Virus record (IMG/VR): IMGVR_UViG_3300036853_000134
Coordinates: 1 to 64,000 of that record
Source of the DNA: a virus
Length of the DNA: 64,000 bases
Direction: 5' to 3' (one strand)
The position numbers and the translations under genes are program-made. Below, piece after piece: positions 1-64,000 of the stretch. The notes beneath the pieces were generated by a model. That model worked only from the letters and a program-made list of their open reading frames with translations. It did no database searches and was not told the origin of the DNA. Positions within the stretch are counted from its first letter, which is position 1. Every line of letters starts with the position of its first letter.

Positions 1-2842
1 GCTCTCGCAGGACTTCTGGCGGTATCTCTTTGCCTTCCTTGATTGCCTGCGTAATACCCTGCTGTGCCGCCATCTGTGCGGGGCTTAACTTTTCAGACGG
101 CCTGCGCAGCGGTTCTGTCTTGCGCGCTTCCATTGCCGCAATAGCGGAGTCATTTTCCTGAATCTTACGACGGATAGAGGCATTCGCCGGATTCCCCGGG
201 TCGCGCACCATTTCCCCTTGCAGCCGCTCACTGTCGATTTTTAGTGGCCCTATCTTTCGATCCATCTCCGCGGCCAGCAGTTTCGGAGTCTCTCGCAGAT
301 AGTGCTCATCGAACTCTTTCGCCGTCATTTGCCAGGGCTCTTTAGTTGGCTCGGAACGCTTCGCGGGCTCAGGTTTTGCCGGTTCATCAAACTTCACGTC
401 GGCCGCTTTAATCGGCGGCTGTTTTACTTCTGGCTGCTTCACTTCTGGAACTGGCTCATTCGCCTTCTGACGCTCTAATTGCCGCGCCCTGATTCGCTCA
501 ATTGCAGATTGGCGACCTTCGTCGGTTCGCTGAAGTTTTGGTTTTACCGTTTCTTGCGCGGGTGGCTGACGTGGACCGTCTTCCCGTCCGGGTAGATTAT
601 CTTGAGTAGCCTGCTCCCCGGCGGGACGTTCTGCGCCCACCGCGTCAGGAGTATCTCTCGCCCCTTTTCTGAGTCCTTCGTCTTTTCTGCGTTGTTTGTC
701 TCGTGCGGCTGCGGCTTCTGCTGCGTCGGTACTATCGGCTGTGCCATAACTTAACCCCGTTCCATTTGCTGTACGAATATTGCCGTCCATGTCTTCGTAG
801 ACGAATCTTGATGCTGTCAATTCTTTGTTTACCCGGTCAACTACCCGGCCCATCGCCTCAGGATCACTCGACCGTGCGTAAAACTCATCGCCCGACCGAT
901 GATAGACCTTAATCGTTCCCGGGGGCTCTTCAGCGACCGCACGCTTAAACATCTCCCCGACGCCAGGCAAGGCGACTCTATCAACTCCTTCGTGCCCAAG
1001 CCCCTTCGCCTCGTTCATCGGCTTGAAGTCGTCAAGATCGGCGTAACTGATATGCGGATGCGACTCCGCCATTTTGCGCTCATCATTTCGAAAGGCTTCC
1101 TGATTCGGGAGGTCCATTCTATTGCTGGTTGTGTACGCCGCGCGAATCTCCGCATCGGTCATCTCGTCGGGAATCTTCCGCTCTTCTGATCGGGCTGTAA
1201 TGTCACGGCGCTCCGGAGTGCCTGCTGGTGGCTCGCCTGTTGTCTGCCGTCTATCCTCGCCCCGTGGCTCTGCGCGACGGTCAGCGGGCAGGCTTTCCGG
1301 CGTCGTTGATTCAGGGGCGGCGGGCTGTCTCACGGCTTCTATCGCAAGCGTTTTCCTGTCGGCATCGTCAAGCGGTTGACCTTTTGCGTGCTTCATATCT
1401 ATACGAGCAAGATCGTCTTCGTGTCCAGGCGGCAGAGATTCCATTGTCGGCACTGACTCAGGAGTCATCGATGGGGCCGATTCTTTCACGCTCTGCATCG
1501 TCGCCGTTGCCTGTCTGGGATCCATTCCAGCATTAATCATTGCTGTTTTAAGTGCGGCTTCAGATTCGGGCGATTTGGTCGTCGCGAATTCCTGCGCAGC
1601 CCGAACGACGTTTGTGTCGTTGCCAATCTTTTCAGCGCGTGCAATATCTTCCGGCGTGGTTTTCGCCTGCAATTCTTCAACGGAGCCGGGCTTGCCGTGC
1701 CATCCGATTGCGCCAGCCATTATTCCAGTCGTCAATATGCTATGCAGGTCTTTTGCGCCACCGGCCATCCCAGCGGTCACTTCATTTAAGGCGACGTTTG
1801 CCGCCACCCTGCCGAGAAGCGGAGCGCCGCGGAAAAGTCGAGCGCCTGCAATCGGCGTCACGTTGCTAAGTCCGGCTTTAATAATATCCTCGGAATTGCC
1901 TCCACGTCCGGCCGCGCCAGCCATTCCGACTGCAGGCCAATAAGCCTCAGACGCCACACCACCACCGGGAACAGCGCGAGCCAGGGTCAGGTCGGGTACT
2001 AATTCACCTATCGTCCCGAGAGTGTCGCCTGTGTATCCGCGAACGCCTGAGATATTCCCGCGCAACCGATCCTCTTCCGCTGCGTTTTTCAGATACTCAT
2101 AGCCTGATTGAGCGCCAGGGATTCCGATCTTCCCGCCAAGGCGAGCGACGCCGCCAGCAATCTCTTCAGAACGGGCAAATAGTGGATCCATTAAACTTTG
2201 CAGATAATGAGAATCAATACCGAGAGCCTTCTGTTCATTCTCTTCCAGCGGGCCGAGCTTCGCCAATTCTCGTATCGCGGCTTTCTTTTGCTCCGGTGGC
2301 GCGTTTAACGCATTTTGAAATACTGTATCGTGAATAGCCTGTTGCTGTTCAAAGCGGGCTTTTGCCGCGTCAAGATTCGCTTGGCCGCCAGCGCGTTCGG
2401 CTAGTGACTGCGTGGGCCGGTTGGTGATGCTTGAAACCTGATGTCCGGTAGTTTCCGCTTGCGGCTGGTCCAGCAGATCGTCAAGCGTTCTCTGCGGCGG
2501 CGCAACCGGTTTCTGCGTGCCCGGACGATTGGCAGCATTAAACGGACTTTGCGGTTGCGGCTGTTGTTGAATTTGCTTACCGAGTTCGCGGCCCTTCTGC
2601 CAAGCTGATTGTGGGGCTGCAGGCTGTGCTTGTTGATAAGCCCCGCTGAACTTCGGATCCATTGTTTCCGTAGCGGCCGGCTTCGGCGCATCCTCAAACT
2701 GAACATCTGACATTTTGATCGGGGCTTGTTTGGGCGCAGGTTCATCGTCGAACTGCACATCGCTCAGCTTCAGTGGTTTTTGAGCGGGAGGCGGTGCGGT
2801 ATCTTGCTGGTCATCAAATTGAACATCTGCAACATTCAGCAT
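1..2842 (-). CDS. N-terminal part of a giant virion-associated protein (runs off the window start)
   Basis: At least 947 codons, open to base 1. The ATG at 2842 overlaps the upstream stop (TAATG), the coupling used throughout this operon. The N-terminus is Pro/Gln-rich with three copies of an acidic motif DVQF(D/E)D (residues 6-11, 28-33, 46-51); a variant DVKFDE lies near the broken end. The middle is Ala/Gly-rich, the rest charged and helical. No catalytic motif was recognised. Its place as last gene of the virion operon suggests an internal, possibly ejected, virion protein (inference). The frame joins in phase with the one entering at base 64000; together they would encode about 1,781 residues. 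Confidence 0.8.
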   Translation of the reverse strand, partial: MLNVADVQFDDQQDTAPPPAQKPLKLSDVQFDDEPAPKQAPIKMSDVQFEDAPKPAATETMDPKFSGAYQQAQPAAPQSAWQKGRELGKQIQQQPQPQSPFNAANRPGTQKPVAPPQRTLDDLLDQPQAETTGHQVSSITNRPTQSLAERAGGQANLDAAKARFEQQQAIHDTVFQNALNAPPEQKKAAIRELAKLGPLEENEQKALGIDSHYLQSLMDPLFARSEEIAGGVARLGGKIGIPGAQSGYEYLKNAAEEDRLRGNISGVRGYTGDTLGTIGELVPDLTLARAVPGGGVASEAYWPAVGMAGAAGRGGNSEDIIKAGLSNVTPIAGARLFRGAPLLGRVAANVALNEVTAGMAGGAKDLHSILTTGIMAGAIGWHGKPGSVEELQAKTTPEDIARAEKIGNDTNVVRAAQEFATTKSPESEAALKTAMINAGMDPRQATATMQSVKESAPSMTPESVPTMESLPPGHEDDLARIDMKHAKGQPLDDADRKTLAIEAVRQPAAPESTTPESLPADRRAEPRGEDRRQTTGEPPAGTPERRDITARSEERKIPDEMTDAEIRAAYTTSNRMDLPNQEAFRNDERKMAESHPHISYADLDDFKPMNEAKGLGHEGVDRVALPGVGEMFKRAVAEEPPGTIKVYHRSGDEFYARSSDPEAMGRVVDRVNKELTASRFVYEDMDGNIRTANGTGLSYGTADSTDAAEAAAARDKQRRKDEGLRKGARDTPDAVGAERPAGEQATQDNLPGREDGPRQPPAQETVKPKLQRTDEGRQSAIERIRARQLERQKANEPVPEVKQPEVKQPPIKAADVKFDEPAKPEPAKRSEPTKEPWQMTAKEFDEHYLRETPKLLAAEMDRKIGPLKIDSERLQGEMVRDPGNPANASIRRKIQENDSAIAAMEARKTEPLRRPSEKLSPAQMAAQQGITQAIKEGKEIPPEVLRE

Positions 2843-4374
2843 TAGTGATACTTCGTAATATTACCGTCTTTGTCGATTTCGTCCGCTGTGTACTTTTTAC
2901 CATCGGCAGGATTCGTGAAAGTCTTACCGACCATCGGATGCGATTTTCCGCCCGTCGAAGTGCCTGCGTTATTTGACTGCTCCATTGCCGCCGCCTGTGC
3001 CCACTTCGCAGCAAGCGCTTCTTTCTGTGCGTTCAACGGCGCAACCTTCTGATTGAATTCGTCCTCGGTAATATCCCCGGCCGCCTGCTTCTTCCGCCAG
3101 ACGTTAATCATCGCCTGATTTGCGCGCTGCTCGTCTTCAACGGGTTTGAGCTTCAAACGCATCTGATAGTTTGCGGTCAGACCACCTGGACCTTTCGCTG
3201 GCGCGCGGAACTTTTCAGGATTCTCTGCCCGCTCTTTTGCCAGTAACGCCTGAGCCTCCGCGCGCGATTCTTCGGCAACAGTTTTGTCGAGTTTCGCCTG
3301 TCGCTGCTCCTGCCATCTATCGGAAATAAAGTCGCCCTTCTCAGCGTCGCTCATCGCCTCAAATGCCGGATTGCCCGCATAGCCAGCAGCAATCTGTCGC
3401 GTTTCCAGTGACGCTTTATCTTGAGCCGCCTTATTCTGAAGAAACAGTTTGCCGCCAAACTGCTTGTCAATCTTATCAAGGGCAAGCTTTCCAGCCTGAT
3501 CAATTTGCTGCTTCTTGTTTGCCGCTTTAACGTTCTCAAGACTCGTCTGACGCTGCTGCTCCGCTTCCTGCTGCGCTTTGAACGTTTGCAGCTTTACCGG
3601 CTGATCCATCCGCAGTTGCTCAGATTGCAACTGATTCTGATAGCGGGGATCATGGGCGTCTTGTGATTGATCTGCCTGCTTCTCTGTGTCAAATCGACTC
3701 AAATCCCGCTCGTACGCAGCACGATTGCCAAATCCGGGGTTAGCCAGTCCGAGTACTCCACCGATAAGAGCATTGATGGGCCCGCCCGCGATGCCTTTTT
3801 GCGCACCAGCGGAGAAACGCCCCCACGGCCCAATATGCTTTTTATTGGCATCCGTGCTGTTCTGGTAGGTAGTCTGGTCCGGCCGCAATGTCTTTTGGTA
3901 CGTTGAGTTCGGGTCCGAGTGTCGCGGATTATAGTAGTCAATTTCATTCGAAGTTATCGGCTGGTTAGGCGTCAACGGCTGCGGCTGCGACTGCGGCGGC
4001 GTCAGATTCGTCGGCACTATGCCCGCGAGATTTGAGTTGTCGAGTTGCGGATATGACGGTAATTCGGGGTATTGCTGAATCTCTGACTGGCCGGGATCAA
4101 CGCCCATTGCTGGATAATTGCGCCCATCAAAGGTAGTCGCTGGAAGGCTTGTCTTTGCGACTCCACCCGCAACCGGCGCGTTAGCCATCGGAGTAACCGG
4201 TACTTGATCACCCTGAATGTTATTTGACACAGCGCTGGCGAGCGGTCCATAGGTGCCGGAGCTGCCAAGCTTGGCCTCCGACATGTTGCTCGCAGCCTCA
4301 GTCGCCCGCTGGGCGTTATCCTGATCGAGTTGTTTTTTGTAATTCAGGATTCCAATGACAGTATTTGGGCTCAT
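2842..4374 (-). CDS. Virion-associated hypothetical protein, Gln/Pro-rich with coiled coils
   Basis: 510 residues. The N-terminal ~130 residues are Pro/Gln/Asn-rich and probably disordered. A Gly-rich hydrophobic stretch follows near residues 195-220 (GGPINALIGGVLGLANPG), then a long charged helical region (about 230-450) with coiled-coil character, and a small C-terminal segment ending GKKYTADEIDKDGNITKYH that resembles a short beta-hairpin tail. No family was recognised. It lies between the beta-helix protein and the giant protein and is coupled to the latter by TAATG, so a partner internal virion or ejection protein is plausible (inference from position and composition). Confidence 0.75.
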   Translation of the reverse strand: MSPNTVIGILNYKKQLDQDNAQRATEAASNMSEAKLGSSGTYGPLASAVSNNIQGDQVPVTPMANAPVAGGVAKTSLPATTFDGRNYPAMGVDPGQSEIQQYPELPSYPQLDNSNLAGIVPTNLTPPQSQPQPLTPNQPITSNEIDYYNPRHSDPNSTYQKTLRPDQTTYQNSTDANKKHIGPWGRFSAGAQKGIAGGPINALIGGVLGLANPGFGNRAAYERDLSRFDTEKQADQSQDAHDPRYQNQLQSEQLRMDQPVKLQTFKAQQEAEQQRQTSLENVKAANKKQQIDQAGKLALDKIDKQFGGKLFLQNKAAQDKASLETRQIAAGYAGNPAFEAMSDAEKGDFISDRWQEQRQAKLDKTVAEESRAEAQALLAKERAENPEKFRAPAKGPGGLTANYQMRLKLKPVEDEQRANQAMINVWRKKQAAGDITEDEFNQKVAPLNAQKEALAAKWAQAAAMEQSNNAGTSTGGKSHPMVGKTFTNPADGKKYTADEIDKDGNITKYH

Positions 4375-4378
4375 CTAC

Positions 4379-5101
4379 CTACCATTTAGCGTACGACTCG
4401 GCTTTGAATTCCTCTGGCACAAAGTTCTCAATGATTAGCTCGGCGAAAATCTCCATTTGATCGTCTGTTAATCCCATAGCTCTGCCATATCGACGACCAC
4501 CAGTAACCCACCTTTCGACAGTCATGCAGTGACAGCCGCCAATTACGTGGACCTGCATCGGATCGGGATTTGGGACACATTCAATCACGTTATAATGGCA
4601 GCCAGTTAACCAGACGCGGGGACTGATAGTCCATAGTCCTTCATGGATAATCACTCCCGACCCAAGCTCGCAATCTTCAACTCTGGCGTTACCACGAATA
4701 GTAACATCCCCGTCGGCCGTAACGTTCTTCAGCGACGCATTCTCCCTGACCCTGACCTGCCCATAGAGATAAGAATTCTCTACCCGCGCCTCATCGCAAA
4801 CAAGCGGGCAGTCCCGCTTTCCACTGTCGCTAGAAAGAACCGAGCCGACGACTTCCGCCTGATCTGCAACACAAGAGAAGTCAAGTATCTTTCCGCCACG
4901 AACAACCGCCTTGCCCATCACGCGAGCGAGTCTGCCAATCTCCGCCGTGCCTTCAACGCGAGCCTTCCCGTAAACTTCAGCCCCAGGGCGAATTATTGCA
5001 GCCGGAGCGATATAGGCGTGGCGTGAGACATCGCTATCCCGAGCGACAAGACCCTGCCCCTTGCTGTGAGATTCCCAAAGTGGCAATGCGGATGTTGTCA
5101 T
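4379..5101 (-). CDS. Left-handed beta-helix (hexapeptide-repeat) protein
   Basis: 240 residues. Residues ~25-155 are a run of hexapeptide-type repeats, for example AEVYGKARVEG, AEIGRLARVMG, ARVENSYLYG, VTIRGNARVED, the signature of a left-handed parallel beta-helix as in hexapeptide acyltransferases and polymer-forming YdcK-like proteins. The C-terminal 80 residues contain a Cys/His cluster (GCHYN, GGCHCM) and a helical end. No acetyltransferase active-site His could be assigned, so a structural or glycan-binding role is as likely as catalysis. GGAG precedes the ATG. It lies within the virion operon just after the secreted-type proteins. Confidence 0.75.
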   Translation of the reverse strand: MTTSALPLWESHSKGQGLVARDSDVSRHAYIAPAAIIRPGAEVYGKARVEGTAEIGRLARVMGKAVVRGGKILDFSCVADQAEVVGSVLSSDSGKRDCPLVCDEARVENSYLYGQVRVRENASLKNVTADGDVTIRGNARVEDCELGSGVIIHEGLWTISPRVWLTGCHYNVIECVPNPDPMQVHVIGGCHCMTVERWVTGGRRYGRAMGLTDDQMEIFAELIIENFVPEEFKAESYAKW

Positions 5102-5107
5102 AATCTC

Positions 5108-5482
5108 CTACGGATTCAGCGCGCTATCTACCGCCCGCTGCGCTGTCGCTGCTGTATCCGCCGCCGCCTTCGCGTTGAACTCCTGAACGGTCTGCTTAAA
5201 ATCAGCTTTGTAATAAGCGACAACCGCAGGTGCAACCTTCGTCGCGTCAACCACCGTTCGGGTTGCGTCCGTGTAGACATCCAATTGATGCGCCTTCGCA
5301 AATGACAGCAGGTTCGCGGCTTTATTCGCGTCAGCCGATGCCTGATCCACGGTCGAAATGCCGGTTGCCATCGTAATCGTTGAGTTGGATGTGAAGGTCA
5401 CGGGAGCGCCTGCCCGTCCAATCACAACGCCGAATGCAAGTCCAATCAACAAAATGGGTAACGCATACTTCATAATCTTCAT
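5108..5482 (-). CDS. Small exported or membrane-anchored protein with N-terminal signal sequence
   Basis: 124 residues. An N-terminal hydrophobic segment (KYALPILLIGLAFGVVIG, about residues 5-22) is followed by RAGA|PVT, an acceptable signal peptidase I site; otherwise it is a single membrane anchor. The rest is Ala-rich and probably helical. GGAGG lies 4 bases before the ATG. No family was recognised. It is one of four consecutive products in the tail region that start with a signal sequence, so it may belong to an exported or periplasmic set; cleavage versus anchoring cannot be told from sequence. Confidence 0.75.
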   Translation of the reverse strand: MKIMKYALPILLIGLAFGVVIGRAGAPVTFTSNSTITMATGISTVDQASADANKAANLLSFAKAHQLDVYTDATRTVVDATKVAPAVVAYYKADFKQTVQEFNAKAAADTAATAQRAVDSALNP

Positions 5483-5490
5483 AGAACCTC

Positions 5491-5949
5491 CTAGTACAGC
5501 GGCTCGCCAAACAGATAGACATCCACGGTTGCCGCCGATCCGTGGGCCAGGATATTTCTGATAAATAAGGTTTGCGCAGTTACAGTGTCGGTGTTCACGG
5601 CAATCGTCATATCCACGAACTTCGTTGCGCCAGTCAATCCGGTAATTGTTGCCCCAGTTACAATGGTTGTGCCGCCACCAGAAGCCGCGGTGAACACGCC
5701 AATAGTGGCAACGGAGACTGCCAGGCTTGTTGACGCATTTGTGATGATAACCCGACGAACAATATACTTCGGGACGCCAATCGGGATTGAGTTGTCCGAG
5801 CCAGCGGAATTGATGTTCATCCCTTTGACGCGGCCGAGATAGGTGGACATCTCGCCAATTACAACCTGTTGCGCCGAGACAGATCCCAATCGGAATTCAA
5901 AACCAATTACCAGCCCGAGAATTAATAAGGCAATCAATAGATTTTTCAT
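5491..5949 (-). CDS. Exported beta-rich protein with signal peptide
   Basis: 152 residues. The N-terminus has a Lys, a hydrophobic core (LLIALLILGLVIGF) and the end GSVSA|QQ, a good signal peptidase I site. The mature part is rich in Thr, Val, Ile and Gly and predicted beta (ITNASTSLAVSVATIGVFTA). It ends VDVYLFGEPLY. No family was recognised. It starts two bases after the stop of the next upstream signal-peptide protein. It is either a small virion decoration/tail protein carrying a signal peptide or a periplasmic phage protein (inference). Confidence 0.75.
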   Translation of the reverse strand: MKNLLIALLILGLVIGFEFRLGSVSAQQVVIGEMSTYLGRVKGMNINSAGSDNSIPIGVPKYIVRRVIITNASTSLAVSVATIGVFTAASGGGTTIVTGATITGLTGATKFVDMTIAVNTDTVTAQTLFIRNILAHGSAATVDVYLFGEPLY

Positions 5950-5950
5950 C

Positions 5951-7330
5951 TTATGTCACCACCCAACTGCCCGAAATATAGATTGCTATCCAGGTCGTGG
6001 ACGAGGTCGCAATCAGGGTTACGACGCCGCCAATTGTTGAATTCGTGATATTTCCCGCTGCCGCACTGACTGAGCCCGCGATTCTAATCGTCGTTGACGC
6101 ACCGGCGATAACCTTAAGAACCTGCGCGGCCTCCACGATGAAGGTGTAGCGCATCCCGGCCACGGCGGTCGGCAACGTAAAATCAACCTCACCACCAGCC
6201 CCGACGTTGGTAAAGTATGTTCCCTTGTCGGCGGTAACAACGGAATAGTTGGTGGTCTTGGCGGTAACGACGACGCCAGTCAGAAGCTTGCCCAGACCCC
6301 CGAGGGTTCCGGTGTTGACTTCAAGGACCCCGGCAGCATTGCGCCCAAGTCCGACATCCCGCGTGCCCTCAACCGCGTTTGAAGTCCACGCCAGCATCCC
6401 AGTCGAGTAGGTTTGGAGCGCCGTGCCATTAACCGACCATCGCTCGCCATTGGCCATAAACCGAAGCACATTTGACGCGCCCCCTATTCCAGTAAGCGAG
6501 ATACCGGGAAACGCCAGCCCAGGCGTATCGCTGTCTGCGCCGACAGGAACGACAACCTGACCCGTGCCCTTTGGAACGAGATTGATTGGAGCGTTCGATC
6601 CGCTCGATAACGCCGTGAGGTTGACACCTGAACCGGCCGCGAGTCCGGTTATTGATAGTCCATCAGCCTGTGACGCCGTGGAGTTTACAAGCTGAAATAC
6701 CGGGTTTGTCGCGCCATTCGGGCCAGAAGAAAAAGCCGTCGCCGACGCGCTTGTTTGCGTAATCGTCCCTGAATTAGTGGTAGCGCCAAACGCCTGAGTA
6801 CCGGTAAACGTCTGCCCGGCGTCCGTTCGCGCAATAGTCGCCGCCGCGTCTGGAAATGTGTAGGTCCTCGCTGCCGTCGGTCCTGCAAACGTAATAACTT
6901 GCGACGCAATTGGGATTGTCGTATTTGAGTCAGGGAAGGTCGCGGTTCTTGTGCCAGTCGGCGTACCTGTTAGCTTGATATAGGTGGTCGCATACGTGCC
7001 GCTGCCAAATAGGTAGTAATCACGAAACGGCTTGACTGTCGAGCCAGAATCAACACCTGCTTGCGCGAGTAACGACGTATTGATTGACACGGAGGCAAGA
7101 TTGGATAGCGCGGTATTCGCGCCAGAAGAGCCGCCTGTGCCAAAATCAACCCACGTCCCGGCCGGACAAAAGAAGGCGTGTCCGGTATCGGTCGAAGTCC
7201 AGATGCTGCCAGCCGTACAGGTCGCCCCTTTGTTAGCGTCAAGCCCACGCCGGACAAGGTTCGTTGACGGCTGAGCCTGCGCAACACTGACGAACGCAAG
7301 GAAGATAAACAGTAGCAATAGTTTTTTCAT
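5951..7330 (-). CDS. Tail-fibre-like protein with signal peptide
   Basis: 459 residues from the ATG at 7330, which overlaps the upstream stop (TAATG); an upstream in-frame start at 7399 is rejected. Residues 1-19 are a classic signal peptide (MKKLLLLFIF...SVAQA|QPS). The mature protein is Thr/Ser/Gly-rich with repeated short beta segments of the kind seen in fibre stalks (TFTGTQAFGATTNSGTITQ), and a C-terminal segment with VVTADKGTYFTNVGAGGEVDFTLP, typical of phage fibre tips. Function: probable receptor-binding or accessory fibre. A Sec signal on a fibre is unusual. Confidence 0.8.
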   Translation of the reverse strand: MKKLLLLFIFLAFVSVAQAQPSTNLVRRGLDANKGATCTAGSIWTSTDTGHAFFCPAGTWVDFGTGGSSGANTALSNLASVSINTSLLAQAGVDSGSTVKPFRDYYLFGSGTYATTYIKLTGTPTGTRTATFPDSNTTIPIASQVITFAGPTAARTYTFPDAAATIARTDAGQTFTGTQAFGATTNSGTITQTSASATAFSSGPNGATNPVFQLVNSTASQADGLSITGLAAGSGVNLTALSSGSNAPINLVPKGTGQVVVPVGADSDTPGLAFPGISLTGIGGASNVLRFMANGERWSVNGTALQTYSTGMLAWTSNAVEGTRDVGLGRNAAGVLEVNTGTLGGLGKLLTGVVVTAKTTNYSVVTADKGTYFTNVGAGGEVDFTLPTAVAGMRYTFIVEAAQVLKVIAGASTTIRIAGSVSAAAGNITNSTIGGVVTLIATSSTTWIAIYISGSWVVT

Positions 7331-7686
7331 TATCTCACGATTGTCTCGCAGCGAAACTTCTGGTTGATCGCTAATCCCATTACCCAGTAATCGCCGCAAT
7401 GCACCATATTGACATCGCGACCCCCGCCGGAGTTGTACGGCGTGCTGCTGTCGCCATCAAGCGCCCAGATGTAATTCACCGGCGGTAATCCCGCGCCAGG
7501 ACTTGCCATTGACGAGTCGCCGATGTAGACGGTACTGCCTGCAACGCCGATCAGGTTCAACTCGGCGCAATGAATCCACGCGCCAGGTTGAGCGGCAATC
7601 ATCAGTGGCGATAACTGAGTTGGCGTGTCAGCGGCTGCTACTGTCAGGGTTTTAATGAACTTGCCGGGTGTCGGTACTGAAGCCAT
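7330..7686 (-). CDS. Small virion protein, function unknown
   Basis: 118 residues, GAGG seven bases before the ATG. It is beta-rich with Gly-Asp turns (VYIGDSSMASPGAG) and a central Ser/Gly loop. The C-terminus overlaps the fibre start (TAATG), so the two are translationally coupled. It looks like a small baseplate or fibre-associated protein; no family was recognised. Confidence 0.7.
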   Translation of the reverse strand: MASVPTPGKFIKTLTVAAADTPTQLSPLMIAAQPGAWIHCAELNLIGVAGSTVYIGDSSMASPGAGLPPVNYIWALDGDSSTPYNSGGGRDVNMVHCGDYWVMGLAINQKFRCETIVR

Positions 7687-7729
7687 AGTTTAACCTCGAA
7701 GGTGTGCGGGCCGGATGACCCGCTTCAGA

Positions 7730-8113
7730 CTAACGTATATCAATCACTGCCGCGTTACTGGCGTAGAGATTCGTGCCATCCCCAATGAATGTCACGCTGT
7801 CACGCTTGCTCGCGCCGGTTGAAAGAGTCGGGGCAGTTGCGGTCGCAAACTTCGCGGTAGCAGGCCAGGTGAGGGTGCGACTCCCGACGGAATCCTGAAT
7901 GAACTGGATGGTTATTCGCCGACCATTAGGGATATTTGAAAAGGTGAGCGTGCAGTTTCCCGCGCCGAACGTGCAAACAAGAAAGTCCCCGAGTGAAAAG
8001 TCGAGGTTGGTTGTGCCACCCACGGCAAGCGCAATCGCCTGAACACCTGCGCCAGACGAGAGAGGAGAGGTTGGCGTTGCTGGATTTCCCGTACTTGTTT
8101 TAGCTAAAGGCAT
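7730..8113 (-). CDS. Stand-alone copy of the tailspike C-terminal domain
   Basis: 127 residues, GGAG seven bases before the ATG. The whole protein after a 25-residue Pro/Thr/Ser leader matches the last ~100 residues of the tailspike encoded at 8527: shared stretches include FGAGN, the QD...GSRT(L/V)TWPA block and the APTLSTGA block, with both ending in D(I/V)R. Such domains cap phage fibres and are often trimerisation or assembly modules. A free-standing copy could be an extra tip subunit, a chaperone, or a product of gene splitting. It has no signal peptide. Confidence 0.8.
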   Translation of the reverse strand: MPLAKTSTGNPATPTSPLSSGAGVQAIALAVGGTTNLDFSLGDFLVCTFGAGNCTLTFSNIPNGRRITIQFIQDSVGSRTLTWPATAKFATATAPTLSTGASKRDSVTFIGDGTNLYASNAAVIDIR

Positions 8114-8124
8114 CGTGTCTCTCC

Positions 8125-8400
8125 TTACTGTCCTGAGTATTCAGTGACGCAAACTTTTGGCGCTCCGGCCGTGCCGATAACGGTCCATTGCGAAAAGCCC
8201 ACGTCGTCGATGTATTGCTGGCCAGCCAGCAATGGAATGTGATCAGATGTTGCCGCCGCGCCACCGCTACAGATGTAGACCGTGATTGCGGCGTCCCTGT
8301 TGATGAATTCAGCACGGATGCGCTTATTGTTTCCGGCGAGCAGAGTCTTTGAGGTGGCCGCGGTCGTAACCGTTGTGGTTATGCCATTACCTTTATACAT
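8125..8400 (-). CDS. Small virion-associated beta protein
   Basis: 91 residues. The ATG at 8400 has GGAG nine bases upstream; a TTG at 8415 lies on that ribosome site and is rejected. The sequence (TTVTTAATSKTLLAGNNKRIRAEFINRD) resembles small phage proteins with a beta-sandwich built around a solvent-exposed RxEFIN segment, seen near tail genes; no name can be given. It lies between two tail proteins that share a C-terminal domain. Confidence 0.7.
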   Translation of the reverse strand: MYKGNGITTTVTTAATSKTLLAGNNKRIRAEFINRDAAITVYICSGGAAATSDHIPLLAGQQYIDDVGFSQWTVIGTAGAPKVCVTEYSGQ

Positions 8401-8526
8401 AATTAGATTCTCCAAATAGCAGAGAACCCCTTGTTACCTGAGTCAGCCGAGGCGACCCGATGCGTTGGCAATTATGCCCTACATACTTTAACAGATTTGT
8501 ACCGAAACCGTCACAAAATCTCGTTT
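8401..8526. other. Intergenic stretch upstream of 8125-8400
   Basis: 126 bases without an open frame of note. It separates the tailspike from the next gene, unlike the tight spacing around it, and is AT-richer near 8480-8510, where a leftward promoter could lie. No convincing -35/-10 pair was found. Confidence 0.3.
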
Positions 8527-11226
8527 CTACCGAACATCAAGTGCTCGCGACATTTCATTGACCGTCGTACCAGTTGAATAGAAATGGAAAATATCTTTCT
8601 TTCCCGCACCTGTCGAGAGCGTTGGCGCAGTACCGCCGACCCACTTAACGGAAGCAGGCCAGGTAACGGTTCGCGAACCTGTACCGTCCTGAATCAGCGC
8701 AATCGTGTAATAACCCGGAAGCAGATTGGTGAAGGAAAGCGTCGTGTTCCCCGCTCCGAATGTACCCTCGACGATATTCCCCAGCGCAAGATTCAGGGCC
8801 GACGCTCCACCTGCTGTCAGTGAAACCGTCTGGACCGTTAGTCCCAACGACGCGCCATTGATATTTACATCTTTGGTCATCGTCAACCCGGTGGTTGCGT
8901 CCATTGAGCCTACGAGGGTCGTGTTTGGCTTGAAATCTATCGTTGTCGCAGCGTCTATGGTCTCAAGCAGAATCCCTTTTGCGGTGTAGATTCGGAGCTT
9001 ATTCCGCAGGGCGGTCGTGGCATCAGCCGATCCGCTCACAGAGAAAATGGCGTAATTATCGAGGTCGTTATAGAGTCCGAATTGATTGCCGGGGCTTGCC
9101 GCCAGCGATGAATGGAAATATTGCTTTGGCTCCGCGCCCCTGATCACGTTCTCTTGAGTAAGCAACTCGTGATGCTGAAAGCCTGAGCTATGGCCACCAG
9201 TTACTCCAAGTTCACCTTTGGCGGCCGTGCCATTCTCGTACATTATTATTGAGCCGCTAGCTATATTGGAAGCATCGACTATCCGGTTACCGGCTGGCGT
9301 ATCCCACCAAATACCAGTCCCGGTATAAAGCTCCGATTGTCCCGTAAGTTGGATAGCGTCGCCAAAGCCAGTGCCAAACCTGTTGGTTATCAGTATTCCC
9401 GTGTGAGCTTCGTAGATTCCGACCGAGCCGGACACGATTGCTGGGTTAGCCTCGATTTGGAGCGCAATCCAGTTTTGGGCGAGTTCAACAGATCCATAAA
9501 ACCGCGCATTGTCAGACGCGACGATAGCGGTGTAATAACCAATGACGCTCACATTCTGAAGTCCGCCGCCGTATACGTTGTTCAGTCCCGGCATCAGAAT
9601 GCCTACCGCTCGAACATTTGTCGGCTGGGTCAGAACCGTAAACCCCGCGGAATCCGTAAAAGACAGCGCCTCACCCTGATCTATCGCAACGTCCTCCAAA
9701 TCCAGACCCTGCCCGTTGTTGAATTGCAAGGCTGTAAGAACCGGATTGGGTTTGCCCCTAAAGCGGATACCGTTAATTCCAACCTGAAGATAATTAAAAG
9801 TAGAATCGGCAATTATATTTGTGTCGCTGTAGGTCTTCGCGCTCAAGATAGCCGAGTAGTTAGTTGCCGTACCGTCCCAGTCCGAGGAGTCGATAATCGT
9901 TCCAGTTATGGGAATGGCAAGCGAGCCGCCGAGGACAGTCGTACCTTCCCCGGTCAGCCCAATTCGAGTGGTCCCGGCCGACAGTCGGTTGTAGATCGGC
10001 GTGCATAGGATGGAATTGCAGTTTGATTGAAGCGCTCCGTTGGCTCTGTATATTCCAGCCTTGAAGAAGATATTTCCGCCGCCTGCCGTGCCGACGGTCG
10101 CGAGCGCGGTATTGATTGCCGCAGAGTCGTCATGCTGAACAGTCACGCCCGAAACGGTCGTGCTGGCATTCGTGCCGAGTACCAGGGACAATGTTCCGCA
10201 GCCCGATGTTATGGTCGTTACCAGATGTTTAGCGGCGGCACCGGCACCCTTTACGAGTATCCCCTGTCCGTTGGTGCAGGAAAAGGAACCACCGAGCGTC
10301 AGGGTATTCGTTCCAGTGGAGATCGATCCGGATGTCGTCGCGCCGGAACCGCTCGCGCCAAAGTCTCGTTGAATGTCGTATCTCGCCTTGCCCTGGTAGG
10401 CATTCGGGAAATTGATTGTCGTTGTTCCCGCCGATGTAACGACATTCGGGGCTGTTCCAGACGTTCCTACGGTGATAACTTGCGCGTTTGTGGCGTCACC
10501 GTTAATCGACAGAATGCCGCCAGTTGCAGAGTTCGCATCGAGCGTCCAGTGCCCAGGCGTACCGGTAGTGTCACAACGATACAGGCCCTTGGTGACAGCG
10601 TTGCCAGTGTAGATAAACAAATCAGCTTGTGGCGGACCAGCAACACACGATGACGGAAACGTAGAATCTGCTGGCGGCCTGACCCTTGGGGTCTGCGCAA
10701 GTACGCCGATCGTACCTGGATAGCCCACGGTGGGCGCGAACGGACTTTGAAACCGCAGAACCGTTACCAGATTCGGCGTCGATGTGGTTTGCAAAACTCC
10801 GTGCGCGCAGACTGTCTCGCCCCAGGGAATCTTCTTCTGAATGCTGGGCGTGTACTGGATAAAGACCTTTGAATTTGTCCCATTGGTCGTAACATTGTAA
10901 TCACCAACTGTTACTGCTGGCGACACCGCCGGAGAGTTTGGCGCGGGTGTCAGATAGACATTCGAGTCCATGCTCGTAATAACCGCAAACTCTGGATTGA
11001 TTGAAAATATATGCTGGTTCGACTCTGATTCGTTTATTGACTGATCTGGACCGTTTGGCTGAAAGCAAAAGTTAACATCGGTCGTATCCGACGGCATAAA
11101 CTCATGGGGATAGATGCCCCAGAATACCATTGACGCCTGTTGCTGCGCTTTTGAAGGCGGCAGGATGAAATCGACAAAGCCTAAAAAACAGGCAAGAACT
11201 AAAACGACGAGGACAGATTTTCTCAC
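8527..11226 (-). CDS. Tailspike with pectate-lyase-like beta-helix and Sec signal peptide
   Basis: 899 residues from the GTG at 11226 (GGAG five bases upstream). An in-frame ATG at 11292 directly follows the stop of 11293-11475 and also has GGAGGT, but 11 bases away; it would add 22 residues. Residues 1-30 form a signal peptide (RK, hydrophobic core, PPSKA|QQQ). A GAG-type beta module (~330-390) is followed by the pectate-lyase-3 type start (DDSAAINTALATV then GGGNIFFKAGIYR) and a long right-handed beta-helix. The last ~100 residues are a fibre-tip domain shared with 7730-8113. Likely host-glycan binding or depolymerisation. Confidence 0.85.
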   Translation of the reverse strand: MRKSVLVVLVLACFLGFVDFILPPSKAQQQASMVFWGIYPHEFMPSDTTDVNFCFQPNGPDQSINESESNQHIFSINPEFAVITSMDSNVYLTPAPNSPAVSPAVTVGDYNVTTNGTNSKVFIQYTPSIQKKIPWGETVCAHGVLQTTSTPNLVTVLRFQSPFAPTVGYPGTIGVLAQTPRVRPPADSTFPSSCVAGPPQADLFIYTGNAVTKGLYRCDTTGTPGHWTLDANSATGGILSINGDATNAQVITVGTSGTAPNVVTSAGTTTINFPNAYQGKARYDIQRDFGASGSGATTSGSISTGTNTLTLGGSFSCTNGQGILVKGAGAAAKHLVTTITSGCGTLSLVLGTNASTTVSGVTVQHDDSAAINTALATVGTAGGGNIFFKAGIYRANGALQSNCNSILCTPIYNRLSAGTTRIGLTGEGTTVLGGSLAIPITGTIIDSSDWDGTATNYSAILSAKTYSDTNIIADSTFNYLQVGINGIRFRGKPNPVLTALQFNNGQGLDLEDVAIDQGEALSFTDSAGFTVLTQPTNVRAVGILMPGLNNVYGGGLQNVSVIGYYTAIVASDNARFYGSVELAQNWIALQIEANPAIVSGSVGIYEAHTGILITNRFGTGFGDAIQLTGQSELYTGTGIWWDTPAGNRIVDASNIASGSIIMYENGTAAKGELGVTGGHSSGFQHHELLTQENVIRGAEPKQYFHSSLAASPGNQFGLYNDLDNYAIFSVSGSADATTALRNKLRIYTAKGILLETIDAATTIDFKPNTTLVGSMDATTGLTMTKDVNINGASLGLTVQTVSLTAGGASALNLALGNIVEGTFGAGNTTLSFTNLLPGYYTIALIQDGTGSRTVTWPASVKWVGGTAPTLSTGAGKKDIFHFYSTGTTVNEMSRALDVR

Positions 11227-11292
11227 GCGATCTCCTTTGAAGAACTTGTACAAATTGAAATTGAGTTTCTTTGAGACTGCGTTGATAGCCAT

Positions 11293-11475
11293 CTATTGGT
11301 GGACCTCCAAAGCCAAACGCAGCCTGAGCGATAAATCGCGCGGTGATTTTATCCAACTGGCCGCGATATTGGCAATCGAAAATTTACTATGTGAAGTTTC
11401 GTACATATAAGCGTTTAAAGACCTTGCCGTTTCCGGCCGGCCTAAGAGTTCACGGAACTGAACATTAGCCTCCAA
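11293..11475 (-). CDS. Possible 60-residue protein between tail genes
   Basis: Open frame from a TTG at 11475 that overlaps the end of the upstream gene; AGGGGG lies five bases before it. The stop is directly followed by the upstream ATG option of the tailspike. Composition is helical and basic (RDLSLRLRLALEVHQ). No family was recognised. It may be only a translated spacer that couples the tailspike start. Confidence 0.35.
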   Translation of the reverse strand: MEANVQFRELLGRPETARSLNAYMYETSHSKFSIANIAASWIKSPRDLSLRLRLALEVHQ

Positions 11476-12134
11476 TTTGCCCCCTGCTTGATATAGGCAA
11501 GCGTGTCACCCACGGAGCTTCGCGCAAGCCCAGGAAAAGTACTGAAATTATCACCGACGGTGATGAATATCCACCAGCCTTCCGGCGCGTCGTCGAATAC
11601 CCCTGAATAGTTCGTCGTTGCGGTATTCGCGGTTTTCCAGTTATGAAACCCGACAACCGACGGAGTGGTATCGCCATCAAGAAAGGTCTGTTGAATGTCT
11701 AGCAGCGCAACGGTCTGTAGAATGTACGCCGTGAAATCATAAGTTCGCATTCGCGGAACACGGTTGATTAGCGCGATCCCGCCCCAGGTCGTTTCGGTCG
11801 GATTGTAGGGCAAAAAGAAGTCAAGATAGTTTGCGAAATCAACAATCCTTTGATTAACGCTGGTTCCGTCATAGAACGTCGCTCGATAGGTTGCGTTCTG
11901 ATTCTCTTCGCCATCCGTAGTGCTGTACAGGGTAAACGATGGGATTGAAAGCGTTTTGGCTGTCGTATCCGGCGTGCAGGTTACCGATTTGTAATTGCCG
12001 GGCTGCACTGGCTGGCCGTCCGATGCCGTAAACGCCTCACTAATATCAATTCGCAATTCGACCGTCGCGTTATTGTAGTGCCAGTTTTGAAGAGTTAACG
12101 CATCAACTGTGATTAACGGCAAGCGCCCCTCCAC
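11442..12134 (-). CDS. Tail protein, function unknown
   Basis: About 230 residues. The start is uncertain: GTG at 12134 overlaps the upstream gene, while a TTG at 12122 has GGAGG five bases upstream. The N-terminal half is beta-rich with a Thr/Ser/Tyr pattern (TVELRIDISEAFTASDG). The C-terminal 80 residues resemble a fibre-type end: a GFHNWKTANT segment and DDAPEGWWIFITVGDN followed by W-R-L-M-F. Likely a tail or fibre accessory component by position between a CFI-box protein and the tailspike. Confidence 0.7.
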   Translation of the reverse strand: MEGRLPLITVDALTLQNWHYNNATVELRIDISEAFTASDGQPVQPGNYKSVTCTPDTTAKTLSIPSFTLYSTTDGEENQNATYRATFYDGTSVNQRIVDFANYLDFFLPYNPTETTWGGIALINRVPRMRTYDFTAYILQTVALLDIQQTFLDGDTTPSVVGFHNWKTANTATTNYSGVFDDAPEGWWIFITVGDNFSTFPGLARSSVGDTLAYIKQGANWRLMFSSVNS

Positions 12135-12895
12135 GCAAAGTATTCAAACATCGGACGAATCAACGCTCTAATGAATCGGCGACCTTTCAGCCGTCGCGCA
12201 AAAGCTTCACCGTGCTTTAGGTAGAGCCGCAGGAAGAACTTCGGAGCGCGTTCATTGACATACCATCGAGCCGCCACGGTCTTTGGCATATCCCAGCCGC
12301 CAAAGAGTTCAGCCGCAACCCAGCAACCGCCCATCTTCGTACCAAATGCAGTACCCGCACCACCGGCCGCCGCGATGAGCATCCCTTTTGAAACCTCACC
12401 CAGCCACGATGGACGCCGCGAGAATTGATACATCTGATCGGCTTGGCTCGCCTGGGTGTTTGCAAGCCCAGCTTTCGCCAGATCGACGTTTTGATTCATC
12501 CCGGAAGTCGCGAATAGCCCCTGTTGCGCATTTGAAATGTCCTGCCCGACCACACCGGGCACCATTGACGCGACACTACCCATAAACGCACGCTTTCGGT
12601 CGTCGGCGAGCTGTTTGGTATACGCGTCGCCGTTTCCGCCGGCATAGCCAAGTAGCGCCTCGTCGCCGGTCGGTGTCAGGTTCATGTCGCGCATCTTCGT
12701 GCCAGTCGTTACGAGCGCTTGATATTCGGGAGCGGAGCTGTAGTCACCTTTATCATATTGATCCAATTGCTTGGAATACCGGGCTTCCTGCGCGACAATC
12801 GCAGGGTCACGAGCGACGGCCTTCAGCGCTTCCTGCTGTTGCTGTGTGGCCGTTGCCAGTCTTGCGTCGGCTTCTGATTTCTCTTTATTGTGCGT
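12113..12895 (-). CDS. Tail protein with C-terminal CFI-type box; start codon non-canonical
   Basis: Coding-quality frame extends upstream of the first usual start (TTG at 12766) to a TGA at 12914-12916. A strong AAGGAGG (12904-12910) lies in that upstream part, and the only in-frame codons at normal spacing are ACG (12895, 8 bases) and ATC (12901, too close). ACG is taken as the start, giving 260 residues. The N-terminal half is Gln/Ala-rich helix. The C-terminal ~70 residues start with CWVAAELFGGW and continue into a basic helix with FARRLKG, resembling the CFIA-type box found in phage virion proteins. Function unknown. Confidence 0.65.
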   Translation of the reverse strand, partial: THNKEKSEADARLATATQQQQEALKAVARDPAIVAQEARYSKQLDQYDKGDYSSAPEYQALVTTGTKMRDMNLTPTGDEALLGYAGGNGDAYTKQLADDRKRAFMGSVASMVPGVVGQDISNAQQGLFATSGMNQNVDLAKAGLANTQASQADQMYQFSRRPSWLGEVSKGMLIAAAGGAGTAFGTKMGGCWVAAELFGGWDMPKTVAARWYVNERAPKFFLRLYLKHGEAFARRLKGRRFIRALIRPMFEYFAWRGACR

Positions 12896-12936
12896 ATGGA
12901 TACCCTCCTTGTGTCATAATAACACATTGCTACCAA

Positions 12937-14433
12937 TTAGAAGCCCAAAAATGGACCGCCGCCATCCAGAGGATCTTCGCCCCGGCCGCCCGAACCGCCG
13001 CCTCCGCCACCGCTGCCCCCGACCGATGGGTCAGGTGCGGTGATGACCACATTGCCGCTGAATTGCAGATCCTCAAGGGCGTAATCAAATCCGCCCTTGG
13101 TCAATCCCGCTCCAATCTGATCGAGTAGCACGGTCAGATCATCCATTGTTGCCGGCGTGTCCGTGTCGTCAACTACATCAATCCGCAAATATTGCTTATC
13201 AGTTGTCGCGGAGTATTTATAGCCGCCGGGCATCACCAGCATTCGCTTGAACACCAGCCAGTTGTCCCTGATCCCGGTGCCAAAATTCTCAACAAATACC
13301 TCTGCTCGCGGATTTACCTGTGCCGCGAACGCGAAAGGAGAGCCGGGCCGTCCGCCCTGATCGATAAAGGTCGTATCGCCGTTTGTGATTCGAATCAGTT
13401 TGTAGTAATCGGACAAACTCGTTCCGTCATCGGAGCGGTAAACTTCGTAAGCATCGGCATCTGTAAACGAAGGCCAGGACAGTCCGACAGCCCCGGCGCT
13501 TCCAGCGGGGACAACAGCGGGCAAGCTTCCAATCGACAGCGGAGATACCACATCGGAAAGGTAATAGACGGTCGTCGGGGTAATGACCTTGACGATATAA
13601 TGCCTAGTTGCCGCACCAGAGCCGGAAATTACCGAACCGGTGACCTTAAAGGCCGCGCCCTCTATGATCTTCTGTTGCCCAACGGTATTATCCCAAATCG
13701 CCAATCGCAATCTCCATGTCGGATCAAGCGCCGTCCGTGTAATATCGCTGTTGAACTTCGCCTTTCCGACGATAAAGACTTCTTTGCCGGGGTAAAAGAG
13801 CGTTTTTGGAATCGGAGCGTAAAGAGCATCAATGCCACCCAGCCAGATGTTGCCTTGCCCCTTGTGCCAGGCGGAATGAGCCGCTGCTGCGTAGGTCGCA
13901 AAGAATCGTCCCGACACGGCCGTCGACGCCGCTGCGGTCAAGGTTACCTGAGTTGCCGATACAAACGTCGCAATCGTGGTTGAAAGGTCATCCCCAGCGG
14001 CCCCAGCCCCGGCGATGACGATCTTTGCGCCTGCGTCGCCCGCCACAAACTGACCGCTCGCAGAGTCCAGTTGATTCGGAGTCCCAAGGCTGATAATCGC
14101 GTCCGTTCCAGTTTTCAGAAGCTTGATCGACCGTGCCGATTCGGTGGCTGCAACAGTCTCGGTAATCGAAGTTGTAACGGTCGAATCCTGAGTATACCAG
14201 CCAAAAGGACGGTCAGCGTTTCCGGTATAACTCGCGCTGATATAAACAGCGTCGTTGAAATCAAATTCGCCATTGCGAACACGGTTGCCTATCGTCGGAA
14301 CAACAACCGGTGCCGTGACTGTGTTCTGTAGTTGAGTATTCGCGGAACCAAGCCCACTCTCGAGCTCGCTGATACGGTCGTTCAGCGCTCTCTCGCGGCT
14401 CATCTGCGCGTAGTCAACTATGAACATGCTCAT
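12937..14433 (-). CDS. Tail protein with GAG module and fibronectin-III-like domain
   Basis: 498 residues. The ATG at 14433 forms ATGA with the upstream stop and has GAGG eight bases before it; an upstream in-frame start at 14526 is rejected. A short N-terminal coiled coil (SRERALNDRISELESGLG) is followed by a carbohydrate-binding-like beta region, one GAG module (~124-175), a fibronectin-III-like segment (VGLSWPSFTDADAYEVYRS) and a Gly-rich tail ending GGGPFLGF. Likely a structural tail or appendage protein that displays beta domains outward (inference). Confidence 0.8.
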   Translation of the reverse strand: MSMFIVDYAQMSRERALNDRISELESGLGSANTQLQNTVTAPVVVPTIGNRVRNGEFDFNDAVYISASYTGNADRPFGWYTQDSTVTTSITETVAATESARSIKLLKTGTDAIISLGTPNQLDSASGQFVAGDAGAKIVIAGAGAAGDDLSTTIATFVSATQVTLTAAASTAVSGRFFATYAAAAHSAWHKGQGNIWLGGIDALYAPIPKTLFYPGKEVFIVGKAKFNSDITRTALDPTWRLRLAIWDNTVGQQKIIEGAAFKVTGSVISGSGAATRHYIVKVITPTTVYYLSDVVSPLSIGSLPAVVPAGSAGAVGLSWPSFTDADAYEVYRSDDGTSLSDYYKLIRITNGDTTFIDQGGRPGSPFAFAAQVNPRAEVFVENFGTGIRDNWLVFKRMLVMPGGYKYSATTDKQYLRIDVVDDTDTPATMDDLTVLLDQIGAGLTKGGFDYALEDLQFSGNVVITAPDPSVGGSGGGGGGSGGRGEDPLDGGGPFLGF

Positions 14434-16676
14434 ATGAAGATCCTCGAAACCGTTCCCTGATTCCAGAGCCCGAAAAACTTGTAACCGATGCCCGTCCCGG
14501 AAATCTTTATCGCGTAGACTTTGCAATTAGTGGCCGCCGAGGTCAGCCAGTCGGTTATCGCCTTGGCATTGACGGAAGAAAAAGTGATCGTATCGACAGC
14601 GTTTGTCGTATCAAAATCCTTGTAGACCGTGAGCGTGACGGTATTCGTATTGCCGCCCTGATAATCAAGCATCGACAAATAGATTGTCTTCAGCCATTGA
14701 GCATAGCCACCGGTTCGCCAGGCGTGCGTAAAGCTCCAGCTAATCGTAGTTGTCCCGCCGTCAAACTGCCAGAGATTGTATGCTGAGATCGTAAACGGTT
14801 GCGCAGTTACTGCTGTTATCGCGTTGGTCGCGAGTACTACGTGAGTGGCGTCGGTAAAGGTCAGGATGGTGGTCGTAAGGATTCCGCCAGCCGTTCCAGC
14901 GCCAGTTATCGCAATGATCTTGCCAACATCAGCAGAGGTAAACGCCGCACCGCTGGTTTTGGTAAAGTTCGGACTTCCAGCGCCTACCGTCCCCGCGCCG
15001 GGGGCGGCAGCGTCCAGCGAAACAAAAGTTGCGCGACCGTTCAGATTCACCCCCGAGGTCATCGCCTGCGGATATTGCCCAAGCGTTCCGGTAGTCGCGT
15101 TGTCGATCTTCGGGCTGAACATCTCATTTGTGCCGAGCATATACGGATAGACCGTGGCAGCGTGAGCAAAAAGGACCGTTCGACGACCTTCATCATAGGT
15201 AACAATTATGTTTGCCGGTGTCCAGCCAGCGGTATCAGCTTCAATCTCAGCGCCGAAATCAAGGTCAACCTGTCCATCAGGTGTCGCGCGCATAAACTTG
15301 CCGGTCGGAGTTGCCCAGTAAAGGACAGTCCCGACGACACAGGCGGACAATTGCCCGGCGCATCCGTGACGATCCCAGATAGGACGCAGTACCAGTGGCG
15401 GGCCGTCAGTCGCGCCCGTCCAGATAAGCTGATGAATGGAGTTCTTGCATAGAATGTAAACAAATCCGTCCTGTGGGCGTCCAATGACCGCCACGGCAGG
15501 CTCTGGCAATGACTGCGCCCAGCGAGCCGGATAGCTTTCCGGAAACCCCGGACGCGAGACCGAAACCGTCATCCCGTCAAACGTTCCAATAACCGCCATC
15601 ACATCGGCAATTGAGACCACGAACATTCCAGCTTCCGGCGGGTTTGCGTCGATCGGAGGGACAATCGGCAGCAATTCGCCGCCCAGCCATTCAATCTCGA
15701 CCGACCGCTCGACACCATCGACAATTGATGCCCAGTGCGTCACGGCCGCGACTACCGTAGTGCTGGCGGCGTCGGCTAAAGTCGCAATCTGATTAACAAC
15801 GTCAACTGACGAAATAGTGGTTGTGAGCGTCGCGGCGGCTACTCCAGCGCCAGCGACGGTAATCGTCTTTCCTTCATCATCGGCTGTCCATAAATCGCCT
15901 GACGTTCGGGTTAGTAGAAACCCTGCGCTTGAGATCGAACCGTGCCCGTCGCCACTGGAAATCTGAGTCTCGCGATATTCAGTTGCGCCGCCTGGAAAGC
16001 TAAACAGTAGATACGGCCCGAGCGCAGCCAGCCCCGGCGGGCTTGGATACCATCGCCATCCGTCCGTCCCGTCAACAGGCTCAGGCGGAAATTCGAGTCG
16101 CATCGACTGTCCAGAAGCGGAGACAATCGGAGTCGCTTCGCTTGGGTTACTCTCAGCGCCAGTGGTTGACCTGAATTTTGTCATTACGCCAGAGTACGTT
16201 CCGGTGTTCTTGCCGATCATTCCCGGCCCGAGTTCGCTGCGCGCGGCCAGCCCCGGAGTTTCGGGAGCGGCGAGTCCGGCCTGCGCGCCCGCGTTATAAT
16301 GACCGTTTGAAATCGTGAATAACTGAAGGATGCTGGAGTTCGTACCGATATTCGTCAGTGTTCCAGAGGTCGGGTCTGGAGCGTAGATCGCGCCGCTACT
16401 GCCAATAATGAAGAGGGTTCGGGCGATGTACTGAATCGCATTTCCGCCCAACACAAAAACCATCGTCGAGCCAGCTTCTATGATGATTGGATTGCGGCGA
16501 TTTGCAGACGAGGCGGTGTAGCCGGGATAGGTTTCGAGCGGACGAAAGCCCTTGCGTGAGCGTCCGTAGATCATATTGGTGGAAGGTGCGATTAGTGCAT
16601 CCGAGTCTACGGCATCGGGCAGTATCTCCGGACCAATATATCCGCCATCCAGCTTGGTTAGACCAAAATCCAGCAC
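14430..16676 (-). CDS. Large beta-rich tail protein (nozzle/stabiliser-like)
   Basis: 748 residues; the GTG at 16676 overlaps the upstream stop (TAGTG). The N-terminus (GFRPLETYPGY) and repeated beta segments with short loops resemble the propeller-like tail nozzle or stabilisation proteins of short-tailed phages; this is a fold-level guess. Two GAG-type modules are present, at ~262-311 and ~578-628, of which the second looks inserted before the C-terminal domain. No enzyme motif was seen. It is the largest tail protein and lies between small adaptors and the fibronectin-type protein. Confidence 0.75.
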   Translation of the reverse strand: MLDFGLTKLDGGYIGPEILPDAVDSDALIAPSTNMIYGRSRKGFRPLETYPGYTASSANRRNPIIIEAGSTMVFVLGGNAIQYIARTLFIIGSSGAIYAPDPTSGTLTNIGTNSSILQLFTISNGHYNAGAQAGLAAPETPGLAARSELGPGMIGKNTGTYSGVMTKFRSTTGAESNPSEATPIVSASGQSMRLEFPPEPVDGTDGWRWYPSPPGLAALGPYLLFSFPGGATEYRETQISSGDGHGSISSAGFLLTRTSGDLWTADDEGKTITVAGAGVAAATLTTTISSVDVVNQIATLADAASTTVVAAVTHWASIVDGVERSVEIEWLGGELLPIVPPIDANPPEAGMFVVSIADVMAVIGTFDGMTVSVSRPGFPESYPARWAQSLPEPAVAVIGRPQDGFVYILCKNSIHQLIWTGATDGPPLVLRPIWDRHGCAGQLSACVVGTVLYWATPTGKFMRATPDGQVDLDFGAEIEADTAGWTPANIIVTYDEGRRTVLFAHAATVYPYMLGTNEMFSPKIDNATTGTLGQYPQAMTSGVNLNGRATFVSLDAAAPGAGTVGAGSPNFTKTSGAAFTSADVGKIIAITGAGTAGGILTTTILTFTDATHVVLATNAITAVTAQPFTISAYNLWQFDGGTTTISWSFTHAWRTGGYAQWLKTIYLSMLDYQGGNTNTVTLTVYKDFDTTNAVDTITFSSVNAKAITDWLTSAATNCKVYAIKISGTGIGYKFFGLWNQGTVSRIFI

Positions 16677-17287
16677 TATTTGACCATCCTTGCGCGCAGA
16701 CCCGCCTGATGCATTGCCGCGTACTTCTGCCGGTCAGCATCTGTTGCGTGACCCAGCCGCCGCTCATCTTCAGGCGTCAATTGCGGATGAACTTTATCCT
16801 CGGAAACGTTGAGATCGCCGCACTCAGCGCATTTACGAACGGGCATTATCTTTCCGTGCTTTTTTGACTTTATGTGAAACAAAATCCCATGTCGTGAACT
16901 GAAATTGTGGCCTCTATGCACGATGGCTTTGCAGTCGCAATGATCGCTGTCATCAGAATCAATTGCGGCTTTCAGTGCAACGGCGCGGGATTTTAACTCT
17001 TCTGTCGGCGCAATCTCGATAGCCTTGTCGAGTTCCCCCACCACGATCAAGGACTCGGCGAGTCTGCGCCGTTCAAGGATTATATGCTCTTCCGGAACAG
17101 TTGAATCATTCTGCCAGTTTGCGAGATTTGCGGAGGAAAGAGCGACCTGCCTCTGATGCCATTCAATAGAGGCTTCGGCGGACCCGATCTTACGATGAAG
17201 TCGACCGGAAACAGAGCGTAATTGGGTTTCGGACTGCGCTTTCATTGCGGCCAATCGGTCGTCTGACATTTTCTCCCAGTGGGCCAT
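16676..17287 (-). CDS. Hypothetical protein with coiled coil and Cys cluster
   Basis: 203 residues; ATG at 17287 with GAGG four bases upstream. The N-terminal ~110 residues are helical and charged. A Cys/His group follows (CDCKAIVHRGH, then CAECGDLNV), suggesting one zinc site, and a helical C-terminus ends with AGLRARMVK. It lies between the adaptor paralogues and the large tail protein. Whether it is in the virion is unknown. Confidence 0.7.
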   Translation of the reverse strand: MAHWEKMSDDRLAAMKAQSETQLRSVSGRLHRKIGSAEASIEWHQRQVALSSANLANWQNDSTVPEEHIILERRRLAESLIVVGELDKAIEIAPTEELKSRAVALKAAIDSDDSDHCDCKAIVHRGHNFSSRHGILFHIKSKKHGKIMPVRKCAECGDLNVSEDKVHPQLTPEDERRLGHATDADRQKYAAMHQAGLRARMVK

Positions 17288-17293
17288 TCATCC

Positions 17294-17875
17294 TCATGCT
17301 GTCGAAATTTTAGTCGTACCGCTGTCTGCGCGAGCCTTCAAGTCAACCGCACGGCCAGCCGCGAGCTCAACAATAGAGTCCAGCAAAAGTGGCTCAAGTT
17401 CATCGGGCACATTCGCCAGACTGGGTATAAAGTTCGCGACGATAGTCAGCGTTCCAGTCACCGTCGACGGTCCGCGCAGATAAATTGTCGTTCCTTCGAG
17501 AGTGTAGTAACTCTCGCCATCATCCATCAGCAGATCGTCAAGCGCGTTTTTATCGGCGACAAAGTGAAATTTGGTTGTTCCGACGCGAACAGTCGCGAAT
17601 GCCCGGCCGCGAATAATCAGCATCGGCTCGGTGGCGTTTATCCCGACACTGGCGGCGTCAAGGTCAACTGACTGACCGGTAATCGTGAAGGCGAACGGCT
17701 TCTGGAACAGCAGGCGTTTTTCGTACAAAGACGGATCGAGCATCAGGCGCTGAGCCATAATCTTTATCGCCGTCGGAACGTGCAGCGTAAAGTCGGACTC
17801 TTTCGGCACGCTGGCGTTACTCAGCAGCAACCGCGAAAGAACTTGTCTTGATAGTCTGTTTTCGTCTAACGCCAT
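17294..17875 (-). CDS. Head-tail adaptor-like protein, paralogue of the next upstream gene
   Basis: 193 residues; its ATG overlaps the upstream stop (TAATG). It aligns over most of its length with 17875-18393: VPTA(I/M) followed by a helix, a beta strand (FAFTIT / FTITLT), an EPM(L)I / EPIIL strand, KFHF.ADKNALD / YKF.DDRNSLD, a short hairpin, and a TLTIVA / TLVIVA strand before a C-terminal amphipathic helix. This architecture suits a ring-forming adaptor or stopper at the portal-tail junction (inference). Confidence 0.75.
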   Translation of the reverse strand: MALDENRLSRQVLSRLLLSNASVPKESDFTLHVPTAIKIMAQRLMLDPSLYEKRLLFQKPFAFTITGQSVDLDAASVGINATEPMLIIRGRAFATVRVGTTKFHFVADKNALDDLLMDDGESYYTLEGTTIYLRGPSTVTGTLTIVANFIPSLANVPDELEPLLLDSIVELAAGRAVDLKARADSGTTKISTA

Positions 17876-18393
17876 TAGTTTTTACTCGTGAGTACCAGGG
17901 CCACCAGTTGATTAACCACGTTGTCCTTGAACTGATTCGGGAAATTGGTGGGCGACGGTACGTAACTCGCCACAATGACCAGTGTTGTCGGTGGAGTAGT
18001 CGCGCGCGCAATCAGGTTTCGACCCACCAGGCAATAGAACCTACCGTTTTCGCCGAGCGTCTGCGCGTCCAGGCTGTTCCGGTCGTCGCAAAACTTATAC
18101 TCGTTGCCGGTCGCTTCCCGGACGCTGATAAACGGCGGGACGAGGATGATCGGCTCGTCAGCGGTAATTGCAGTCAGCAGCGAGCCGGACGACGTGTCGC
18201 CGGTCGCGGTCAGTGTGATGGTAAAGCTCGCCCCTAGAGCATTCCTTTCAGGTGAGCTTGCTATCTGTTGCGCCACTGTCTGCATTGCGGTCGGAACTTG
18301 TTTGACCATGTTCGGCAACCACATAGCCGAGTCAGGCACGCCGAGATGCGCGATTCGAGATTGGGCTGTACGGGCAATGTCTACTTTATCCAT
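17875..18393 (-). CDS. Head-tail adaptor-like protein, paralogue of the next downstream gene
   Basis: 172 residues; TGATG overlap with the upstream stop. It shares order of secondary structure and many residues with 17294-17875 (see there). Compared with its partner it has a longer beta-hairpin around TATGDTSSGSLLTAI and lacks the ~20-residue C-terminal extension. The pair probably arose by tandem duplication and diverged; they may form alternating or stacked rings (inference). Confidence 0.75.
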   Translation of the reverse strand: MDKVDIARTAQSRIAHLGVPDSAMWLPNMVKQVPTAMQTVAQQIASSPERNALGASFTITLTATGDTSSGSLLTAITADEPIILVPPFISVREATGNEYKFCDDRNSLDAQTLGENGRFYCLVGRNLIARATTPPTTLVIVASYVPSPTNFPNQFKDNVVNQLVALVLTSKN

Positions 18394-19304
18394 CAGTCCG
18401 TCCTCCCTGTCTCAAACTGCATCAGCGGCGGAAAGGTCATCTTTCCTTCGCGGATCAAGCCCAGGCACATATTCGCGTAACCGGCATAATACTGGGCGGC
18501 ATCCATCTTTATCGAATCCTTGGCGAACAGCGTACCGAGCGCCATTCCCTTGATACCGTTGATACATTCCAGTGGCGACAGTAGCCCGGTTGTCGGGTTA
18601 TTTGTTCCACGTGAAACCTCGCAGACGGTCAGATTGAATGTCGTGCCAAGAAAATAAACCCTGTCTTCGACTACATCCCAATGGCCTTCCGTGGCCTCAG
18701 GACCGCCATAGGTATCGTTGCCGGTCCATGTAGCGGTTGCACCCGTAACGCCGACAATCGCGGGACTGCTTACGGTAATGCTCTGCAAAAAGGTGTCGAC
18801 TGTCAGGATTGTCGCCACCAGCGGGCCGCCAGTGCCAGCCCCGGCAATGCTGATCGTCTTGCCAACGTCCGACTGTGTAAATCGCCAGCCGGAATTACGC
18901 CCCGCCACACTGGTATTGATCGCGATATTGACGCTTGCCGTTCTACTCGCTTGATCGTCCGCCCACGCCCTGATCCACTCGGCCGGAGTACGAATACCCG
19001 GCCATAGCTCACCGTTCTGGTAGGTTATCTGAACAGGGCCTATGGGTCCGGTATGCGCCGGAATCAACGCCGCCTGAGCGACTGCCACCGGTGCCTGATA
19101 GAACATTATCCGGCGGGGATGCTTGTCGGTCTCACAGATTGCACGCTGAAACTCCACGTCGGCGTCTATTATCGCATCTTCGATTTCAGTTTCCTTCCAG
19201 CGCTTTTCGTTCGCGTCAAACGTGCCATAGGTCGTACGCGACACCCCAAGGAGCGCCATCGTCTGATTTTTGGCTACGCTGAACGGAACGACTGGGACGG
19301 CCAA
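18393..19304 (-). CDS. Adaptor-like virion protein carrying a GAG beta module
   Basis: 303 residues from a TTG at 19304, with AGGTGA just upstream. The N-terminal ~115 residues are helical (KRWKETEIEDAIIDADVEFQRAI) and fit a head-tail connector. A GAG module occupies ~141-190 (FTQSDVGKTISIAGAG), apparently inserted, followed by a beta segment and a helical end. The insertion of a surface beta module into an otherwise compact adaptor suggests it projects outward (inference). Confidence 0.7.
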   Translation of the reverse strand: MAVPVVPFSVAKNQTMALLGVSRTTYGTFDANEKRWKETEIEDAIIDADVEFQRAICETDKHPRRIMFYQAPVAVAQAALIPAHTGPIGPVQITYQNGELWPGIRTPAEWIRAWADDQASRTASVNIAINTSVAGRNSGWRFTQSDVGKTISIAGAGTGGPLVATILTVDTFLQSITVSSPAIVGVTGATATWTGNDTYGGPEATEGHWDVVEDRVYFLGTTFNLTVCEVSRGTNNPTTGLLSPLECINGIKGMALGTLFAKDSIKMDAAQYYAGYANMCLGLIREGKMTFPPLMQFETGRTD

Positions 19305-19311
19305 GGGTCAC

Positions 19312-20010
19312 CTACTTCTTGGGTTTTTTCTTCTCTTCGGTTGAACCAGCAACAGCCGCCGCAAGCTCCGGGGTCATAAACTCTTCGGTGGCAGCGTCAA
19401 GCTCGTTGATTTTGGCGTCAAGTTCAGCCTCAGTCAAATCAGGGTCAAGAGTCCCACCGACAGGCCACGCTTTGTGGGCGAGAATCAGCTTGCGCTTTTC
19501 ATCGACTCTTTTGACGGTCGCGGCTCGCTCGCCAGCGGCAGCGGCTTTCTTTGCGTTCGCGGCCTCAGCGGGGTCGGGGTTGTCCAGCTTTTGCAACACC
19601 GCGTCCAGCTCCGGCTCTGTCATCTTTGAGGTATCGACTGAGACAACGGCATTCGGGTGACCGGCAACGCGTTTGCGCTTTTCCACAATCCGGACCTCGG
19701 AGGCGTGCTTTTCTTCAGCTTCCAGCGCCAGTTGATCGGATTTTGCCTTCTCGGCCGCCACCTGCGCAAGATGTTCGTTGAAAGATTTTACTTCCTCGTC
19801 GGTTGCAGCTTCGAAAAACCTGTCGAATTCCGCCTTGTCCCACGGCTCGAACAGCTCAACGACCTTTTGCGCGCCCTTGTCCCATTCGACAAGCTTTTCC
19901 AGGAAAGTACCGGGTGCATACGAATGGAATCCGTCGCGTGTGCGGTACTGACGATCAAGAACCGCTGTCTCAAATTCAGCAATCGCGTTTTTTGTTTTGT
20001 AAAATGCCAT
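19312..20010 (-). CDS. Lys/Ala/Glu-rich virion-operon protein
   Basis: 232 residues from the ATG at 20010, with GGAG seven bases upstream; an upstream in-frame start at 20181 lies in a non-coding-looking extension and is rejected. The N-terminal ~90 residues are folded (AFYKTKNAIAEFETAVLD), the rest is Ala/Glu/Lys helix with two similar segments, KMTEPELDAVLQKLDN and DLTEAELDAKINELD, each a short two-helix repeat. No family was recognised. By position, a minor head or head-completion protein. Confidence 0.7.
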   Translation of the reverse strand: MAFYKTKNAIAEFETAVLDRQYRTRDGFHSYAPGTFLEKLVEWDKGAQKVVELFEPWDKAEFDRFFEAATDEEVKSFNEHLAQVAAEKAKSDQLALEAEEKHASEVRIVEKRKRVAGHPNAVVSVDTSKMTEPELDAVLQKLDNPDPAEAANAKKAAAAGERAATVKRVDEKRKLILAHKAWPVGGTLDPDLTEAELDAKINELDAATEEFMTPELAAAVAGSTEEKKKPKK

Positions 20011-20050
20011 CTCAAATCTCCTATTCAATTGGTACCAGGTGGGGCTGGTT

Positions 20051-20743
20051 TTAACGTCTGTGATATGCGCTAAACGGTCGCATGTAGGTCGGCCCTTCAA
20101 TTGGCGCGCGAAACATCTCTGTGTGCCAGGCGTTGCTCCATCGATCAACGAGGCCACCGTCACGCAGCAACGACCGCTCAATATCTCTCTTCACGTCGGG
20201 ATTCTTAATCATCTGAGGCGCGAAGTCCACGAACGGAACGAGGTCAACCGCTGTATCGGTCGCAATCTTCCATAGGAATAAATCGCAAAACTGAATATTG
20301 GAGGCGCGGGTCTTCTCGTGCTCGCTGCCGGGCTTGTAGACTATCCGCAGCGTTGTTTGACCTGAAGGCGACCACGAAATACGATAATGAACCGGGTCTG
20401 TTCCCCGGAACGCAATCGCCTTGTGGTGACTATCGCGGTTTATCAGGTCGCCAAGGTTGACAGTTTCAATATACTCCAGCCGGTTGCCAAGATCGTCGAC
20501 GGTCTCGCACCAGATAGGGCGAAAAAAGTCACTGGGTAGCCCTACGTAGTCAAGGGTGTCCTGCTGCAAGGCTCTGGTTATCTGCTCACCGGTCTGATTA
20601 TTCGTTGAAGTCGTGACCTCGGCTAAACAGACGTTCAGGTTGTTGTCCCGAAAGGAAAACAAGGTTTTGGGGTCTATCTGCTCATCGCCGATATTCCCCA
20701 AAAGCAGCTTGATTCGACTGTCGAGAACAAGAATCTGTGTCAT
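20051..20743 (-). CDS. Head-tail adaptor or head-completion protein
   Basis: 230 residues, TAATG overlap with the upstream stop. It has an N-terminal helix with small beta inserts, a central block (PSDFFRPIWCETVDD), and a C-terminal helical part with an aromatic end (RWSNAWHTEMF). Alternating helix and beta hairpins fit connector proteins of podovirus-like phages. No sharp motif. Located between the 323-residue protein and the 232-residue helical protein. Confidence 0.65.
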   Translation of the reverse strand: MTQILVLDSRIKLLLGNIGDEQIDPKTLFSFRDNNLNVCLAEVTTSTNNQTGEQITRALQQDTLDYVGLPSDFFRPIWCETVDDLGNRLEYIETVNLGDLINRDSHHKAIAFRGTDPVHYRISWSPSGQTTLRIVYKPGSEHEKTRASNIQFCDLFLWKIATDTAVDLVPFVDFAPQMIKNPDVKRDIERSLLRDGGLVDRWSNAWHTEMFRAPIEGPTYMRPFSAYHRR

Positions 20744-21714
20744 TATGGCTTCGGTTTCGGCGCTGCCTGGGCAGGTTTTACCTCAATAGCGGACTTTGGT
20801 GCTTCGATTGATCGTGATTCAAGCTGTTCCAGTCGTTTCCGCATCTCAGCGTTATCGGACAATAAGGCAGCGAGCATGTCGTTCTGATTCTCAGGCTCGC
20901 GGCTTCGCATCGCTTCCATAATCTGCGTCAAAAATCCCTGATTTGCGCCAGCGGCGGCCTCGGCCTGTCGGATTTCCGGTTTCTTGCGCTCCAACCACTC
21001 GTAATAGATTTCTTCATCAGCGCCATAGGCGGTAAAGCCCTTTTTACCGTTCGGTCGCAATGCCTCTGCGCGCTCGGATTCACGAGCCGCCAGCCAATAA
21101 CTCTGATATTGAAAGGCTTTCTCGCGTGCCTGAATCAGCTTGTCAAGGCATTCTCTGGCGATTGGCTGCAAGCGCGATTCAAGCTTCTTAATCGCCTCCA
21201 TCCGACCTTGCAGGTACTCGCCAAGCTGTCTGTGGGTCTGGCAACGGTCATCTTTTGGCGTTCGCGGCAACATTCGATCAAAGCAAGTGATCAGAATTTG
21301 CGCCGTGTCATAACTGGATTCACCGACAAGAGGCTCAAGACTGACAACCCCGACGTTCATCCCGTTTGGACCGCTGAAATGGGTCAGGTCATAAGCGATA
21401 TTGCGCGGCTCTCGGATATCGGGCTTCACTGAGTCTTCCCATCTGGTGACATTCACGTCCTCGTCTTCAGGGCCAATCATCACGTGCGTTCTGAATCGTC
21501 CAACCTGAAAGATTACAGCACGCGGAATCGAAATCGGCGAGGCGTTCGCGTCTACGATCCCGTGTTTTACCGGGTCCGGCCTAATCTCCTGTCCGGCGCT
21601 GAAGATAAATCGCGGGTGCTGGTCAGTTACTACCTTCCGCGCCACTTCCCCCGGCTTCGTTCCCGGCGGCGGGCCGTAAATCTGATCCAGTCCCAAGGGC
21701 GTCTGAGTTGACAT
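20743..21714 (-). CDS. Virion-operon protein with coiled-coil C-terminus
   Basis: 323 residues. The start lies 92 bases inside the upstream gene in another frame; AGAGAG lies near the ATG. The N-terminal half is beta-rich (AVIFQVGRFRTHVMIGPEDEDV), the C-terminal half a charged helix with heptad-like DMLAALLSDNAEMRKRLEQL and a Pro/Ala/Lys tail. No family was recognised. It could be a structural or assembly protein. Confidence 0.7.
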   Translation of the reverse strand: MSTQTPLGLDQIYGPPPGTKPGEVARKVVTDQHPRFIFSAGQEIRPDPVKHGIVDANASPISIPRAVIFQVGRFRTHVMIGPEDEDVNVTRWEDSVKPDIREPRNIAYDLTHFSGPNGMNVGVVSLEPLVGESSYDTAQILITCFDRMLPRTPKDDRCQTHRQLGEYLQGRMEAIKKLESRLQPIARECLDKLIQAREKAFQYQSYWLAARESERAEALRPNGKKGFTAYGADEEIYYEWLERKKPEIRQAEAAAGANQGFLTQIMEAMRSREPENQNDMLAALLSDNAEMRKRLEQLESRSIEAPKSAIEVKPAQAAPKPKP

Positions 21715-22666
21715 TTTGGCTTCTCTCTTTCCACTCTTTCGAATTTTCGTAGTTATCGGGAACGGACAGCACCGACTCGTTGAGACATTGGTGCTTGAAT
21801 TCTTTGCCTAATGTGTAGGCGATTTGATCACGAAGACCGGCAATCGATTTCTCGCGGGCTTTAATGACAACGTCGCGCGAACGTCTGGCCGACTGTTCCG
21901 GCGTCTCTCGCTCGTGCTCGGCCACCTGATGGAGATGCTGCCGAAGCTCGTCAATCACCGACTGATCGAGCGCCCGATATTTTCCGTCCCTGGTTTCAAC
22001 CGGCATCAGTTCAGTATAGATTCCGTTGTCTGGATATGGGCCAAGCGCATCAACCAGGTCTTCAGGGTTATACCCGGCGGCAATCGCCTTTTCGCCGCTG
22101 ATATACCGGTGCGTGTCCCAATCCTTTTTATCCCGGAAATTCAGGTATTCGATTATCCAGTTGTGGCGACCGACTTCAATCACGTTTTCGCGGTGGTCAA
22201 GCTCGATCCACCATTCGGACGCGGGCTGCAGTTGTTTGACAAACTGGCGATGGAATATCTTGCCGGCGTCTTTCTTACTGAGTTGCCTGACTTCGCCGGT
22301 GAACAGGTTCTTTGCTGTGCCGCCGAAGACCAATTGCTGGACCTCGCGATAGCACAGATATTTCATATGCAGACCGGTGAATACCCACTTACCGGTTGAC
22401 TGGGTAAGTGGTTGACCGGTGACACTTACCAGCGCCGGGGTTTTATCGAATTCGTAGATTGCGCTAAATGCCCATTGACGCTCAGACTGACCCCAGACCG
22501 CGCGCAGCCACGGCCGACCTCCAGCATCGTCACAGTAGCCAGCCAGGTCGATCAATTGTTGATTAAACCATGTCGGGTCTTGTGGTGGCGGATCGTTGAC
22601 AGGCTTTCCGTGCTCCTGCCAGTACTTGCGTCTAACGTCTTCGGCTTTCCACTTTTGAGCGCTCAT
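21623..22666 (-). CDS. Conserved-looking virion-operon protein, function unknown
   Basis: About 347 residues from the ATG at 22666 (GGAG three bases upstream; a TTG at 22675 is the alternative). The central part (ERQWAFSAIYEFDKTPALVSVTG, then RHNWIIEYLNFRDKKDWDTHRY) is folded alpha/beta; a charged helical region and a Gly/Ser/Asn-rich end follow. It lies directly after the capsid gene and overlaps the next gene by 92 bases. No family was recognised. Confidence 0.7.
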   Translation of the reverse strand: MSAQKWKAEDVRRKYWQEHGKPVNDPPPQDPTWFNQQLIDLAGYCDDAGGRPWLRAVWGQSERQWAFSAIYEFDKTPALVSVTGQPLTQSTGKWVFTGLHMKYLCYREVQQLVFGGTAKNLFTGEVRQLSKKDAGKIFHRQFVKQLQPASEWWIELDHRENVIEVGRHNWIIEYLNFRDKKDWDTHRYISGEKAIAAGYNPEDLVDALGPYPDNGIYTELMPVETRDGKYRALDQSVIDELRQHLHQVAEHERETPEQSARRSRDVVIKAREKSIAGLRDQIAYTLGKEFKHQCLNESVLSVPDNYENSKEWKERSQNVNSDALGTGSDLRPAAGNEAGGSGAEGSN

Positions 22667-22729
22667 AAACTCCAAAATCCGGGGTGAGCCATCCCACCCC
22701 GAGGTGTTTCAGTAAGGAGCAACAGCAAA

Positions 22730-24055
22730 CTAAATAAACGGATTAGCGAATCCCGAAGGATCGAGATCGTCAATCCGGACAAATGGACCAGGATCGCGGA
22801 CAGCGATATTACCGCGGAAAGCCAGGGTGTAAACCTGCGCGTCGTACATCGCGCCGACTCCGCCGTTGGTAAAGCCGTTGACGAAGGTCATTCCGTATTC
22901 CTTGCCGGTGTAATTGACGAATCCCCACTTGTCGAATTCGTAATAGTCGATGCCGTTCCAATCGCCGTAATACATCTGGGTATTCGGGCAATGCGGATCG
23001 AACATAAACTTATTGCCGCCGTAGGAAATCACGTCATAGCCAAGGTCAAGGTTCTGCAATTTGCCGTCGAATCTCTTCAGCGGGTAGCTGTTTGCGCCCG
23101 CAGTCTGAGCCAGTTGCTCGTAGGCGTTTTTCATCGCCGGATTGCAGATCCACATAAATGGCGAGAACTCCGACATCACTTCTTTGCCGTTTGAACGCGG
23201 GAACATCAGAGTGTTTCGCGCCAGATCGAACAAAGCGGTCGACAGCGGCCGGGGTGTTCCGGAATTACTGAACACGATTGAGCGCAGGCGGTCATAGGTC
23301 AAGCGAGACAGCCCCTGCAATGAAACCGATGTCGAGTTGTCGAGCAACAGTTTCAATCCGGAGAGCGCCAATCCCGCTGAGTTTTCCTGCACAACCAGAT
23401 CGCCAGCGGCAACCGCGCCGCCAGCGCCAGAGGTGGCAACGGCAACGTCCAGAGTTACCGAACGGTCAAGATGATCGATACCCGGCTGAACGATGTAAGT
23501 CTGACCTGTTCCACGCTGTACAAGTCCGGTGGTCACGATGTTGTAGCGACCGTAGGGCTTCATATATTCAGCGCCGATGGGCAGTTTCAGCACCAGATTG
23601 GTTGTTGCGGTGGCGCTGTCAACGATGCCTTTGACGCCTGTACCGTCCTGATAAACGTCCTCGTTCGCTAATTGCGCCAGGGTCGCCAGATCGGCCGAGA
23701 TGTTATCCGGCATCACGTTGCCGATGACGTTCTTTCCCTGCGAAAGCAAAGTTGCCTGAGTGAGACGACCAGAAATGAAGTAGTTCTTGAAGGTCGTCTG
23801 CATTCGCTTATATTTGTTCGAGCTGGCTACCGGGTGCAAGCCGCCTTCAGCCGCCATACCGGCACCGGCGTTTTGGAACATTCGACCGGGAATAAAAGCG
23901 CCACGACCGTTAATGTCTTTGTACTCGCCTTTTTTCTTGGTCTGGATCAGATTGATGAACATCGCATAGGTTGGATACCACTGCTCAATCTGATTACTGA
24001 CGTACTCGCGTTCAATATCTTGAATCGCGGATATATCCTGTTGGTCAACTGCCAT
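22730..24055 (-). CDS. Major capsid protein
   Basis: 441 residues. Position right after the scaffold, size, and features of the HK97-type fold support this: an N-terminal helix (DIEREYVSNQIEQWYPTYAM), a GR-rich loop (DINGRGAFIPGRMFQNAG), a long helix with QLANEDVYQDGTG, and a C-terminal FTNGGVGAMYDAQVYTLAF block typical of capsid P-domain strands. It forms the capsid shell around the scaffold. No accessory decoration domain stands out. Confidence 0.85.
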   Translation of the reverse strand: MAVDQQDISAIQDIEREYVSNQIEQWYPTYAMFINLIQTKKKGEYKDINGRGAFIPGRMFQNAGAGMAAEGGLHPVASSNKYKRMQTTFKNYFISGRLTQATLLSQGKNVIGNVMPDNISADLATLAQLANEDVYQDGTGVKGIVDSATATTNLVLKLPIGAEYMKPYGRYNIVTTGLVQRGTGQTYIVQPGIDHLDRSVTLDVAVATSGAGGAVAAGDLVVQENSAGLALSGLKLLLDNSTSVSLQGLSRLTYDRLRSIVFSNSGTPRPLSTALFDLARNTLMFPRSNGKEVMSEFSPFMWICNPAMKNAYEQLAQTAGANSYPLKRFDGKLQNLDLGYDVISYGGNKFMFDPHCPNTQMYYGDWNGIDYYEFDKWGFVNYTGKEYGMTFVNGFTNGGVGAMYDAQVYTLAFRGNIAVRDPGPFVRIDDLDPSGFANPFI

Positions 24056-24076
24056 AATGATTCGCTCCTGACACCA

Positions 24077-25273
24077 CTAATCAGCGGCCTGAAGTCTCAT
24101 ATGGGCGAGCGCTTCCTTTGCTTTTTCCGCTTTCCCCTGCCATCTTGGATGGTTCAAAAAGAAGTGCTCGAACTCCGGGGTATCGGTTCGTCCGAGAGGT
24201 CCAATCGGTAGGGTCTGATCGGTTTTCAAAGGTTGCCCCGCCTGTTTCGAGCCTTTGGGCGCGTCGGTGGCTTTCTTGGTGACTGTCGATTTCTTTTGGA
24301 GCTCGCCAGTCCAGCTTTGGCCCACAACTTTAGCGACCTCGTCACAGACAGTCCGGTATTTTCTGGAAAGTTTTATCTCAAGCTCGCGCGCCGGTACTTT
24401 TTCGCCGCGCTGAATATGAGCCTGAAGTTCGGCTATCCACGCATCGCCGGTCTGTGTTCGACCGTCGATTGTCTGCTTGCCGTTCTGGAAGCGCAATCCG
24501 GCTGTCGAGTGAAAAGACTCAAGTTGATATTCTCTTACCGCTCTGGCATCCGCCGTTTCACCATCGGGAGCAACCGAGAGTCCGAGGGTTTTAGCCACGA
24601 CTTTCGCGGCTTCGACAATGCGGTTGGTCGCCGCTGTCGTCTCCTGCTGCAAAGCCGTCTGTTGCTGTCCCTGTGTGTACTTCTGAAGCTTCTGCTCGAG
24701 ATCGGCTATCCGGCTTGCGTCGGCCTGCCGCGCCTCCTGCACCTGCTTTGCCAGGATCATTACTGGGTCATCGTCGGCCCGGAGTACTTTCTGGCCATAG
24801 CCATCGTCGGTGTACAGAATCTCAGGCGGCAGATTCTCGAATCGGGATGCGCCTTCGCGCCACTGTCGAAACTCCCGAAGGGTATCGTTTGTGACGTTCG
24901 GCCCAAGGTATTCAGAGAGAATCTTTGCCGGGTCGACTGGTGCGGCGGCGGCTGAGCCATACTTATTGGCTAACTTCAGTCGCGCCTGCACGTTTCGTTC
25001 AGCGATTGCGGCATCAATGCGGTCGGGATCGCCGGAACGAATCGCTTCGTCCAGATCAATCTTCAACTGCAAGGACTCAATACCGCCGAACTTATCGACG
25101 AACTCGTGGGACGACTTGTAAGTTTCAAGCAGGTCTAACTTCGATTGGATATCGGGTGAAATTTCGGATACTGGTGCGGTTTCTACGTTTTCCGTGGTCG
25201 CAACTGCTGCTTCTTCGCCCGGCGAACCGGCGTCAGTAGCGGTGTCGGCTACGGCAGTGTCTTCTAATGGCAT
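24077..25273 (-). CDS. Scaffolding protein
   Basis: 398 residues: acidic, Ala/Thr/Glu-rich N-terminus, long Gln-rich coiled coil in the middle (ADLEQKLQKYTQGQQQ) and a basic C-terminal part (PLKTDQTLPIGPLG then HPRWQGKAEKAKEALAHM) that would contact capsid subunits. Composition and the slot between portal and capsid genes identify it. No protease domain or serine triad was seen. Confidence 0.8.
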   Translation of the reverse strand: MPLEDTAVADTATDAGSPGEEAAVATTENVETAPVSEISPDIQSKLDLLETYKSSHEFVDKFGGIESLQLKIDLDEAIRSGDPDRIDAAIAERNVQARLKLANKYGSAAAAPVDPAKILSEYLGPNVTNDTLREFRQWREGASRFENLPPEILYTDDGYGQKVLRADDDPVMILAKQVQEARQADASRIADLEQKLQKYTQGQQQTALQQETTAATNRIVEAAKVVAKTLGLSVAPDGETADARAVREYQLESFHSTAGLRFQNGKQTIDGRTQTGDAWIAELQAHIQRGEKVPARELEIKLSRKYRTVCDEVAKVVGQSWTGELQKKSTVTKKATDAPKGSKQAGQPLKTDQTLPIGPLGRTDTPEFEHFFLNHPRWQGKAEKAKEALAHMRLQAAD

Positions 25274-25333
25274 ATTCCCTCATTGTCCAGAGCGAATCGG
25301 ACAGGATTGTTCGAGGGGCCTTTCGACCCCGCA

Positions 25334-25409
25334 GATCGTGAATCAGGTTGGAATGGAGACGCTAATCGTGAAAAAAGCATACAAATTTCCCAGATGATTC
25401 ACGATTAGC
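25334..25409. promoter_or_regulatory. Cluster of inverted repeats between scaffold and the rightward gene
   Basis: A perfect 12-base inverted repeat, GCTAATCGTGAA at 25361-25372 and TTCACGATTAGC at 25398-25409, has a 25-base spacer. A third copy of its core, GATCGTGAATC at 25334-25344, lies upstream and is inverted relative to the right arm over ten bases. Three copies of one core in 76 bases, in a divergent intergenic region, look like binding sites for a regulator; an RNA stem is the alternative. No run of T follows, so it is not an intrinsic terminator. Confidence 0.6.
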
Positions 25410-25499
25410 TTTGAACAGGCAACAGCATACGCGTTTATGTATCGTTTTTGCAAACAAAATTTGAAACTGTGCTAAAATACGGGTCAAAAGGAGTCACTG

Positions 25500-25901
25500 A
25501 TGGGCATAATTTACGGTTTTCTAATCGGTGCTGCATGTGTCGGCGTCTTCACGGTCTGGCAATACACCAAATACAGGCAGGCCATCCGCGAGGTTTCGGA
25601 TAAGTGGAAGGCGATCAATGACGAGTGGGAAACACGGTATCACAAACTTTACAATTCGTGGATGTCGGGAATTCAACCGACCGCGCAGCAGCGAATGGAT
25701 TGGGATATGAGCAGAATGCTCAAAAAGATGAACCAGATGGAATACGCGCCGACTGAGGGCGATTTGAATTCGTCGGGATTACAAGAAATCGTTAAGTCAT
25801 CAAGTCACTATCGCTCGTTGACACAAGCAGAACTGGACGATGTGAACAGACGAATGCAAGGTCACCGCGAAGTTATTTCAAAGTCGGACCCTTCGGCTTA
25901 G
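25500..25901 (+). CDS. Rightward membrane protein embedded in the leftward virion operon
   Basis: 133 residues on the opposite strand to all neighbours; GGAG six bases before the ATG. Residues 4-22 form one membrane segment (YGFLIGAACVGVFTVWQY), then a charged helical domain with a KKMNQMEYAPTEG segment. Its 3' end overlaps the portal's 3' end by 29 bases. A weak -10 (TAAAAT at 25473-25478) lies upstream. It is organised like a moron gene with its own control (see repeats at 25334-25409); a role in superinfection exclusion or lysis timing is only a guess. Confidence 0.75.
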   Translation: MGIIYGFLIGAACVGVFTVWQYTKYRQAIREVSDKWKAINDEWETRYHKLYNSWMSGIQPTAQQRMDWDMSRMLKKMNQMEYAPTEGDLNSSGLQEIVKSSSHYRSLTQAELDDVNRRMQGHREVISKSDPSA

Positions 25902-28647
25902 GATCAGGATAGCGTTTATCTATCTGCTTTTCGTGAAGATACTGACCGACGTTGATAATCGCCTCCGCGCCCTTCTCTTTGATTGTGTTTGCGCTGGCGT
26001 GATCGGCCTTTGCAATTTCAAGCTTTGCTTTATGATCCGCTTGCAGCGCCTCAGTTTGCGCCTCTTGCTGAATCTTCGCCGCGTTGACAGCCTTTGCGTT
26101 ATCAACAACCGCTTGCTGCGCTGCCTGCTGTGGCGCTGAATCGGCGTCTCGATGCTGTTTAACCCACATTGAAACCACAGCCTGCTCAACCGGGCACGCG
26201 CTGATACCCTCATCGGTCAAAGCCCATTCCTTGTACTCTCCCATCAATAGCGCGTGTGGATCAAGCTCTGGTCTGATCGGAATCGATGACGCGATTTCAC
26301 CGACGATGGTCGCGAATTCAATCGTCTCCTGACTCGGCTGCGGCTGGCCTTGCGCATCAAGCATCGGTCGGCCATCCGGACCGATCGCCGGTTTTGGCTG
26401 CTGCGTCATCGGATCGACTTCAGGCTCTGGGATCTGTAGCCACTGCGGATTAGTCGTAAACGCTTTCTTCAGACGGTCGAGACGCTGATTCGCCAGTCGC
26501 TTTGCCGGTCGCACGTCGTTTATGTCAATCGGCAGGTTGAACAGCTTCAGCCCGTACTCCTGAATCGGCGCTGGGATGATCTGGCTGTTGAAGATACCGC
26601 CGGGGATACCGCCAGCCGCCGCCGCCTGATTGAAAGCCATCAGGTCGTCTTCCTGTGAGCGCGGCATCTCCGAGCCCTGCTGATGACGAATATCTATCTC
26701 ATCACGGATATTACATTGCCGGAAAGCCTCTTCTTCCTTTTTGCCATACTTGCCAAGTAATCCCTGATACCGTGAGCCATCGCCATAATGATCCTGGACT
26801 AGTTCCAGACACTGATAGATAACTTCCAGTTCCCATTCGATACCAATCTGGAGCAACGGCCCGAGTCTGCGTCTGGCGTTCTGCGCGGCTATCTGTTGAC
26901 CGCCCATTGTCCGGTTAGCCGGGTCTGTATCGCCGCCAAGCTCCTGAGTTGATGCCGATGACTGGTGGACCGCCTCTTCGTGATATTCGATAGTCTGCAT
27001 TGCGCCGGATAATTCACTGCCTGGATGCTGGTACATCGCAGCCGACGCTGGAATCTCCGGTCCAAGATTCGGCTTCATCTTCGCGACCTTCTCCGGATCG
27101 CCTTCCAATTCTGAAGCGTTCATTATGTCGGGGTTGACGATGGTTTTGGGCGTGGCGTTGACAGCCAGGTTACGCAGATTGAAGCGTGACGCGAAGTTAA
27201 TCGCTATCTGATGATCGATTGTGTCGTCAAGCATTCCGTCTGGATAGCAATGGTCCGCGCCGAGATCGGCGTTACCCCACGTCCATATCTTATTCTTGTC
27301 GACGCCCTGAACCGCTAACAACTGCTGCCCCGAAGTCTTAATAACCATGCCATCGGGGAACTTGTCGATGATCTTGTCACCCGGCATAAACTCAACATCG
27401 CCGATTTTCAGGTAACGCAAGGCTGTCCGGCGGCTGTACATCGATGGATCCATATACAAATCGCGCCGTTCGACCTGATGAGTGTATGCGCCACTATCGC
27501 CGACCTGCCCGCCATCCATTCCCATATAGCCGGTCGCTGACTGCAGTCTTTTGGCGTAAAGCATCGCCTGAGACATCGCGCCGGTCGCCTTGACTTTGAC
27601 GTAATCGAATTCTTCTTCGGTCTGTTCGGTTGTCGATAGATAGCGATGGAGTAGCCAGGGTGTTGACTTAACCGTCCCCTTGAAGTACCGGGAGGTCAGA
27701 TCAACCTTGATGTTGCGCGGGTGGATTACTTCGAAGCAGAAATCACCCAGCTTTTCGCGGCGGACCAGAGTTGATACCGGCTTGACTCCGGTATTACGCG
27801 AAACGAACTCCAAAGGCTTCTCTGCCTGCCCGCAGGCAGGGCAAGGCTGCATTATTCCGGGATTGGGTGCGGCTTCGGTACTCTCGGAAGTATTCAAATC
27901 AGGCTGGGGCAGCATTGCGCTTGATTGCGGGGCGGGAGATTCGCCCTCCTGAGCCTCTGCTTGTGGTGATTCCTGTTCGTCCGGAACGCTGGTGGTCGTC
28001 TGACAGTCCGGACACATATGAGTTGCTGAGCCCAAGTCGACATCCTGCTCAATTGGTTCGTAAATATCCTGCGTGCGCGTGCCCGCGTCGGGATTGTACG
28101 ACCAGCGACCGAAGTAGCAACCGGGAATAACCGCCATCTTCGCGCGTTCAAGACGGAAGCTTATGCCCAGATAGCGATCACGATGGTAATTCCACATCGT
28201 TTTAGCAAACAGCGCGGCGTCTTCGCCTTTGTCACCACCAGACCTTCCGCGAAAGATCGGAACCGGGTTTGACAGCGCGCATTGACTAATCAGGGTGTTG
28301 CCATCACGCCGCACCTGATTGTTTGTCAAATAACGCATCCGGCCTTCATCGGTCTCCTGTGTCTCCCAGGTGTTGGCGTATATTTGATCCGCTTGCCCAT
28401 TCATCCCAGGTACGCGAGTCATAAACTGTTTGTTGTGATAGAACGATTCCAGATAGAACCATTTCCACTGGATCGCGAGCTCGGCGGACTTATCGGCCCC
28501 GTCGGCTCTATCGACTTCCTGCGTGAACCACAATTCCAAGTCGGTGCGTAGCTCAATCTCTGATTGCTTCAAGTCACGCTCGTACTGTTCAAGTATCTCG
28601 TCAGGAAGTGGCACAAGCGATGCGGGAGCGGGCATATTATCAGCCAT
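25873..28647 (-). CDS. Portal protein
   Basis: 924 residues, typical of large podovirus-like portals. Recognised by position between terminase and scaffold, the N-terminal helical and wing-like part, a central DxxDP/EP segment, and a long C-terminal helical, Gln/Ala-rich barrel-like region. A zinc-ribbon-like insertion lies at ~210-280: CPDCQTT, an acidic/Pro-rich linker, then CPACG. GAGG lies seven bases before the ATG. It forms the DNA entry pore and binds TerL. Confidence 0.9.
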   Translation of the reverse strand: MADNMPAPASLVPLPDEILEQYERDLKQSEIELRTDLELWFTQEVDRADGADKSAELAIQWKWFYLESFYHNKQFMTRVPGMNGQADQIYANTWETQETDEGRMRYLTNNQVRRDGNTLISQCALSNPVPIFRGRSGGDKGEDAALFAKTMWNYHRDRYLGISFRLERAKMAVIPGCYFGRWSYNPDAGTRTQDIYEPIEQDVDLGSATHMCPDCQTTTSVPDEQESPQAEAQEGESPAPQSSAMLPQPDLNTSESTEAAPNPGIMQPCPACGQAEKPLEFVSRNTGVKPVSTLVRREKLGDFCFEVIHPRNIKVDLTSRYFKGTVKSTPWLLHRYLSTTEQTEEEFDYVKVKATGAMSQAMLYAKRLQSATGYMGMDGGQVGDSGAYTHQVERRDLYMDPSMYSRRTALRYLKIGDVEFMPGDKIIDKFPDGMVIKTSGQQLLAVQGVDKNKIWTWGNADLGADHCYPDGMLDDTIDHQIAINFASRFNLRNLAVNATPKTIVNPDIMNASELEGDPEKVAKMKPNLGPEIPASAAMYQHPGSELSGAMQTIEYHEEAVHQSSASTQELGGDTDPANRTMGGQQIAAQNARRRLGPLLQIGIEWELEVIYQCLELVQDHYGDGSRYQGLLGKYGKKEEEAFRQCNIRDEIDIRHQQGSEMPRSQEDDLMAFNQAAAAGGIPGGIFNSQIIPAPIQEYGLKLFNLPIDINDVRPAKRLANQRLDRLKKAFTTNPQWLQIPEPEVDPMTQQPKPAIGPDGRPMLDAQGQPQPSQETIEFATIVGEIASSIPIRPELDPHALLMGEYKEWALTDEGISACPVEQAVVSMWVKQHRDADSAPQQAAQQAVVDNAKAVNAAKIQQEAQTEALQADHKAKLEIAKADHASANTIKEKGAEAIINVGQYLHEKQIDKRYPDPKPKGPTLK

Positions 28648-28697
28648 TGATTAACCTCTGTGTCAGAATGGAACAGAGTATAAGCCGATGCGTCGAA

Positions 28698-28904
28698 TTA
28701 GGAAAGCATATCTATATTCGGTATCGTATTTTGGCAGGCTCGTTGAATCTGCATATACTCGGCCGCAGCCTTGATTCTGGCCTTTGCGATGATCTTATTG
28801 TCCACAGAAGAGATGCCCACGACCTCGCCGCATTTGACGCAATTGTAATACGACCACGGCACGTCGGTCTGTTGATCGTCGCAGTTTGGGCACCAGCTTG
28901 TCAT
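28698..28904 (-). CDS. Small zinc-ribbon protein
   Basis: 68 residues, ATGA overlap with the upstream stop. Two CxxC pairs, CPNC at residues 5-8 and CVKC at 22-25, form a zinc ribbon; a basic helix follows (KIIAKARIKAAAEYMQIQ). Small ribbons of this kind usually bind nucleic acid or protein. It lies between the portal and TerL genes, suggesting a packaging or early-assembly link (inference). Confidence 0.75.
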   Translation of the reverse strand: MTSWCPNCDDQQTDVPWSYYNCVKCGEVVGISSVDNKIIAKARIKAAAEYMQIQRACQNTIPNIDMLS

Positions 28905-29137
28905 AGATCAACACCCATTTTCCAGCCAAGGCGGCGAATCGGAAAAATCACATAGTTATACCAAAGCCCAATCGGCCGAGCATACCACGGCGCGGGCTTA
29001 ATCTTCAGATAGGTGCCGGCCTCTACGGAGGTGACAATAAAGTCCGATGAGACCCCGCCAAAATTGATAGAGACTCGGTCACCCTGGCGGAAACTCGTAT
29101 AATCCGTAACAGGCACGGTGTTGCTCATACTTGTCAT
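28901..29137 (-). CDS. Small protein with SH3-like beta barrel
   Basis: 78 residues; ATG at 29137 with GAGG four bases before it. FRQGDRVSINFGGVSSDFIV then VEAGTYLKIKP has the strand pattern of a small SH3/KOW-like barrel, followed by a partly hydrophobic basic end (WYNYVIFPIRRLGWKMG). Part of a run of overlapping micro-genes (29564 to 28698). Function unknown. Confidence 0.65.
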   Translation of the reverse strand: MTSMSNTVPVTDYTSFRQGDRVSINFGGVSSDFIVTSVEAGTYLKIKPAPWYARPIGLWYNYVIFPIRRLGWKMGVDL

Positions 29138-29286
29138 GTGGCCTCAACTTCGAATTCGCTGTATGCGTGATGCGCAGGATCGTCTTTACAGTACTCAACG
29201 GCTTCAGCTTCGGTGAGAAACACCGCTTCAGGTGATGAGCAGCCCTCATCACTATCGTAATCCCAATAACAGACAAAGACTTTCAT
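29134..29286 (-). CDS. 50-residue acidic protein
   Basis: ATG at 29286 overlaps the upstream stop (ATGA) and its own stop overlaps the next start (ATGA), which supports the frame. It is acidic with a few aromatic residues (VCYWDYDSDEG, then VEYCKDDPAHHAY). No family was recognised. Confidence 0.6.
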   Translation of the reverse strand: MKVFVCYWDYDSDEGCSSPEAVFLTEAEAVEYCKDDPAHHAYSEFEVEAT

Positions 29287-29564
29287 ACAATCCTCTGATA
29301 CTCTTTCGGCTTGTCGATCTGGACTTCCTTCGGCTCTGGCAACTGTTCATACACCCGGCGTTGATGCGCGGCGGCCATAACCGCATCGGTGAGCTTTTCC
29401 CTATGCCGGTCGGAATTCGCCTCACGCTTATCTATCTGGGCTTCGAGTTGACCAACGATTGCGCGCAGGGCTTCGGTTTCCCTGATACGACGCTGACGCT
29501 CGATGATTAACTGCTGAACGGCCAGCGCCAGGAGAATCATGATTATAGCGACGAGGATATTCAT
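29283..29564 (-). CDS. Membrane-anchored coiled-coil protein
   Basis: 93 residues: a signal-anchor at residues 3-22 (ILVAIIMILLALAVQQLIIE), then a charged coiled coil to the end. The layout, N-terminal anchor plus long coil, is that of Rz-like spanins, but no second spanin partner was found next to it and the length is modest. It starts 14 bases after the TerL stop without a clear Shine-Dalgarno site, so coupling to TerL is likely. Confidence 0.65.
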   Translation of the reverse strand: MNILVAIIMILLALAVQQLIIERQRRIRETEALRAIVGQLEAQIDKREANSDRHREKLTDAVMAAAHQRRVYEQLPEPKEVQIDKPKEYQRIV

Positions 29565-29578
29565 CTAATCACAGTATA

Positions 29579-31321
29579 TCACGAAAGCTTGCGCCATCCG
29601 TACTCTTTCTTGCGTTTATCGTCCTCATATTTCTGAACAGCAGCCCGGCGAGCGAGTAGCAACTGACTGCGCGTCTGATCGTCCTCGACATTGGCGATGG
29701 TTTCTATTTTGGCGTGAGTCGGCAGGGCCTGTTCCTGCTGCTCTGATTCGGTCAGTTCAGTTATCGACGGGAACGCTTTGTGAGCGCAGCAGCGAATCAT
29801 GTCCATGTAGTCGTTAAAGAACGCGTACGGCTTGGGTTCCGCCGACTCTTCGCCGCTACGCAGTTTCGCATAATGATATGAGTAAAACTCCGCCTCGACT
29901 CTCGCCCAGGGGCTGTCGGGTTGACGACGTATTTCGTCCGAGTCAGGGACAATGCAGACAAATCGCGTGTGCCCCATCAGGTCCGGATTAAACGGATTTG
30001 GCTTGTCGCGATTGATAACCGTAAGGTAATTGCGCATCTGCGCAATACCGACATTCGGCCCAGCTTTCCAGGTAACAAACGGCAAGCCAGCCTTTTGATA
30101 TTCCAATCGCTCTGACCCGGCTTCGTGTGAACTGATCCATCGATTAATCCGGCCCCGCTCACCCTTGCCAGCGTACCAGTCCGGTAGCAGGTCTTTGTTG
30201 ATCGAGTCTTGCGGCTTGCGGTCACCCATTAACACCAGCATTGCGTCGGCAACTTCAGACGGTGCCATTTGAACGAATTGAAACGGTCGATACATCGCGA
30301 CTAATCCAGGTATCGGCGAATTCTCTGCAGCGGTCGCAAACCATCCTGTTGCGCCTATGTGCCCCTCAGACGTGCCTTGATCTTGTGCGATTGATAATTG
30401 CCAGTGCTCAGGAATGCGACGGACCTTGAAGACTGATTCCCATTGCGACCAGGACACGAATACGTAGCGCGGATCGAACATCCAGTAAATATCCCCGTGC
30501 TCACTGATCGACCAGTCGCCGCGCTTTAATTGTTCGCGTGTGACCATATCCAATTCTGAAAGCGTCTCTTCGTATTCGTGCTGATCCAGATATGGATTGT
30601 CGGCAATACGTGCGGGGATGAACGCTCTATTGGCTTTGCGCCCCTCGCTGTCTTCCGTCTCTTTCCAGAATACACGGTCCTCGACGGCCATCTCTGGCTC
30701 GAAGTCATCGGGAATAAATCGCTTCCGCACCCATTGGGCACCGGCACCGCCAGGATTAGTCGCCGAGCGCATCCTAATCGGTATCTCAACCCCAGCCAGG
30801 CGGCGAAGACGCGAGAACAGATAGGTGTACTGGGTCTCTGTGAATTGGGTTAATTCGTCAAATAGTACGCACTGAAATTCAGACCCCTGGTACTGATATT
30901 TGTCGTTTTCGGATTCAAGGTAGCCAAATGTGATTGTCGCGTTAGACGGAAAGGTCCACTGCTTGCGTTGCTCATTCCAGCGCGCGGGAGTGCTCAACAG
31001 CCACTGTTTCGCACGGTCAATCAACGCACCCGGCTTGCTCAAATCGGAATAAGTACGACGCAGAATCAGCGCAGCGTATCCAGGAATATCAACGTAGCGC
31101 AACGCTTCCATTAGTAGCCAATCCGATTTGCCTCCACCGGCCGCCCCACCGTACAGGATTTCCTTTGATTGGCATTCAATCGCTATCCGCTGTCGAATTG
31201 TCGGAGAGTGCGGAGACCAGCCTTTATTGGCAAGCTTGCGCCGTCTGCGCTCGCGCTCGGCCAGCAGCGCGGCAATGGGATTATTTACAATGTCGTCGGA
31301 TAAGGGTGTCGAGTTGCTCAT
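29579..31321 (-). CDS. terL: Terminase large subunit
   Basis: 580 residues. ATPase: Walker A GGAAGGGKS at ~58-66, Walker B VLFDELTQF at ~152-160, coupling motif SATNPGG. Nuclease (RNase H-like) acids: IAQDQGTSEG and the C-terminal NDYMDMIRC block, typical of TerL enzymes. It translocates DNA into the prohead and cuts it. Its start lies 41 bases inside terS. Nothing is missing. Packaging type (cos, pac) cannot be told from this sequence. Confidence 0.93.
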   Translation of the reverse strand: MSNSTPLSDDIVNNPIAALLAERERRRRKLANKGWSPHSPTIRQRIAIECQSKEILYGGAAGGGKSDWLLMEALRYVDIPGYAALILRRTYSDLSKPGALIDRAKQWLLSTPARWNEQRKQWTFPSNATITFGYLESENDKYQYQGSEFQCVLFDELTQFTETQYTYLFSRLRRLAGVEIPIRMRSATNPGGAGAQWVRKRFIPDDFEPEMAVEDRVFWKETEDSEGRKANRAFIPARIADNPYLDQHEYEETLSELDMVTREQLKRGDWSISEHGDIYWMFDPRYVFVSWSQWESVFKVRRIPEHWQLSIAQDQGTSEGHIGATGWFATAAENSPIPGLVAMYRPFQFVQMAPSEVADAMLVLMGDRKPQDSINKDLLPDWYAGKGERGRINRWISSHEAGSERLEYQKAGLPFVTWKAGPNVGIAQMRNYLTVINRDKPNPFNPDLMGHTRFVCIVPDSDEIRRQPDSPWARVEAEFYSYHYAKLRSGEESAEPKPYAFFNDYMDMIRCCAHKAFPSITELTESEQQEQALPTHAKIETIANVEDDQTRSQLLLARRAAVQKYEDDKRKKEYGWRKLS

Positions 31322-31709
31322 CAGTCAGTTGCGATAATTCGTCAGGGCTGAAATTCAAATTAATCGTGGTATTGCGCTCGGCATACTTTTCCTTGCGCCC
31401 GCCTTTCAGTAGGAAGATAGCCAGGGTGTCGCTGTACTTGCGCACAACGCCACATTCCTCGCCTTTATAGAATACTGGCTCGTCTGTTCCGTGGAGCGCG
31501 CGACGCCTTGCCTCTTGCTCAAGCTCGTCTAGCCCTTTTTCAACAGCCTCTTCCCAGAGAGCGGAAAATACGGGATCCTCATTCTTCCATTTATATGCGG
31601 CGGTACGGCTTAAATTGATGGCATCACAGGCTTTAGCGACATTGCCGCCGGTCTCGCGCAAGGTGGCAATAAACTTGGCGGATGTTTTAGCTGTTCTAAT
31701 CGTACGCAT
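31281..31709 (-). CDS. terS: Terminase small subunit
   Basis: 142 residues. The N-terminal helix-turn-helix (GNVAKACDAINLSRTAAYKW) followed by a helical region with EQEARRRALHG and a short ordered C-terminus is the usual TerS layout. It recognises the packaging site and loads TerL. Overlap of 41 bases with terL fits coupled expression. AGG lies before the ATG. Confidence 0.88.
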   Translation of the reverse strand: MRTIRTAKTSAKFIATLRETGGNVAKACDAINLSRTAAYKWKNEDPVFSALWEEAVEKGLDELEQEARRRALHGTDEPVFYKGEECGVVRKYSDTLAIFLLKGGRKEKYAERNTTINLNFSPDELSQLTDEQLDTLIRRHCK

Positions 31710-31740
31710 TTATACCTATTTAGCCGGTTTCTATCGTGTT

Positions 31741-31887
31741 TCATTCTGACACATCGCCGGGGCGATTTCCAGTATTAAATACTTCGGGCACTTTCGGCCT
31801 CATCTCGCATTCCTGAATCTGCTGCCCAGCGGACACGATGATCGTATGCTCGCCAGTGCCGCAGTAGATGCAAATTAGATTGTTCAT
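31741..31887 (-). CDS. 48-residue Cys-pair micro-protein
   Basis: ATG at 31887 overlaps the upstream stop (ATGA). CIYC is followed by a short strand-like segment (GEHTIIVSAGQQ) and a Pro/Asn-rich tail. One CxxC only, plus a later lone Cys; it could be half a ribbon. No family was recognised. Directly upstream of terS. Confidence 0.55.
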   Translation of the reverse strand: MNNLICIYCGTGEHTIIVSAGQQIQECEMRPKVPEVFNTGNRPGDVSE

Positions 31888-32105
31888 AGTTGCCAATCTC
31901 CTAAATCGTCGGGCCATTGTGGCGACTCTAGCTGATCGCGTGGCGTTCCGTTCTCGTCAACGTCAGCGAATCCAGGGGCGGCCTGCAAGGATCGTAATTG
32001 CGTAATACTGATTGCGCTGCCTAATTCCTTCAGCGGTATACGGCAGTACGGGCACAGCTTCCAGTCGTTGCTTATTGCGTAGAATCCACAAACGCAATAC
32101 GTCAT
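31884..32105 (-). CDS. Zinc-ribbon protein with C-terminal WPDDLGD motif
   Basis: 73 residues from the ATG at 32105, which overlaps the stop of the upstream micro-gene (ATGA); a TTG-started 110-residue version from 32216 is rejected. CVCGFY and CPYC form a ribbon at the N-terminus. The C-terminus SPQWPDDLGDWQL is nearly identical to that of another zinc-ribbon protein at 48317-48535 (NEWPDDLGDYQ), so the motif likely has a shared binding role. Confidence 0.65.
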   Translation of the reverse strand: MTYCVCGFYAISNDWKLCPYCRIPLKELGSAISITQLRSLQAAPGFADVDENGTPRDQLESPQWPDDLGDWQL

Positions 32106-32206
32106 CCCCGTGCCCCTCTCATTTTCCACGTCACCCACAATATTACCACAACCCTGCGCGCAATCAGCGTCAAAAAGATAATTGAGATAGCGGTGGTGGG
32201 TCTCAT
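32102..32206 (-). CDS. 34-residue membrane peptide
   Basis: The ATG at 32206 overlaps the methyltransferase stop and its stop overlaps the next start (both ATGA). It has one hydrophobic segment with basic ends (AISIIFLTLIARRVVVILW). No family can be given. Its coupling at both ends supports translation; it may be holin-like or regulatory (inference). Confidence 0.5.
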   Translation of the reverse strand: MRPTTAISIIFLTLIARRVVVILWVTWKMRGARG

Positions 32207-32913
32207 ATTCCCTCAAACAGCGAAGACGTTACGATGAAATCAGGTAACGGCTCAAAGTCGAAATATTGCACTTCTAGTCGCTTGGCCGCTATCTCGCAAT
32301 ACTCTTCCGTTAACTCGATTCCAACTGCCGACAATCCAAGCATCTTCGCAGCGAGAAGAGTTGTGCCGCTTCCCATAAACGGGTCCAAAACCGATTCACC
32401 GGGAAGGCTCACGCGCTTTAAAAGTTTCGACCATTGACCGATAGGCTTCGGGCACGGATGACCGTTTCTAATTGCCGCCTCGGTGCTCACGAAGCTATCA
32501 GGCTGCGAACCGGACCCGCCAAACGGGTCTTTGCCATAATAGAAAATCGGTTGCCAGCAAGAAAAGCCCCACGGATTACAGCCATTTGCCGCTGGATAAA
32601 AGAAACTACCGCAATGGTCTGGCTTCGGATATGACCACATATTCTTGACGCCAGGAGTTATCACCGTTCGTGTGGATTTCTCAAAACATAAGACCAGCAC
32701 TTCATTCACCAATGAGACCACGGTATCTGCTGAATCATCAAAACCAGAATAAGGAACGCTTGCGAGCTTTTGGTTTCGCGCTTTATTACCCAAATCAACG
32801 CCGTAAGGCGGGTCGGTTAATACCAAATCCACCTTTGGCAACCCCGGCAGAATCTCACGGCAATCCGCGTTATATATTGTAATCCCGCCGTGCTGATAAT
32901 ACGGTTCGATCAT
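32203..32913 (-). CDS. DNA adenine-N6 / cytosine-N4 methyltransferase
   Basis: 236 residues. Motif IV DPPY at 34-37 and motif I DPFMGSGTT at ~168-176, in the order IV then I of the beta class (N6-adenine or N4-cytosine, DPPY favouring adenine). Target recognition region lies between. No restriction enzyme is adjacent, so an orphan enzyme protecting phage DNA or regulating timing is likely. GGAGG eight bases before the ATG. Confidence 0.85.
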   Translation of the reverse strand: MIEPYYQHGGITIYNADCREILPGLPKVDLVLTDPPYGVDLGNKARNQKLASVPYSGFDDSADTVVSLVNEVLVLCFEKSTRTVITPGVKNMWSYPKPDHCGSFFYPAANGCNPWGFSCWQPIFYYGKDPFGGSGSQPDSFVSTEAAIRNGHPCPKPIGQWSKLLKRVSLPGESVLDPFMGSGTTLLAAKMLGLSAVGIELTEEYCEIAAKRLEVQYFDFEPLPDFIVTSSLFEGI

Positions 32914-32999
32914 CGCCTCTTCCTCCCTTCCAGTCTCTTCAGTTCCTTGTTCAGCCGTTGCCTTACGTCGTCAGGCTGGGGCGCTGTGAGTTTCTTTAT
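32910..32999 (-). CDS. Possible 29-residue basic peptide with ATA start
   Basis: Between the endonuclease VII stop and the methyltransferase is a coding-like frame (KKLTAPQPDDVRQRLNKELK) ending in TGA that overlaps the methyltransferase ATG. No ATG, GTG or TTG precedes it in frame; the only near-start is ATA at 32999. It is either a rare-start peptide, a start lost by one base, or chance. Confidence 0.3.
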   Translation of the reverse strand: MKKLTAPQPDDVRQRLNKELKRLEGRKRR

Positions 33000-33348
33000 G
33001 CCTTATAAGATATTCTATCGCTTTTGCAAGAGAAGTTTGATTATCTTTGAAAAATCCCAGCCCCGAATTACACGATGAACATAAAAGAGCACGAACATTG
33101 CCGGATTCGTGGCAGTGATCGACAACTAATGGGATTGCCGCAAATTCAGCCGCCGGACCATCGCGGAGCACATAATCAAGATCAAATTTCGTCGCGCAAA
33201 TCGAACAGCACCCATCCTGGGCGAGATACATCACTTTATATTCCTTAAACGTAATTCCGTATGTTTTCTGTAGTCTCAGGTTCAGAAGTGTATGTTTCGA
33301 CTTTCCCAGTGATTTAACCTTGTCCCTGTACTTATCAACGTTTTCCAT
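32971..33348 (-). CDS. Recombination endonuclease VII
   Basis: 125 residues. The Endonuclease VII family pattern is clear: CSICATKF, then VDHCHESGNVRALLC and CSSCNSGLGFFKD, giving four Cys for zinc and the DHCH catalytic centre. It resolves branched DNA such as Holliday junctions before packaging. AGGT lies five bases before the ATG. It is the first clear gene leftward after the structured non-coding stretch. Confidence 0.88.
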   Translation of the reverse strand: MENVDKYRDKVKSLGKSKHTLLNLRLQKTYGITFKEYKVMYLAQDGCCSICATKFDLDYVLRDGPAAEFAAIPLVVDHCHESGNVRALLCSSCNSGLGFFKDNQTSLAKAIEYLIRHKETHSAPA

Positions 33349-33394
33349 TCGCTACCTGCTTCCGATTAACCGTCCAAGATTCCGAGGGTTTGAC

Positions 33395-33730
33395 GCACGC
33401 ATAGCTACCTATTAGCTATGCAAAGTATCCGTCCTGAGTTCGTCGGGCCTATACTTCGCGCGGGTTCGTTGAGTTAGGGTTACGGCTATTCGTCTTACCG
33501 CTCGTTACCGATTTATCGTGCCACCCAACCACAGGGGAAGTTCGTCCTTAGGCTCTTTGATTCCCGTTGCTCCCAAGCGAAACGTTGCCCGTCTTACAGA
33601 TGTTTGGTCTGCGGGTCGTTTCCCCTGCCACTGCCAGAATCGTTATTGTCGCCATAACCTGACTTCCTTCGTATACCGCAGGTGCTACCTTGACACGCCA
33701 GGGAATTGTTCAGCGATCCCTGAGTTTGTG
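33395..33730 (-). ncRNA. Candidate structured RNA upstream of endonuclease VII
   Basis: Between 33349 and 33762 no convincing gene was found, but several complementary segments are present: a perfect 9-base hairpin at 33399-33421 with a 5-base loop, an 8-base long-range stem 33532-33539 with 33620-33627, inside it CCCG (33588-33591) with CGGG (33612-33615) stacked near CAGA (33597-33600) with TCTG (33608-33611), and a 6-base stem 33699-33704 with 33717-33722. The leftward orientation is assumed from the operon. A group I intron core was looked for and not established. Confidence 0.4.
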
Positions 33731-33762
33731 AAGACAGAACTTTCCCGACTCGTTAGTTGTGC

Positions 33763-33945
33763 TTAATTGAGTTGTTCGATTCTGATGGTCACGTTTGCGA
33801 CTATACGCCGATTTTCCTTGAAGTCAACCCCTAATCTGTGACACAATGCGCCTAGTAACCGTGAGCCCTTCCAGCTATGGTTTATGTTTTGCCCGGTACG
33901 CATCTTGGTCTGATGGTCACGCACTTTCCAAAAGCTACCGGGCAT
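33763..33945 (-). CDS. Possible 60-residue basic protein
   Basis: ATG at 33945 overlaps the stop of the preceding frame (TAATG). Basic, mixed composition (RLLGALCHRLGVDFKENRR). An inverted repeat GCCCGGTA / TACCGGGC (33891-33898, 33936-33943) and one copy of a repeated 13-mer lie inside it, so it may instead be part of a structured RNA. No family was recognised. Confidence 0.4.
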   Translation of the reverse strand: MPGSFWKVRDHQTKMRTGQNINHSWKGSRLLGALCHRLGVDFKENRRIVANVTIRIEQLN

Positions 33946-34127
33946 TACTGCGTTTTGGGTCGTTTCTCGCACCTATTCTCTTCCGCGATTACCGCCGCGA
34001 TCCCCAGCAATCCGTAATTCCGTTTATCCAAAGTCCAGGCGAGCACCTATCCGCAGTGACTGCATTTCAGGCTATTGGCAGGTGAAAAGTCTTTCGGCCT
34101 CGGTCCGATTATCTCAGGATGCGGCAT
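33945..34127 (-). pseudogene. Frame interrupted by an amber codon, CxxC then hydrophobic segment
   Basis: An ATG at 34127 inside the upstream gene opens a 26-residue frame ending KCSHCG, then TAG (34047-34049), and the same frame continues directly with VLAWTLDKRNYGLLGIAAVIA to a TAA at 33945. Read through the TAG it would be one 60-codon protein with CSHCG.VL, a usual zinc-knuckle pattern. Either two micro-genes (second from GTG at 34046), a nonsense-mutated gene, or chance. Confidence 0.3.
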
Positions 34128-34308
34128 TCTTCCCTTTCGGCCCAGGCTTCTTATTCTTCAGGTTCAACACGTCAACGACCCGCAACAGTTTTGCGGGAGT
34201 ATGGGTGATCAGATTGCCGCGCTTTATATGCTGGGCAATCGACTGTCTTTTCAGCTTTATCAGCCTTGCGGCTTGCGCCTGTGTAATCAATTCGTTTTCA
34301 TTAACCAT
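34114..34308 (-). CDS. Small helix-turn-helix regulator, leaderless
   Basis: 64 residues. ITQAQAARLIKLKRQSIAQH is an excisionase/MerR-type helix-turn-helix; the C-terminus is basic with an AT-hook-like KKPGPKGK. A -10 box (TAGAAT, 34315-34320 read leftward) lies six bases before the ATG and a -35 (TTGCAT, 34338-34343) 17 bases further, so the transcript should start at or next to the ATG. It heads the leftward virion block and faces a strong rightward promoter, so repression or activation of one or both is likely. Confidence 0.75.
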   Translation of the reverse strand: MVNENELITQAQAARLIKLKRQSIAQHIKRGNLITHTPAKLLRVVDVLNLKNKKPGPKGKNAAS

Positions 34309-34314
34309 ATGCCT

Positions 34315-34343
34315 ATTCTAATCTATCTTATTTACATATGCAA
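34315..34343 (-). promoter_or_regulatory. Leftward promoter for the 34114-34308 regulator
   Basis: Read leftward: TTGCAT, 17 bases, TAGAAT, six bases, ATG. The spacing predicts a leaderless message. Just to the right, TTTAC repeats (within 34374-34399) could be operator sites shared with the rightward promoter. Confidence 0.6.
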
Positions 34344-34419
34344 TATAATTCTATAAACTTTCTTTCCCTTTACTTGCTATGATTTACAGGGAATTTACGA
34401 TATTAGCTAAATAATTATG

Positions 34420-34448
34420 TTGACACTTGTTCCAAGCGGGTGTATCTT
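34420..34448 (+). promoter_or_regulatory. Strong rightward promoter P34.4
   Basis: TTGACA (34420-34425), 17 bases, TATCTT (34443-34448). The 12 bases AATTATGTTGAC (34413-34424) recur at the promoter at 37774. It drives the small-gene block from 34483. Confidence 0.75.
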
Positions 34449-34482
34449 CTTGACAGTTCGAGAGAGAAAAGGGAGAAAGACG

Positions 34483-34815
34483 ATGGAGATCGACATTCAG
34501 GCAACTTTACAGAACTACCAGCACCATATGGAAATTGCCGGCAACTATAGCGACGAGGATAAAGCTCAATATATGAGATACGCAGAGAGCGATTACGCTT
34601 TTATCCCCCTGGAATATCTCGTGTTTAAGTCTCCAAGGCCCACAATGAACGAGATTACAATCATCGGCAACTACGAAGCGGCAATAGAGATCGTCACGTT
34701 TTCATTGGCAGCGTCAACGCCTGGTTCGCTGGCTATCCGCGCAAAGATTGAACGAATCAGCAGCTACCTCAACGAGCAAGTCCAAAAGAACTTGACGGCT
34801 ATTGAGCAATCATAA
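34483..34815 (+). CDS. Small early protein, function unknown
   Basis: 110 residues from the ATG at 34483, with GGGAG seven bases upstream; an in-frame ATG at 34417 lies before the promoter's start point and is rejected. Mostly helical, acidic (NYSDEDKAQYMRYAESDYAF) with a C-terminal coil. First gene after the strong promoter. No family was recognised. Confidence 0.7.
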   Translation: MEIDIQATLQNYQHHMEIAGNYSDEDKAQYMRYAESDYAFIPLEYLVFKSPRPTMNEITIIGNYEAAIEIVTFSLAASTPGSLAIRAKIERISSYLNEQVQKNLTAIEQS

Positions 34816-34826
34816 AAGGAGCACCC

Positions 34827-35006
34827 ATGCTATTCAAATCACCCGTCACCCCAGTCCGCTACTACTTGCGCTTCGACACCGGCGATTACCTGCTCACCTT
34901 CGACGGGCTACGCCGCGAGTTCGATACGCTCACTGATTTGCTTGCGTACGCGACGGCGGAGAATCTCAGGGATTACACGTGGAAATCTATTGGTGGGAAT
35001 TTATAA
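34827..35006 (+). CDS. 59-residue protein, function unknown
   Basis: GGAG lies before the ATG at 34827. Mixed alpha/beta with many aromatic residues (RYYLRFDTGDYLLTFDG). Tightly spaced in the early block (11 bases after the previous stop, 10 before the next ATG). No family was recognised. Confidence 0.6.
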   Translation: MLFKSPVTPVRYYLRFDTGDYLLTFDGLRREFDTLTDLLAYATAENLRDYTWKSIGGNL

Positions 35007-35016
35007 GGAGAATACT

Positions 35017-35178
35017 ATGAGCACTTTAACGATCTATCGATGGACGATTCTTGAAGCGTGGGGCATCGCCGAGATTCACTATGACAGGACCGCCAAAGAG
35101 ATCGCTGAGATTGCCGCAATATGGACGGATTTCGCGGTCAAGAATACTGCGCGCATCAGAATGGAGGTATCCGCCTAA
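35017..35178 (+). CDS. 53-residue protein, function unknown
   Basis: GGAG six bases before the ATG at 35017; an in-frame ATG at 34942 is rejected. Trp-containing helix (TIYRWTILEAWGIAEIHYD) and a second helix (AKEIAEIAAIWTDF). No family was recognised. Confidence 0.6.
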   Translation: MSTLTIYRWTILEAWGIAEIHYDRTAKEIAEIAAIWTDFAVKNTARIRMEVSA

Positions 35179-35206
35179 TACGCAAAATGCCATAATCTAC
35201 CCACGA

Positions 35207-35255
35207 CGGCCAGCCCCTCTGGGGTGCAGGGCGCGTTAAAGCCCAAGGCTGGCCG
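35207..35255 (+). ncRNA. Compact three-way-junction RNA element
   Basis: Outer stem CGGCCAG (35207-35213) with CTGGCCG (35249-35255); inside it a hairpin CCCC-TCT-GGGG (35214-35224) and a second GGGC (35229-35232) with GCCC (35241-35244). The outer pairing can be extended by two at the cost of the first hairpin. No T-run follows, so it is not an intrinsic terminator. It lies in the gap 35179-35337 between two small genes; orientation is assumed from the operon. It could control the next gene or stop RNA decay. Confidence 0.5.
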
Positions 35256-35337
35256 CTCGTGTTCACTATTGAACAGCCGTCAGGTACGCCCGTTGCTATC
35301 CTGATATTGCGCCCTAATCTTTCAACGAGGTATGACA

Positions 35338-35487
35338 ATGACGAAACACGAAACTGACAAACAACAGGCGATAAGGGATCTGGAATCGCTCCGCAACAAA
35401 CGCGCGCAGGCGATTGCCGCTGGGGATCAAGCGGCCGTGACCGCGCTCGACAAGCAGATAGCCGAAGCTGAAGCTAAAGCTGGCTAA
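35338..35487 (+). CDS. 49-residue charged coiled-coil protein
   Basis: GAGG seven bases before the ATG at 35338 (an ATG six bases earlier is in frame). Entirely helical and charged (DLESLRNKRAQAIAAGDQAA). Possibly a small oligomer or inhibitor; no family was recognised. Confidence 0.6.
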   Translation: MTKHETDKQQAIRDLESLRNKRAQAIAAGDQAAVTALDKQIAEAEAKAG

Positions 35488-35521
35488 TCGAAGAGGCGGG
35501 ACAGCAAACCGCCACAACTTA

Positions 35522-35530
35522 TGATATAAA
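35522..35530 (+). promoter_or_regulatory. Extended -10 promoter for leaderless 35537 gene
   Basis: TGATATAAA: an extended -10 (TGnTATAAA) with the ATG six bases after the box and no Shine-Dalgarno site. The same arrangement, TGGTATAAATA then six bases to GTG, occurs before 36156. Confidence 0.5.
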
Positions 35531-35536
35531 TACGCT

Positions 35537-35809
35537 ATGTCAACAATCGATCCATACGAACTCGCCGACAGACTTTGCAAAGAACATCCATTGATTTCCA
35601 CCGCAAAAGGAATTCACGGCGGCCAGCCTCATCTAGACCGTGTTCGCTTGCGAGTCACGGACATACTAGGCTTCCTGTTTCAATACAAAACCGTTGACTG
35701 GATTGTCCAGAACTACGCGCCCGATGTGAGTGAAGAGCAGGTTCTAGCCGCCATTGCGTGGGCCCAGGATTTCATCGAGGAAGCCTGCGACCCGCGTCGG
35801 CTCAAGTGA
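35537..35809 (+). CDS. DUF433-like protein, leaderless
   Basis: 90 residues. GIHGGQPHLDRVRLRVTDIL followed by a TVDWIVQNY helix and EEQVLAAIAWAQDFIEEA matches the DUF433 pattern (a small helix-turn-helix fold often found as antitoxin or regulator). The ATG is six bases after an extended -10, so the message is probably leaderless. No toxin is adjacent. Role as a DNA-binding regulator is inference. Confidence 0.7.
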   Translation: MSTIDPYELADRLCKEHPLISTAKGIHGGQPHLDRVRLRVTDILGFLFQYKTVDWIVQNYAPDVSEEQVLAAIAWAQDFIEEACDPRRLK

Positions 35810-35842
35810 CAACGCCGTGTCAGTGTGCCATACTCCCTCAGA

Positions 35843-35897
35843 GCGACCGGCTTTGAATGCCTACTCCGTGATAAGAGTTCCATTGTTGTCCGGTCGC
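35843..35897 (+). repeat. Inverted repeat with 8-base arms
   Basis: GCGACCGG (35843-35850) and CCGGTCGC (35890-35897), perfect, 39-base spacer, in the gap between the DUF433-like gene and the next. Possible mRNA stem. Confidence 0.4.
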
Positions 35898-35925
35898 AAT
35901 CTTAATACCCCAGGCTGGAGACGTG

Positions 35926-36108
35926 ATGCTACTTTTATCCGCTGAATCCGCACCGCTGTTGTTGATTGTGATGATTGTCCTTGCCGCTATCGCTTGCTTC
36001 GGAAGCCCTTACTTCGGGTTTGGCACTAATCGACCGTATATTTATTACGGTGGCGGCCTTGCCTTATTTTTGGTTCTGCTGCTGCTCATCCTAGGCGTCC
36101 ATCCGTAA
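35926..36108 (+). CDS. Two-helix membrane protein (holin-like)
   Basis: 60 residues from the ATG at 35926 (GGAG five bases upstream). Two membrane segments, about residues 8-26 (APLLLIVMIVLAAIACFG) and 41-58 (GGGLALFLVLLLLILGV), joined by a short Tyr/Gly-rich loop. Size and layout fit a class II holin or a small membrane modulator; the position in the early block speaks a little against a holin. Confidence 0.6.
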   Translation: MLLLSAESAPLLLIVMIVLAAIACFGSPYFGFGTNRPYIYYGGGLALFLVLLLLILGVHP

Positions 36109-36120
36109 CAGGAATTTGAT

Positions 36121-36149
36121 TTGTTTGGCGACCCTCTCCGTGGTATAAA
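36121..36149 (+). promoter_or_regulatory. Promoter for leaderless 36156 gene
   Basis: TTGTTT (36121-36126), 17 bases, TATAAA (36144-36149) with an extended TGn; the GTG start follows after six bases. Confidence 0.55.
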
Positions 36150-36155
36150 TAGCGC

Positions 36156-36515
36156 GTGGAAATCAACATTAATGTTCACATTCACCATTACGGCGACTCT
36201 GAAATATTGACTCGCCTTGATAAAATTGAAGCTTCAATAAAGAGAGGAATTGACGATATGGCACTATCAGTACAGGAAATCAAAGCCGCGATTTTGGCGG
36301 GAAACGCAGATATTAAGCAGCACGTGACCGACGCCGGAGCGCGCGTGACATCAACGGTCAATGTGCTGACTCAGAAGATTGCAGACCTGGAGGCGAAGGT
36401 AGGCGAGACGTTGACCCAGGCTGACCTTGACGAGATTAAGGCCGCTCAGACGGACGTTATCGCCGCAGCGGATTCAGTTGATCCGAATTCACCAAGTCCG
36501 ACACCGATTGCATAA
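36156..36515 (+). CDS. Coiled-coil protein, leaderless
   Basis: 119 residues from a GTG at 36156 with no Shine-Dalgarno site and a -10 box six bases away. A short beta segment with His (INVHIHHYGD) is followed by a long coiled coil (QEIKAAILAGNADIKQHV, then VLTQKIADLEAKVGETL) and a Pro/Ser tail. It resembles small phage coil proteins of unknown role. It converges on the YopX gene. Confidence 0.65.
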   Translation: MEININVHIHHYGDSEILTRLDKIEASIKRGIDDMALSVQEIKAAILAGNADIKQHVTDAGARVTSTVNVLTQKIADLEAKVGETLTQADLDEIKAAQTDVIAAADSVDPNSPSPTPIA

Positions 36516-36538
36516 CGATTTACCAATTGGGGGATAAC

Positions 36539-36949
36539 TCAGGGAGTCGAAGGGCTCCCATCTTTTTTGGCCGGTTCGTGGATATTGCCGAGCACTTCAA
36601 TTGTGTTGCCTTGCTGTGCCGCCGTACTGTCATAGATGGAATCCATTCCAATTTGCCAGCAGGCATTACCGTTGTCATACTTTACATCGCCTTTGAAGGT
36701 GAATCCGTGATGATAATGGACCCAGCAAATATCGGCCTCGTAAATCTCTTTGCCGTTGCGGTCCAATAGTCCGGTGAATTGCTCGCTCTGGCCGAATGCC
36801 GTACGGACTTCGCCGCATCCACACATAGAAATAATCGCGTTGCCCCTCACCAGTGAGCGATGCAGCCCGTGGAAAATCTCGGTTTCCATCCAGTCAAAAT
36901 GTCCGTTTTTGCATTTCATCGGCGTGCGAAACTTAATAAGTCTGTCCAT
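36539..36949 (-). CDS. YopX family protein
   Basis: 136 residues. The YopX pattern is clear: an N-terminal KFR, then GLLDRNGKEIYEADI, W-x-x-G and a C-terminal IEVLGNIHE. The family is common in phages, forms a beta-rich fold and has no established activity. GAGGTGAT precedes the ATG. First of a short leftward block that begins at the regulator 37513. Confidence 0.85.
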   Translation of the reverse strand: MDRLIKFRTPMKCKNGHFDWMETEIFHGLHRSLVRGNAIISMCGCGEVRTAFGQSEQFTGLLDRNGKEIYEADICWVHYHHGFTFKGDVKYDNGNACWQIGMDSIYDSTAAQQGNTIEVLGNIHEPAKKDGSPSTP

Positions 36950-36950
36950 A

Positions 36951-37136
36951 TCACCTCGTCAACATCTCGAATTCACTCGCCTCCGCCGTCCCCGCCCACG
37001 GTATTATCTGCGTGAAAAGATAGTCCGATATTCGCAGCAGCTTCGCAATCACGTCAGGATCGATCGAGGCTTTGCGCGCCTCGTGAATCGGCGTCATCGC
37101 GTTGAATATGTGCTTGTTGTGGGTTAAATTGGTCAT
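36951..37136 (-). CDS. 61-residue protein, function unknown
   Basis: ATG at 37136 overlaps the upstream stop (ATGA); an upstream in-frame start at 37169 is rejected. Helical, with HEARKASIDPDVIAKLLRIS resembling a short helix-turn-helix, too weak to assign. Placed between the HNH gene and YopX. Confidence 0.6.
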   Translation of the reverse strand: MTNLTHNKHIFNAMTPIHEARKASIDPDVIAKLLRISDYLFTQIIPWAGTAEASEFEMLTR

Positions 37137-37516
37137 TTTGCACCGTTCCGTTTCTTTGCTCTGGCGCATCGCTGCCTAATCTTATCCGGCATCCACGGAC
37201 GCAGACGATCACGAGCATTGTCCGCAATCGTCCCCGTTTCCAGGTGGTTAGGATTGCAGCACGGCGGGTTATCACATTTATGCCTCATAACTAATCTTTC
37301 ACCCTTTTCATTAAATTCTGGATAGGGTCCGAATGAAAATACATACGCGCCTTGTGGTGCTGTATTCACACCGATTAGAGCGCAAGAAAAGTAGCCATAG
37401 CCCTTTTTGGTGCGGCCGCGCTGTCATTCCCAGCATTGGCGAGGATTCCCAATCCGAATACGCTCCCAAAAGCCAGAACGGACGCGCTCCAGATATTTAT
37501 GATCCGCCTTGGTCAT
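37133..37516 (-). pseudogene. HNH endonuclease with in-frame UGA at a conserved Trp
   Basis: 128 codons from the ATG at 37516 (GGGAGG seven bases upstream, ATGA overlap with the regulator stop) to 37133. Codon 31 is TGA (37424-37426). The sequence around it, CWE[TGA]QRGRTKKGYGYF, matches the HNH pattern in which C-W-x-W precedes GYG, so TGA stands where Trp (TGG) is expected. The rest is a full HNH: RHKCDNPPCCNPNHL then GTIADNARD. Either a one-base nonsense mutation, or UGA read-through. A downstream GTG (37369) could give a 78-residue remnant. Confidence 0.7.
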
Positions 37517-37707
37517 TTCTTCGGCCTCCCTCTTTGTTTATTCCGCGCCAGAATAACATTCATTCCGCGCTGATTAAATATTATGATTCGCCCAAGCTTT
37601 CTATAGTGCAGCCCTTCTCGTAATTCGGCCTTTGCAATCTGGCGCACTCGCTCAGGCGTAATACCCGCATCAGTAGCGGCTCTTTGTATTGTTAGTTCAA
37701 TTGCCAT
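37513..37707 (-). CDS. Small helix-turn-helix regulator, leaderless
   Basis: 64 residues from the ATG at 37707. ATDAGITPERVRQIAKAELR is a helix-turn-helix and the C-terminus is AT-hook-like (RGRPKK), as in the regulator at 34114. A -10 box (TATAAT, 37714-37719 read leftward, extended TG) lies six bases before the ATG; an in-frame start at 37764 lies upstream of it and is rejected. A 6-base inverted repeat, ATCGTT (37708-37713) and AACGAT (37725-37730), straddles the -10 and suits autoregulation. Confidence 0.75.
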   Translation of the reverse strand: MAIELTIQRAATDAGITPERVRQIAKAELREGLHYRKLGRIIIFNQRGMNVILARNKQRGRPKK

Positions 37708-37713
37708 ATCGTT

Positions 37714-37741
37714 ATTATACATAGAACGATTTTCAATGCAA
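37714..37741 (-). promoter_or_regulatory. Leftward promoter for the 37513-37707 regulator
   Basis: Read leftward: TTGCAT (37736-37741), 16 bases, TATAAT, six bases, ATG. The same -35 hexamer is used at 34338. The flanking ATCGTT/AACGAT repeat may be its operator. Confidence 0.6.
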
Positions 37742-37773
37742 CTATTATTTATTGGCGAAAACAAAGAATTATG

Positions 37774-37802
37774 TTGACTCGCTCATTCTCCAATGCTACA
37801 TT
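37774..37802 (+). promoter_or_regulatory. Rightward promoter P37.8
   Basis: TTGACT (37774-37779), 17 bases, TACATT (37797-37802). Preceded by AATTATGTTGAC (37767-37778), identical to the promoter at 34420, so both may answer to one factor. It drives the block 37856-42197. Confidence 0.7.
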
Positions 37803-37855
37803 CCCCTTGCACTCAGCTACCGCAGCAAGCGGGCTGATTGAAGGGAGATTGATAT

Positions 37856-38062
37856 ATGGCAACCACAACGAGACCACTTGAGATGTTCAACAGGAAAACA
37901 ACGTTCTCAGCGATCAGACAGGGCGAATCGTTCATGTTTGACCGGGATGGCGCGATAACAATTTGGAAGAAATCCGGCGATGGATGCACCGACCAGGAAA
38001 GACGCTTGGTGTTCATTCCCGCCAACGCTCCGGTGCTGGCTTCTAATAGATCGCGGCGATAG
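37856..38062 (+). CDS. 68-residue protein, function unknown
   Basis: GGGAG eight bases before the ATG. Beta-rich with basic ends (GESFMFDRDGAITIWKKSGD). First gene after P37.8. No family was recognised. Confidence 0.6.
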   Translation: MATTTRPLEMFNRKTTFSAIRQGESFMFDRDGAITIWKKSGDGCTDQERRLVFIPANAPVLASNRSRR

Positions 38063-38093
38063 ATAGCCCCGCACGCGGGCAGGAGGTTGAGAG

Positions 38094-38306
38094 ATGGTCA
38101 AAGAGCCAAACAAGCGCGAGCAGGCCGCCATAGATGCCCTAGTCAAGCTATCAAAGACATGGCCTGATTCGTTAATGCTGTTTTCAAATAGTGGTACGCT
38201 GGAAGTACTGCGATACTCAGATTACAACAAAAACAATGCGTGCCAAGAGCTGGCAACGATAGACATCCACAACGACGGCGGGGATAGAGACACATTTCTC
38301 GAATAG
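38094..38306 (+). CDS. 70-residue protein, function unknown
   Basis: GGAGG before the ATG. N-terminal helix (REQAAIDALVKLSKTWPD), then two strands (LMLFSNSGTLEVLRY) and an acidic end. No family was recognised. Confidence 0.6.
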   Translation: MVKEPNKREQAAIDALVKLSKTWPDSLMLFSNSGTLEVLRYSDYNKNNACQELATIDIHNDGGDRDTFLE

Positions 38307-38328
38307 CCCCACACGGGCGAGGAGCACT

Positions 38329-38493
38329 ATGGGAATCGTGATGGAAGCGGATGCGCCCGAGCCTAACTATTGCATTCAATGTCTACGAATCGACACACTC
38401 ACCGAGGTTGCCGATCCTGACGACCTTTGCCCTGAATGCGAAAAGGATATGGCGCGGTTTATGAATGGATTGGGAGGTAGCAATGCCAAATAG
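38329..38493 (+). CDS. 54-residue zinc-ribbon protein
   Basis: GAGGAG before the ATG at 38329. CIQC and CPEC, 19 residues apart, make a ribbon; the spacer is acidic. Overlaps the next gene's start. One of about ten such small ribbons in this block. Confidence 0.65.
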   Translation: MGIVMEADAPEPNYCIQCLRIDTLTEVADPDDLCPECEKDMARFMNGLGGSNAK

Positions 38494-38878
38494 CGAGCTT
38501 TCGCCGCTGGAACTATCAATATTCCGCGCACTCCAACATGGTCCAGCAACAGCCGCGCTGATATGCGATGCCTATAGATCACCTTTTGCCGGTGACCGCG
38601 AGATAATGGCAGCAATCGCGTCGCTCATCAGCAATTCGTATGTGATCGGCTCGTCCGACACGCCGATCCGCTACAGCATAACCGCCAGCCCCGCATCAGA
38701 GTTCGTGAAATATTTGGAGGAGCGGATTAAGGACTGGAACGATGAAATTGATGCGCTGAATGCGGCCGGAGTCGTCAATAAATCATACAGAGAGCATATG
38801 AACGCGTTCACAACCGCTCGTGACGAGGACGTTGATATTCTGAGGCAATTCAAACGCCTGAACGGAATGGAGATTTAA
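38483..38878 (+). CDS. Winged-helix-like protein with coiled coil
   Basis: 131 residues from the ATG at 38483 (GGAGG five bases upstream; an in-frame ATG at 38465 rejected). LSPLELSIFRALQHGPATAA and the following helix-strand part resemble a winged helix; the C-terminal half is a charged coil. Possible DNA-binding regulator. Confidence 0.6.
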   Translation: MPNSELSPLELSIFRALQHGPATAALICDAYRSPFAGDREIMAAIASLISNSYVIGSSDTPIRYSITASPASEFVKYLEERIKDWNDEIDALNAAGVVNKSYREHMNAFTTARDEDVDILRQFKRLNGMEI

Positions 38879-39103
38879 ATGGAATCAATTTTCACCGCGA
38901 TATTCAGATCCGCCGAGACTGCCAAACGGATTTCCACGCGCCTGATCGACAAGCAGATTAACGGCTGTTACATCGAATTTGATTACACGGGTAATCAATG
39001 GCTCGTTAAAAAGTGGGGCATCGTCCAGGGGCGGGCGAAGCTGTTGAAAGAGGCGTGCGAGATTGCGACGGATGGGAAGTTGAGTTTTAAGGGAAAGGTT
39101 TAA
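38879..39103 (+). CDS. 74-residue protein, function unknown
   Basis: ATG directly follows the upstream stop, GGAG six bases away. Helix (AETAKRISTRLIDKQI) then beta strands with QWLVKKWGIVQGR. No family was recognised. Confidence 0.6.
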   Translation: MESIFTAIFRSAETAKRISTRLIDKQINGCYIEFDYTGNQWLVKKWGIVQGRAKLLKEACEIATDGKLSFKGKV

Positions 39104-39104
39104 G

Positions 39105-39434
39105 ATGCCATACGGACAGTGTAAACGATGCGGTGATAACGGGGCGCAGCCGATTGAGCCAGACTCAAAACTGTATCTCTGTTATGCCTGCGCGGAGGCT
39201 AAGCGAAAAGAAGATAATCCTGTAACCGTCGAATCCCTCCCGCCCACGGACACGCGGGGAGATGTTGAGGCGCTGAAGAGTTTTGACGAATACCTGAATA
39301 CAGAACTGGCACGGGCGCGCCACATAATGAAAACCAGTGCGCACGGACGCCATGTTGATGAGGCGTCCACCGGCGAGGATTATTTGTTGATGATACAGGC
39401 TGAATTCCGACGCCGGTTTCTGGAGGGCAAATGA
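39105..39434 (+). CDS. Zinc-ribbon protein with helical C-terminus
   Basis: 109 residues. CKRCGDNG and CYACAEAK give a zinc ribbon in the first 35 residues, followed by a Pro/Asp linker and a long helix (EALKSFDEYLNTELARARHI). ATGA overlap with the next gene. No family was recognised. Confidence 0.65.
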   Translation: MPYGQCKRCGDNGAQPIEPDSKLYLCYACAEAKRKEDNPVTVESLPPTDTRGDVEALKSFDEYLNTELARARHIMKTSAHGRHVDEASTGEDYLLMIQAEFRRRFLEGK

Positions 39435-40216
39435 GCAAACTTAAAGAAGCATTTGACGCATATCGTAACTGGCTGAAACAGACCGGACGCGGGATGGGGA
39501 GCGATGAATTCATAGCACTTGAAGAGCAGATCGCCATTGCGACCGCGCCCACGTTGGCAAAGGACAATAACGATAAATGGATACCATTCGGGCGGATAAA
39601 GGTGGACATTGAAAATGAGACTGAAACGTTTGAGAGATATGATCCTAAAGCGGCGACCGCGGCCGCTGATGGATTGCGCGAACGGATACGGGCGGCTCTC
39701 ATAGACGATGAATCACTATCAATCCACGCAGCGCCAGATGTCGAGCAGTATTGCCTGTTAATGGAGGCCGCGCTTGATCGGATTGCCGACATCGCGGCAC
39801 GGGTCGCCCAGGAGCGGGCTGGCGGGGGAATTGACAAGACGAAACTCTGTAAATGGCTTAATAGTACATCGGACCATCTCAGAGTTTACGCGCAACGGCC
39901 CGATCTAGATTCTGATTACGCATCGGATGCGGATTCTAAAAGTACTGGATACAGGTCCTTATTGCAGATGATCAGCAATGGCGACTTCGACCAGCCCGCG
40001 CCCGTGAGCGAGGATGATCGCCTGTTCAATCTTCTGATTACCAGCGTCAAGCAGGCCGTTGACGACTTTGACCTGGTGGATTCTGAAAGCATTTCACGGT
40101 CTTATCGATATGGCAGGCAGCTTTGCGAGTCAATGGTCATCGTGAAAGCTGCTTTATTAGCAATTGAAACAAGGCAAATAGCAGCCGCGATGACCAAGGA
40201 GGATCATGGAAACTGA
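39431..40216 (+). CDS. Helical protein of the early block, function unknown
   Basis: 261 residues, the largest in this block. Mostly helical and acidic with Ala-rich parts (ATAAADGLRERIRAALIDDE, then AALDRIADIAARVAQE). No catalytic motif. Its start overlaps the zinc-ribbon stop and its end overlaps the Lar-like gene, so it is translated as part of that series. Confidence 0.7.
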   Translation: MSKLKEAFDAYRNWLKQTGRGMGSDEFIALEEQIAIATAPTLAKDNNDKWIPFGRIKVDIENETETFERYDPKAATAAADGLRERIRAALIDDESLSIHAAPDVEQYCLLMEAALDRIADIAARVAQERAGGGIDKTKLCKWLNSTSDHLRVYAQRPDLDSDYASDADSKSTGYRSLLQMISNGDFDQPAPVSEDDRLFNLLITSVKQAVDDFDLVDSESISRSYRYGRQLCESMVIVKAALLAIETRQIAAAMTKEDHGN

Positions 40217-40577
40217 ATTGAAGCCGTGTCCCTCCTGCAGGGCGAACGATGACGATAATATCTATGAGATGACGCTATATCTGAGCGTTAAGATGATCGG
40301 CTGTGCCCAGTGTGGCTTAAAAGGCCCAACGGGAGGCGCAGCGGAAGCCCGCGACAAATGGAACGCTCTCCCCAGGCGTCCGCGCTACGAGAAGAGGATT
40401 CCGACCGAACCGGGCTGGTATTGGCGTAATAAGCAAATAGTAAAGGTTTATAGATTTCAATCACGACTCTGGGCGGATTGGGCAACAGGCAAATGCACTA
40501 TCGATGACGATGGAGAGAAACGGAGCGATGTGTTATGGGCAGGTCCAATCCCCGAACCGGAGGCCGCCAATGGTTAA
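40206..40577 (+). CDS. Lar-like restriction alleviation protein
   Basis: 123 residues. The N-terminal 55 residues match the Lar pattern: LKPCPSC, CAQCGLKGP, then AEARDKWNALP. Lar proteins modulate type I restriction in the host; activity here is by homology only. The C-terminal half (TEPGWYWRNKQIVKVY then WADWATGK) is a separate small beta domain seen next to Lar domains in phages. Confidence 0.75.
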   Translation: METELKPCPSCRANDDDNIYEMTLYLSVKMIGCAQCGLKGPTGGAAEARDKWNALPRRPRYEKRIPTEPGWYWRNKQIVKVYRFQSRLWADWATGKCTIDDDGEKRSDVLWAGPIPEPEAANG

Positions 40578-40821
40578 ATTGACGACGGCGCAAGATCAAG
40601 TAATCAAACCGTTAGCGTCGGGCAAGTCGATTCGATCATGTTTAGCTGGCTGGACCGTTCCGGGCGAGAACGTCTTGATTAGCCGAGACAGAGTCAGTGT
40701 ATTACGACAAGAAGGATTAGTAGATGCCCGGCAGTCGGGAATGTGGTTTTGGTTGAGCCTTACCCCGGCCGGTATCGAATATGCAAAATCAAAAGGATGG
40801 TTGAAAGATGGTTCAGTTTAA
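40570..40821 (+). CDS. Small winged-helix-like protein
   Basis: 83 residues from the ATG at 40570 (GGAGG six bases upstream; an in-frame ATG at 40504 rejected). LTTAQDQVIKPLASGKSI, then RDRVSVLRQEGLVDARQ and a strand fit a winged helix. No partner is known. Confidence 0.6.
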   Translation: MVKLTTAQDQVIKPLASGKSIRSCLAGWTVPGENVLISRDRVSVLRQEGLVDARQSGMWFWLSLTPAGIEYAKSKGWLKDGSV

Positions 40822-41011
40822 ATCATTGGACGATGCTGGGGATCGCTGGTATAGCCGGACGGAAGCAAGCCCACCCTCGTTAGTGGATGTTCTTGTGGTC
40901 GGGAATAACGGCAGAATGGAAGTCAGGCAATTCCACAGCCGATACCCGGACTGGTTTAACATAACCCATTGGCGTAAATTACCATCGCCACCGGAGGCCA
41001 CCAATGATTGA
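40808..41011 (+). CDS. DUF551-like protein
   Basis: 67 residues. W-Y near the start, a PPSLVDVLVVGNNGRMEV strand pair and the end ITHWRKLPSPP match the DUF551 layout (a short phage/prophage family of unknown role whose members end in HWxPLPxPP). Confidence 0.65.
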   Translation: MVQFKSLDDAGDRWYSRTEASPPSLVDVLVVGNNGRMEVRQFHSRYPDWFNITHWRKLPSPPEATND

Positions 41012-41162
41012 CCCCATCGCCGCGCGCCTCACGGTCATAGCCCGGCAGAATCGGGAGATTGCCGCAAGGATGATCCAGCGGCGTAGCGTACAATGGACGA
41101 TGACCCGGCACAACAGCGAGGAAGTGCTGGTGCAGCGGGCGAAGAAACGACGGAGGAAATGA
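41004..41162 (+). CDS. 52-residue basic protein
   Basis: GGAGG six bases before the ATG at 41004; the stop overlaps the next ATG. Strongly basic helix (IAARLTVIARQNREIAARMI, end RAKKRRRK). Probably nucleic-acid binding. Confidence 0.55.
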   Translation: MIDPIAARLTVIARQNREIAARMIQRRSVQWTMTRHNSEEVLVQRAKKRRRK

Positions 41163-41596
41163 TGAGCAATTTGAAGGTTGCGCTTACAAAAGCCCAATGG
41201 CGAACGGTAAAGGCTCTCCACGATGGACAGAAATTATTTTGGTCACGTCCTGAGAATTCATACTTTATCGGGATTCCAGGAACATCTACATGGCGACGGA
41301 CGCAACAAATAACCGTATTTGAATTGAAAGCGGCGGGGATGATCGACGGCAGGCTGGCGCTGACCCTAGATGGAACCAAGCTTGCCAGGGTGAGATCTGG
41401 CCGCAGTGGGGTGGTTCCGCGATGCGACAACTGTAGCCTCTGGACTAGAGAAGGTGATTCACAGATTGGCCGTTGCGGATTTGGTTTTGCGCAGCCGATA
41501 GCTATTAGTGATAATCCACAAGTTACCGACGCTCATTACTGCTGCAATAATTGGGCATCAAAAAAGGATCAAGAGGCCGAGTTGAGGGAACTATGA
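41162..41596 (+). CDS. Winged-helix protein with Cys cluster
   Basis: 144 residues from the ATG at 41162 (GGAGG five bases upstream; an in-frame start at 41093 rejected). N-terminal TKAQWRTVKALHDGQKLF and TVFELKAAGMIDGRLALT make a winged helix; the C-terminal part has five Cys (CDNC, RCGFG, YCCNNW), likely one zinc or iron-sulphur site. Possible regulator. Confidence 0.65.
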   Translation: MSNLKVALTKAQWRTVKALHDGQKLFWSRPENSYFIGIPGTSTWRRTQQITVFELKAAGMIDGRLALTLDGTKLARVRSGRSGVVPRCDNCSLWTREGDSQIGRCGFGFAQPIAISDNPQVTDAHYCCNNWASKKDQEAELREL

Positions 41597-41793
41597 AAGC
41601 ACACGAATTCTTTACCCGTCTTTTCTGTCGCCACGATTTCAGGTTTGCGCTCGATCTGTTTCTGGCGATTGAGCCGAGATATAAGAGTCTTTGGATTTGC
41701 TATAAATGTGACGCCGCCGAGGTGAGAGACTATTTTTATTGGAGCGATGAGGGGCGGAGGATAAGGAGTAAACATGTCGGCAGCGCCCACTGA
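41593..41793 (+). CDS. 66-residue zinc-ribbon-like protein
   Basis: ATGA overlap at 41593; an in-frame ATG at 41551 is rejected. FCRHDFRFAL and CYKCDAAE give Cys/His pairs; the shape LWICYKCDAAEVRDY is usual in small phage ribbons. No specific family. Confidence 0.6.
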   Translation: MKAHEFFTRLFCRHDFRFALDLFLAIEPRYKSLWICYKCDAAEVRDYFYWSDEGRRIRSKHVGSAH

Positions 41794-42055
41794 TAATATT
41801 GACGAGCTTTATATCGTGTACAAGGATATGACGCCCGACGAAGTATTCGACTGCGATAAGGAGACCGTCCAGAATTTCATCAAATGGTGCGAAGCGCGAG
41901 GAATCGAACTGCGCCAAGATATTGGCGGCGGGGATTATCGAACGTGGACGCCCGGCATGAATCTGGACGGCCTACTTGGTTTATACCGAAAGGATGCTAT
42001 TAATGCCTACAGAATGGACGATGCTACCGGAAAAGAAACTAATAGCGCGGATTAA
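41774..42055 (+). CDS. 93-residue acidic protein
   Basis: GGAG six bases before the ATG. Acidic helix (TPDEVFDCDKETVQNFIKWC), then a loop with GGGDYRTWTPGMNLDGL. No family was recognised. Confidence 0.6.
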   Translation: MSAAPTDNIDELYIVYKDMTPDEVFDCDKETVQNFIKWCEARGIELRQDIGGGDYRTWTPGMNLDGLLGLYRKDAINAYRMDDATGKETNSAD

Positions 42056-42197
42056 ACAAGCGAAGCGTTACCGTGAATTGGTTATGTCCGGTAAATGCAC
42101 GATCTGCGCTCACGCAGACGCGGAATCAGGCTATAAGGTTTGCGAACGCTGCCGGAAGATGCAAAATGAGCGGAAACGATTAACGCGGCTTGGTTAG
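42003..42197 (+). CDS. Basic zinc-ribbon protein
   Basis: 64 residues from the ATG at 42003. CTICAHADAESGYKVCERC is a compact zinc finger, followed by a basic helix (RKMQNERKRLTRL). Last gene of the rightward block, ending one base before the opposing block. Confidence 0.65.
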   Translation: MPTEWTMLPEKKLIARIKQAKRYRELVMSGKCTICAHADAESGYKVCERCRKMQNERKRLTRLG

Positions 42198-42198
42198 G

Positions 42199-42270
42199 TC
42201 ACCGCCTCAGCGCCGCATAGATAACCAGCAACGTCGCAATCAGCCCGACCGCGCCGATTTTTGCGCTCAA
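42199..42270 (-). CDS. 23-residue membrane peptide
   Basis: TTG at 42270 overlaps the upstream stop and has GGAG five bases before it. One membrane segment (IGAVGLIATLLVIYAALRR). Together with the next two products it forms a small membrane cassette, possibly for lysis (inference). Confidence 0.4.
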   Translation of the reverse strand: MSAKIGAVGLIATLLVIYAALRR

Positions 42271-42386
42271 TCTTTCTCCTGCGTCGTGACCCGAGAGAGC
42301 AGCAGCATAAACACGAGCCAGGTTACCGTCTCAAATATTGCAGCAACAATGCCAGTCCTATACCGACGATAATACCAACCGCCCAT
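42267..42386 (-). CDS. 39-residue membrane peptide in a frame nested in 42323-42775
   Basis: ATG at 42386 lies inside the C-terminal membrane segment of the 150-residue protein, in another frame; the stop overlaps the next start. One membrane segment (TVTWLVFMLLLSRV). Weak ribosome site. Nested membrane genes are typical of lysis cassettes, but this could be chance. Confidence 0.35.
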   Translation of the reverse strand: MGGWYYRRYRTGIVAAIFETVTWLVFMLLLSRVTTQEKD

Positions 42387-42775
42387 TTAAGCCATTCCGC
42401 CGAGCTTTTACCAGACGCCTCGGCTCCGCTTATCTTGCTCAGAATCCCCATGACGGTATCAAGTTTAGCATCCAACGCTTCCATCTTTGCGTTTGCTTCC
42501 AGGCGGGGGATAAAAGTCTGTTGCTGGTAGGCGATATTGTCAGTCGCCATTCCGCGGAACTCGTTGACCTTTTCAAAGGAACGCGCTGTCCCGGTTTCTT
42601 CCTTGATGGCGGCTTTGTCGCGCTCCTGAAGAGATAATGCGTTCGCTTCCTTGACGCCTTCGAGAGCCAGAGCCGATGCCGCTTTCACGTCGGCAAACAT
42701 TTGGAGGTAGCGTTTTTCACGCTCGTCCATAATGGCGATGACAAATTCACGAATGCTGATTGGTCCATCGGACAT
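42323..42775 (-). CDS. Coiled-coil protein with C-terminal membrane anchor
   Basis: 150 residues. A charged coil (DEREKRYLQMFADVKAASAL...) and a tail anchor at ~128-147 (WAVGIIVGIGLALLLQYL). Topology is tail-anchored, with the coil in the cytoplasm (inference). It lies at the end of the leftward early block, next to two small membrane peptides. Confidence 0.65.
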   Translation of the reverse strand: MSDGPISIREFVIAIMDEREKRYLQMFADVKAASALALEGVKEANALSLQERDKAAIKEETGTARSFEKVNEFRGMATDNIAYQQQTFIPRLEANAKMEALDAKLDTVMGILSKISGAEASGKSSAEWLKWAVGIIVGIGLALLLQYLRR

Positions 42776-42781
42776 TGATTC

Positions 42782-43213
42782 CTACGGTTCGAGCAACGTA
42801 TACGCAGCGCCCTGAACGCATTGCGTGGCGGTTGACAACGCGAGACATACCGCCTCTGCATTCTCCACAGCAACACCATTAGCGCCATTGCCAGCGGTCC
42901 CCACAATCGATTCAATTCCATTGAGCCACGCCAGGCACTTCTCCTGATCGTTCAGGTTGCTGTCCACGGTCGGCATCATATTACTGAGGTATGGATTCAA
43001 ACCAGCGTGTAGCCCACCGCAAGCGGTCGCCAGAGCCAGCGCGAGCACGTCTAGGCCTTCAACGTTGCCAATCTCGACTAAATGTGCCCTGAGATAGCCT
43101 GTAGCTGTAATCGTGCCGCCACCGGTGAGGATTATTAACCTGCACGCGGCATTGCAAAAGGCAAGAAATGAGAAGTTTTCGGGATCTATGAGTTCTGTAT
43201 ATATTCCGGGCAT
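42782..43213 (-). CDS. Ala/Gly-rich protein, function unknown
   Basis: 143 residues with five Cys and hydrophobic helices (FLAFCNAACRLIILTGGG, VLALALATACGGLHAG). No signal peptide in the usual form. It may be membrane-associated. No family was recognised. Confidence 0.55.
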   Translation of the reverse strand: MPGIYTELIDPENFSFLAFCNAACRLIILTGGGTITATGYLRAHLVEIGNVEGLDVLALALATACGGLHAGLNPYLSNMMPTVDSNLNDQEKCLAWLNGIESIVGTAGNGANGVAVENAEAVCLALSTATQCVQGAAYTLLEP

Positions 43214-43216
43214 TGT

Positions 43217-43945
43217 CTATTTCTCCAATTCATCTGAATAGTTCGGTCGCTTTGGTATCGACGGAGGTTTCAGCCCCGACTCCCTCATCTGATCGCGTAA
43301 CAAAAACACATATGCCCACGACATGTCAACGTCGTCTTTCATTATCTTAAGCAGTCGCTCTGTATGTTGCTGATCGGCTTTTAACTGACCTTGCATTTCA
43401 CCCTGCCAGCGTGCGTCAGAGATTCTATTCGAGATCGACCAGAGCGCGAGTCCCGCCAAAACGAAGATAACGATTGCTTTCAGGTAGTCATCGCCGCTCC
43501 GTGCAGCTCTTGTTACCCGCGTCCGCTCTGCCTGTCGCTCAGACTTGCGCCTAGCCAGGTGGTCCAGTTCTTCCAGGATCCCGAGTCCCGTATTCTGCGC
43601 CTTGGCGAGTACCGCGGACGCCCCAGACGTTGCGGTTAGCAGCTTGGTAAATGGGATTTGTCGATCAGTCAATATCACCCGAATGGAATCATCGTGAAAA
43701 TCGCACGCCGTTATCTCTTCACTGACCTGAAACCCGTCACGGTCGCCTTTCAAACTGGCGTCGATTAACACAAACTGCGGAGCGTTATCGGACTTTACGG
43801 CTGTCTTGAACGCGGACACTCCTTGTATGCTGCCGTTGTAGGTAGTTGATTTGACGTTGACCGATTGGAATAGCGATTCCAGCGCGCCGGATAGGGCTAA
43901 ATCATCCGTTATTATGTGAATTGGACCTATGACTTGGCTTTCCAT
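43217..43945 (-). CDS. Membrane-anchored receiver-domain protein
   Basis: 242 residues. Residues ~8-130 have the order of a response-regulator receiver domain: an acid pair (IITDD, D14-D15), the phospho-acceptor position FVLID (D62), a hydroxyl after strand 4 (VILTD, T93) and Lys after strand 5 (VLAKA, K115). A basic linker leads to one membrane segment (~156-172) and then a charged coil. No kinase lies nearby. It could tap host phosphorelay signalling at the membrane; whether D62 is phosphorylated is unknown. Confidence 0.65.
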   Translation of the reverse strand: MESQVIGPIHIITDDLALSGALESLFQSVNVKSTTYNGSIQGVSAFKTAVKSDNAPQFVLIDASLKGDRDGFQVSEEITACDFHDDSIRVILTDRQIPFTKLLTATSGASAVLAKAQNTGLGILEELDHLARRKSERQAERTRVTRAARSGDDYLKAIVIFVLAGLALWSISNRISDARWQGEMQGQLKADQQHTERLLKIMKDDVDMSWAYVFLLRDQMRESGLKPPSIPKRPNYSDELEK

Positions 43946-43952
43946 TAAAGAC

Positions 43953-44240
43953 CTATGGGATGCGCGGAGTGTGGGCGATTATCCAGATCGCGGTTATCAG
44001 CCAGATCGTAATCTGTCCGAACCCCAAAGCACGCGTGAAGTAATGAGTTGTGATGCTCATCTCCAGATTCTTAACGGTGAGTTCCTCTTTGCGTGTCATA
44101 AGGTGAAAGATTGCCCTCGTTTCTGAAACCGCGCCCTCTACCAGGACCATTCTACGGTCGAAATCGGCCTGATCGTGCTCTATATAGGCAAGCCTTTGAA
44201 GTATCTCGCCGTACGTCTGACCCCCATTTGGTTCCGGCAT
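43953..44240 (-). CDS. Small coiled-coil protein with C-terminal membrane anchor
   Basis: 95 residues. N-terminal coil (YGEILQRLAYIEHDQADFDR) and a hydrophobic C-terminus (FGQITIWLITAIWIIAHTP). Same tail-anchored layout as 42323-42775. The ATG directly follows the upstream stop. Confidence 0.6.
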   Translation of the reverse strand: MPEPNGGQTYGEILQRLAYIEHDQADFDRRMVLVEGAVSETRAIFHLMTRKEELTVKNLEMSITTHYFTRALGFGQITIWLITAIWIIAHTPRIP

Positions 44241-44348
44241 CTAATATTCCCTCGCATAACAGATTCTCCAGATTCCTGAGCTTTCGTGTCGCCGGTACTT
44301 TGCCAGCGGTTCAATCTTAGAGCCAAGCAATATTATTTCCCGCTTCAT
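44241..44348 (-). CDS. 35-residue basic peptide
   Basis: ATG at 44348 two bases after the upstream stop; its TAG is directly followed by the next ATG. Strand then basic segment (REIILLGSKIEPLAKYRR). Weak ribosome site. Accepted mainly for its exact fit between neighbours. Confidence 0.4.
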   Translation of the reverse strand: MKREIILLGSKIEPLAKYRRHESSGIWRICYAREY

Positions 44349-44350
44349 TT

Positions 44351-44575
44351 CTACGTAACTGCTGCAAATGCGGGATTTTCCGGCGCGCCAGTCGATTTCA
44401 TTTCCACGGGTTTTTCCACGGCATACACCGTACTGACCTGATCGGCGATCAGCATATGCCCGAGATGGTCGTTGCAGGCGTGCAGGAAGTTGTCATAGGT
44501 CAGATGTGGCCCGTCAAAGAATTCCCACTCAGCGTCTTTGCCGCAATCAAGGAAACAGCAGATTGGTTTATTCAT
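44351..44575 (-). CDS. 74-residue Cys/His protein
   Basis: ATG at 44575, GAGG six bases upstream; an in-frame start at 44611 is rejected. CCFLDCGKDAEWEF and HACNDHLGHM give four Cys/His for a zinc finger of the kind found in small phage proteins. No family was recognised. Confidence 0.6.
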   Translation of the reverse strand: MNKPICCFLDCGKDAEWEFFDGPHLTYDNFLHACNDHLGHMLIADQVSTVYAVEKPVEMKSTGAPENPAFAAVT

Positions 44576-44654
44576 ATTCAACCTCAACTCTTCACAGCCG
44601 CGACTCGTCATTATTCCTTATTGAGTTATCCTATCCCGGACGCGGCTGTAAATT

Positions 44655-45185
44655 CTATTTCCCTCTCGCCGCCAACTCCGCCTTGTAATCCTTGACGTGC
44701 TGATCCAATTCCTTCTGCTGTGCCTTGTAATCCACCGGTGCGCTACCAGCCCCGGCAGGCGCTCCATTCCCTGTAAACGCATTCCTGATCGAATTAAACA
44801 ACCCCACGCCGATATTGATTGCGAGCACAAGATTGCTCCCCGCGCCGAACGTGATTGCCAGCGACGATGCCAGGGACGCCAGTGAGTTGATTTTCTGCTC
44901 AGTCGTACCGTTGAACGCGCCGTTTTGAATATCCGCGTTGATCGTCCCGGCGATGCCTAACACTTGATTGATCGCCGCCAACTCGTCGCGGAATTGGGTT
45001 TTGCCTGCGTTGACGAGCGATTGGAGCGTTGACTGGACAGCGGTTAGGGACGTGAGGACGCCGGAGCTGATGCCCTTGGCATTGAAGCCGCCGCTACCGG
45101 GGGTGTTTGGCTTTGGAGTACCGCACGCGGAGAGGGTCAGTAGGATCGCTATCAGGGAAAGGGTCAAAACTTGTTTAAGCTTCAT
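44655..45185 (-). CDS. Lipoprotein
   Basis: 176 residues from the ATG at 45185 (AAGGA four bases upstream; an in-frame start at 45221 is rejected). Lipobox LSAC at residues 18-21 after a basic n-region and hydrophobic core (VLTLSLIAILLTLSAC). The residue after Cys is Gly, compatible with outer-membrane or cell-surface placement in Gram-negatives. A helical mature part includes a hydrophobic stretch near LVLAINIGVGLF. It may block superinfection or belong to lysis; both are guesses. Confidence 0.75.
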   Translation of the reverse strand: MKLKQVLTLSLIAILLTLSACGTPKPNTPGSGGFNAKGISSGVLTSLTAVQSTLQSLVNAGKTQFRDELAAINQVLGIAGTINADIQNGAFNGTTEQKINSLASLASSLAITFGAGSNLVLAINIGVGLFNSIRNAFTGNGAPAGAGSAPVDYKAQQKELDQHVKDYKAELAARGK

Positions 45186-45270
45186 AGATTCCTTTGTATC
45201 AAAAAGATGCGCGACAAGCACCGTAAGAGCCAGTTTGGCACAGGTTGCGTTTTAGTACAACAATAAATTA

Positions 45271-45507
45271 CTACAGGTCGAACAGCGTCCCCTGCGCATG
45301 CCACTCTATCGCATGCTCCCATGTCCCGTAAAACTTATCCCGCGCGCTCTCCCGCTGGCTTTTCAGGACGCGACCGCCGCGATGCCTGTAATCGAAGATG
45401 CCCAGGCGGAATACGCGCTCCTCTACGGGAATCTTTTTCTGTGCCGCAAGCTCCAGCCGGGCAACAGCGGGTTCACGACCGTCACAAAAATGGCAGAGAC
45501 ATGTCAT
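45271..45507 (-). CDS. 78-residue protein with Cys pair
   Basis: ATG at 45507 overlaps the DUF1937 stop (ATGA). CLCHFC at the N-terminus, then a charged middle, and an aromatic C-terminus (DKFYGTWEHAIEWHAQGTLF). No family was recognised. Confidence 0.6.
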   Translation of the reverse strand: MTCLCHFCDGREPAVARLELAAQKKIPVEERVFRLGIFDYRHRGGRVLKSQRESARDKFYGTWEHAIEWHAQGTLFDL

Positions 45508-45854
45508 ACGGCTAACTCGTATCCATCATCGGTCGGACGAATAAATTTGACCGGCTTCTTATATTCATCGGCGATCAATATTTCCGCGCTGATACCTTTG
45601 GATTCCCGCCAACCATCAATCATCAGTATCCAAAGTTCGTCACAGCGGGATATGAATTCCGTATCGAACTTGCGCCAGAATCCCCAATCGCCGGGCATCA
45701 TGAACAAAACGGCTATTGGATGATTATGAACTATGGGCGAAAAAACGACCGTATCGTTTTGCGTATAGAACGCGACGCATTGAAGGGCGGCATGGTAGCG
45801 CGCCTCTCTTATGCCAGGGTCTTTGTGTGAGTATGGCGACGCAAGATAAATCAC
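45504..45854 (-). CDS. DUF1937 family protein (deoxyribosyltransferase-like fold)
   Basis: 116 residues from a GTG at 45854 that overlaps the upstream stop (GTGA). The family pattern is plain: MIYLASPYSHKDP, FSPIVHNHPIA, DWGFWRKFD, CDELWILMIDGW, S.G..AEI. The fold is related to nucleoside 2-deoxyribosyltransferases and nucleotide-binding proteins; the role in phages is not established, perhaps handling modified nucleotides. Confidence 0.85.
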   Translation of the reverse strand: MIYLASPYSHKDPGIREARYHAALQCVAFYTQNDTVVFSPIVHNHPIAVLFMMPGDWGFWRKFDTEFISRCDELWILMIDGWRESKGISAEILIADEYKKPVKFIRPTDDGYELAV

Positions 45855-48157
45855 GCGGTTTCCTCCATGTTCTCAATTCCGGCAAACAGCCCCTGAGCGC
45901 CAGACGCATAAATAGCGCGCTCCATATTCTTGCTGGCGGCTCTGAAATATTCCGGCTTTAATTCGCAGCCGATACCTTTGCGTCCAAGTAGCAGTGATTG
46001 ATAAACCTCAGTGCCAATACCAAGAAAAGGGGTCAGGACTATTTCACCGGGATTTGACCACAATCGCACGCACCTTTCAACGGTCTCTAATTGAAGTGGT
46101 GCAATATGTCGCTCATCCTCTTGCCCCCGACCTTCCGCCGCGCTCAACGTTGCGGTTTCTTTTATGTCGTACCAGACGGGATGCGCCCATTTGATCCATT
46201 GTTCGTGACTCACGTCGGGATGGATTGCAACTTCGTTTTCACCGGGCTTGTGGAATATCAGAATATAATCTGCAAGCGCAGGGCGCAGCCAGCTCGAATC
46301 TTTTCGCAACTGGACGAACATCAGGCTTTTCGATTTCGTTCTAATTGCCTGTGATTGCGGGTTCTTTTGTATACAAATCTCCCCATAATATATAAAGCCT
46401 TTGTCGATAAAATGCCTGATTGTTTCCCCGCGAAAATCCATCATTCCGATGTAACCGTCCCGACCCTTCATCATTGGGATTTGCGCGACGTGAACACACA
46501 TTGAGCGGCCGGGCTTGAGCACGCGGAGCATATTTGACGAGATGAATTGAAAGTGCTCCCAGAATTCCGTCATCGTTTTACAGTTACCCAGATCCCTTTC
46601 GGTTGCCGAATAAGTGAATAGCGACCCGAATGGCGGAGAGTAAACCGAAAGATCAATGGAATTGTCAGGCAGTCCCGCAAGCACTTCGCAGGAATCACCG
46701 TGATAGATTGAATAGTCGTCGCCGTGTTTCTGGTTCATCACCTGAACATCAGCCGCTTTGGTGCCGAGCCATTTTGGTATTTGCATTGGCTGTACCGCGT
46801 CGTAATCCAGACGCGTCGTAACTTGTCCAATTTCCGCTTTCTCAAATTCGGCAACGTGTTTGATTAGCTCTTTCGTCATCGTGTCCGCCTCTCTCTCTTT
46901 TCGCAAAACGTTATCAAAAATATCCATTTCAATATCGGTCAGCACAATATAAACATTGACCGGCCGTGTTTGACCGAATCGCCACTCGCGCCGGATACCC
47001 TGAAAATATTCCTCATAGCTGTCATTCATTCCAAGGAAGAGCATGCGCGCGGCCGATTGAAAGTTCATCCCCTGCCCGGCAATCTTAGGCTTACTTATCA
47101 TCGTCTTGACTTCGCCCCGACCGAAGCCCATCAGGGTTTCCGTTTTACGCTCGATTGAATCACTGCCCTGAACGTTGACCGCATTGCCCAGTGCTTTTGC
47201 CAGCGCATCAGCTTCATCGTTCAGTCCGCACCAAATCAGCCATTGCTCATCCGGTTCTCGCTGGATTATTTCGACGGCCGCCTTGACCCGCTCGGCGATT
47301 GTTGATTTACGGACCTTTGCGCGGTCACCTACACCATGCAGACGGGTCGGGAATAATTGCCCATCGGGAACATAAGTTGACGGGACGACAACGGGAATGA
47401 TGCTCAACTCCGGCAAATCATATCCAGTGTCATCATGTCCAATATCCGATGGCTTGAGCAGCGACATTGCCCAGGATGCAAGCCACTTGTGGAACGCATC
47501 ACGTCCATGTTTTTTCAATCGCCAGCCATCTTCGTCATGAACAAAAAACGTCGATAGCATTTCCGTTCGTGTCATCACGCCAAGGAATTCGGCATGGTTC
47601 GCAATCTCCGAGATATCATTAGGGGCAGGTGTGGCTGTACAGCAAAGACGCAGCGGAATTACAGAGCAAAGCTTTATCAGTAAAGATCGGCGTTTGCCTT
47701 CAAAATGCTTCAGGCAGCTTGATTCGTCCAGAACGACCGCGCCGAATTTCGACATATTGAAATGCTCAATCATCTCGTAATTGATAATCGTGATACCGGA
47801 TTCCGGCGACTCTTCCATCTTGCGCGCATACGTGACCTTGATGCCCCACCTCGCGCCTTCTTCAACAGTTTGATGAGCAACCGCAAGCGGAGCGATTACA
47901 AGCGAGCGTCGCGCGGCCAGTTCGGCCCAGGACAACTGCATAATCGTCTTGCCAAGGCCAGTGGTAGCGAAAAGCGCGGATCGTCCTTTACGCAGTGACC
48001 ATCGCACTAAATCACGTTGAAACGGAAATAGATTCTTATTTAAGTCAGCGGCGTCAACCTCAAATCCGGCCGCAGATGCAACGACAGCTTTCGTTGAAAG
48101 AAACTCTTGATAAGAACTTGATATTGCGTTAGATTGCTCAACAGGCATTTGATTCAC
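45851..48157 (-). CDS. Fused superfamily-2 helicase and DNA methyltransferase
   Basis: 768 residues. Helicase part (~1-450): Q-like FPFQRDLVRW, Walker A ATTGLGKT at ~64-71, a DESS (DExx) box in VVLDESSCLKHF, TATPAPND, and C-terminal motifs with PKIAGQGMNFQSA and QGIRREWRFGQTRPV. Methyltransferase part (~490-768): YSPPFGS (motif IV of N4-C/N6-A type) and LTPFLGIGTEV (motif I). Such fusions occur in environmental phages. It may translocate DNA and modify it, or act in replication/anti-restriction. No nuclease motif was seen. Confidence 0.85.
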   Translation of the reverse strand: MNQMPVEQSNAISSSYQEFLSTKAVVASAAGFEVDAADLNKNLFPFQRDLVRWSLRKGRSALFATTGLGKTIMQLSWAELAARRSLVIAPLAVAHQTVEEGARWGIKVTYARKMEESPESGITIINYEMIEHFNMSKFGAVVLDESSCLKHFEGKRRSLLIKLCSVIPLRLCCTATPAPNDISEIANHAEFLGVMTRTEMLSTFFVHDEDGWRLKKHGRDAFHKWLASWAMSLLKPSDIGHDDTGYDLPELSIIPVVVPSTYVPDGQLFPTRLHGVGDRAKVRKSTIAERVKAAVEIIQREPDEQWLIWCGLNDEADALAKALGNAVNVQGSDSIERKTETLMGFGRGEVKTMISKPKIAGQGMNFQSAARMLFLGMNDSYEEYFQGIRREWRFGQTRPVNVYIVLTDIEMDIFDNVLRKEREADTMTKELIKHVAEFEKAEIGQVTTRLDYDAVQPMQIPKWLGTKAADVQVMNQKHGDDYSIYHGDSCEVLAGLPDNSIDLSVYSPPFGSLFTYSATERDLGNCKTMTEFWEHFQFISSNMLRVLKPGRSMCVHVAQIPMMKGRDGYIGMMDFRGETIRHFIDKGFIYYGEICIQKNPQSQAIRTKSKSLMFVQLRKDSSWLRPALADYILIFHKPGENEVAIHPDVSHEQWIKWAHPVWYDIKETATLSAAEGRGQEDERHIAPLQLETVERCVRLWSNPGEIVLTPFLGIGTEVYQSLLLGRKGIGCELKPEYFRAASKNMERAIYASGAQGLFAGIENMEETA

Positions 48158-48182
48158 TCTCCTACTAGGGTGATGAAATTGA

Positions 48183-48320
48183 TTAGGGCCGGAAAGAAGT
48201 TATCAGCGACTTTCTGGCCTGAAACATCTTAACATAACCCCTTGCGATTACAAGCGAAATCCACCGCCCCGGCTCGTGCTCAACATCCGGCGCGTCAAAT
48301 GCGTCGAAGAGGGCGGTCAT
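48183..48320 (-). CDS. 45-residue protein, function unknown
   Basis: ATG at 48320 overlaps the upstream stop (ATGA). Acidic start, then helix (GRWISLVIARGYVKMFQARK). No family was recognised. Confidence 0.5.
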   Translation of the reverse strand: MTALFDAFDAPDVEHEPGRWISLVIARGYVKMFQARKSLITSFRP

Positions 48321-48535
48321 TGGTAATCCCCTAGATCATCCGGCCATTCGTTCAGATACGCAGCGATTAACGTTCGCACGGCAACCATATGATCGGATTT
48401 CCAGCAACTCGTACAGGTTTCAGCGCCAGACACCTTAAGGCATTTCGTACAGGCCCACGGGCCAGTATATTCATCCTCTAGCCGCTTGTATTCTGCGTAT
48501 TCGGCGTCACGCTGAGCCTGAGTCTTACGCGCCAT
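48317..48535 (-). CDS. Zinc-ribbon protein with C-terminal WPDDLGD motif
   Basis: 72 residues. N-terminal charged coil, CTKC and CTSC ribbon, helix, and the end NEWPDDLGDYQ, shared with 31884-32105. The shared tail on two otherwise different zinc ribbons in separate operons suggests a common partner. Confidence 0.7.
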   Translation of the reverse strand: MARKTQAQRDAEYAEYKRLEDEYTGPWACTKCLKVSGAETCTSCWKSDHMVAVRTLIAAYLNEWPDDLGDYQ

Positions 48536-48578
48536 CTCGCGCTCCTTTGCCGGGTGGCGGTCCCCGGCTTTGGTTATG

Positions 48579-48875
48579 CTAAAAATCGCCCGTTGCGAAA
48601 AATCCCTTCGTCTCGCCAGCGGCTATTTTTCGGTTCAATTGCTCCCGATACGTCCGGCGCTCGGACGCTTCAGGGTCAGTTAAATCATCCAGGAATTCCA
48701 TCAGATCGAGCTCGGCCGGCGTTAGAGATCGCGGAATATCATTCGGTAGCGCATCAAAAACATCGTCCTTGTCGATACCGTAGTCTTCGCAATCATACAG
48801 CGCCTCTTCGAGTGTGACACCGATACCCCAATAGCTGTCCGTGATTTCCCAAACCTTTACCACGTTGTCGGGCAT
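48579..48875 (-). CDS. 98-residue acidic protein
   Basis: From the ATG at 48875 (GGAG five bases upstream); an ATG at 48893 overlapping the upstream stop is the alternative. Acidic (ALYDCEDYGIDKDDVFDALP, SLTPAELDLMEFLDDL). Could be a DNA-mimic or simply a small regulator; no family was recognised. Confidence 0.6.
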   Translation of the reverse strand: MPDNVVKVWEITDSYWGIGVTLEEALYDCEDYGIDKDDVFDALPNDIPRSLTPAELDLMEFLDDLTDPEASERRTYREQLNRKIAAGETKGFFATGDF

Positions 48876-48889
48876 GTAATCTCCTTTAT

Positions 48890-49660
48890 TCATTTCCCCG
48901 CCAAAGCTGCGTCGGCTTCGCGGGCGGCTAACGGAGCAGCCTTGTCCAATTCGGCCGCCGCCTTTTCACCTGCTGTTATCAGTCGATATTTCGTCGCTTC
49001 AATCTGTCGACCTTCCCTGAATGCTTCCAACTGACGCGCCCCGGATGCCGTAAGCTGCCCTGTTGATCCGCTAAACGGCAAACGCTTTTCAATCACATCG
49101 TCGCCGCTGACCAAATAGACCGGTTGCCAGTATTCAGCCATCTGAACATTCCATTTGCCGACCGATTGCCGGTTTGAGCATTCAGCCTTTCCAGGAAAGT
49201 ACAAAGGCGTTGATTGATCCGCCGTCCGCTGACCGATTTTGTAATTCGTGGCAAACGTGCGCTTCCGATTCGCAATCATCTCATCTGACAGCGTGTAAAG
49301 TTCGTTCGCGCAGTTCGTCCAAGTCGTGAAAGTCTTCTGCATAGCATAAGCCATTGCAGCATCCTGAAAACAAACGGAGTCCATCTCTCCTGCTTTGCGA
49401 TAAGCTTTGTTGAGTAGATTCCATGCGTTCTGTATCTGATCCTCTAACGAGCCCTCACACAGCTCGCGGATTTCAGCGGGTTTCGGAAAGAACTTGCCTG
49501 TACGGATAATTGCCCCGGCGGCCTTCTCAATCGCGCCAATCGGTAAATCTTCCAGCGCCGTGAAATACGCCAGCGTCAAGCTATCGGACGGTTGTTTCTC
49601 AAACACGTTCGCTATGCTGCCCAGGATTTCACCGAATTTGTCAGCGTCTTTAGTTTCCAC
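48890..49660 (-). CDS. Replication protein, helicase-loader/organiser-like
   Basis: 256 residues from a GTG at 49660 (AAGGA nine bases upstream); an upstream start at 49789 is rejected. LTLAYFTALEDLPIGAIEKA followed by ..RTGKFFPKPAEIREL matches the N-terminal pattern of phage replisome organisers and helicase loaders; the C-terminal half is helical and Ala-rich. No Walker motif, so it would load a host helicase rather than be an ATPase. It lies next to a possible origin (50.9-51.05 kb). Confidence 0.65.
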   Translation of the reverse strand: METKDADKFGEILGSIANVFEKQPSDSLTLAYFTALEDLPIGAIEKAAGAIIRTGKFFPKPAEIRELCEGSLEDQIQNAWNLLNKAYRKAGEMDSVCFQDAAMAYAMQKTFTTWTNCANELYTLSDEMIANRKRTFATNYKIGQRTADQSTPLYFPGKAECSNRQSVGKWNVQMAEYWQPVYLVSGDDVIEKRLPFSGSTGQLTASGARQLEAFREGRQIEATKYRLITAGEKAAAELDKAAPLAAREADAALAGK

Positions 49661-50075
49661 GATTCTTGATCCTTTCGATTCCCCGCTGTATACCGTCAAC
49701 CATTGTCGCTGTTTTCTGATCGGTATAGTTACCGTTCGCCACCGGGACGTTGATCGGCTTGCCGAACCTGTCACGCGGGCTACAGACAAACGCTGCGTAG
49801 TTGCAACATAGGTCAGCCAGAGTGTGCTTTCCTTGCGGGGTCAGGAAATAGTTACTTATCGCCTTGCACCAGCGCTCCATTACGATAGCGCCTTCGTGCA
49901 GCTTTAATAGTTTATTGAGATGAACAAAGTCGAACGCCTGACGCTGATACGGTTCGCCGTCATACCGGAGTTTAAATCCATCTTCAAATGCGTCAGAATA
50001 TATATTTCGGGGTCGTGGGGGTCTGGGTTTCGGTGTCTCATTAGTTACAAGCGCAAGATGTTTTTTTGCTCGCAT
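49650..50075 (-). CDS. Replication-module protein, function unknown
   Basis: 141 residues. Basic Pro-rich N-terminus (PKPRPPRPRN) then a helical domain (FVHLNKLLKLHEGAIVMERW, FLTPQGKHTLADLCC) resembling a small winged-helix. It overlaps the loader-like gene by 11 bases. Possibly DNA binding at the origin (inference). Confidence 0.6.
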   Translation of the reverse strand: MRAKKHLALVTNETPKPRPPRPRNIYSDAFEDGFKLRYDGEPYQRQAFDFVHLNKLLKLHEGAIVMERWCKAISNYFLTPQGKHTLADLCCNYAAFVCSPRDRFGKPINVPVANGNYTDQKTATMVDGIQRGIERIKNRGN

Positions 50076-50117
50076 TTGGGAAGAAGCTCGACTTTCATCT
50101 CGAAACTCAATATCTTG

Positions 50118-50190
50118 TTAGGCTATTGACTATCTTCGCCGTAGCAGAAGACCGAAAGTCAAGTCAGACGAAAATAAATCAACAGCCTAA
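50118..50190 (-). ncRNA. Stem-loop upstream of the replication-module gene
   Basis: TTAGGCTATTGA (50118-50129) pairs with TCAACAGCCTAA (50179-50190) over 12 positions with one G-U. Inside is a 5-base hairpin (TCTTC/GAAGA). It fills the 117-base gap 50076-50192 between the nuclease stop and the next start, so it sits in the leader of the latter. Confidence 0.45.
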
Positions 50191-50192
50191 TT

Positions 50193-50870
50193 CTATTGCG
50201 GCGAATACCTGGCCGCGAATCTTAAAACTGCGTGAAATTGTCCCTTTTCCAGCATTGCAATCTTCCGCTCTTCACGCTGTCGAAGTTTTTCATACCCGGC
50301 GTTTAGGTTGACGAATGTAATCTCTTTCGGTTTCTTCGACTTTGAGACCTGCTCTTTAAACCGGTCTAGTCGCTTTCGCTTGCCCTTGAGCACGCCAAAC
50401 TTTAAGCATCTGCGAATCCGTTTCGTTTCTCTCGCCAGATACCTATCACGCATCCGCTGCCATTCGACTGGATGGATATGGGCGAACCGCTTAAATTGCC
50501 AGTCGCGTGCGTTTTGCTCATCTTCGGTTTGAAGCGTTTTTATGTAGGTCAGCAGCGTAAGAAGCTCATTCTCTCTTTCGATTTCATAAAAGAGAATGCC
50601 ATGCTTTGAGCATAGATCGCGCTTCTGCTTATCAACAGAAAGCTGGCGCTTAAACCCCTCAATATCTTTGTGGAAAAACGGATTGTATTGTGAATGCTGG
50701 ACGCCTTGAACCTCTACCGCGATTCTTAAATCTTCGATATATAAGTCAAGTTCCATAGGCTTGCCTAGGTCGGATTTGAGCCAGTCAAAACGGTGATTTT
50801 CTTTGACTACCAAACCCTCGATACAATTAAGACGGCGCGTGGCTTCTTCTTGTAATTTGGAACTTCCCAA
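50193..50870 (-). CDS. PD-(D/E)XK-type nuclease
   Basis: 225 residues from a TTG at 50870 (GGAGG nine bases upstream). MELDLYIEDLRIAVEVQGVQ gives D, then E-x-Q as the catalytic core, followed by F...Q...D..K...C, the pattern of very-short-patch-repair/restriction-like nucleases. The C-terminal half is a basic helix region (RRCLKFGVLKGKRKRLDRF). It may cut host DNA or act in recombination. Its ribosome site lies against an unusual repeat element (50881-50987). Confidence 0.75.
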   Translation of the reverse strand: MGSSKLQEEATRRLNCIEGLVVKENHRFDWLKSDLGKPMELDLYIEDLRIAVEVQGVQHSQYNPFFHKDIEGFKRQLSVDKQKRDLCSKHGILFYEIERENELLTLLTYIKTLQTEDEQNARDWQFKRFAHIHPVEWQRMRDRYLARETKRIRRCLKFGVLKGKRKRLDRFKEQVSKSKKPKEITFVNLNAGYEKLRQREERKIAMLEKGQFHAVLRFAARYSPQ

Positions 50871-50880
50871 ATTGAAAAAC

Positions 50881-50987
50881 CTCCGAACTTTATTCAGGCG
50901 GTGCGGTGAACGTGAACAGTTGCGTGGTTAATGCAAAAGCCCGCGTCCGCCTGAATAAAATCCAGAGGTCGTCGGAGTTCACGTTCA
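50881..50987 (-). promoter_or_regulatory. Interleaved inverted repeats (pseudoknot-like element)
   Basis: Two perfect inverted repeats interleave in the order A-B-A'-B': TTTATTCAGGCGG (50889-50901) with CCGCCTGAATAAA (50947-50959), 13 bases, and TGAACGTGAAC (50907-50917) with GTTCACGTTCA (50977-50987), 11 bases. A third pair, CTCCGA (50881-50886) with TCGGAG (50972-50977), includes the ribosome site of the nuclease gene. As RNA this is a pseudoknot just before the start codon; as DNA it could be an origin or operator. A 30-codon GTG frame (50890-50982) lies within it. Confidence 0.65.
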
Positions 50988-51039
50988 GACTGTGCCCGAC
51001 CGGAACCACCCGATCAGTATCCCTTTCAGGACTCCCCTA

Positions 51040-51048
51040 TTATCCACA
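51040..51048 (+). promoter_or_regulatory. DnaA box
   Basis: TTATCCACA, the consensus DnaA site, alone in the 233-base non-coding stretch 50871-51103, beside the interleaved repeats and close to replication genes. A candidate origin component; a single box is weak evidence. Confidence 0.4.
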
Positions 51049-51103
51049 AAACCGCATTCCCGCGCAACAGAAAAGTAGCGTCAGCCCAATTTATCGCGGG
51101 CGG

Positions 51104-51373
51104 TTAGTCGTTTTTCGGCGTTCCTTTGATTTTCCAATGCTCATCGCGAAATATTCCTACGAACGGCTTCTCGATTGGCAGTCTATTCACAACCTCTTGC
51201 AGCTTCGATCCAATGGATTCATCGCGGTATCGAATCGCCATCCGCCGCAGATACAGCCACCTGTCGTCTTCTCTGCCTTCCACGGACAACCGCAACGCGT
51301 GGAACAGATCGGTTAGTATTTTCTGGCGGCGTGATTCGTGGCCGTCCTCAATGAATTTACTTTCCTTTGGCAT
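51104..51373 (-). CDS. 89-residue protein, function unknown
   Basis: From the ATG at 51373 (GGGAG six bases upstream; a start at 51406 rejected). Charged helices (RQKILTDLFHALRLSVEGRE, RWLYLRRMAIRYRDE). The TAATG overlap couples it to the next upstream gene. No family was recognised. Confidence 0.6.
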   Translation of the reverse strand: MPKESKFIEDGHESRRQKILTDLFHALRLSVEGREDDRWLYLRRMAIRYRDESIGSKLQEVVNRLPIEKPFVGIFRDEHWKIKGTPKND

Positions 51374-51561
51374 TATATTCTCCCACTTTCCAGCACCTTC
51401 AAGCACGCCTCACACGTCGCTTTGCTCGCATCACCCGTCCACGTATTCGGCGCGGTAATCGCAACAGGTACGGGGCTGTGCAACGCGGACACGCCGCCAA
51501 GGGCTACCATCGATGCGATACATACAACGGGCTTCTTGATTGATTTTGATTTAACTGGCAT
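51373..51561 (-). CDS. 62-residue Cys protein
   Basis: GGAGG before the ATG. A hydrophobic strand-rich middle and a C-terminal CEACLKVLESG resembling the end of small phage zinc proteins (K-H...C then CxxCL). Only one clear CxxC remains. Confidence 0.55.
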   Translation of the reverse strand: MPVKSKSIKKPVVCIASMVALGGVSALHSPVPVAITAPNTWTGDASKATCEACLKVLESGRI

Positions 51562-51766
51562 TTAATCCTCCATTGAATGGGCAATCGAATTCACAATATT
51601 CAGAACCGGCCCCAGTGCAATATCCATCTGGGGTTTTTCCGCAGAGGCCGACCGCTATCCCGAACTCCGTCCGTTCCTCGTCTTCGTCGCATCCTTCGCA
51701 GTCGTTGTCCGCATAGGGAAAGTAGTCGGACGGTGGATCGTCTTCAGAATCATCGTAAAAGCCCAT
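51551..51766 (-). CDS. Acidic Cys-rich protein
   Basis: 71 residues. Very acidic N-terminal half, six Cys (CEGC, LCGKTPDGYC, YCEFDC), probably one metal site. Overlaps the 51373-51561 gene by 11 bases. No family was recognised. Confidence 0.55.
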   Translation of the reverse strand: MGFYDDSEDDPPSDYFPYADNDCEGCDEDEERTEFGIAVGLCGKTPDGYCTGAGSEYCEFDCPFNGGLNAS

Positions 51767-52210
51767 CTACGCCGCCTTTCCCTCTTGAAACTCTGTCGCC
51801 GTCATCCCCGTCAGCCGCCTAAACGTCCGGCTGAAGAAGTGGCTGTCCTCAAACCCGCACGCGTATGCAATCTGCTTAATGCTCTTATCCGTCGTGCTCA
51901 TCATCAGCTTGGCCTTCTGAATCCGCCGCGTGTTAACCAGTGTCGGCAGGCCAGCGCCGAGGTATTTGTTTATCAGTGTCGATACGCGGGGAAACGACAG
52001 GCTGAACTCCGCCGCGATGAATTCAACACACATGTTCTCGTTCGCAAACTCTTTTTCAATGAACGCCAGTATCCGCGCCGCTAATTCCTTGTCGCTCGCA
52101 TCGCCTGGTATCAGCGAGATACGCTTTTGCAGGAGCATATCAATTGTTGAGTAATGCCCGCCGATCAGAGAATCAATTTCCGTTATCGCGTCTTTTGTTG
52201 CTTGATCCAT
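51767..52210 (-). CDS. AraC-family transcription regulator
   Basis: 147 residues. The C-terminal ~100 residues are a full AraC-type double helix-turn-helix, with the well-kept second half IKQIAYACGFEDSHFFSRTF and FRRLTGMTATEFQEG. The N-terminal ~45 residues are a short helix, not a sugar-binding cupin, so it is a minimal, perhaps constitutive DNA-binding protein. Such proteins usually are bacterial; one in a phage block may control host genes or phage promoters. Likely acquired from a bacterium (inference). Confidence 0.85.
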   Translation of the reverse strand: MDQATKDAITEIDSLIGGHYSTIDMLLQKRISLIPGDASDKELAARILAFIEKEFANENMCVEFIAAEFSLSFPRVSTLINKYLGAGLPTLVNTRRIQKAKLMMSTTDKSIKQIAYACGFEDSHFFSRTFRRLTGMTATEFQEGKAA

Positions 52211-52223
52211 TTGCCCTCACTTT

Positions 52224-52682
52224 CTATCCGATCACCTGCTCAATAACCCAGTTTCCTTTTATTCTCTGCACTAGATAAACCGGCCATAATGACATCTTCG
52301 CAAACATTCGCAATTTCACCCGGCCGCCTTCGGTCATAAAACCCTTAACCTGTCGCTCCTGTATTGATCCGTCTCGCAATTCGACCAGAAAGTCAGATCG
52401 GTAATGAACGCCTTGCGCCAGCTTGAATGATGCAAACTCAAACCGATACGCGATAACCTCACCCGCAAGAATCTCGGCGTCAATATGCCGTGCGTATGCG
52501 GCCTCCAGTTTATTCATCTGACCCGATTTGTGACCGCCCAGTTTTGCGCGGCCGGCTGGTTCTTTTACCGGCTTGTTGTACAGCGGATCACGAGTAAGCG
52601 GGAGTGGCGTACGATTCCGGCCAGCCTTCACCCGCGCTTGATGTGCAGCGATTTCAGCTTCACTCATCTCAAATCTACTCAT
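52224..52682 (-). CDS. DUF1064-like endonuclease
   Basis: 152 residues. The pattern is MNKLEAAYARHIDA, then a Y-x-F-E strand, YRSDFLVELRDGSIQERQVKG and KLRMFAKMSLWPVYLV, as in DUF1064, a phage restriction-like fold with catalytic D (in SDF), E/Q and K (VKG). The acid before K is Gln-Val here rather than the usual Glu, so activity is uncertain. Role: Holliday junction or branched DNA processing (family-based). Confidence 0.75.
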   Translation of the reverse strand: MSRFEMSEAEIAAHQARVKAGRNRTPLPLTRDPLYNKPVKEPAGRAKLGGHKSGQMNKLEAAYARHIDAEILAGEVIAYRFEFASFKLAQGVHYRSDFLVELRDGSIQERQVKGFMTEGGRVKLRMFAKMSLWPVYLVQRIKGNWVIEQVIG

Positions 52683-52833
52683 TAAAATCCTCTTCCCAGA
52701 CGCGCCCGCACTTTGAGCATTTACAGTCGTCCACGATGATCCGGCGTCCGCAATGAAACGAATAATCAGGATGATTGCCCACTACGACGCGGCTCTTGGC
52801 GTGGAATATCACGCACCAAATTGATCTGAACAT
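52675..52833 (-). CDS. 52-residue zinc-ribbon protein
   Basis: GGAGG four bases before the ATG at 52833; the stop overlaps the nuclease start. A strand-rich N-terminus and DCKCSKCGRVWEEDF at the end, half of a ribbon with CGRRII upstream. No family was recognised. Confidence 0.6.
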   Translation of the reverse strand: MFRSIWCVIFHAKSRVVVGNHPDYSFHCGRRIIVDDCKCSKCGRVWEEDFNE

Positions 52834-52841
52834 TACCCCTC

Positions 52842-52985
52842 CTAATCCCTGTCGTACCTATCAAAATCCGGTTGCCCTTCCGCGCGCTCGACCCGTTCGC
52901 AACAGACAAGGCAAAGGTGGCCGCCGCAAATCATGCAATCTTCTTCGCAAAGATTTTCCCGGCCGCAATGTTCGCAAGTGTCCAT
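52842..52985 (-). CDS. 47-residue Cys-rich protein
   Basis: ATG at 52985, preceded by a weak GGTGGG. Eight Cys in the first 29 residues (CEHCGRENLCEEDCMICGG, then CLVCC), enough for two zinc ions in a RING-like or B-box-like cluster. No family was recognised. Confidence 0.55.
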   Translation of the reverse strand: MDTCEHCGRENLCEEDCMICGGHLCLVCCERVERAEGQPDFDRYDRD

Positions 52986-52991
52986 ACCCAC

Positions 52992-53237
52992 CTACCTTTC
53001 CAGTTTCCTCAACTCTCGTATCTGAACCGCCTCGCTCTGATTCGCCGCCAGCCATTTACTCGCTAATTCAAGCTGTCGCGGGAAAGACGCGGGCGTGCCC
53101 TTTGCCGCAATCGGAGCGGTCACGATCTTGCGTGAGCGCCGCGGCGAGCCTTTGACGAACAGGCGACCGTCGAGCTTCGCCTGTTGACGCTCGCGCTTGG
53201 CCTGTAATAGTTGCGCTAACTTTCGTGCGAAAAACAT
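52992..53237 (-). CDS. Basic 81-residue protein
   Basis: GGAGG before the ATG; it starts inside the 3' end of the upstream gene. Highly basic (KLAQLLQAKRERQQAKLDGR, SPRRSRK). Probably nucleic-acid binding; no family. Confidence 0.55.
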   Translation of the reverse strand: MFFARKLAQLLQAKRERQQAKLDGRLFVKGSPRRSRKIVTAPIAAKGTPASFPRQLELASKWLAANQSEAVQIRELRKLER

Positions 53238-53987
53238 TTAACCTCCGGGAATTCGTGATATTCAACGCCGTTCAGCAGGTGACCGAGTTCGCCGGAATAT
53301 TTGCCGCCGATCTGTTTGAAGAAGTACGGAACTTTGAACGCCTCGCACTGTTCGCGCAAATGTTCAGCGCTATCAATATCCAGCGGTCTATAGTTTGCGC
53401 CGCTCTCGCCGCCGACAATTATCCAATCAACCACCCCGGCCTGCAGAAATCTTATAATGTCCATTCTTCCCAGTAATGGCTCAACGGAAAGCCACCGGAG
53501 AGTTGCGGGAACTCTGGCCAGGATCGGGATTCTAATATTTGCGTATTCCTGATTTTCAACGGTCGCGCCAAGCCAGACGTTCGATTGTGGTTTATCAAGC
53601 CATTCTTCCGGCAGGAAGCGGCTATAATTTTCAGGGCGCTTCGTGAGCAATTGCCAGTCAAGGAACGGAGTCTTTTCAATCAACGACCACAACCGCGTGC
53701 GGGCTTCGTTCAGCGCGGGATGATCTTCGCAAATGTCAGCCATCGACGCGCAAAATACCTTTCGGCGAACCCCTTCCTTTTGGGCCTTCGCGTTCCATTT
53801 AATAGGCTCGTTCCAGTGCTTATCACCGAAGAATCGACGCTCTGTATCCGGCCCCCATATCTGAAACCCGGTCCTCTTCGCAAAAGTATCCGCATAGCAA
53901 CTCGTACAGGCCGGACTGATTTTCACGCAGCCCCACCAGGGGTTAAAACGTATGATCAGTCCAGCTAATCCCAGTAATTTCGCCCAT
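53216..53987 (-). pseudogene. Gp37/Gp68-family protein with +1 frameshift near the N-terminus
   Basis: The ATG at 53987 (GGAG eight bases upstream) opens MGEITGISWTDHTF then TAA (53943-53945). In the +1 frame the sequence continues as NPWWGCVKISPACTSCYAD, exactly the Gp37/Gp68 (DUF5131) signature FNPWxGC.K.SPgC..CYA. The switch site is ACG TTT TAA C: four T allow Phe-tRNA to slip +1 at a stop codon, as in prfB. The remainder (VGGESGANYRPLD, KQIGG) is intact to residue ~257. Either an indel, or programmed frameshifting. Function of the family is unknown; it resembles radical-SAM folds. Confidence 0.75.
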
Positions 53988-54016
53988 CCTGATCACTCCT
54001 TTCTTTGCGCAGTTTT

Positions 54017-54568
54017 TCAGCGCTCCAGTGCCTCCCTTTTTCCGTTAAACCGCCCCGTCGTCAGGTCGTTTTGCACTTTACCCGTTCTCTTTCGCTCTCT
54101 GTGATAATGGCACCTTGAGCAAACCGCTTGCACGTCCTCGTGGTGAATTGCAGCATACCCAAGGTAGTGGTCGTATTCGTGGCGACGACCACCGGGAGCG
54201 TATTGATGCCCGCAGTCCACACAAGGAAGATTATCCGGATCATCCAATATCCCCGCATGGACAAAATAATTAATACGTCCTCGTGCTTGCTTTCTATCGC
54301 CATCACGGGCCGGAACAAAAGCACGGCCTTTTTCTGGGCGATTCCTTTTTACATATCTGAGACGATGCTTGATATTTCTGCCATCCCGGCAGCCCACCGC
54401 AAGGCCATCACTGCGCGATGAGTCTCTTCCGAAAGACTCTTTCGGGTGCCAGCGCTTGCAGGCTACACACCATTTATTACCAGCGTCCAGATTGCGCCTA
54501 TATTGTTGCTCAGTGGTTCCCAGCAGCCTAGCCGCCGACTTGATCGCCCCGTCGCGTGTTTGCGCCAT
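54017..54568 (-). CDS. HNH-type endonuclease with extra zinc motif
   Basis: 183 residues. N-terminal CVACKRWHPKESFGRD (a zinc ribbon with CxxC), then the HNH-like core CVDCGH...RHEYDHYLGY, AVCSRCHYHRERKRTG. Basic throughout. It is probably a homing or packaging-associated nuclease; it is free-standing, not in an intron. Confidence 0.75.
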   Translation of the reverse strand: MAQTRDGAIKSAARLLGTTEQQYRRNLDAGNKWCVACKRWHPKESFGRDSSRSDGLAVGCRDGRNIKHRLRYVKRNRPEKGRAFVPARDGDRKQARGRINYFVHAGILDDPDNLPCVDCGHQYAPGGRRHEYDHYLGYAAIHHEDVQAVCSRCHYHRERKRTGKVQNDLTTGRFNGKREALER

Positions 54569-54627
54569 GATTCAATTATACGATGGACAGCAGATGAATG
54601 TCCATGAAATTCCAGTTGTTTCACCCA

Positions 54628-54969
54628 TTAATCCAACCTCTCAAATTCTATTCGATTTACTTTCGCCATTGGCGGGCATTGATTGGCCGCACAGAAGAAG
54701 TCGATAAACTCTTCCTTCGACACGTCAGGGAATCCCTCTAACGCGCATTCACCGTCAGCCATCGCGTCCAGTCGCTCATTGGTGACGCTGATGATACGAA
54801 TCTGACCGAGTCGCTGAACCTTCTCGCCCTTCTTCAATCCCTGCGACTTCACGACAGCATTGACAATATCGCCTGGCTTCAGATTCGCCCAACCAAGTCG
54901 TCGCGTAACGGTTTTGGACCGATCAAGAAACTGTTTCGTTGTCAGCGCAAATGACATATTTCGTGGCAT
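54628..54969 (-). CDS. ASCH-like protein
   Basis: 113 residues from an ATG at 54969 that overlaps the upstream stop (TGATG). SFALTTKQFLDRSKTVTRRL, GWANLKPGDIV, KSQGLKKGEKV and a VNRIEFERL end match the ASCH domain (PUA-like RNA-binding fold) seen in phages. May bind RNA or nucleotides. Confidence 0.7.
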   Translation of the reverse strand: MPRNMSFALTTKQFLDRSKTVTRRLGWANLKPGDIVNAVVKSQGLKKGEKVQRLGQIRIISVTNERLDAMADGECALEGFPDVSKEEFIDFFCAANQCPPMAKVNRIEFERLD

Positions 54970-55172
54970 CAATCCCATTCCCTTCTATCGCAATCTGGAC
55001 ATGGCTCGTTTCCATCGCCGTGGATACATCCGTCATCACTGCCGTGACAAATATCATCGATACAAACCACAATGAATCCGCGCCCATAACAGGTGTGACA
55101 GAATCCGCTACCGCGATCTTCGTCATCACCGAACGTTTCGAGATACTCGTCCTCAGTTTGTATGTCGCGCAT
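54969..55172 (-). CDS. Zinc-finger protein, DnaJ-like Cys repeats
   Basis: 67 residues from the ATG at 55172 (AGGA six bases upstream; a GTG at 55190 rejected). Acidic N-terminus, FCHTCYGRGFIVVC, then C...C and PCPDC form CxxCxGxG-type pairs. Coupled to the ASCH-like gene by TGATG. Confidence 0.6.
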   Translation of the reverse strand: MRDIQTEDEYLETFGDDEDRGSGFCHTCYGRGFIVVCIDDICHGSDDGCIHGDGNEPCPDCDRREWD

Positions 55173-55173
55173 A

Positions 55174-55389
55174 TTAAATCCTGCCTTCACGGGCAGCTTT
55201 CGTCAGTCTGAATCCGTCCGTTACGAATCCAGCCCTTTGTAGAGCGCCCACATCGTCATAACCAAGATGCTCAAACTTGCCATCGCCGCAGAGAAATATA
55301 TGGCCAGAACTAACTTGGTCGATCTTGCGGCCATCGCGCATTAAGCGGAGAATCCTTTGTTGATTGGGCGTTAATTCTACTTTCGCCAT
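55174..55389 (-). CDS. Small winged-helix-like protein
   Basis: 71 residues from the ATG at 55389 (GGAGG four bases upstream). LTPNQQRILRLMRDGRKI, then a strand pair and DDVGALQRAGFVTDGFRLT make a winged helix. Similar in shape to 40570-40821 and 41162-41596. Possible regulator. Confidence 0.6.
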   Translation of the reverse strand: MAKVELTPNQQRILRLMRDGRKIDQVSSGHIFLCGDGKFEHLGYDDVGALQRAGFVTDGFRLTKAAREGRI

Positions 55390-55628
55390 AAATCCTCCAT
55401 TCATTCGGAGCGGTGGCCGTCCCGCTCCATCTCAGAAACCCCATAACTATTGTGAGTCACCTGTTATTATGTAGCCGCGTTTACCGTGCAACCGCGCAGG
55501 CCGTACGCTCCCGCTTCCCGGAATCAAGGCGGCGCATAGGCATTCTCCTTTCGGGAAACTCTCAACCCCACCCGGCCGTGCTCGCCTCCTCGGTCCTAAC
55601 GATTCTGCGGCGCGACCGAGTGAGATGT
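55390..55628. other. Intergenic stretch with one hairpin and a possible 20-residue frame
   Basis: 239 bases without a convincing gene. GGAGCGG and CCGCTCC (55409-55430 region) pair perfectly over seven bases just upstream of the 55389 start, and a leftward ATG with AAAGGAGA gives a 20-residue basic frame near 55535-55480. Likely a leader with control function; nothing more can be supported. Confidence 0.3.
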
Positions 55629-55847
55629 CTAAAGTTCGTTTATCAACTTCCGCATATACTCAGCAATCAGCGCCGTGCTGCCAATCGCGTTTAAATCCTG
55701 ACCGCGTAAATCAAACATGAAATTCTCGTCGTTGACCTGTTCGCGCATTGCCGCTTTGCAAGCCTCCCAGGCTCTCTCGCCAGCCTTGAAATCAATTGAT
55801 GCGTCAGGCGTCGTAGCCCACCACATTTTATAATGCTCGCTTGCCAT
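55629..55847 (-). CDS. 72-residue protein, function unknown
   Basis: From the ATG at 55847; GTG at 55859 is the alternative. Trp-rich start (EHYKMWWATTPDASIDF), then a helix (AGERAWEACKAAMREQV) and a C-terminal helix. No family was recognised; looks like a short phage protein made of paired helices. Confidence 0.6.
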   Translation of the reverse strand: MASEHYKMWWATTPDASIDFKAGERAWEACKAAMREQVNDENFMFDLRGQDLNAIGSTALIAEYMRKLINEL

Positions 55848-55849
55848 TT

Positions 55850-55972
55850 TTACCACCACCCGAATGCGCGACCTACCGCGTTCTGGAAACCGTTAATCAG
55901 CCACCGATAGATAATAAATCCGCCGATGATCGCACCAGCCACAAACGAACCTGCCATCCATAACCAGAACAT
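55850..55972 (-). CDS. 40-residue membrane peptide
   Basis: ATG at 55972 with GGAGG five bases upstream. Mostly one hydrophobic, Gly-rich segment (AGSFVAGAIIGGFIIYRWL) and an aromatic end. Strong ribosome site supports it. Role unknown. Confidence 0.6.
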   Translation of the reverse strand: MFWLWMAGSFVAGAIIGGFIIYRWLINGFQNAVGRAFGWW

Positions 55973-56049
55973 AATCTCCTCCATCCCGCCACCCGGACCC
56001 GCCGCCGCATCTCCCCAGAAATGGAACGACGGGTTGCCGGGCAGGGGAG

Positions 56050-57111
56050 CTATTTAAACCTTGCCTTTTTGTTCGCGTTCAACTTTTCCGTCAGCGCCTT
56101 TGCCAGTGCCGCTATCAACTTCTGTCCATCGCCGGCCGCCACATGCTCGATACTTCTCACGCCGGTAGCGGTTTCGATAATCGAATCAATGTCATCATTG
56201 TCCAGTCCAGCATCGGCAAGCTTGACGGTAAACTCTTCGGCTTTCATCGCGGTTTCGTCATCAATGAATTCAGCGGTCAACGGATCGGTCGTTTCCGCGT
56301 CCAGTGCGGCGGATTCATATTGCGGATCGTCCAGTTTCCGTTCGCGATCGCGCTGTAGATCGGTCTTTTTGGGACCATCAACTATTTCCGCTATCATAAT
56401 TTCGCCTTGATTGACGTGCTTCGGTTCGTCGTTCGCGTGGAAATCGCGGCGTGCATCGTTGAAGTTTTCAATCTCGCCTTCGTCACCAGGAAGACCCATG
56501 CCCATAAAGTAATCGGTAAACTGATCCTTCAGCGCCTCACCTGTTACGCGATGACCGAGCATTGTGGACGGTTGCGATTTGTAATTGTGCGCGTTCTTGT
56601 CGAACCATCCGCGCTTTTTGGCGTCCTCAATGGTGACCGTAAAGGTTCTCTGCTCGTACCCGCGTCGCTTGATCGTACAGGTTGCCTTCTGTTCGGTTTT
56701 TACGAGATTGAACATCTCAAGCTGTCCTGACCGTCGCGCGACCGCCAGCATCAGGATCGGCTTAACAAATGGACGCTCCATTATTAGGTCGATGCCGCGA
56801 ATCGAAGCCATAGGCGCAAGTCCCATCTCGCGGCCTGTCAGAATTACCGTGAGCGCGGCTTCAGGTGTCTTCAGATGCTTTGCGATGCCGCTGGCAATCA
56901 GAGCCTTTCCGACTCGCATCAGCACGTCCAATTCCTTTTCGGTCGGAATCGAAAGCGCCATTGATTTGTCAACGTTCCCGAATCCATCGCCGGGGTCGTT
57001 CCATTGATCATTTCTCCATTTATCGTCGGGCATTTTTCTACCGACAGCCTTTGGTTCTTTGCCTCTCACAAAGGCAACCGCCGCGTTATTATCGTCGTTA
57101 TCTGGTAACAT
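56050..57111 (-). CDS. RecT-like single-strand annealing protein
   Basis: 353 residues. The central part, KHLKTPEAALTVILTGREMG then PMASIRGIDLIMERPFVKPI, LMLAVARRSGQLE, RRGYEQ, and a KSQPSTMLGHRVTGEAL block, is the pattern of phage RecT-related recombinases. The C-terminus is acidic and repetitive. It would anneal single strands during recombination and replication. Near coil protein 57420, which may act with it. Confidence 0.7.
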   Translation of the reverse strand: MLPDNDDNNAAVAFVRGKEPKAVGRKMPDDKWRNDQWNDPGDGFGNVDKSMALSIPTEKELDVLMRVGKALIASGIAKHLKTPEAALTVILTGREMGLAPMASIRGIDLIMERPFVKPILMLAVARRSGQLEMFNLVKTEQKATCTIKRRGYEQRTFTVTIEDAKKRGWFDKNAHNYKSQPSTMLGHRVTGEALKDQFTDYFMGMGLPGDEGEIENFNDARRDFHANDEPKHVNQGEIMIAEIVDGPKKTDLQRDRERKLDDPQYESAALDAETTDPLTAEFIDDETAMKAEEFTVKLADAGLDNDDIDSIIETATGVRSIEHVAAGDGQKLIAALAKALTEKLNANKKARFK

Positions 57112-57120
57112 AAAATCTCC

Positions 57121-57423
57121 TTAAGAATAGTTAGATTGCGTGTATGAACTTGCCGCCATATCTCTGAATCTGTCGATCTGCGCCTGCTCCGACCGGGTTA
57201 ACTCAAATTCCTTTTCAATCGGATGCGCCTTGGCAATCTCAAACATCATCATCGCGCTTCCGTTAAGGCTCATCGTGAGACGCAGTTCGCCGCTGGCCTT
57301 TTGCCACACGCAGATGTGGTCACCAGCGGGAAGCGTTGCGCGGTCAACGTATTTGTAGCCATCGTCAATTAGCGTACCCATTACGCTCTTCGGTTTTGGA
57401 TCCTCGTCCGCGAATGTAATCAT
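57121..57423 (-). CDS. 100-residue protein of the recombination module
   Basis: ATGA overlap with the upstream stop. A beta-rich N-terminal half (DDGYKYVDRATLPAGDHICVW) and a C-terminal helix (ELTRSEQAQIDRFRDMAAS). No family was recognised. It lies between RecT-like and the coil protein. Confidence 0.6.
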   Translation of the reverse strand: MITFADEDPKPKSVMGTLIDDGYKYVDRATLPAGDHICVWQKASGELRLTMSLNGSAMMMFEIAKAHPIEKEFELTRSEQAQIDRFRDMAASSYTQSNYS

Positions 57424-57860
57424 AATTCACCCAGGGCTTTCTCAAGGTCGGTTGCGATTGTCGCCTTCGGAACTTGCGTAACCAACACAAAGTCCAGATT
57501 GGCGGTCGGTGCGATCTTCTCGAATGCTTTCGTGTCCAGGGTCAGCGCGATCTTATGCTCAAGTGCCCAATCGAAAGCGAGCTTCTTGTCGTAGCCGATT
57601 TCCGTGAACATCTTAATCGTGACACCCGGCGCGACTTTCTTGTTGGTGGGATCCGTATCATAGGCATTGGCTGCCAAATGTCTCAGTTTCTCTTCGGCGA
57701 GCACCAGATCGGCCGCGCCGCCCTTGACTTCTTGAATCAGTTCCGCGTTATCCTCTTCAAACTTTTTCTTCAGTTCGGCAAGTTGAGCCGTTAGCGAAGC
57801 CTGACAGCGCCGAATAGACGCGACTTCGTGAATCATCAATAGCAGTTCTTCACTTACCAT
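57420..57860 (-). CDS. Coiled-coil protein next to RecT-like gene
   Basis: 146 residues from the ATG at 57860 (GGAGG six bases upstream). N-terminal coil (TAQLAELKKKFEEDNAELIQ), then a conserved-looking domain: KKVAPGVTIKMFTEIGYD then AFDWALEHKIALTLDTKAFE. Similar proteins occur beside phage recombinases and include nuclease inhibitors; that link is not proved here. Confidence 0.6.
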   Translation of the reverse strand: MVSEELLLMIHEVASIRRCQASLTAQLAELKKKFEEDNAELIQEVKGGAADLVLAEEKLRHLAANAYDTDPTNKKVAPGVTIKMFTEIGYDKKLAFDWALEHKIALTLDTKAFEKIAPTANLDFVLVTQVPKATIATDLEKALGEL

Positions 57861-58038
57861 TTTCAACCTCCATTGTAGCCTTGACTATCTGCTCATCGTC
57901 CTCTTCTTCAACCCACACAATCTCAGCATCCCCGGCTTTAAAGAACTCCATCGTGTCAACCGCTGATTTATGCGGCTGTAGTTTTCGGACGACAAATTCG
58001 CCATTTTCCTGCTGCCCGACTTGCGTGTTATTTGGCAT
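57850..58038 (-). CDS. 62-residue acidic protein
   Basis: From the ATG at 58038 (GGAGG six bases upstream). FFKAGDAEIVWVEEEDDEQI is very acidic at the centre. Overlaps both neighbours by a few bases. No family was recognised. Confidence 0.6.
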   Translation of the reverse strand: MPNNTQVGQQENGEFVVRKLQPHKSAVDTMEFFKAGDAEIVWVEEEDDEQIVKATMEVENGK

Positions 58039-58222
58039 CTGATACCTCCGTTGGAAGATACATACTCTGATAGAAGAGAGTTTGATCCCCGGTAAACACA
58101 GTCCGAAATCCTTCGGGAATGATCTTCCATCCCTTGGATAGCGCATCATTGACGCCCATCTCAAATTCAAGGACATCGCCTTCGCCTAGCACGACCTGAT
58201 ATTCTTTTGCCTCAACTGCCAT
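58028..58222 (-). CDS. 64-residue protein, function unknown
   Basis: From the ATG at 58222 (GGAGG five bases upstream; an ATG-like start at 58234 rejected). EYQVVLGEGDVLEFEMGVND then GWKIIPEGFRTVF, a small alpha/beta fold seen in phage proteins of the DUF1737 kind (weak). No other clue. Confidence 0.55.
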   Translation of the reverse strand: MAVEAKEYQVVLGEGDVLEFEMGVNDALSKGWKIIPEGFRTVFTGDQTLFYQSMYLPTEVSDAK

Positions 58223-58261
58223 AATCCCCTCCATTCGCCCGGCAGACCGCCAGGGAAGCTA

Positions 58262-58582
58262 TTAAGTATTTCGCCTGACCGTGACCGTAAACTTATCGCC
58301 CGATTTCGTGTCTGGAAATTCGACCGCGCCGACCTCAAGCGTATTCGATCCACAATGTTCGTTATAAACGGCGAGCCAGATTACTTCATCGCTAATAACA
58401 TCGGCTTCGGCATCCATTGCTACCTCAAACGTCGCGCATTCCCTCTCCGCGCTGGCCAGGATGCGCTTGGCGGCGTCGATTGCATCCCTCATCGCTGGAC
58501 CAAAAGAGCTATCCCAGTCGCGTACAAGTGCCCGCAGCGCGTCAATATCGGCTGGCGTGATGCTGATTAGCTTATTTGCCAT
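58262..58582 (-). CDS. 106-residue protein, function unknown
   Basis: From the ATG at 58582 (AAGG six bases upstream; a start at 58621 is rejected). N-terminal helices (ITPADIDALRALVRDWDS, AIDAAKRILASAERE) and a C-terminal beta part ending KFTVTVRRNT. Follows the regulator 58572-58778 with an 11-base overlap. Confidence 0.6.
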   Translation of the reverse strand: MANKLISITPADIDALRALVRDWDSSFGPAMRDAIDAAKRILASAERECATFEVAMDAEADVISDEVIWLAVYNEHCGSNTLEVGAVEFPDTKSGDKFTVTVRRNT

Positions 58583-58778
58583 TGGACGCCTTCTTTCCGT
58601 TCTTTGCGGGCTTGCCGTCAAACGGAGTCCGCTTAGTCTGTCCGGGCTTCCAAAATCCGTTACTGACCATCCATAACTGAAAACCCTTTTCGAGTATCCA
58701 ATACATTTTGAGACCGGTTTTCTCAGACATCAACGATAACTCTTGATGTGCTTCGTCTGAAATCTTTATCGTTTTCAT
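58572..58778 (-). CDS. Ribbon-helix-helix regulator, leaderless
   Basis: 68 residues from the ATG at 58778. MKTIKISDEAHQELSLMSEK followed by a second helix is an Arc/MetJ-type ribbon-helix-helix; the C-terminus is basic (KPAKNGKKASNGK). A -10 box lies seven bases upstream, with no ribosome site. It heads the leftward early block and faces the rightward promoter at 59041, so it is a good candidate for a switch protein. Confidence 0.75.
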   Translation of the reverse strand: MKTIKISDEAHQELSLMSEKTGLKMYWILEKGFQLWMVSNGFWKPGQTKRTPFDGKPAKNGKKASNGK

Positions 58779-58785
58779 ATTCAAC

Positions 58786-58814
58786 ACAATAAACCCGTCC
58801 AGTCTACTTGTCAA
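58786..58814 (-). promoter_or_regulatory. Leftward promoter of the early block
   Basis: Read leftward: TTGACA (58809-58814), 17 bases, TATTGT (58786-58791), seven bases, ATG of the ribbon-helix-helix gene. GTCCA and TGGAC flank the -35 region as a possible operator. Confidence 0.65.
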
Positions 58815-58924
58815 CACTTATTTCTACTTTTGGACACTAACTGCAAAAATAAATTTATCGCAAAATTATTTCATCCCATCAGGCGCGGGGTTCGCTTGAG
58901 CAGGATTGGCGCGAGGCTGGGCGG

Positions 58925-58986
58925 GTAAAAATCAAAACCGCTCAGCTTGTGTTACAAGGACTGGTGGGTTCTTGTGCTGAGCGGTT
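58925..58986 (-). terminator. Leftward intrinsic terminator
   Basis: Perfect 11-base arms AACCGCTCAGC (58936-58946) and GCTGAGCGGTT (58976-58986), with inner ACAAG/CTTGT pairing. Read leftward, the stem is followed by TTTTGATTTTT. It would stop leftward transcripts just before the promoter at 58.8 kb. Confidence 0.7.
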
Positions 58987-59040
58987 ATGAATGTCCATGC
59001 GCTGGATTAACGGTTTTCATATTAACTGAAAAGAATATCG

Positions 59041-59070
59041 TTGACAACCGAAATCGAATCGTCGTATATT
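59041..59070 (+). promoter_or_regulatory. Rightward promoter P59.0
   Basis: TTGACA (59041-59046), 18 bases, TATATT (59065-59070). The start point falls at about 59077, the first base of a GTGTTACAAGG copy (59077-59087) repeated at 58949-58959 inside the terminator loop. Confidence 0.75.
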
Positions 59071-59076
59071 GACCGC

Positions 59077-59521
59077 GTGTTACAAGGGAATCCAAACAAT
59101 TCCCAATTTTGAATCCGTAATTCCTTCAACCTGTCACTTTGTAAGTGAACGTTTTGAAGCTTTAAATACGGCGTGTCAGTAGAAGGCCACGACCGAGCTT
59201 GTCAAAGGGTAAGGCGGGGTCAAGAATCCGACCGAAGGCGATACGAAGTCGCGGGATTCATCAGCGAGGAGCAATCCAAGCAAATCAATCTTCCCCGGTG
59301 TGGAAGTGGCGCGATGAGGTTTAAGCAGTCGGGAGCGGTCGAATAGTCGCGCAATATAAATCAAAGGACACAACGGCACACCGAACAAGACCGTTGAAAC
59401 GAAACGACACGCCCGGACTCTGGAAACAATTCCGTGGGGATGAAACAGAGATTTGAGCCGGGGACGGTTCTTATCTCCCAGTGTCCACGCGTAAGGATGT
59501 AATCGGATAGGAGTTGAGTAA
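59077..59521 (+). ncRNA. Long structured 5' leader
   Basis: About 445 bases between P59.0 and the HNH start, with no gene. Local pairings: GGGAAT (59086-59091) with ATTCCC (59099-59104); TCACTT-TGT-AAGTGA (59134-59148); GAATCC (59224-59229) with GGATTC (59254-59259), enclosing GCGA (59238-59241) with TCGC (59249-59252). The length and hairpins suggest a regulatory or free-standing RNA. The rest (58818-58924) holds nothing recognisable. No tRNA was found. Confidence 0.5.
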
Positions 59522-60079
59522 GTGGCAGTTTCAAAAAAAATAATAGAACAGCCGACGATCAAAGAAATGCTGGTTAAGCTATGGTCGGTTGCGGCAGCGC
59601 AGCCAGGGTACGATTCCATCGCTTGGCGTCAATTTCAAGGCGCTCTGGTAAAAGCCGGGATCAAGCCACTTGTCATCACAGACGATGATATTAAGTCTGG
59701 TGCGGCTGTTGAATTGCCGATTATCAGAAAGAAGATTCGCGGGCTTTGCTATACACACGCAGAGATTAATTTGCCGGAAGTTCAAGCGTTGCGAGCGATG
59801 CCGTATAGACAGTATCTTACAACTGCCCACTGGAAAGCCGTTAGAGAAAGGGCGATTCGTGAGGCAAACGGCGAATGCAGAATGTGCGGCCATTCGAGAA
59901 AACTAATCGGGCACCATCAGAACTATGATTTTGTGGGATGCGAAGAAAGCAAGGATGTGATCGCAATTTGTAATGGCTGTCACGAAAAACATCACGGAAA
60001 GAGCAAGCGCAAGAGAAGGCTATTCAATCGGAAATCACGCGGCGATTATTACGGACTTACGCGACAGTCTGATATTTGA
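59522..60079 (+). CDS. HNH endonuclease
   Basis: 185 residues from a GTG at 59522 (GGAG eight bases upstream). C-terminal HNH: CRMCGHSRKLIGHHQNYDF, then VIAICNGCHEKHHG, with a basic tail (KSKRKRRLFNRKSRG). The N-terminal ~100 residues are helix-rich and could bind DNA. First gene after the long leader. Probably a free-standing homing nuclease. Confidence 0.8.
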   Translation: MAVSKKIIEQPTIKEMLVKLWSVAAAQPGYDSIAWRQFQGALVKAGIKPLVITDDDIKSGAAVELPIIRKKIRGLCYTHAEINLPEVQALRAMPYRQYLTTAHWKAVRERAIREANGECRMCGHSRKLIGHHQNYDFVGCEESKDVIAICNGCHEKHHGKSKRKRRLFNRKSRGDYYGLTRQSDI

Positions 60080-60110
60080 TTTAACGATTAGCCGCCCACG
60101 GGAGGACGCG

Positions 60111-60557
60111 ATGGACGAGAAATCAGCAATAGACCGTGATAGATATAATATAGGAATTGCAAAAGCGCTGAAGTCTGATTTAGCACAGCAGGCCCGAGAA
60201 CACTATAGCCGGCTCTCGGACAGCGCCAACGAATTCAACTCCGTCATTCCTAGCGCGATTAACGTATGGGAATGTATTGACGATGTTCTGATGGGAGAAA
60301 TTAGCCCTGATATTCCAACTGCGAGCCTTCTTCAGTCTGTCAACGATGCGCGTCTCCGCTCTATCCGGTCATTGATCGACTACGCACTACGCGTCAAGGT
60401 AGCCGCCGCTGTCCAGGCGCAGCGCGAAAAAGACGCGGGGATCGTGGAAACAATGATGGCAAGCTATGAATATTGTCCTGATAACGACAAGATTACCGTA
60501 GGCGGGATGCGCTCACTGATAAAAATGGCCATCGAAAAGATAAAGGAGCAGCCGTGA
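60111..60557 (+). CDS. Helical protein, function unknown
   Basis: 148 residues from the ATG at 60111 (GGGAGG five bases upstream; a start at 59973 rejected). Mostly amphipathic helix with an Ala-rich stretch near AAAVQAQREKDAGIVETM and an end IKMAIEKIKEQP shared with the next gene's end (ILEKIKEQS), a hint of duplication or shared ribosome-site context. Confidence 0.65.
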   Translation: MDEKSAIDRDRYNIGIAKALKSDLAQQAREHYSRLSDSANEFNSVIPSAINVWECIDDVLMGEISPDIPTASLLQSVNDARLRSIRSLIDYALRVKVAAAVQAQREKDAGIVETMMASYEYCPDNDKITVGGMRSLIKMAIEKIKEQP

Positions 60558-60739
60558 CTATCCGAGAATTCTTTCGCCGTATCTTTAAACCGTATCCGAG
60601 ATGCTCCGTGAAAGGCTGCATTCTTCGTCATGGACTATTCCAATCAGGCAAGAAGTATCACGTCCATTGCACGACCGACGGCACCATGTTTGTGCGCGGG
60701 ATCGATATAATTCTGGAAAAGATTAAGGAGCAATCGTGA
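60554..60739 (+). CDS. 61-residue Cys/His protein
   Basis: GTGA overlap with the upstream stop. FKPYPRCSVKGCILRHGLF and YHVHCTTDG give C-x4-C-x3-H and a later H-x-C, a likely zinc site. No family was recognised. Confidence 0.6.
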   Translation: MTIREFFRRIFKPYPRCSVKGCILRHGLFQSGKKYHVHCTTDGTMFVRGIDIILEKIKEQS

Positions 60740-60984
60740 TAACCCTAAAAGACATTGATTTCAAGGAATTCGACATAGCGGAGGACCGGTTGACGCTGAT
60801 TAAGACCGGCATCCGCGATTTGCTGCAAGAGGCTCTGGTTACGGCGCAACGGGCAGAGCGGGAAAGGTGCGCGGGGATTGTACGTAGCTACAAGAATAAC
60901 GGAATTGATCTGCCGGAAAACCCGCACGATTTCAATCATTGCATAGAAGCAGCGGCCCGTGAAATGGAGGACGGAAAGTTATGA
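60736..60984 (+). CDS. 82-residue protein, function unknown
   Basis: GTGA overlap with the upstream stop. Helical (DRLTLIKTGIRDLLQEAL, AERERCAGIVRSYK), with an acidic C-terminus. The RERCAGIV segment recalls the EKDAGIVE of 60111-60557, so they may be related small helical proteins. Confidence 0.6.
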   Translation: MITLKDIDFKEFDIAEDRLTLIKTGIRDLLQEALVTAQRAERERCAGIVRSYKNNGIDLPENPHDFNHCIEAAAREMEDGKL

Positions 60985-61205
60985 TTACGATACCGCAAGC
61001 TGAACCGGGCGAGATCGAAGTGGGAGAACTCTACCTAATGACGTGTAAGGAATTTGGGACGCCGAGGCTTGTCACGATAGACAAAAATATAGACGGCAAA
61101 TACTGGGAACTGATGACTGCGGGCCACGCAAGGCATGTCGATATGACGCCTGGTATTAAGCTGTTCGGCCCAATCGAAATCCGGCAGGGGAAGGAAGGTG
61201 AGTGA
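60981..61205 (+). CDS. 74-residue beta-rich protein
   Basis: ATGA overlap. ELYLMTCKEFGTPRLVTIDK then KYWELMTAGHARHVDMTP suggests a small barrel. No family was recognised. Confidence 0.6.
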   Translation: MITIPQAEPGEIEVGELYLMTCKEFGTPRLVTIDKNIDGKYWELMTAGHARHVDMTPGIKLFGPIEIRQGKEGE

Positions 61206-61426
61206 TGAGTTTATTTCCAGGCGAAGCCGAAGCGATTGAAACTGTTAAGCGGTTAGGCGCTCAGTTTGGCTACGGCAATCTTATCCATCATTTGAAAGAC
61301 GCGTGGTCAGAGTCGCTACAGAAACAAAACGCCATCTTTGATAAACAGACAGCAGATAGAGCGGCGGGCCACGTCTGCGCGTGGTGCAAGGTTGACGGAC
61401 GAACAGGTAAGAAGGTCAAAGGGTGA
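61205..61426 (+). CDS. 73-residue protein with Cys pair
   Basis: ATG at 61205 with GGAAGG six bases upstream (GTG at 61202 is the alternative). Helix then VCAWCKVDGR near the end. No family was recognised. Confidence 0.55.
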   Translation: MSLFPGEAEAIETVKRLGAQFGYGNLIHHLKDAWSESLQKQNAIFDKQTADRAAGHVCAWCKVDGRTGKKVKG

Positions 61427-61503
61427 CCACCTCCCCCACCGCATACCGCTCCGGCGGCTTCACCTACGCGTCATACATGCGCCATCGCTGCGGGTATCAG
61501 TGA
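61423..61503 (+). CDS. 26-residue peptide at the block end
   Basis: GTGA overlap with the upstream stop. Ser/Tyr/Arg-rich (YASYMRHRCGYQ). Its stop overlaps, on the other strand, the end of the giant-protein gene by seven bases. Translation is uncertain. Confidence 0.4.
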   Translation: MTTSPTAYRSGGFTYASYMRHRCGYQ

Positions 61504-64000
61504 GTGCCTTGCAGTAGCTTCGTAAATCGTTGCCACGCCTCTTTTCGTGCGGTCACAGCCCTACCGTAAGTCTCTCTCTGCGCGGGTGTGAGCGATTGCT
61601 TGAACTTCGCTTCATTCGTGGCGCTGCCGGTAAACAGCGGTCTGAATCCGGCGTCCGCGTACTCCGCTTTTTCCGTACCCGCGTGAAATCCCGCCCATTC
61701 GTCAATGGCTTTCTTGATCTTCGTCCGAGCTTCCAGCCGGTCGTCGATCCCTGGTTTCGTCCCGCGCAATTCACCGAGCAATCGCTTAATCTCAGATTCG
61801 GCAGTCGGTAAGTCGGCGGTTTCCAGCGACCGTTTTAGCTGCGTCAACTCTGACGCGCCACCGCTGAAAGTATCCATTGGGATGCGATTCGCCTGCTTGA
61901 ACTTCGTGGCGAGCGACTGCACGTCTCTAATCTCCTGTGGCGTGCGTTTGTAGGTCTGCGTACCGATACCGATGACTGTCGGCAGGGTTTTCACGAATCC
62001 CGGCGCGCCAGAGTCCTTGTAGCCTTCGTACAGGTCACGTCCTACCATTGGAGCGACCATGTTTGCCGCCGCGCCTTTCCATGTGAATTTATCCCCGACG
62101 ATATTCGAGCCCATCTTATAATCGATTGCTGTACCCAGCGCTGGTGCTGTCTTTCCACGTAGATAATGAAGCGCGACGTTGCCCGGTTGCTGAGCCTGTG
62201 TATTTTCAATACCGCGAGCATTATTCGACAGTCCGCGCACAAGCTGAAACGCGACTCTCATATCCTGATTCTGTCCGCGCGTGAGATCATAGCTGGTATT
62301 TCCCGCTCTGACCTTCAGAAAATCCGGGTCGTCTGGATCTGTACTTACTTTCAGTCCAGCCGCAGCCGCGAGCCCCAGCGCCGTAACAACACCGCCATAA
62401 TAGAGTCCCAATGTCCGCCCGGCGATTCGACGCATCGCTGGATTCTTGCTTGCCAGCCCATTGAGCATCTGAAAACGCGATGCCATATATCGTGGACTAA
62501 ACAGGAACAGATTGGCTACTCCGGTCGCGACTTTTGCCTCATGTGGATACCATCCCTCGCCCAGGTCGCCGCGCCCGGTCGTTCGATTGATGAACTTCGC
62601 GAGTTGCTGGAATGCTTCTGGGTTCTTCTCTGGAGTGTAACCACCTGCCTTATCAGACTTCATTAACTGCGATTCAACTTGATATGCGCGAATCCTTTGC
62701 CAGTCGAGGAACGCGGAATATGCGCGCTCGGAACCAGCGTAGAGCCTACCAATATATGGAATCTTTTCGGGTAGCTTCGATAGAAACGCCTCTTCACGTC
62801 CAGCGGATTGCAGCGGATCACCGGCAAAGTATAGTCCCGCTTTCTTGGCTTCACCAAAAAACGGCATCTTTTGAATCTCATCATAGACGCGGGTTTGCCC
62901 GACTTCCGACATCGCCTGAAATTGTTTTATGAATGCCTCTGCCGCGATCTTTGGATGCGCGAATACCTGGACCAATCCCTGGCGACCACCAGCGGATATG
63001 TCGATAGAGGTCAGTAGTGATTTCGGCGCGTTGATTACATCGGATGCTGCGCGCAGGACCTTTGCACCGATACCCTCATTCATCCGTTTGATAATCTGCT
63101 GAACTTCGCGAGTCGCCGCCCGGTTCTCGTTTTGCAGCTTGACATTTTCAGCGGTCAGCGGCAATTTTGCTTTCGGTGTTTTTTCAAAGTTGCCCGTCCG
63201 CAACATCTCTTCGAGCTCAGCCTGACGCTTGACGAGTCGTTTACGGAGCGCCTCATTCTGGCTGGCCTGCTTCTTTGCGATCGCCGCCGGGTCAGCATCT
63301 TTGAGAGCTTGGTAGGTTTTCTTTGCGGCGTCGCGTCGCTGTTTGAGCGCTTCCAATTGCAGGTTGGTCACCGGGTCGGCCTTGGCTTTCGCGGTAAAAT
63401 CCTTGTCGCTTATCCGCCGATCATATTCGGTAATCGACTTTTCAAGTGAGCGTTGCGCCATTTCGATCCGCTGGGCATCGGTCATCCTGCGCGGTCCGTT
63501 GATAGCGTCAAGGGTTGCGCGCAAAGAATCCCGTTCGGCCTGCAATGCTTTCGCCTCGGCGTCTAATGGCACAGGCGTCCGTTGTGGCGGCTTCTCGCCA
63601 GTCTTTATCTGCCGATCCAGATCCTGAATTGCATTCTTCAGCCGCGTCTTCACACCATCAAGCGCCGACTTCTGTTGCTGCTCCGGTGACCGCTCACTGC
63701 CTTCAATTTTAATACCGTGTTCTCGCTTTAGCTGATTCAATCGCTGGGTCCGCGCGCGTTCTTCGGCTGTCGGCGGATCGGGTTGGTATCCACTTCGCGG
63801 CGGTCGTTTACCAGCAACGATATCCTCTTCAGCGGAAACGTCTCGCAATTCCCGTTTGATCTTGCGCAATTCGGTGTCAATCGCATCCTTTGATGGGCGG
63901 CTGGTTTTACCTGATCCGCTAATTGCATCCCGAATATCACGATAGGTGAATCCATCTGGCAGGGCATCTTTTACATCGGAGTAGATAGAATCCACTATAT
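61497..64000 (-). CDS. C-terminal part of a giant virion-associated protein (enters at window end)
   Basis: At least 834 codons, open at base 64000; a GTG at 63995 is not a convincing start. The N-terminal ~330 residues are charged coiled coil (LDRQIKTGEKPPQ, LVKRQAELEEMLRTG). Then comes an ordered region with AFLDWQRIRAYQVESQL and LFLFSPRYMASRFQMLNGLA, the pattern seen in large polyvalent-associated (LPD38-like) phage proteins, with a hydrophobic segment (LYYGGVVTALGLAAAAGL). It ends RFTKLLQGTH. Likely ejected or internal virion protein. Its frame continues in phase with 1-2842. Confidence 0.8.
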   Translation of the reverse strand, partial: IVDSIYSDVKDALPDGFTYRDIRDAISGSGKTSRPSKDAIDTELRKIKRELRDVSAEEDIVAGKRPPRSGYQPDPPTAEERARTQRLNQLKREHGIKIEGSERSPEQQQKSALDGVKTRLKNAIQDLDRQIKTGEKPPQRTPVPLDAEAKALQAERDSLRATLDAINGPRRMTDAQRIEMAQRSLEKSITEYDRRISDKDFTAKAKADPVTNLQLEALKQRRDAAKKTYQALKDADPAAIAKKQASQNEALRKRLVKRQAELEEMLRTGNFEKTPKAKLPLTAENVKLQNENRAATREVQQIIKRMNEGIGAKVLRAASDVINAPKSLLTSIDISAGGRQGLVQVFAHPKIAAEAFIKQFQAMSEVGQTRVYDEIQKMPFFGEAKKAGLYFAGDPLQSAGREEAFLSKLPEKIPYIGRLYAGSERAYSAFLDWQRIRAYQVESQLMKSDKAGGYTPEKNPEAFQQLAKFINRTTGRGDLGEGWYPHEAKVATGVANLFLFSPRYMASRFQMLNGLASKNPAMRRIAGRTLGLYYGGVVTALGLAAAAGLKVSTDPDDPDFLKVRAGNTSYDLTRGQNQDMRVAFQLVRGLSNNARGIENTQAQQPGNVALHYLRGKTAPALGTAIDYKMGSNIVGDKFTWKGAAANMVAPMVGRDLYEGYKDSGAPGFVKTLPTVIGIGTQTYKRTPQEIRDVQSLATKFKQANRIPMDTFSGGASELTQLKRSLETADLPTAESEIKRLLGELRGTKPGIDDRLEARTKIKKAIDEWAGFHAGTEKAEYADAGFRPLFTGSATNEAKFKQSLTPAQRETYGRAVTARKEAWQRFTKLLQGTH

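Follow-up and report, generated by a model that had tools for sequence, protein, structure and literature searches.

Predicted Sec signal sequences on tail-region adhesins of a tailed phage and their possible addition to virions at lysis

Tailed phages are, in the textbook view, assembled in the cytoplasm. Why, then, would the tail adhesins of a phage begin with signals for export? The question is raised by a gene cluster in the tail region of the window, the 64,000-nucleotide stretch of DNA from an environmental phage analyzed here, in which a sequence-only reading had claimed Sec signal sequences on four proteins. All four ORFs were found at their positions in the tail region, on the minus strand, as are all features of the window described below.

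The N-termini were scored with a home-made signal scorer whose training set, 29 E. coli signal peptides, itself scores 13.9 or more (median 19.4). The fibre protein of 459 aa (5951-7330) scores 23.2, with cleavage predicted between the signal peptide (7274-7330), MKKLLLLFIFLAFVSVAQA, and QPS; its start codon shares bases with the stop codon of the gene before it (TAATG). The small beta protein of 152 aa (5491-5949) scores 17.7, and its predicted signal peptide (5872-5949), MKNLLIALLILGLVIGFEFRLGSVSA, ends in GSVSA ahead of QQV. The putative tailspike or fibre of 899 aa (8527-11226) scores 14.6, with cleavage placed after residue 27, between the PPSKA that ends the predicted signal peptide (11146-11226), MRKSVLVVLVLACFLGFVDFILPPSKA, and QQQ. 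The features of Sec export and signal peptidase I cleavage (a basic n-region, a hydrophobic core and small residues at -3 and -1 near residues 15-35) are present in these three proteins and partly present in the helical protein of 124 aa (5108-5482), which scores 11.6 and has a basic n-region and a hydrophobic core with a poor cleavage site (GRAGA before P). Its hydrophobic residues 1-26 (5405-5482) may be a weak signal or a membrane anchor, perhaps the latter. The claim of four Sec-like N-termini thus holds, three of them strong and one weak; the A-x-A-like sites described for all four are confirmed except in the 124-aa protein, and the Q said to follow the site in three proteins is there. 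Three products described as unsignalled and interspersed in the cluster, of 118 aa (7330-7686), 127 aa (7730-8113) and 91 aa (8125-8400), score 3.4, 2.5 and 5.4, in agreement with that description. Shuffled N-termini reach a score of 14 in 0.08% of cases. Scores of at least 11.5, a threshold chosen post hoc, are found in 4 of the 7 genes of the cluster vs. 1 of the window's other 67 genes (Fisher p = 1.5e-4). By eye, the 459-, 152- and 124-aa proteins have no Cys near the core that could form a lipobox for signal peptidase II; the 899-aa protein has VLAC inside the core, but Lys at -10 breaks the strict no-charge rule of the lipobox. None of the window's signalled proteins matches a lysis domain (lysozyme, amidase or spanin family). 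At least three of the window's signals are very probably functional.

The C-terminal domain of the 899-aa protein (about residues 800-890) is common to phage tail fibres (phrog_9017 tail fiber, E = 6e-13). The label "tailspike" given earlier to this protein stands on this domain match and not on a fold, as the AlphaFold model from the single sequence reached a pLDDT of 35 and was discarded. The unsignalled 127-aa protein is a stand-alone version of the same domain (phrog_5596, E 2e-11; phrog_9017, E 2e-10). The 459-aa protein has no phrog match; its middle domain, common to fibre-like proteins, is 63-70% identical to signalled fibres of phages ctLpZ231 and G002. Upstream of the cluster, a 230-aa protein without a signal (11442-12134) is similar to the domain located behind the signal of the ctLpZ231 fibre (27% over 149 aa). 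The 152-aa protein has no homologue in phage records and, like the 124-aa protein, no match to known tail-fibre families. Scans of IMG/VR with peptide patterns gave no useful close relatives of the window proteins. A search of bacterial genomes with TerL for host assignment gave only two Bacillota loci, matching its N-terminal half, and was not informative. The only large adhesin candidates in the window are the signalled proteins.

The sequence-only reading had treated such signals as unusual on proteins of virions that assemble in the cytoplasm, and the comparison bears this out. No signals were found on annotated tail or fibre genes of T7, P22 and phi38:1, and 1 of 100 IMG/VR fibre ORFs sharing one motif scored as signalled. 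The phi38:1 tail proteins also rule out a trait general to Bacteroidota phages. Signalled tail fibres are nevertheless not unique to the window phage, since export signals are predicted on fibres or tailspikes of at least six other phages. G002 is a distant relative (TerL 41% over 539 aa; matching portal, MCP and nozzle; syntenic head genes) with eight tail-cluster genes whose signal-like N-termini score 10.3-24. Signalled fibres are also present in the unrelated phages G004, G005, G007 and ctLpZ231. In the 372-aa protein of G007, a signal of 19-20 aa precedes a canonical tail fibre (phrog_12796, E 1e-27), and homologues of this protein in Bcep781 (Bcep781-31), phiAO1, Orisa01 and a Klebsiella prophage begin at its predicted mature N-terminus. 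Homologues starting after the hydrophobic segment had been named as a finding that would refute the sequence-only reading. They exist in this family and do not refute it; what they show is a predicted signal placed ahead of a canonical fibre. The next gene of G007 encodes a signalled protein of 901 aa. Both genes adjoin baseplate genes. No other fibre gene is recognized on the 18.8-kb fragment, an argument for their use in virions. The cultivated Burkholderia phages Bcep781 and Bcep1 carry the signalled fibres Bcep781-49 and Bcep1-51, in which the mature N-terminus is conserved and the signals are divergent, the conserved domain starting at the predicted cleavage site. Bradyrhizobium phage Paso, considered as a further isolate of this kind, was rejected, as its match falls inside a T7-type fibre.

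The signalled proteins also show, in their sequences, marks of an oxidizing compartment. Of 19 signalled proteins, 17 have an even number of mature Cys, vs. 67 of 153 unsignalled controls (p 1.2e-4). The 459-aa fibre of the window has a Cys pair (C38/C55), and the 899-aa protein has 8 mature Cys. A signalled beta-helix protein of 497 aa, for which, as for the 899-aa protein, a PDB sequence search gave nothing useful, has 10 Cys; 9 of these are in columns that are Cys-free in all five unsignalled homologues, none is shared with four actinophage homologues, and the Cys common to all five unsignalled homologues is missing. Three unsignalled proteins of the window cluster also have cysteines (2, 2 and 3), so the presence of Cys is not by itself a diagnostic sign. 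A gene beside the ctLpZ231 fibre labelled "sep15/selM redox domain" was rejected as an oxidative-folding helper, having no Pfam match and no Cys.

We propose that the cluster is a tail-adhesin module whose main adhesins, namely the tailspike, the fibre and the small beta protein, are synthesized as Sec pre-proteins. The N-termini would direct export by the host Sec system, with signal peptidase I cutting the 459-, 152- and 899-aa proteins, and the mature proteins would fold outside the cytoplasm, those with cysteines forming disulfide bonds. These two steps are supported by sequences from several independent phages. During the cytoplasmic assembly of heads and tails, the adhesins would stay in the periplasm or on the surface, and the two pools would mix at lysis, the adhesins binding the tail through ordinary N-terminal modules; these later steps we infer. 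As a precedent, tailspikes of P22 and fibres of T4 are known to join finished particles in vitro. To the whole scheme, that of Sec-exported, disulfide-stabilized adhesins joining virions at lysis, we assign a probability of about 0.5.

Three explanations had been offered earlier for export, namely addition outside the cytoplasm, free secretion and anchoring in the inner membrane. The first is favored, and the second is not separable from it by sequence. Under free secretion, the signalled proteins would be exported and never enter the virion, acting as receptor-blocking decoys, polysaccharide depolymerases or surface adhesins made from the late region. Bacteria do export phage-like fibres, as in all 21 MAT fibres of Bdellovibrio, where a beta-rich domain comes after a signal peptide (PMC10769870). 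The tailspike of G002 has a pectate-lyase-like domain (PF12708), with weak PDB matches to mannuronan epimerase and pectate lyase. In Bcep781, an unsignalled fibre, gp31, exists beside the signalled gp49, so the latter need not be the virion adhesin. However, both recognized fibre genes next to the baseplate genes of G007 are signalled, and the large adhesin candidates of the window are all signalled. Outside addition is favored because signalled proteins elsewhere keep the standard N-terminal module of fibres, as in G007, and free secretion is considered less likely.

A role of the hydrophobic N-termini as membrane anchors that stay uncleaved, or as virion elements acting in DNA entry, is less probable still. 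The cores of the 124- and 899-aa proteins are long, and for the 124-aa protein, which has no good cleavage site, an anchor is possible. For the 459-, 152- and 899-aa proteins it is the least favored option owing to their plausible cleavage sites and to even Cys counts where cysteines occur. Good A-x-A-like sites with Q at +1 are found in these three, as they are in the majority of the proteins from the other phages, and conserved domains start exactly at the predicted cleavage site in the Bcep781-49/Bcep1-51 pair and the G007 family. Capture of host surface-adhesin genes of the MAT type, signal included, as phage accessory genes is improbable; it would fit the phage-like, signalled fibres of Bdellovibrio (PMC10769870), and a signalled fibre in G008 could, by eye, be one such case, but the domains match phage tail-fibre families, the signals are on canonical phage modules and the related phage G002 shows the trait at its tail position too. 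Chance or wrong start codons are very improbable, for although starts were called by rule and the 899-aa ORF has a GTG start (RBS AAGGAG) with an upstream ATG at 11292 that would give 921 aa, the shuffle rate, the clustering and the recurrence in several phages stand against it, and no downstream in-frame start with a useful RBS precedes the conserved parts of the four ORFs, except for a weak one at residue 67 of the 124-aa ORF. The called start of that ORF has the RBS AGGAGG.

No described mechanism for exported tail adhesins was found in the open-access papers searched. The closest records are those of Bcep781 gp49 (NC_004333) and Bcep1 gp51 (NC_005263), the only ones to carry the remark "possible tail fiber; possible signal peptide domain" on such a fibre. 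As in the window, a tail-region fibre is signalled, with an A-x-A/G site followed by Q and an even number of mature Cys (14 and 4). Unlike the window, these phages have a contractile tail and one signalled gene, whose sequence is unrelated to the N-terminal domains of the window, and a lipobox-like LTAC is also present in Bcep781-49; no function for either protein is reported in the open-access papers searched. Canonical fibres and tailspikes (phrog_12796, phrog_9017; Bcep781-31, T7 gp17, P22 gp9) share domains, gene position and presumed receptor-binding role, but lack a signal peptide and fold in the cytoplasm. The MAT fibres of Bdellovibrio bacteriovorus, likened here by description only, are likewise phage-like trimeric fibres, whose export signal peptide is directly followed by a conserved beta domain of about 130 aa (PMC10769870); they differ in being bacterial genes for the cell's own surface and predation, not part of a phage tail module. 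Phage lysis proteins such as SAR endolysins, Lys44 of fOg44 and spanins also use host Sec signals (PMC6116005), but act in lysis, whereas the window proteins have no lysis domain.

Overall, it is possible, and we hold it tentatively, that in several lineages of tailed phages the virions are finished outside the cytoplasm, by Sec export, periplasmic oxidative folding and attachment at lysis, and that they so gain disulfide-hardened receptor-binding parts beyond the reach of the reducing cytoplasm. The presence of the trait in the cultivated phages Bcep781 and Bcep1 makes this directly testable. If true, export followed by addition at lysis would explain disulfide-rich fibres and would change the view of fibre folding, superinfection and decoys in these lineages.

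In the minus-strand tail cluster (5108-11226), the sequence-only reading proposed Sec signals on four proteins amid unsignalled ones, and the analysis confirmed it: of the seven ORFs, four begin with signal-like N-termini and the other three do not. The home-made scorer, which combines n-region charge, the hydrophobic core and a -3/-1 matrix, was trained on 29 E. coli signal peptides, which themselves score at least 13.9 by construction; it gave 23.2 for the 459-aa fibre (5951-7330), 17.7 for the 152-aa beta protein (5491-5949) and 14.6 for the putative 899-aa tailspike (8527-11226), and 14 is reached by 0.08% of shuffled N-termini. The 124-aa protein (5108-5482) scored 11.6, without a good cleavage site. 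At a post hoc threshold of 11.5, five window genes qualified, four of them in the cluster (4/7 vs 1/67 elsewhere; p 1.5e-4). In the signalled ORFs of the window, the start codons that include the signals are the best supported, and no RBS-backed one was found after the signal and ahead of the conserved part. Beside these genes, 7730-8113 (-) encodes the tailspike C-terminal domain as a stand-alone, unsignalled protein, which has a Cys pair (C47/C54) absent from the signalled copy. Immediately after the signalled genes, 4379-5101 (-) encodes a left-handed beta-helix (hexapeptide-repeat) protein. Beyond the cluster, 44655-45185 (-) has a classic lipoprotein signal, MKLKQVLTLSLIAILLTLSAC|G; the product is possibly an outer-membrane lysis or exclusion protein, and the signal suggests a diderm host.

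The full IMG/VR record has 66,935 bases. One giant minus-strand ORF runs off the left end of the window (1-2830) and continues at the record's right end (61497-66935), which makes a circular or circularly permuted genome probable. Genes for TerL (29579-31321), portal (25873-28647) and major head protein (22730-24055) are recognisable, with few relatives among phage records: TerL gave 28-48% matches over partial length, and the major head protein none. The otherwise minus-strand head module also holds a plus-strand gene, 25500-25901, between the portal and a 398-aa gene, for a small protein with a hydrophobic N-terminus. By sequence comparison, the 76-kb genome G002 is a distant relative (TerL 41% over 539 aa; weaker matches to the portal, head protein, a 748-aa protein and the giant protein). 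Its tail cluster (4520-15286) has eight genes with signal-like N-termini, scoring 10.3 to 24, and two opposite-strand ORF calls that are probably spurious. Among the eight is a 725-aa tailspike of pectate-lyase type (PF12708), at whose C-terminus lies a domain akin to those of the window tailspike and the 127-aa protein (7730-8113).

Signalled fibres also occur in unrelated phages. G004 and G005, one syntenic lineage, have three signalled tail genes each. Phage ctLpZ231 (MW202444) has a signalled fibre with 63% identity over 106 aa to the window 459-aa protein; the small protein adjoining it shares 38% identity over 108 aa with a G002-cluster protein, and both have signal-like N-termini, but of unlike sequence. 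Another neighbour, L005 35906-36151 (-), annotated as a 'sep15/selm redox domain', has no Pfam match and no Cys, so the annotation is unsupported. In two cultivated Burkholderia phages, Bcep781 and Bcep1, the records bear the note 'possible tail fiber; possible signal peptide domain'; the signals of the two proteins differ, but their mature parts begin with a conserved QFAPGQ[VI]LTAAQLN. Since a lipobox-like LTAC is also present, processing of Bcep781-49 by signal peptidase II is possible. Most signalled proteins of the window, G002, G004, G005, G007, Bcep781 and Bcep1, unrelated phages included, have Gln at +1 after the predicted cleavage. A 39% GC contig with TerL (L149/G008) encodes at 3234-5921 a signalled 895-aa fibre with zero Cys, which may be a captured host adhesin. 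G007, of contractile-tail type as judged from gene order, also has signalled fibres, and its 372-aa protein has hits among tail-fibre families (phrog_12796, E 1e-27). From residue 21-23 it aligns with fibres of Bcep781, Orisa01, phiAO1 and Klebsiella prophages, whose genes start there; the signal is therefore an addition ahead of a standard module, and the gene lies beside those of the baseplate.

Among 100 IMG/VR fibre ORFs with the NLVPKGTG motif, largely of one uniform type, one was signalled (L068) at a lenient cut-off. For the G[PA]NGxTNPxF motif, 35 loci had a complete 5' end; 7 of them were signalled, representing six distinct proteins. T7, P22 and phi38:1 had no signal on any gene annotated as tail or fibre. 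Signals on fibres are thus the exception, with a patchy distribution and a frequency well above zero.

Cysteines were compared between signalled and unsignalled proteins. The signalled 497-aa beta-helix-like protein of G004 (L155) has unsignalled counterparts in Arthrobacter, Gordonia and Rhodococcus phages, tail or hydrolase proteins that share 36-42% identity with its residues 37-497. Its 10 Cys are arranged as close pairs; nine lie in columns where none of five unsignalled homologues has a Cys, a Bradyrhizobium phage alone shares the tenth, and the sole Cys common to the five is absent. Such a pattern is to be expected of a protein that has moved out of a reducing compartment into an oxidising one. 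Among 24 signalled proteins of six phages, part of them mutually homologous, 19 have mature Cys and 17 of these an even count, vs 67 of 153 Cys-containing control ORFs of these genomes that are unsignalled and RBS-supported (Fisher p 1.2e-4). The odd counts belong to two small proteins, in one of which the scorer cut ahead of a Cys that is probably part of the signal. In the motif survey, signalled fibres had 0.77 Cys per 100 aa vs 0.22 (p 0.006). Counting against this, however, the unsignalled 91-, 118- and 127-aa window proteins (8125-8400, 7330-7686 and 7730-8113) hold 2, 3 and 2 Cys, and the signalled 152- and 124-aa proteins have none. CxxC (LTCPTCVT, SPCLNCAL) was seen in the mature part of 3/8 signalled fibre ORFs (L165, L157, L172) vs 0/112 unsignalled.

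Signal-like N-termini, their recurrence, their position on fibre modules and Cys patterns typical of exported proteins are what the sequences establish. The signalled adhesins would be exported, lose their signals by cleavage and join the virion at or after lysis. The main rival is that they are free secreted decoys or depolymerases. The MAT fibres of Bdellovibrio are a precedent: these phage-like fibres are exported with a signal peptide and act outside (PMC10769870). Attachment to the virion is favoured over free secretion because no fibre gene besides the signalled ones, one of which retains the standard N-terminal module, was recognised near the baseplate genes of G007, and because every large adhesin candidate of the window is signalled. 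Fibres and Sec signals are known components; for their recurrent combination in phage adhesin modules, the open-access papers that were searched gave no description, and only the Bcep record notes mention it. A demonstration that virion completion is coupled to lysis would establish a new way for tailed phages to assemble.

Follow-up and report, generated by a model that had tools for sequence, protein, structure and literature searches.

Predicted leaderless starts of three small putative regulators at the divergent promoters of a tailed phage

Each divergent gene boundary in the window (the whole stretch analysed, bases 1–64000 of a 66,935-base virus record that may be incomplete) holds one short leftward gene whose ATG directly follows the −10 hexamer of a promoter, with no usable SD motif between the two and with a rightward promoter opposite. 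Our preferred reading, which we hold to be fairly probable, is that these genes encode three small DNA-binding regulators, made from leaderless mRNAs and autoregulated at divergent promoters in the manner of lambda cI. The record belongs to a tailed phage, as judged from matches to terminase (29579–31321, minus strand), portal and major head protein, and searches of the phage collection and of viral contigs gave no close relative. A simple codon-based caller gave 91 genes, missing three that are relevant here (37513–37707, 37856–38062 and 54017–54568). The strand blocks of the called genes meet at three divergent and three convergent boundaries, the divergent ones, near 34.3–34.5, 37.1–38.1 and 58.8–60.1 kb, being exactly the sites of the three small genes. 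These genes, referred to as proteins 1 to 3 in order of position, and their promoters are the following.

34114–34308, minus strand: protein 1, 64 residues, HTH protein, excisionase/MerR-like (phrog_2907, E 7e-4), with a leaderless-type start
34315–34343, minus strand: predicted promoter TTGCAT-17-TAGAAT, −10 ending 6 nt 5' of ATG 34308
37513–37707, minus strand: protein 2, 64 residues, HTH protein (phrog_2655, E 1.2e-4), with C-terminal RGRPKK
37714–37741, minus strand: predicted promoter TTGCAT-16-TATAAT, −10 ending 6 nt 5' of ATG 37707
58572–58778, minus strand: protein 3, 68 residues, ribbon-helix-helix-like by eye from its sequence pattern, with a low-confidence structure model
58786–58814, minus strand: predicted promoter TTGACA-17-TATTGT, −10 ending 7 nt 5' of ATG 58778

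Coordinates, −10 hexamers and spacings of the three leftward promoters, re-read in the sequence, agree with the preliminary description of this DNA, as does its statement that the three genes lack a usable ribosome site: no motif stands 4–12 nt upstream of 34308 or 58778, the start at 37707 was judged by inspection, and an AGG 3 nt before ATG 34308 is taken as too near for an SD. A TANNNT hexamer precedes all three ATGs, with its first T at 12, 12 and 13 bp. Every ATG or GTG opening at least 45 codons (976 starts) was scored for a −10 ending 5–8 nt upstream together with a spaced −35, and the three genes take ranks 2 (58778, score 12.8), 3 (37707, 12.7) and 4 (34308, 11.1), with rank 1 going to a nuclease gene at 54568 (13.0). 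A score of at least 12 is reached by three of the 976 starts, namely the two regulators 58778 and 37707 and the nuclease gene, versus about 0.4 expected from a window background of 0.00039 per position (Poisson about 0.007). Dinucleotide shuffles of the upstream 60 nt matched the observed score once per 1000 for 54568, never for 58778 and 37707, and 10 times for 34308. At all four starts the ATG-proximal promoter is the top scorer within 200 nt upstream, and the in-frame alternative ATG at 37722, 15 nt upstream of 37707, has a leaderless score of just 6.3.

It is unlikely that the three genes instead carry ordinary leaders from promoters farther upstream, with the ATG-proximal −10 hexamers being chance or secondary occurrences. 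Weaker promoter-like sites do lie upstream at each site, with predicted leaders of 5–143 nt, the best being at 58778 (score 10.0, leader of about 61 nt), but the ATG-proximal sites outscore them throughout (11.1 versus 8.6 at 34308, 12.8 versus 6.8 at 37707 and 12.8 versus 10.0 at 58778), and at none of the three does an SD stand at a distance usable for a leadered start. From these sequence features we consider leaderless initiation of the three genes likely. In the portion cited of a study of Lactococcus, leaders of 4–14 nt were not found (PMC10986495), in agreement with transcripts beginning at the three ATGs or very close to them.

As to the proteins themselves, the HTH class given earlier to the first two has weak PHROG matches in its favour, with Pfam matches below cut-offs, while the ribbon-helix-helix class given to the third finds no profile or PDB support: Pfam, PHROG and NCBIfam returned no match, PDB none that is meaningful, and the structure model consists of two helices at low confidence (pLDDT 59.9). 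The model of protein 2 (pLDDT 59.0) was, like that of protein 3, left out of fold searches; the C-terminal RGRPKK of protein 2 we take to be AT-hook-like. Homology of proteins 1 and 2 was considered and dropped, as BLASTP gave no alignment. Close relatives of proteins 1 to 3 turned up neither when viral contigs were scanned with peptide patterns nor when phage records were searched by tblastn. The minus-strand gene 45851–48157 encodes a helicase fused to an N6/N4 methyltransferase and has relatives at 40–51% identity in 20 viral contigs; in these contigs, which share only this fusion, protein 1 had a single weak match, whereas proteins 2 and 3 and the RecT-like protein had none. Proteins 1 and 2 might be excisionase-like recombination factors or DNA-architecture proteins, not transcription switches, a reading that we find rather unlikely. 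The top PHROG matches of both carry the excisionase name, but a search of the 66.9-kb record, possibly incomplete, with PF00589 and PF00239 detected neither a tyrosine nor a serine recombinase, the weak PHROG matches of protein 1 include MerR-like and excisionase/transcriptional regulator families as well, and the genes are located at divergent promoters. As the 66,935-base record showed no member of an integrase or resolvase family, a lysogeny switch is not indicated. We keep to regulators as the preferred reading, an identity that is weakly assigned for the first two proteins and unproven for the third.

At the border of the structural block, the gene of protein 1 is the first to run leftward. 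Opposite the three leftward promoters lie the following rightward features.

34420–34448, plus strand: predicted promoter TTGACA-17-TATCTT, read from the sequence
34483–34815, plus strand: SD-led gene opening the rightward block 34483–36515, ribosome site in the sequence
37774–37802, plus strand: predicted promoter TTGACT-17-TACATT, read from the sequence
37856–38062, plus strand: SD-led gene opening the rightward block 37856–42055, ribosome site in the sequence
59041–59070, plus strand: predicted promoter TTGACA-18-TATATT, read from the sequence

The predicted starts of the opposing transcripts lie about 147, 102 and 299 bp apart at sites 1, 2 and 3. In layout, the description of each site as a divergent switch facing the TTGAC promoter of an SD-led operon fits the first two sites, whereas at the third the promoter is present and the compact switch is not: the rightward promoter lies some 300 bp off and is followed by a non-coding stretch of about 445 nt and then by an HNH gene. 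The third site comprises these further features.

58803–58838, no strand assigned: candidate operator, two tandem 16-nt repeats, 13/16 identical and 20 bp apart
59077–59521, plus strand: about 445 nt without a convincing ORF, between the promoter at 59041 and the first gene
59522–60079, plus strand: HNH endonuclease-like gene (phrog_5200, E 7e-10), GTG start with AGGAG 8 nt upstream

The first of the tandem repeats (58803; the second begins at 58823) covers the leftward −35 at 58809–58814, and 3 of 500 shuffles reached the 13/16 identity in a test picked after the repeat had been seen. The intergenic regions of sites 1 and 2 hold short and imperfect repeats at most. An exact 12-mer, AATTATGTTGAC, lies over the −35 of the two rightward promoters there (34413–34424 and 37767–37778) and is unique to them window-wide; it and the tandem repeat at 58803 are candidate control sites. 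Between 58778 and 59041 there is also an inverted repeat (58932–58990) with 15-nt arms, 93% complementary, and a 29-nt spacer, and a 13-mer, made up of overlapping exact 12-mer matches, is common to the non-coding DNA at 58987–58999 and to 54594–54606, over the promoter of the nuclease gene at 54568.

In the reading that we prefer, a −10 directly before the ATG would set the transcription start such that each regulator gene is transcribed, and translated, as a leaderless mRNA. Each regulator would most likely bind the intergenic DNA common to both promoters, limit its own promoter and so be autoregulated, and repress or tune the opposing SD-led promoter, as lambda cI, expressed from PRM, does at PR. 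The leaderless start would then probably be no special translational signal but a consequence of fitting start codon, operator and promoter into a single short element. The gene at 58778 heads an unbroken leftward recombination/replication block that runs down to 42323 and includes the RecT-like gene 56050–57111 and the helicase-methyltransferase gene; being first in this block, its predicted leaderless message would head the transcript of the block.

The non-coding stretch at 59 kb has a counterpart of about 450 nt without a convincing ORF at 33345–33793 (minus strand), behind a promoter at 33827–33800 and directly followed by the gene 32971–33348, and both stretches have a strong sigma70-type promoter before them and an HNH or endonuclease VII gene directly after. 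Rfam searches of the two gave nothing at the gathering cut-off and, at E of 5 or below, one chance-level match in one of them; their folding energies are ordinary (z −0.66 and +0.68), and no similar phage DNA was found beyond chance. Aligned with each other they score 147.5 versus 115 ± 8.9 for shuffles (1 of 500 as high). Membership of one RNA family was rejected: a coding-region segment from 51601 scored 156 against one of the stretches, so that the similarity between the two is not convincing.

The preliminary description had further held that leaderless start is reserved for regulators and that ribosome sites precede every other early gene. Neither proposition survives, the first because the strongest leaderless-type promoter of the window precedes a nuclease gene.

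54017–54568, minus strand: 183-residue HNH/endonuclease VII-like gene (phrog_2255, E 1.4e-6; phrog_1035, E 3.7e-6)
54575–54604, minus strand: predicted promoter TGGACA-18-TATAAT, −10 ending 6 nt 5' of ATG 54568

Pfam gave no match for 54017–54568. With the top-ranked start belonging to a nuclease gene the regulator-only rule fails. An inverted repeat, ATGGACA/TGTCCAT, overlies this promoter. The gene is flanked by two DUF5131-like N-termini, MGETTGISWT upstream (54628) and MGEITGISWT downstream (53987), and is placed as if inserted at the start of a DUF5131 gene (Pfam DUF5131 at 53216–53926), the downstream N-terminus being out of frame with the remainder of the DUF5131 ORF. As to the second proposition, 8 of the 58 called genes from 34114 on have no motif of the SD list, and six of these eight are other than the three regulators (the 37707 gene having been missed by the caller); three of the six adjoin or overlap the preceding gene and may be coupled. 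Two further leaderless candidates score lower, a GTG at 36156 (9.8) and the start of the DUF433 gene at 35537 (6.2; Pfam E 8e-10). TATAAA stands six nt before the ATG of 35537 and the GTG of 36156, and the two genes (35537–35809, DUF433, and 36156–36515, coiled-coil-like) have near-identical TATAAATA contexts six nt 5' of their starts; both may be weak leaderless starts within the rightward block.

These additional starts also bear on the suggestion that leaderless initiation acts as a host-state sensor, with the regulators being favoured when 70S or stress-altered ribosomes abound, which we regard as improbable. Leaderless messages can initiate on 70S ribosomes, as stated in the abstract of PMC9031893, but leaderless-type starts in this phage extend beyond regulators, and the review itself describes the factors proposed to regulate leaderless translation as acting globally, their physiological role as little known and the MazF model as not reproduced elsewhere.

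Other viral contigs were considered as well. A first survey applied the same kind of leaderless score, with a cut-off of at least 11, to 25 loci of contigs fetched for unrelated proteins and gave 10 matches, 8 of them distinct (L027 being merged with L009 and L020 with L019): four small regulators (L009, L015, L018 and L019), an HNH gene (L024), a transposase (L025), one gene of unknown function and a probable antisense ORF, six of the 8 with PHROG support. At L009, on an unrelated contig, an HTH gene with TTGACA-17-TATATT-6-ATG faces SD-led leftward genes across 148 bp, the mirror image of the arrangement described here; it matches excisionase/MerR-like PHROGs and shows weak similarity to protein 1 (39% identity over 31 residues, 5–35, E 0.01). 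The L019 gene is not divergent, the gene opposite L015 has no clear SD, and L018 has no clear SD-led gene opposite. A wider scan of viral contigs for TTGACA-16/18-TATAAT-6/7-ATG yielded at least 120 loci (L028–L147). Among the 120 loci listed, the ATG placed 6 or 7 nt behind the promoter opens an ORF of at least 40 codons in 83 of 129 cases, versus 9483 of 35500 (27%) for all ATGs and, among the same listed loci, 7 of 28 for five other classes of spacing. A promoter so placed is therefore a mark of genuine gene starts.

The genes are of many kinds: in a sample of 96 leaderless-type proteins, drawn from 143 loci, the most frequent families (within the best 25 of 165 and of 79 families) include UvsY, DNA primase, exonuclease, helicase, terminase small subunit and homing endonucleases. 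Most of this sample was chosen by the promoter pattern itself, so that it tells what such genes are and not how frequent they are. Homing nucleases account for 3/96 (GIY-YIG) and 2/96 (HNH_3), and are not among the best 25 of 65 families of 96 length-matched SD-led proteins, with the PHROGs search covering the leaderless-type proteins. In the 120 loci listed, start-codon-fused consensus promoters precede T4-like replication, repair and packaging genes, the T4-like naming being partly by eye. A general phage rule that leaderless start marks regulators was discarded in view of these many T4-like genes. A more speculative proposal, for which we see some chance though a small one, is that in uncultured phages the start-codon-fused promoter may be a portable gene form for units that have to function wherever they are inserted or to lead a transcript of their own, namely mobile nucleases that stand free (HNH, GIY-YIG, TnpB-like) and small regulators. 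If true, the element score alone would find regulators and selfish genes missed by profile searches.

Turning to known systems, the lambda repressor cI is made at PRM, opposite PR, from a leaderless mRNA that diverges from a strong promoter. PY54 cI and cro each have one leaderless mRNA species, in the passage cited (PMC4488713), and PaaR2 of a cryptic prophage is described in the cited excerpt as leaderless "like cI" and lies opposite ydaS over 97 bp (PMC8630535). The present genes resemble all three in being small regulators, leaderless by prediction, with a short intergenic region to a strong divergent promoter. They differ in that lambda, PY54 and PaaR2 represent temperate-phage repressors with mapped starts and operators, whereas here there are three sites, predicted from sequence alone, in a phage record in which an integrase was not found. 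CvkR, the MerR-type repressor of a type V-K CAST, is likewise a regulator of the MerR/HTH type in a mobile element, leaderless as ours are predicted to be, and adjoins the gene that it represses; according to the part cited of PMC9938897, however, CvkR and cas12k are both leaderless, with start codons 82 nt apart, whereas the rightward genes here are SD-led. Controller genes of restriction systems are commonly leaderless, as the cited part of the C.Csp231I paper has it (PMC4824078). Our proteins would, like these C proteins, be autoregulatory controllers on leaderless transcripts, but no R-M cassette follows them. In bacteria, TANNNT about 12 bp 5' of the start codon is given as a mark of leaderless genes in the section cited of Zheng et al. 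2011 (PMC3160421); the −10-like signals described here stand at that distance, and the TA-led class, as presented there, is genome-wide and of many functions, not regulator-specific. For phages, the cited part of the AR9 paper states that transcripts are often leaderless (PMC5312081).

We regard the observation as real and as another example of an arrangement already known. Its exclusivity to regulators and its host-state meaning are not supported, and the finding does not imply that regulators are picked out, or the state of the host sensed, by leaderless initiation. What it does offer is a set of clear predicted transcription starts for a phage that lacks close relatives and, in start-codon-proximal consensus promoters, a usable annotation signal for environmental phages that covers many gene functions. 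To the known systems the present case adds, modestly, that one such gene stands at every divergent boundary of the window and that a nuclease gene uses the same device.

Follow-up and report, generated by a model that had tools for sequence, protein, structure and literature searches.

A membrane-anchored tailed-phage protein with a probable divergent receiver-like domain

The window analysed here is a 64,000-nucleotide stretch covering positions 1–64000 of a 66,935-base virus record, which its terminase, portal and head protein identify as a tailed phage. It contains a same-strand cassette of genes for a lipoprotein, an 86-aa protein, a 95-aa coil, a receiver-like protein, a 143-aa protein and a 150-aa coil, in that order (Table 1). 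The frame of the receiver-like gene scored as coding (0.089), with the five other frames of the interval at −0.10 to −0.27, and its translation gave the open reading frame and the positions of D14, D15, D62, T93 and K115 exactly as in an initial annotation of the locus. That annotation also described the neighbouring products encoded from 42323 and 43953 as tail-anchored coils, in agreement with best hydrophobic stretches that lie near their C-termini, at residues 128–146 of 150 (42323–42775) and 71–89 of 95 (43953–44240).

Table 1. Genes of the cassette and features of the receiver-like protein, in coordinates of the window.
Feature	Position	Strand	Basis or remark
Lipoprotein, ATG start inside the 44655–45221 ORF	44655..45185	−	Lipobox LSAC, our reading
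95-aa coil, C-terminal membrane segment	43953..44240	−	Ends 7 nt before the start of the receiver-like gene
Receiver-like protein gene	43217–43945	−	ATG start, 242 aa; ORF list and translation
Receiver-like domain, residues 9–118	43592..43921	−	Active-site residues, profile tests
D14/D15 codons	43901–43906	−	
D62 codon	43760–43762	−	
T93 codon	43667–43669	−	
K115 codon	43601–43603	−	
Linker, residues 119–153, arginine-rich end	43487..43591	−	Predicted cytosolic
Membrane segment, residues 154–172	43430..43486	−	Hydropathy
C-terminal tail, residues 173–242, predicted helices then proline-containing end	43220..43429	−	Predicted periplasmic
143-aa protein without family	42782..43213	−	3-nt gap from the receiver-like gene
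150-aa coil, C-terminal membrane segment	42323..42775	−	Hydropathy

Two further, very short membrane peptides are possible at the cassette end on the minus strand: one of 23 aa (42199–42270), initiating at TTG downstream of an AGGAG-like site, and one of 39 aa (42267–42386) overlapping the gene of the 150-aa coil. Upstream of the cassette, 45504–45854 (−) encodes a DUF1937 protein (E 8.3e-16) with weak likeness to nucleoside deoxyribosyltransferases, and 45851–48157 (−) encodes a fusion of an SNF2-type helicase with an N6/N4 DNA methylase. Promoter and terminator scans stayed at chance level, and a repeat search returned trivial repeats alone.

The receiver-like protein has a single clear membrane segment, located after the receiver signature as first annotated; residues 154–172 are its best 19-residue hydrophobic stretch (Kyte-Doolittle 1.96). 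Charges of +6/−4 in the 20 preceding residues, read with the positive-inside rule, predict a cytosolic N-terminal domain and a periplasmic tail, so that hydropathy and charge together suggest an N-in inner-membrane protein. The tail, of about 70 residues, has several prolines close to its C-terminal end. What the initial annotation called a coil in this tail is retained here as a helix prediction, taken from a low-confidence structure model. Matches of the membrane part to AIF, TrbF, DUF919 and DUF2570 were far below cut-off or not significant.

A lysis cassette around the receiver-like gene is possible, and the protein could be a spanin-like lysis protein that partners the lipoprotein encoded at 44655–45185 and is regulated from the cytosolic side by its receiver-like domain. 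A spanin pair joins one protein of the inner membrane to a lipoprotein of the outer membrane (PMC6139136). The predicted N-in, C-out layout would suit such a role, since Rz-like two-component spanins similarly combine an inner-membrane protein, periplasmic helices and a nearby lipoprotein gene, here on the same strand. DUF2570, which is linked to phage lysis, does match the membrane part (E 0.034), although far below its own cut-off. We nonetheless consider a spanin-like role unlikely: the cytosolic domain is large in comparison with Rz-like spanins, and we know of no spanin with one of this size; no endolysin was recognised nearby among the proteins scanned, which represent part of the ORFs of the window; and the lipoprotein belongs to no family, and two genes stand between it and the receiver-like gene.

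Very probably the N-terminal domain is a divergent receiver-like domain and not a recognised member of PF00072. Response_reg was absent from the Pfam matches of the domain at E values up to 10, and we use the term receiver-like because no match exceeded the curated Pfam cut-off (30.2 bits). No PHROGs family matched the N-terminal domain, and PADLOC returned nothing for the protein. Against NCBIfam, residues 1–131 gave five weak matches, four of which were to models of response regulators or hybrid kinases and aligned in register, namely MtrA (E 0.013), EpsW (E 0.032), an NahK/ErcS hybrid (E 0.049) and a sortase-system regulator (E 0.072). The ten control sequences (the reverse and nine shuffles) yielded one match, to a transporter, and no response regulator. 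The best sequence match of the same residues in the PDB was also a receiver (5tqj, E 0.72).

A profile trained on 16 E. coli K-12 receivers scored 15.3 bits against residues 1–131, a value reached by none of 20,000 shuffles (17,520 reported by the program, the highest at 10.5 bits). Within the window, the full protein scored 13.4 and the next best of the 202 ORFs reported scored 2.3. In a ranking of 1,014 ORFs (80 aa or longer, 34 loci), every score above that of the protein belonged to a known receiver, namely the 16 training receivers and DcuR (35.1 bits), which had been left out of the profile and whose sequence was cut at its start; the next non-receiver scored 6.1 bits. A separate profile scan of ORFs of at least 50 aa in 23 phage loci reached a maximum of 9.0, for an ORF antisense to a helicase. 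Sub-profiles were weaker, with 10.9 bits for the seven OmpR-type receivers (score reached by 1 of 5,000 shuffles) and 10.0 bits for the other nine (reached by one shuffle and two block shuffles, out of 5,000 each). An hhalign comparison spanned residues 8–118 (P 0.00017) and brought each of the five catalytic residues into alignment; controls gave P 0.0086 for the reversed sequence, at least 0.0085 for ten shuffles and at least 0.046 for five block shuffles.

Structure models were low in confidence. Single-sequence models of the whole protein (mean pLDDT 41.1, pTM 0.34) and of the N-terminal domain (mean pLDDT 47.7, pTM 0.48) both show the β1-α1-β2-α2-β3 order of a receiver, with confidence falling after residue 62. 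Foldseek found no match at E 0.001 or better for either model. With the N-terminal model, its top four matches were all receivers (BaeR, RssB, StyR and PhyR; E 0.028–0.066), and receivers by title made up 26 of the best 50 rows, plus four FleQ-domain rows, in counts that include several chains of one entry. A second-look fold comparison gave Z scores no higher than 7.3, too low for such matches to carry much weight. The structure search proposed as a check of the fold thus put receivers in the lead, among matches that were all weak and came from low-confidence models; it supports a (βα)5 receiver fold without proving it. A synthetase anticodon-binding domain fold was considered and rejected, as such matches do not lead with the N-terminal-only model.

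The weak fold matches also include PTS EIIA, designed Rossmann proteins, PurE/PAICS and synthetase domains. Such non-receiver folds, and the missing curated family match, would be expected if this were some other flavodoxin-like domain whose motif residues agree with those of receivers by chance. The profile controls argue against that explanation (shuffles, block shuffles, the reversed sequence and the ranking of 1,014 ORFs), and we regard it as very unlikely. Of the membrane-tied receiver domain first annotated, the receiver likeness is therefore borne out by the sequence-profile tests, at scores below curated family cut-offs and with no confident fold, and we have high confidence that the protein carries a divergent, membrane-anchored receiver-like domain.

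The DD, D, T and K set of this domain is complete, in the order and spacing found in CheY-like receivers (PF00072), which it also resembles in profile over residues 8–118, even though identity to the 16 E. coli receivers is only 12–20%. Positions around the active site differ. D+4 is K66, where all 16 E. coli receivers have Pro; T+1 is the acidic D94, acidic in none of the 16; K−3 is V112, aromatic in 13 of 16; and K+1 is A116, Pro in 13 of 16 and another residue in three. The protein thus departs from PF00072 in being below Pfam detection, in lacking a D+4 Pro, a small T+1 and an aromatic K−3, and in an architecture that couples its domain to a membrane segment but includes no known output domain. 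RssB, a soluble adaptor and a recurrent weak fold match, likewise has Val at K−3, but retains the canonical Pro and Ala positions.

In the available text of Bourret et al. 2025 (PMC12632262), receivers are defined by all five residues and pseudo-receivers by the lack of at least one, and D+4, T+1 and K−3 are tied to function and shifted in pseudo-receivers. Because it keeps all five, the domain is not a pseudo-receiver by that definition; the accessory features absent from it (Pro at D+4, small T+1, aromatic K−3) are usual but non-defining. Judged by these residues, the chemistry may have been kept while the usual switch to the output surface was lost. The altered D+4, T+1 and K−3 beside a complete catalytic set are therefore easier to reconcile with a sink or a docking domain than with a signalling switch.

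Docking without phosphorylation is the main competitor: the receiver-like domain could serve for docking or dimerisation within a phage membrane complex that includes the neighbouring coils. The gene is tightly linked to those of two membrane coils, which speaks for this, as do changes at the positions that shift in pseudo-receivers (PMC12632262, in its available text), yet all five catalytic residues persist at so low an overall identity, and we hold a pure docking role to be possible but somewhat unlikely.

Receivers are roughly as rare in phages as the initial annotation held: CheY matched 134 of 50,697 phage records, and among 60 of these 134, several carried bacterial genes such as cheA or were named Salmonella. 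A narrow literature search found no membrane-anchored response regulator. Alteromonas phage R8W likewise carries a receiver, in a PhoB-like regulator (PMC8228385, in its available text), which differs in that its annotation is that of a DNA-binding response regulator. In Pseudomonas phage LSL4, the protein PIT4 binds host histidine kinases, the target proposed here; a receiver domain is not among the PIT4 features described in the available text of that source, which states that no phage protein had previously been reported in direct contact with a two-component component (PMC10714779).

Divergent receiver domains outside histidine-kinase systems, termed cRec, have been proposed in jumbo phages (PMC7824862, in its available text), and the present domain, likewise phage-borne and divergent, could by analogy process cyclic nucleotide phosphates outside two-component signalling. 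The upstream DUF1937 protein (45504–45854), with its weak deoxyribosyltransferase resemblance, is a thin link in that direction. The cRec domain is defined by linkage to NAD/ADP-ribose enzymes, which is not clearly seen here, and the proteins scanned yielded no match to a Macro, NADAR, Nudix or WYL domain; a cRec-like function appears extremely improbable.

The searches made here gave no relative of the receiver-like protein. Patterns of eight residues, which need close relatives and can miss distant ones, retrieved no relatives from viral_contigs with the whole protein, the tail or the N-terminal domain, and none of the receiver-like protein from genome_contigs. A tblastn search of phages at E up to 10 gave no match to the protein, and the membrane part and tail gave only a 15-residue chance match to a Sulfolobus virus (two records). 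A scan of the 23 virus records from which the terminase, portal and helicase relatives derive showed no Pfam receiver, with its control matching in 14 of 14 genomes; nor did these records match the receiver-like protein, in a search run without a positive control. Neither the cassette neighbour proteins nor the head protein matched in phages, and the portal pair had no match in genome_contigs.

Terminase relatives are found in L002 and L003, and a 6.7-kb contig (L004) has 61% portal and 64% head-protein identity; the related phage contigs end short of the region of the receiver-like gene. The helicase-methylase (45851–48157) has relatives in 20 viral contigs at 40–51% identity, all without the cassette. 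Elsewhere in the window, a 133-aa membrane-plus-coil protein (25500–25901, +) adjoins the portal gene on the strand opposite the head genes and has a similar counterpart (42% over 96 aa) at L004 4062–4346. The phage also encodes an AraC-type DNA-binding domain (51767–52210, −; HTH_18 E 1.2e-17). A huge gene of at least 1794 aa runs from 61497 to beyond 64000 (−; L016 1498–6882) and is open to the end of the record; it has no Pfam match at E 0.01.

The locus thus holds a receiver-like profile, a complete DD-D-T-K set and a membrane segment within a same-strand cassette of membrane proteins, and from this anatomy we tentatively favour a membrane-tethered decoy or phosphate sink for host histidine kinases. 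The divergent receiver-like domain would face the host cytosol, with one segment anchoring the protein at the inner membrane and a helical tail reaching the periplasm. Histidine kinases are mostly membrane proteins, and the domain would dock on them in place of their own response regulators, taking the phosphoryl group, presumably at D62, or blocking it, and so act as decoy or sink during infection. The lack of a known output domain fits a sink. The role suggested in the initial annotation, draining phosphate from host kinases or sensing those kinases, is doubtful: the complete catalytic set allows it and the changed surrounding positions weigh against it. An extended version, in which a tethered, phosphorylatable receiver drains resident kinases and the periplasmic tail couples the host signalling state to the phage membrane cassette, perhaps to set the moment of lysis or to exclude other phages, is decidedly unlikely.

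Should docking prove to be the only function, the protein would be a modest case of a phage membrane protein that has put a receiver-like domain to another use. If instead the domain takes phosphate from host kinases, as in the sink that we tentatively favour, it would represent a new route by which a phage disarms the sensing of its host, and would offer a small natural tool to block two-component systems.
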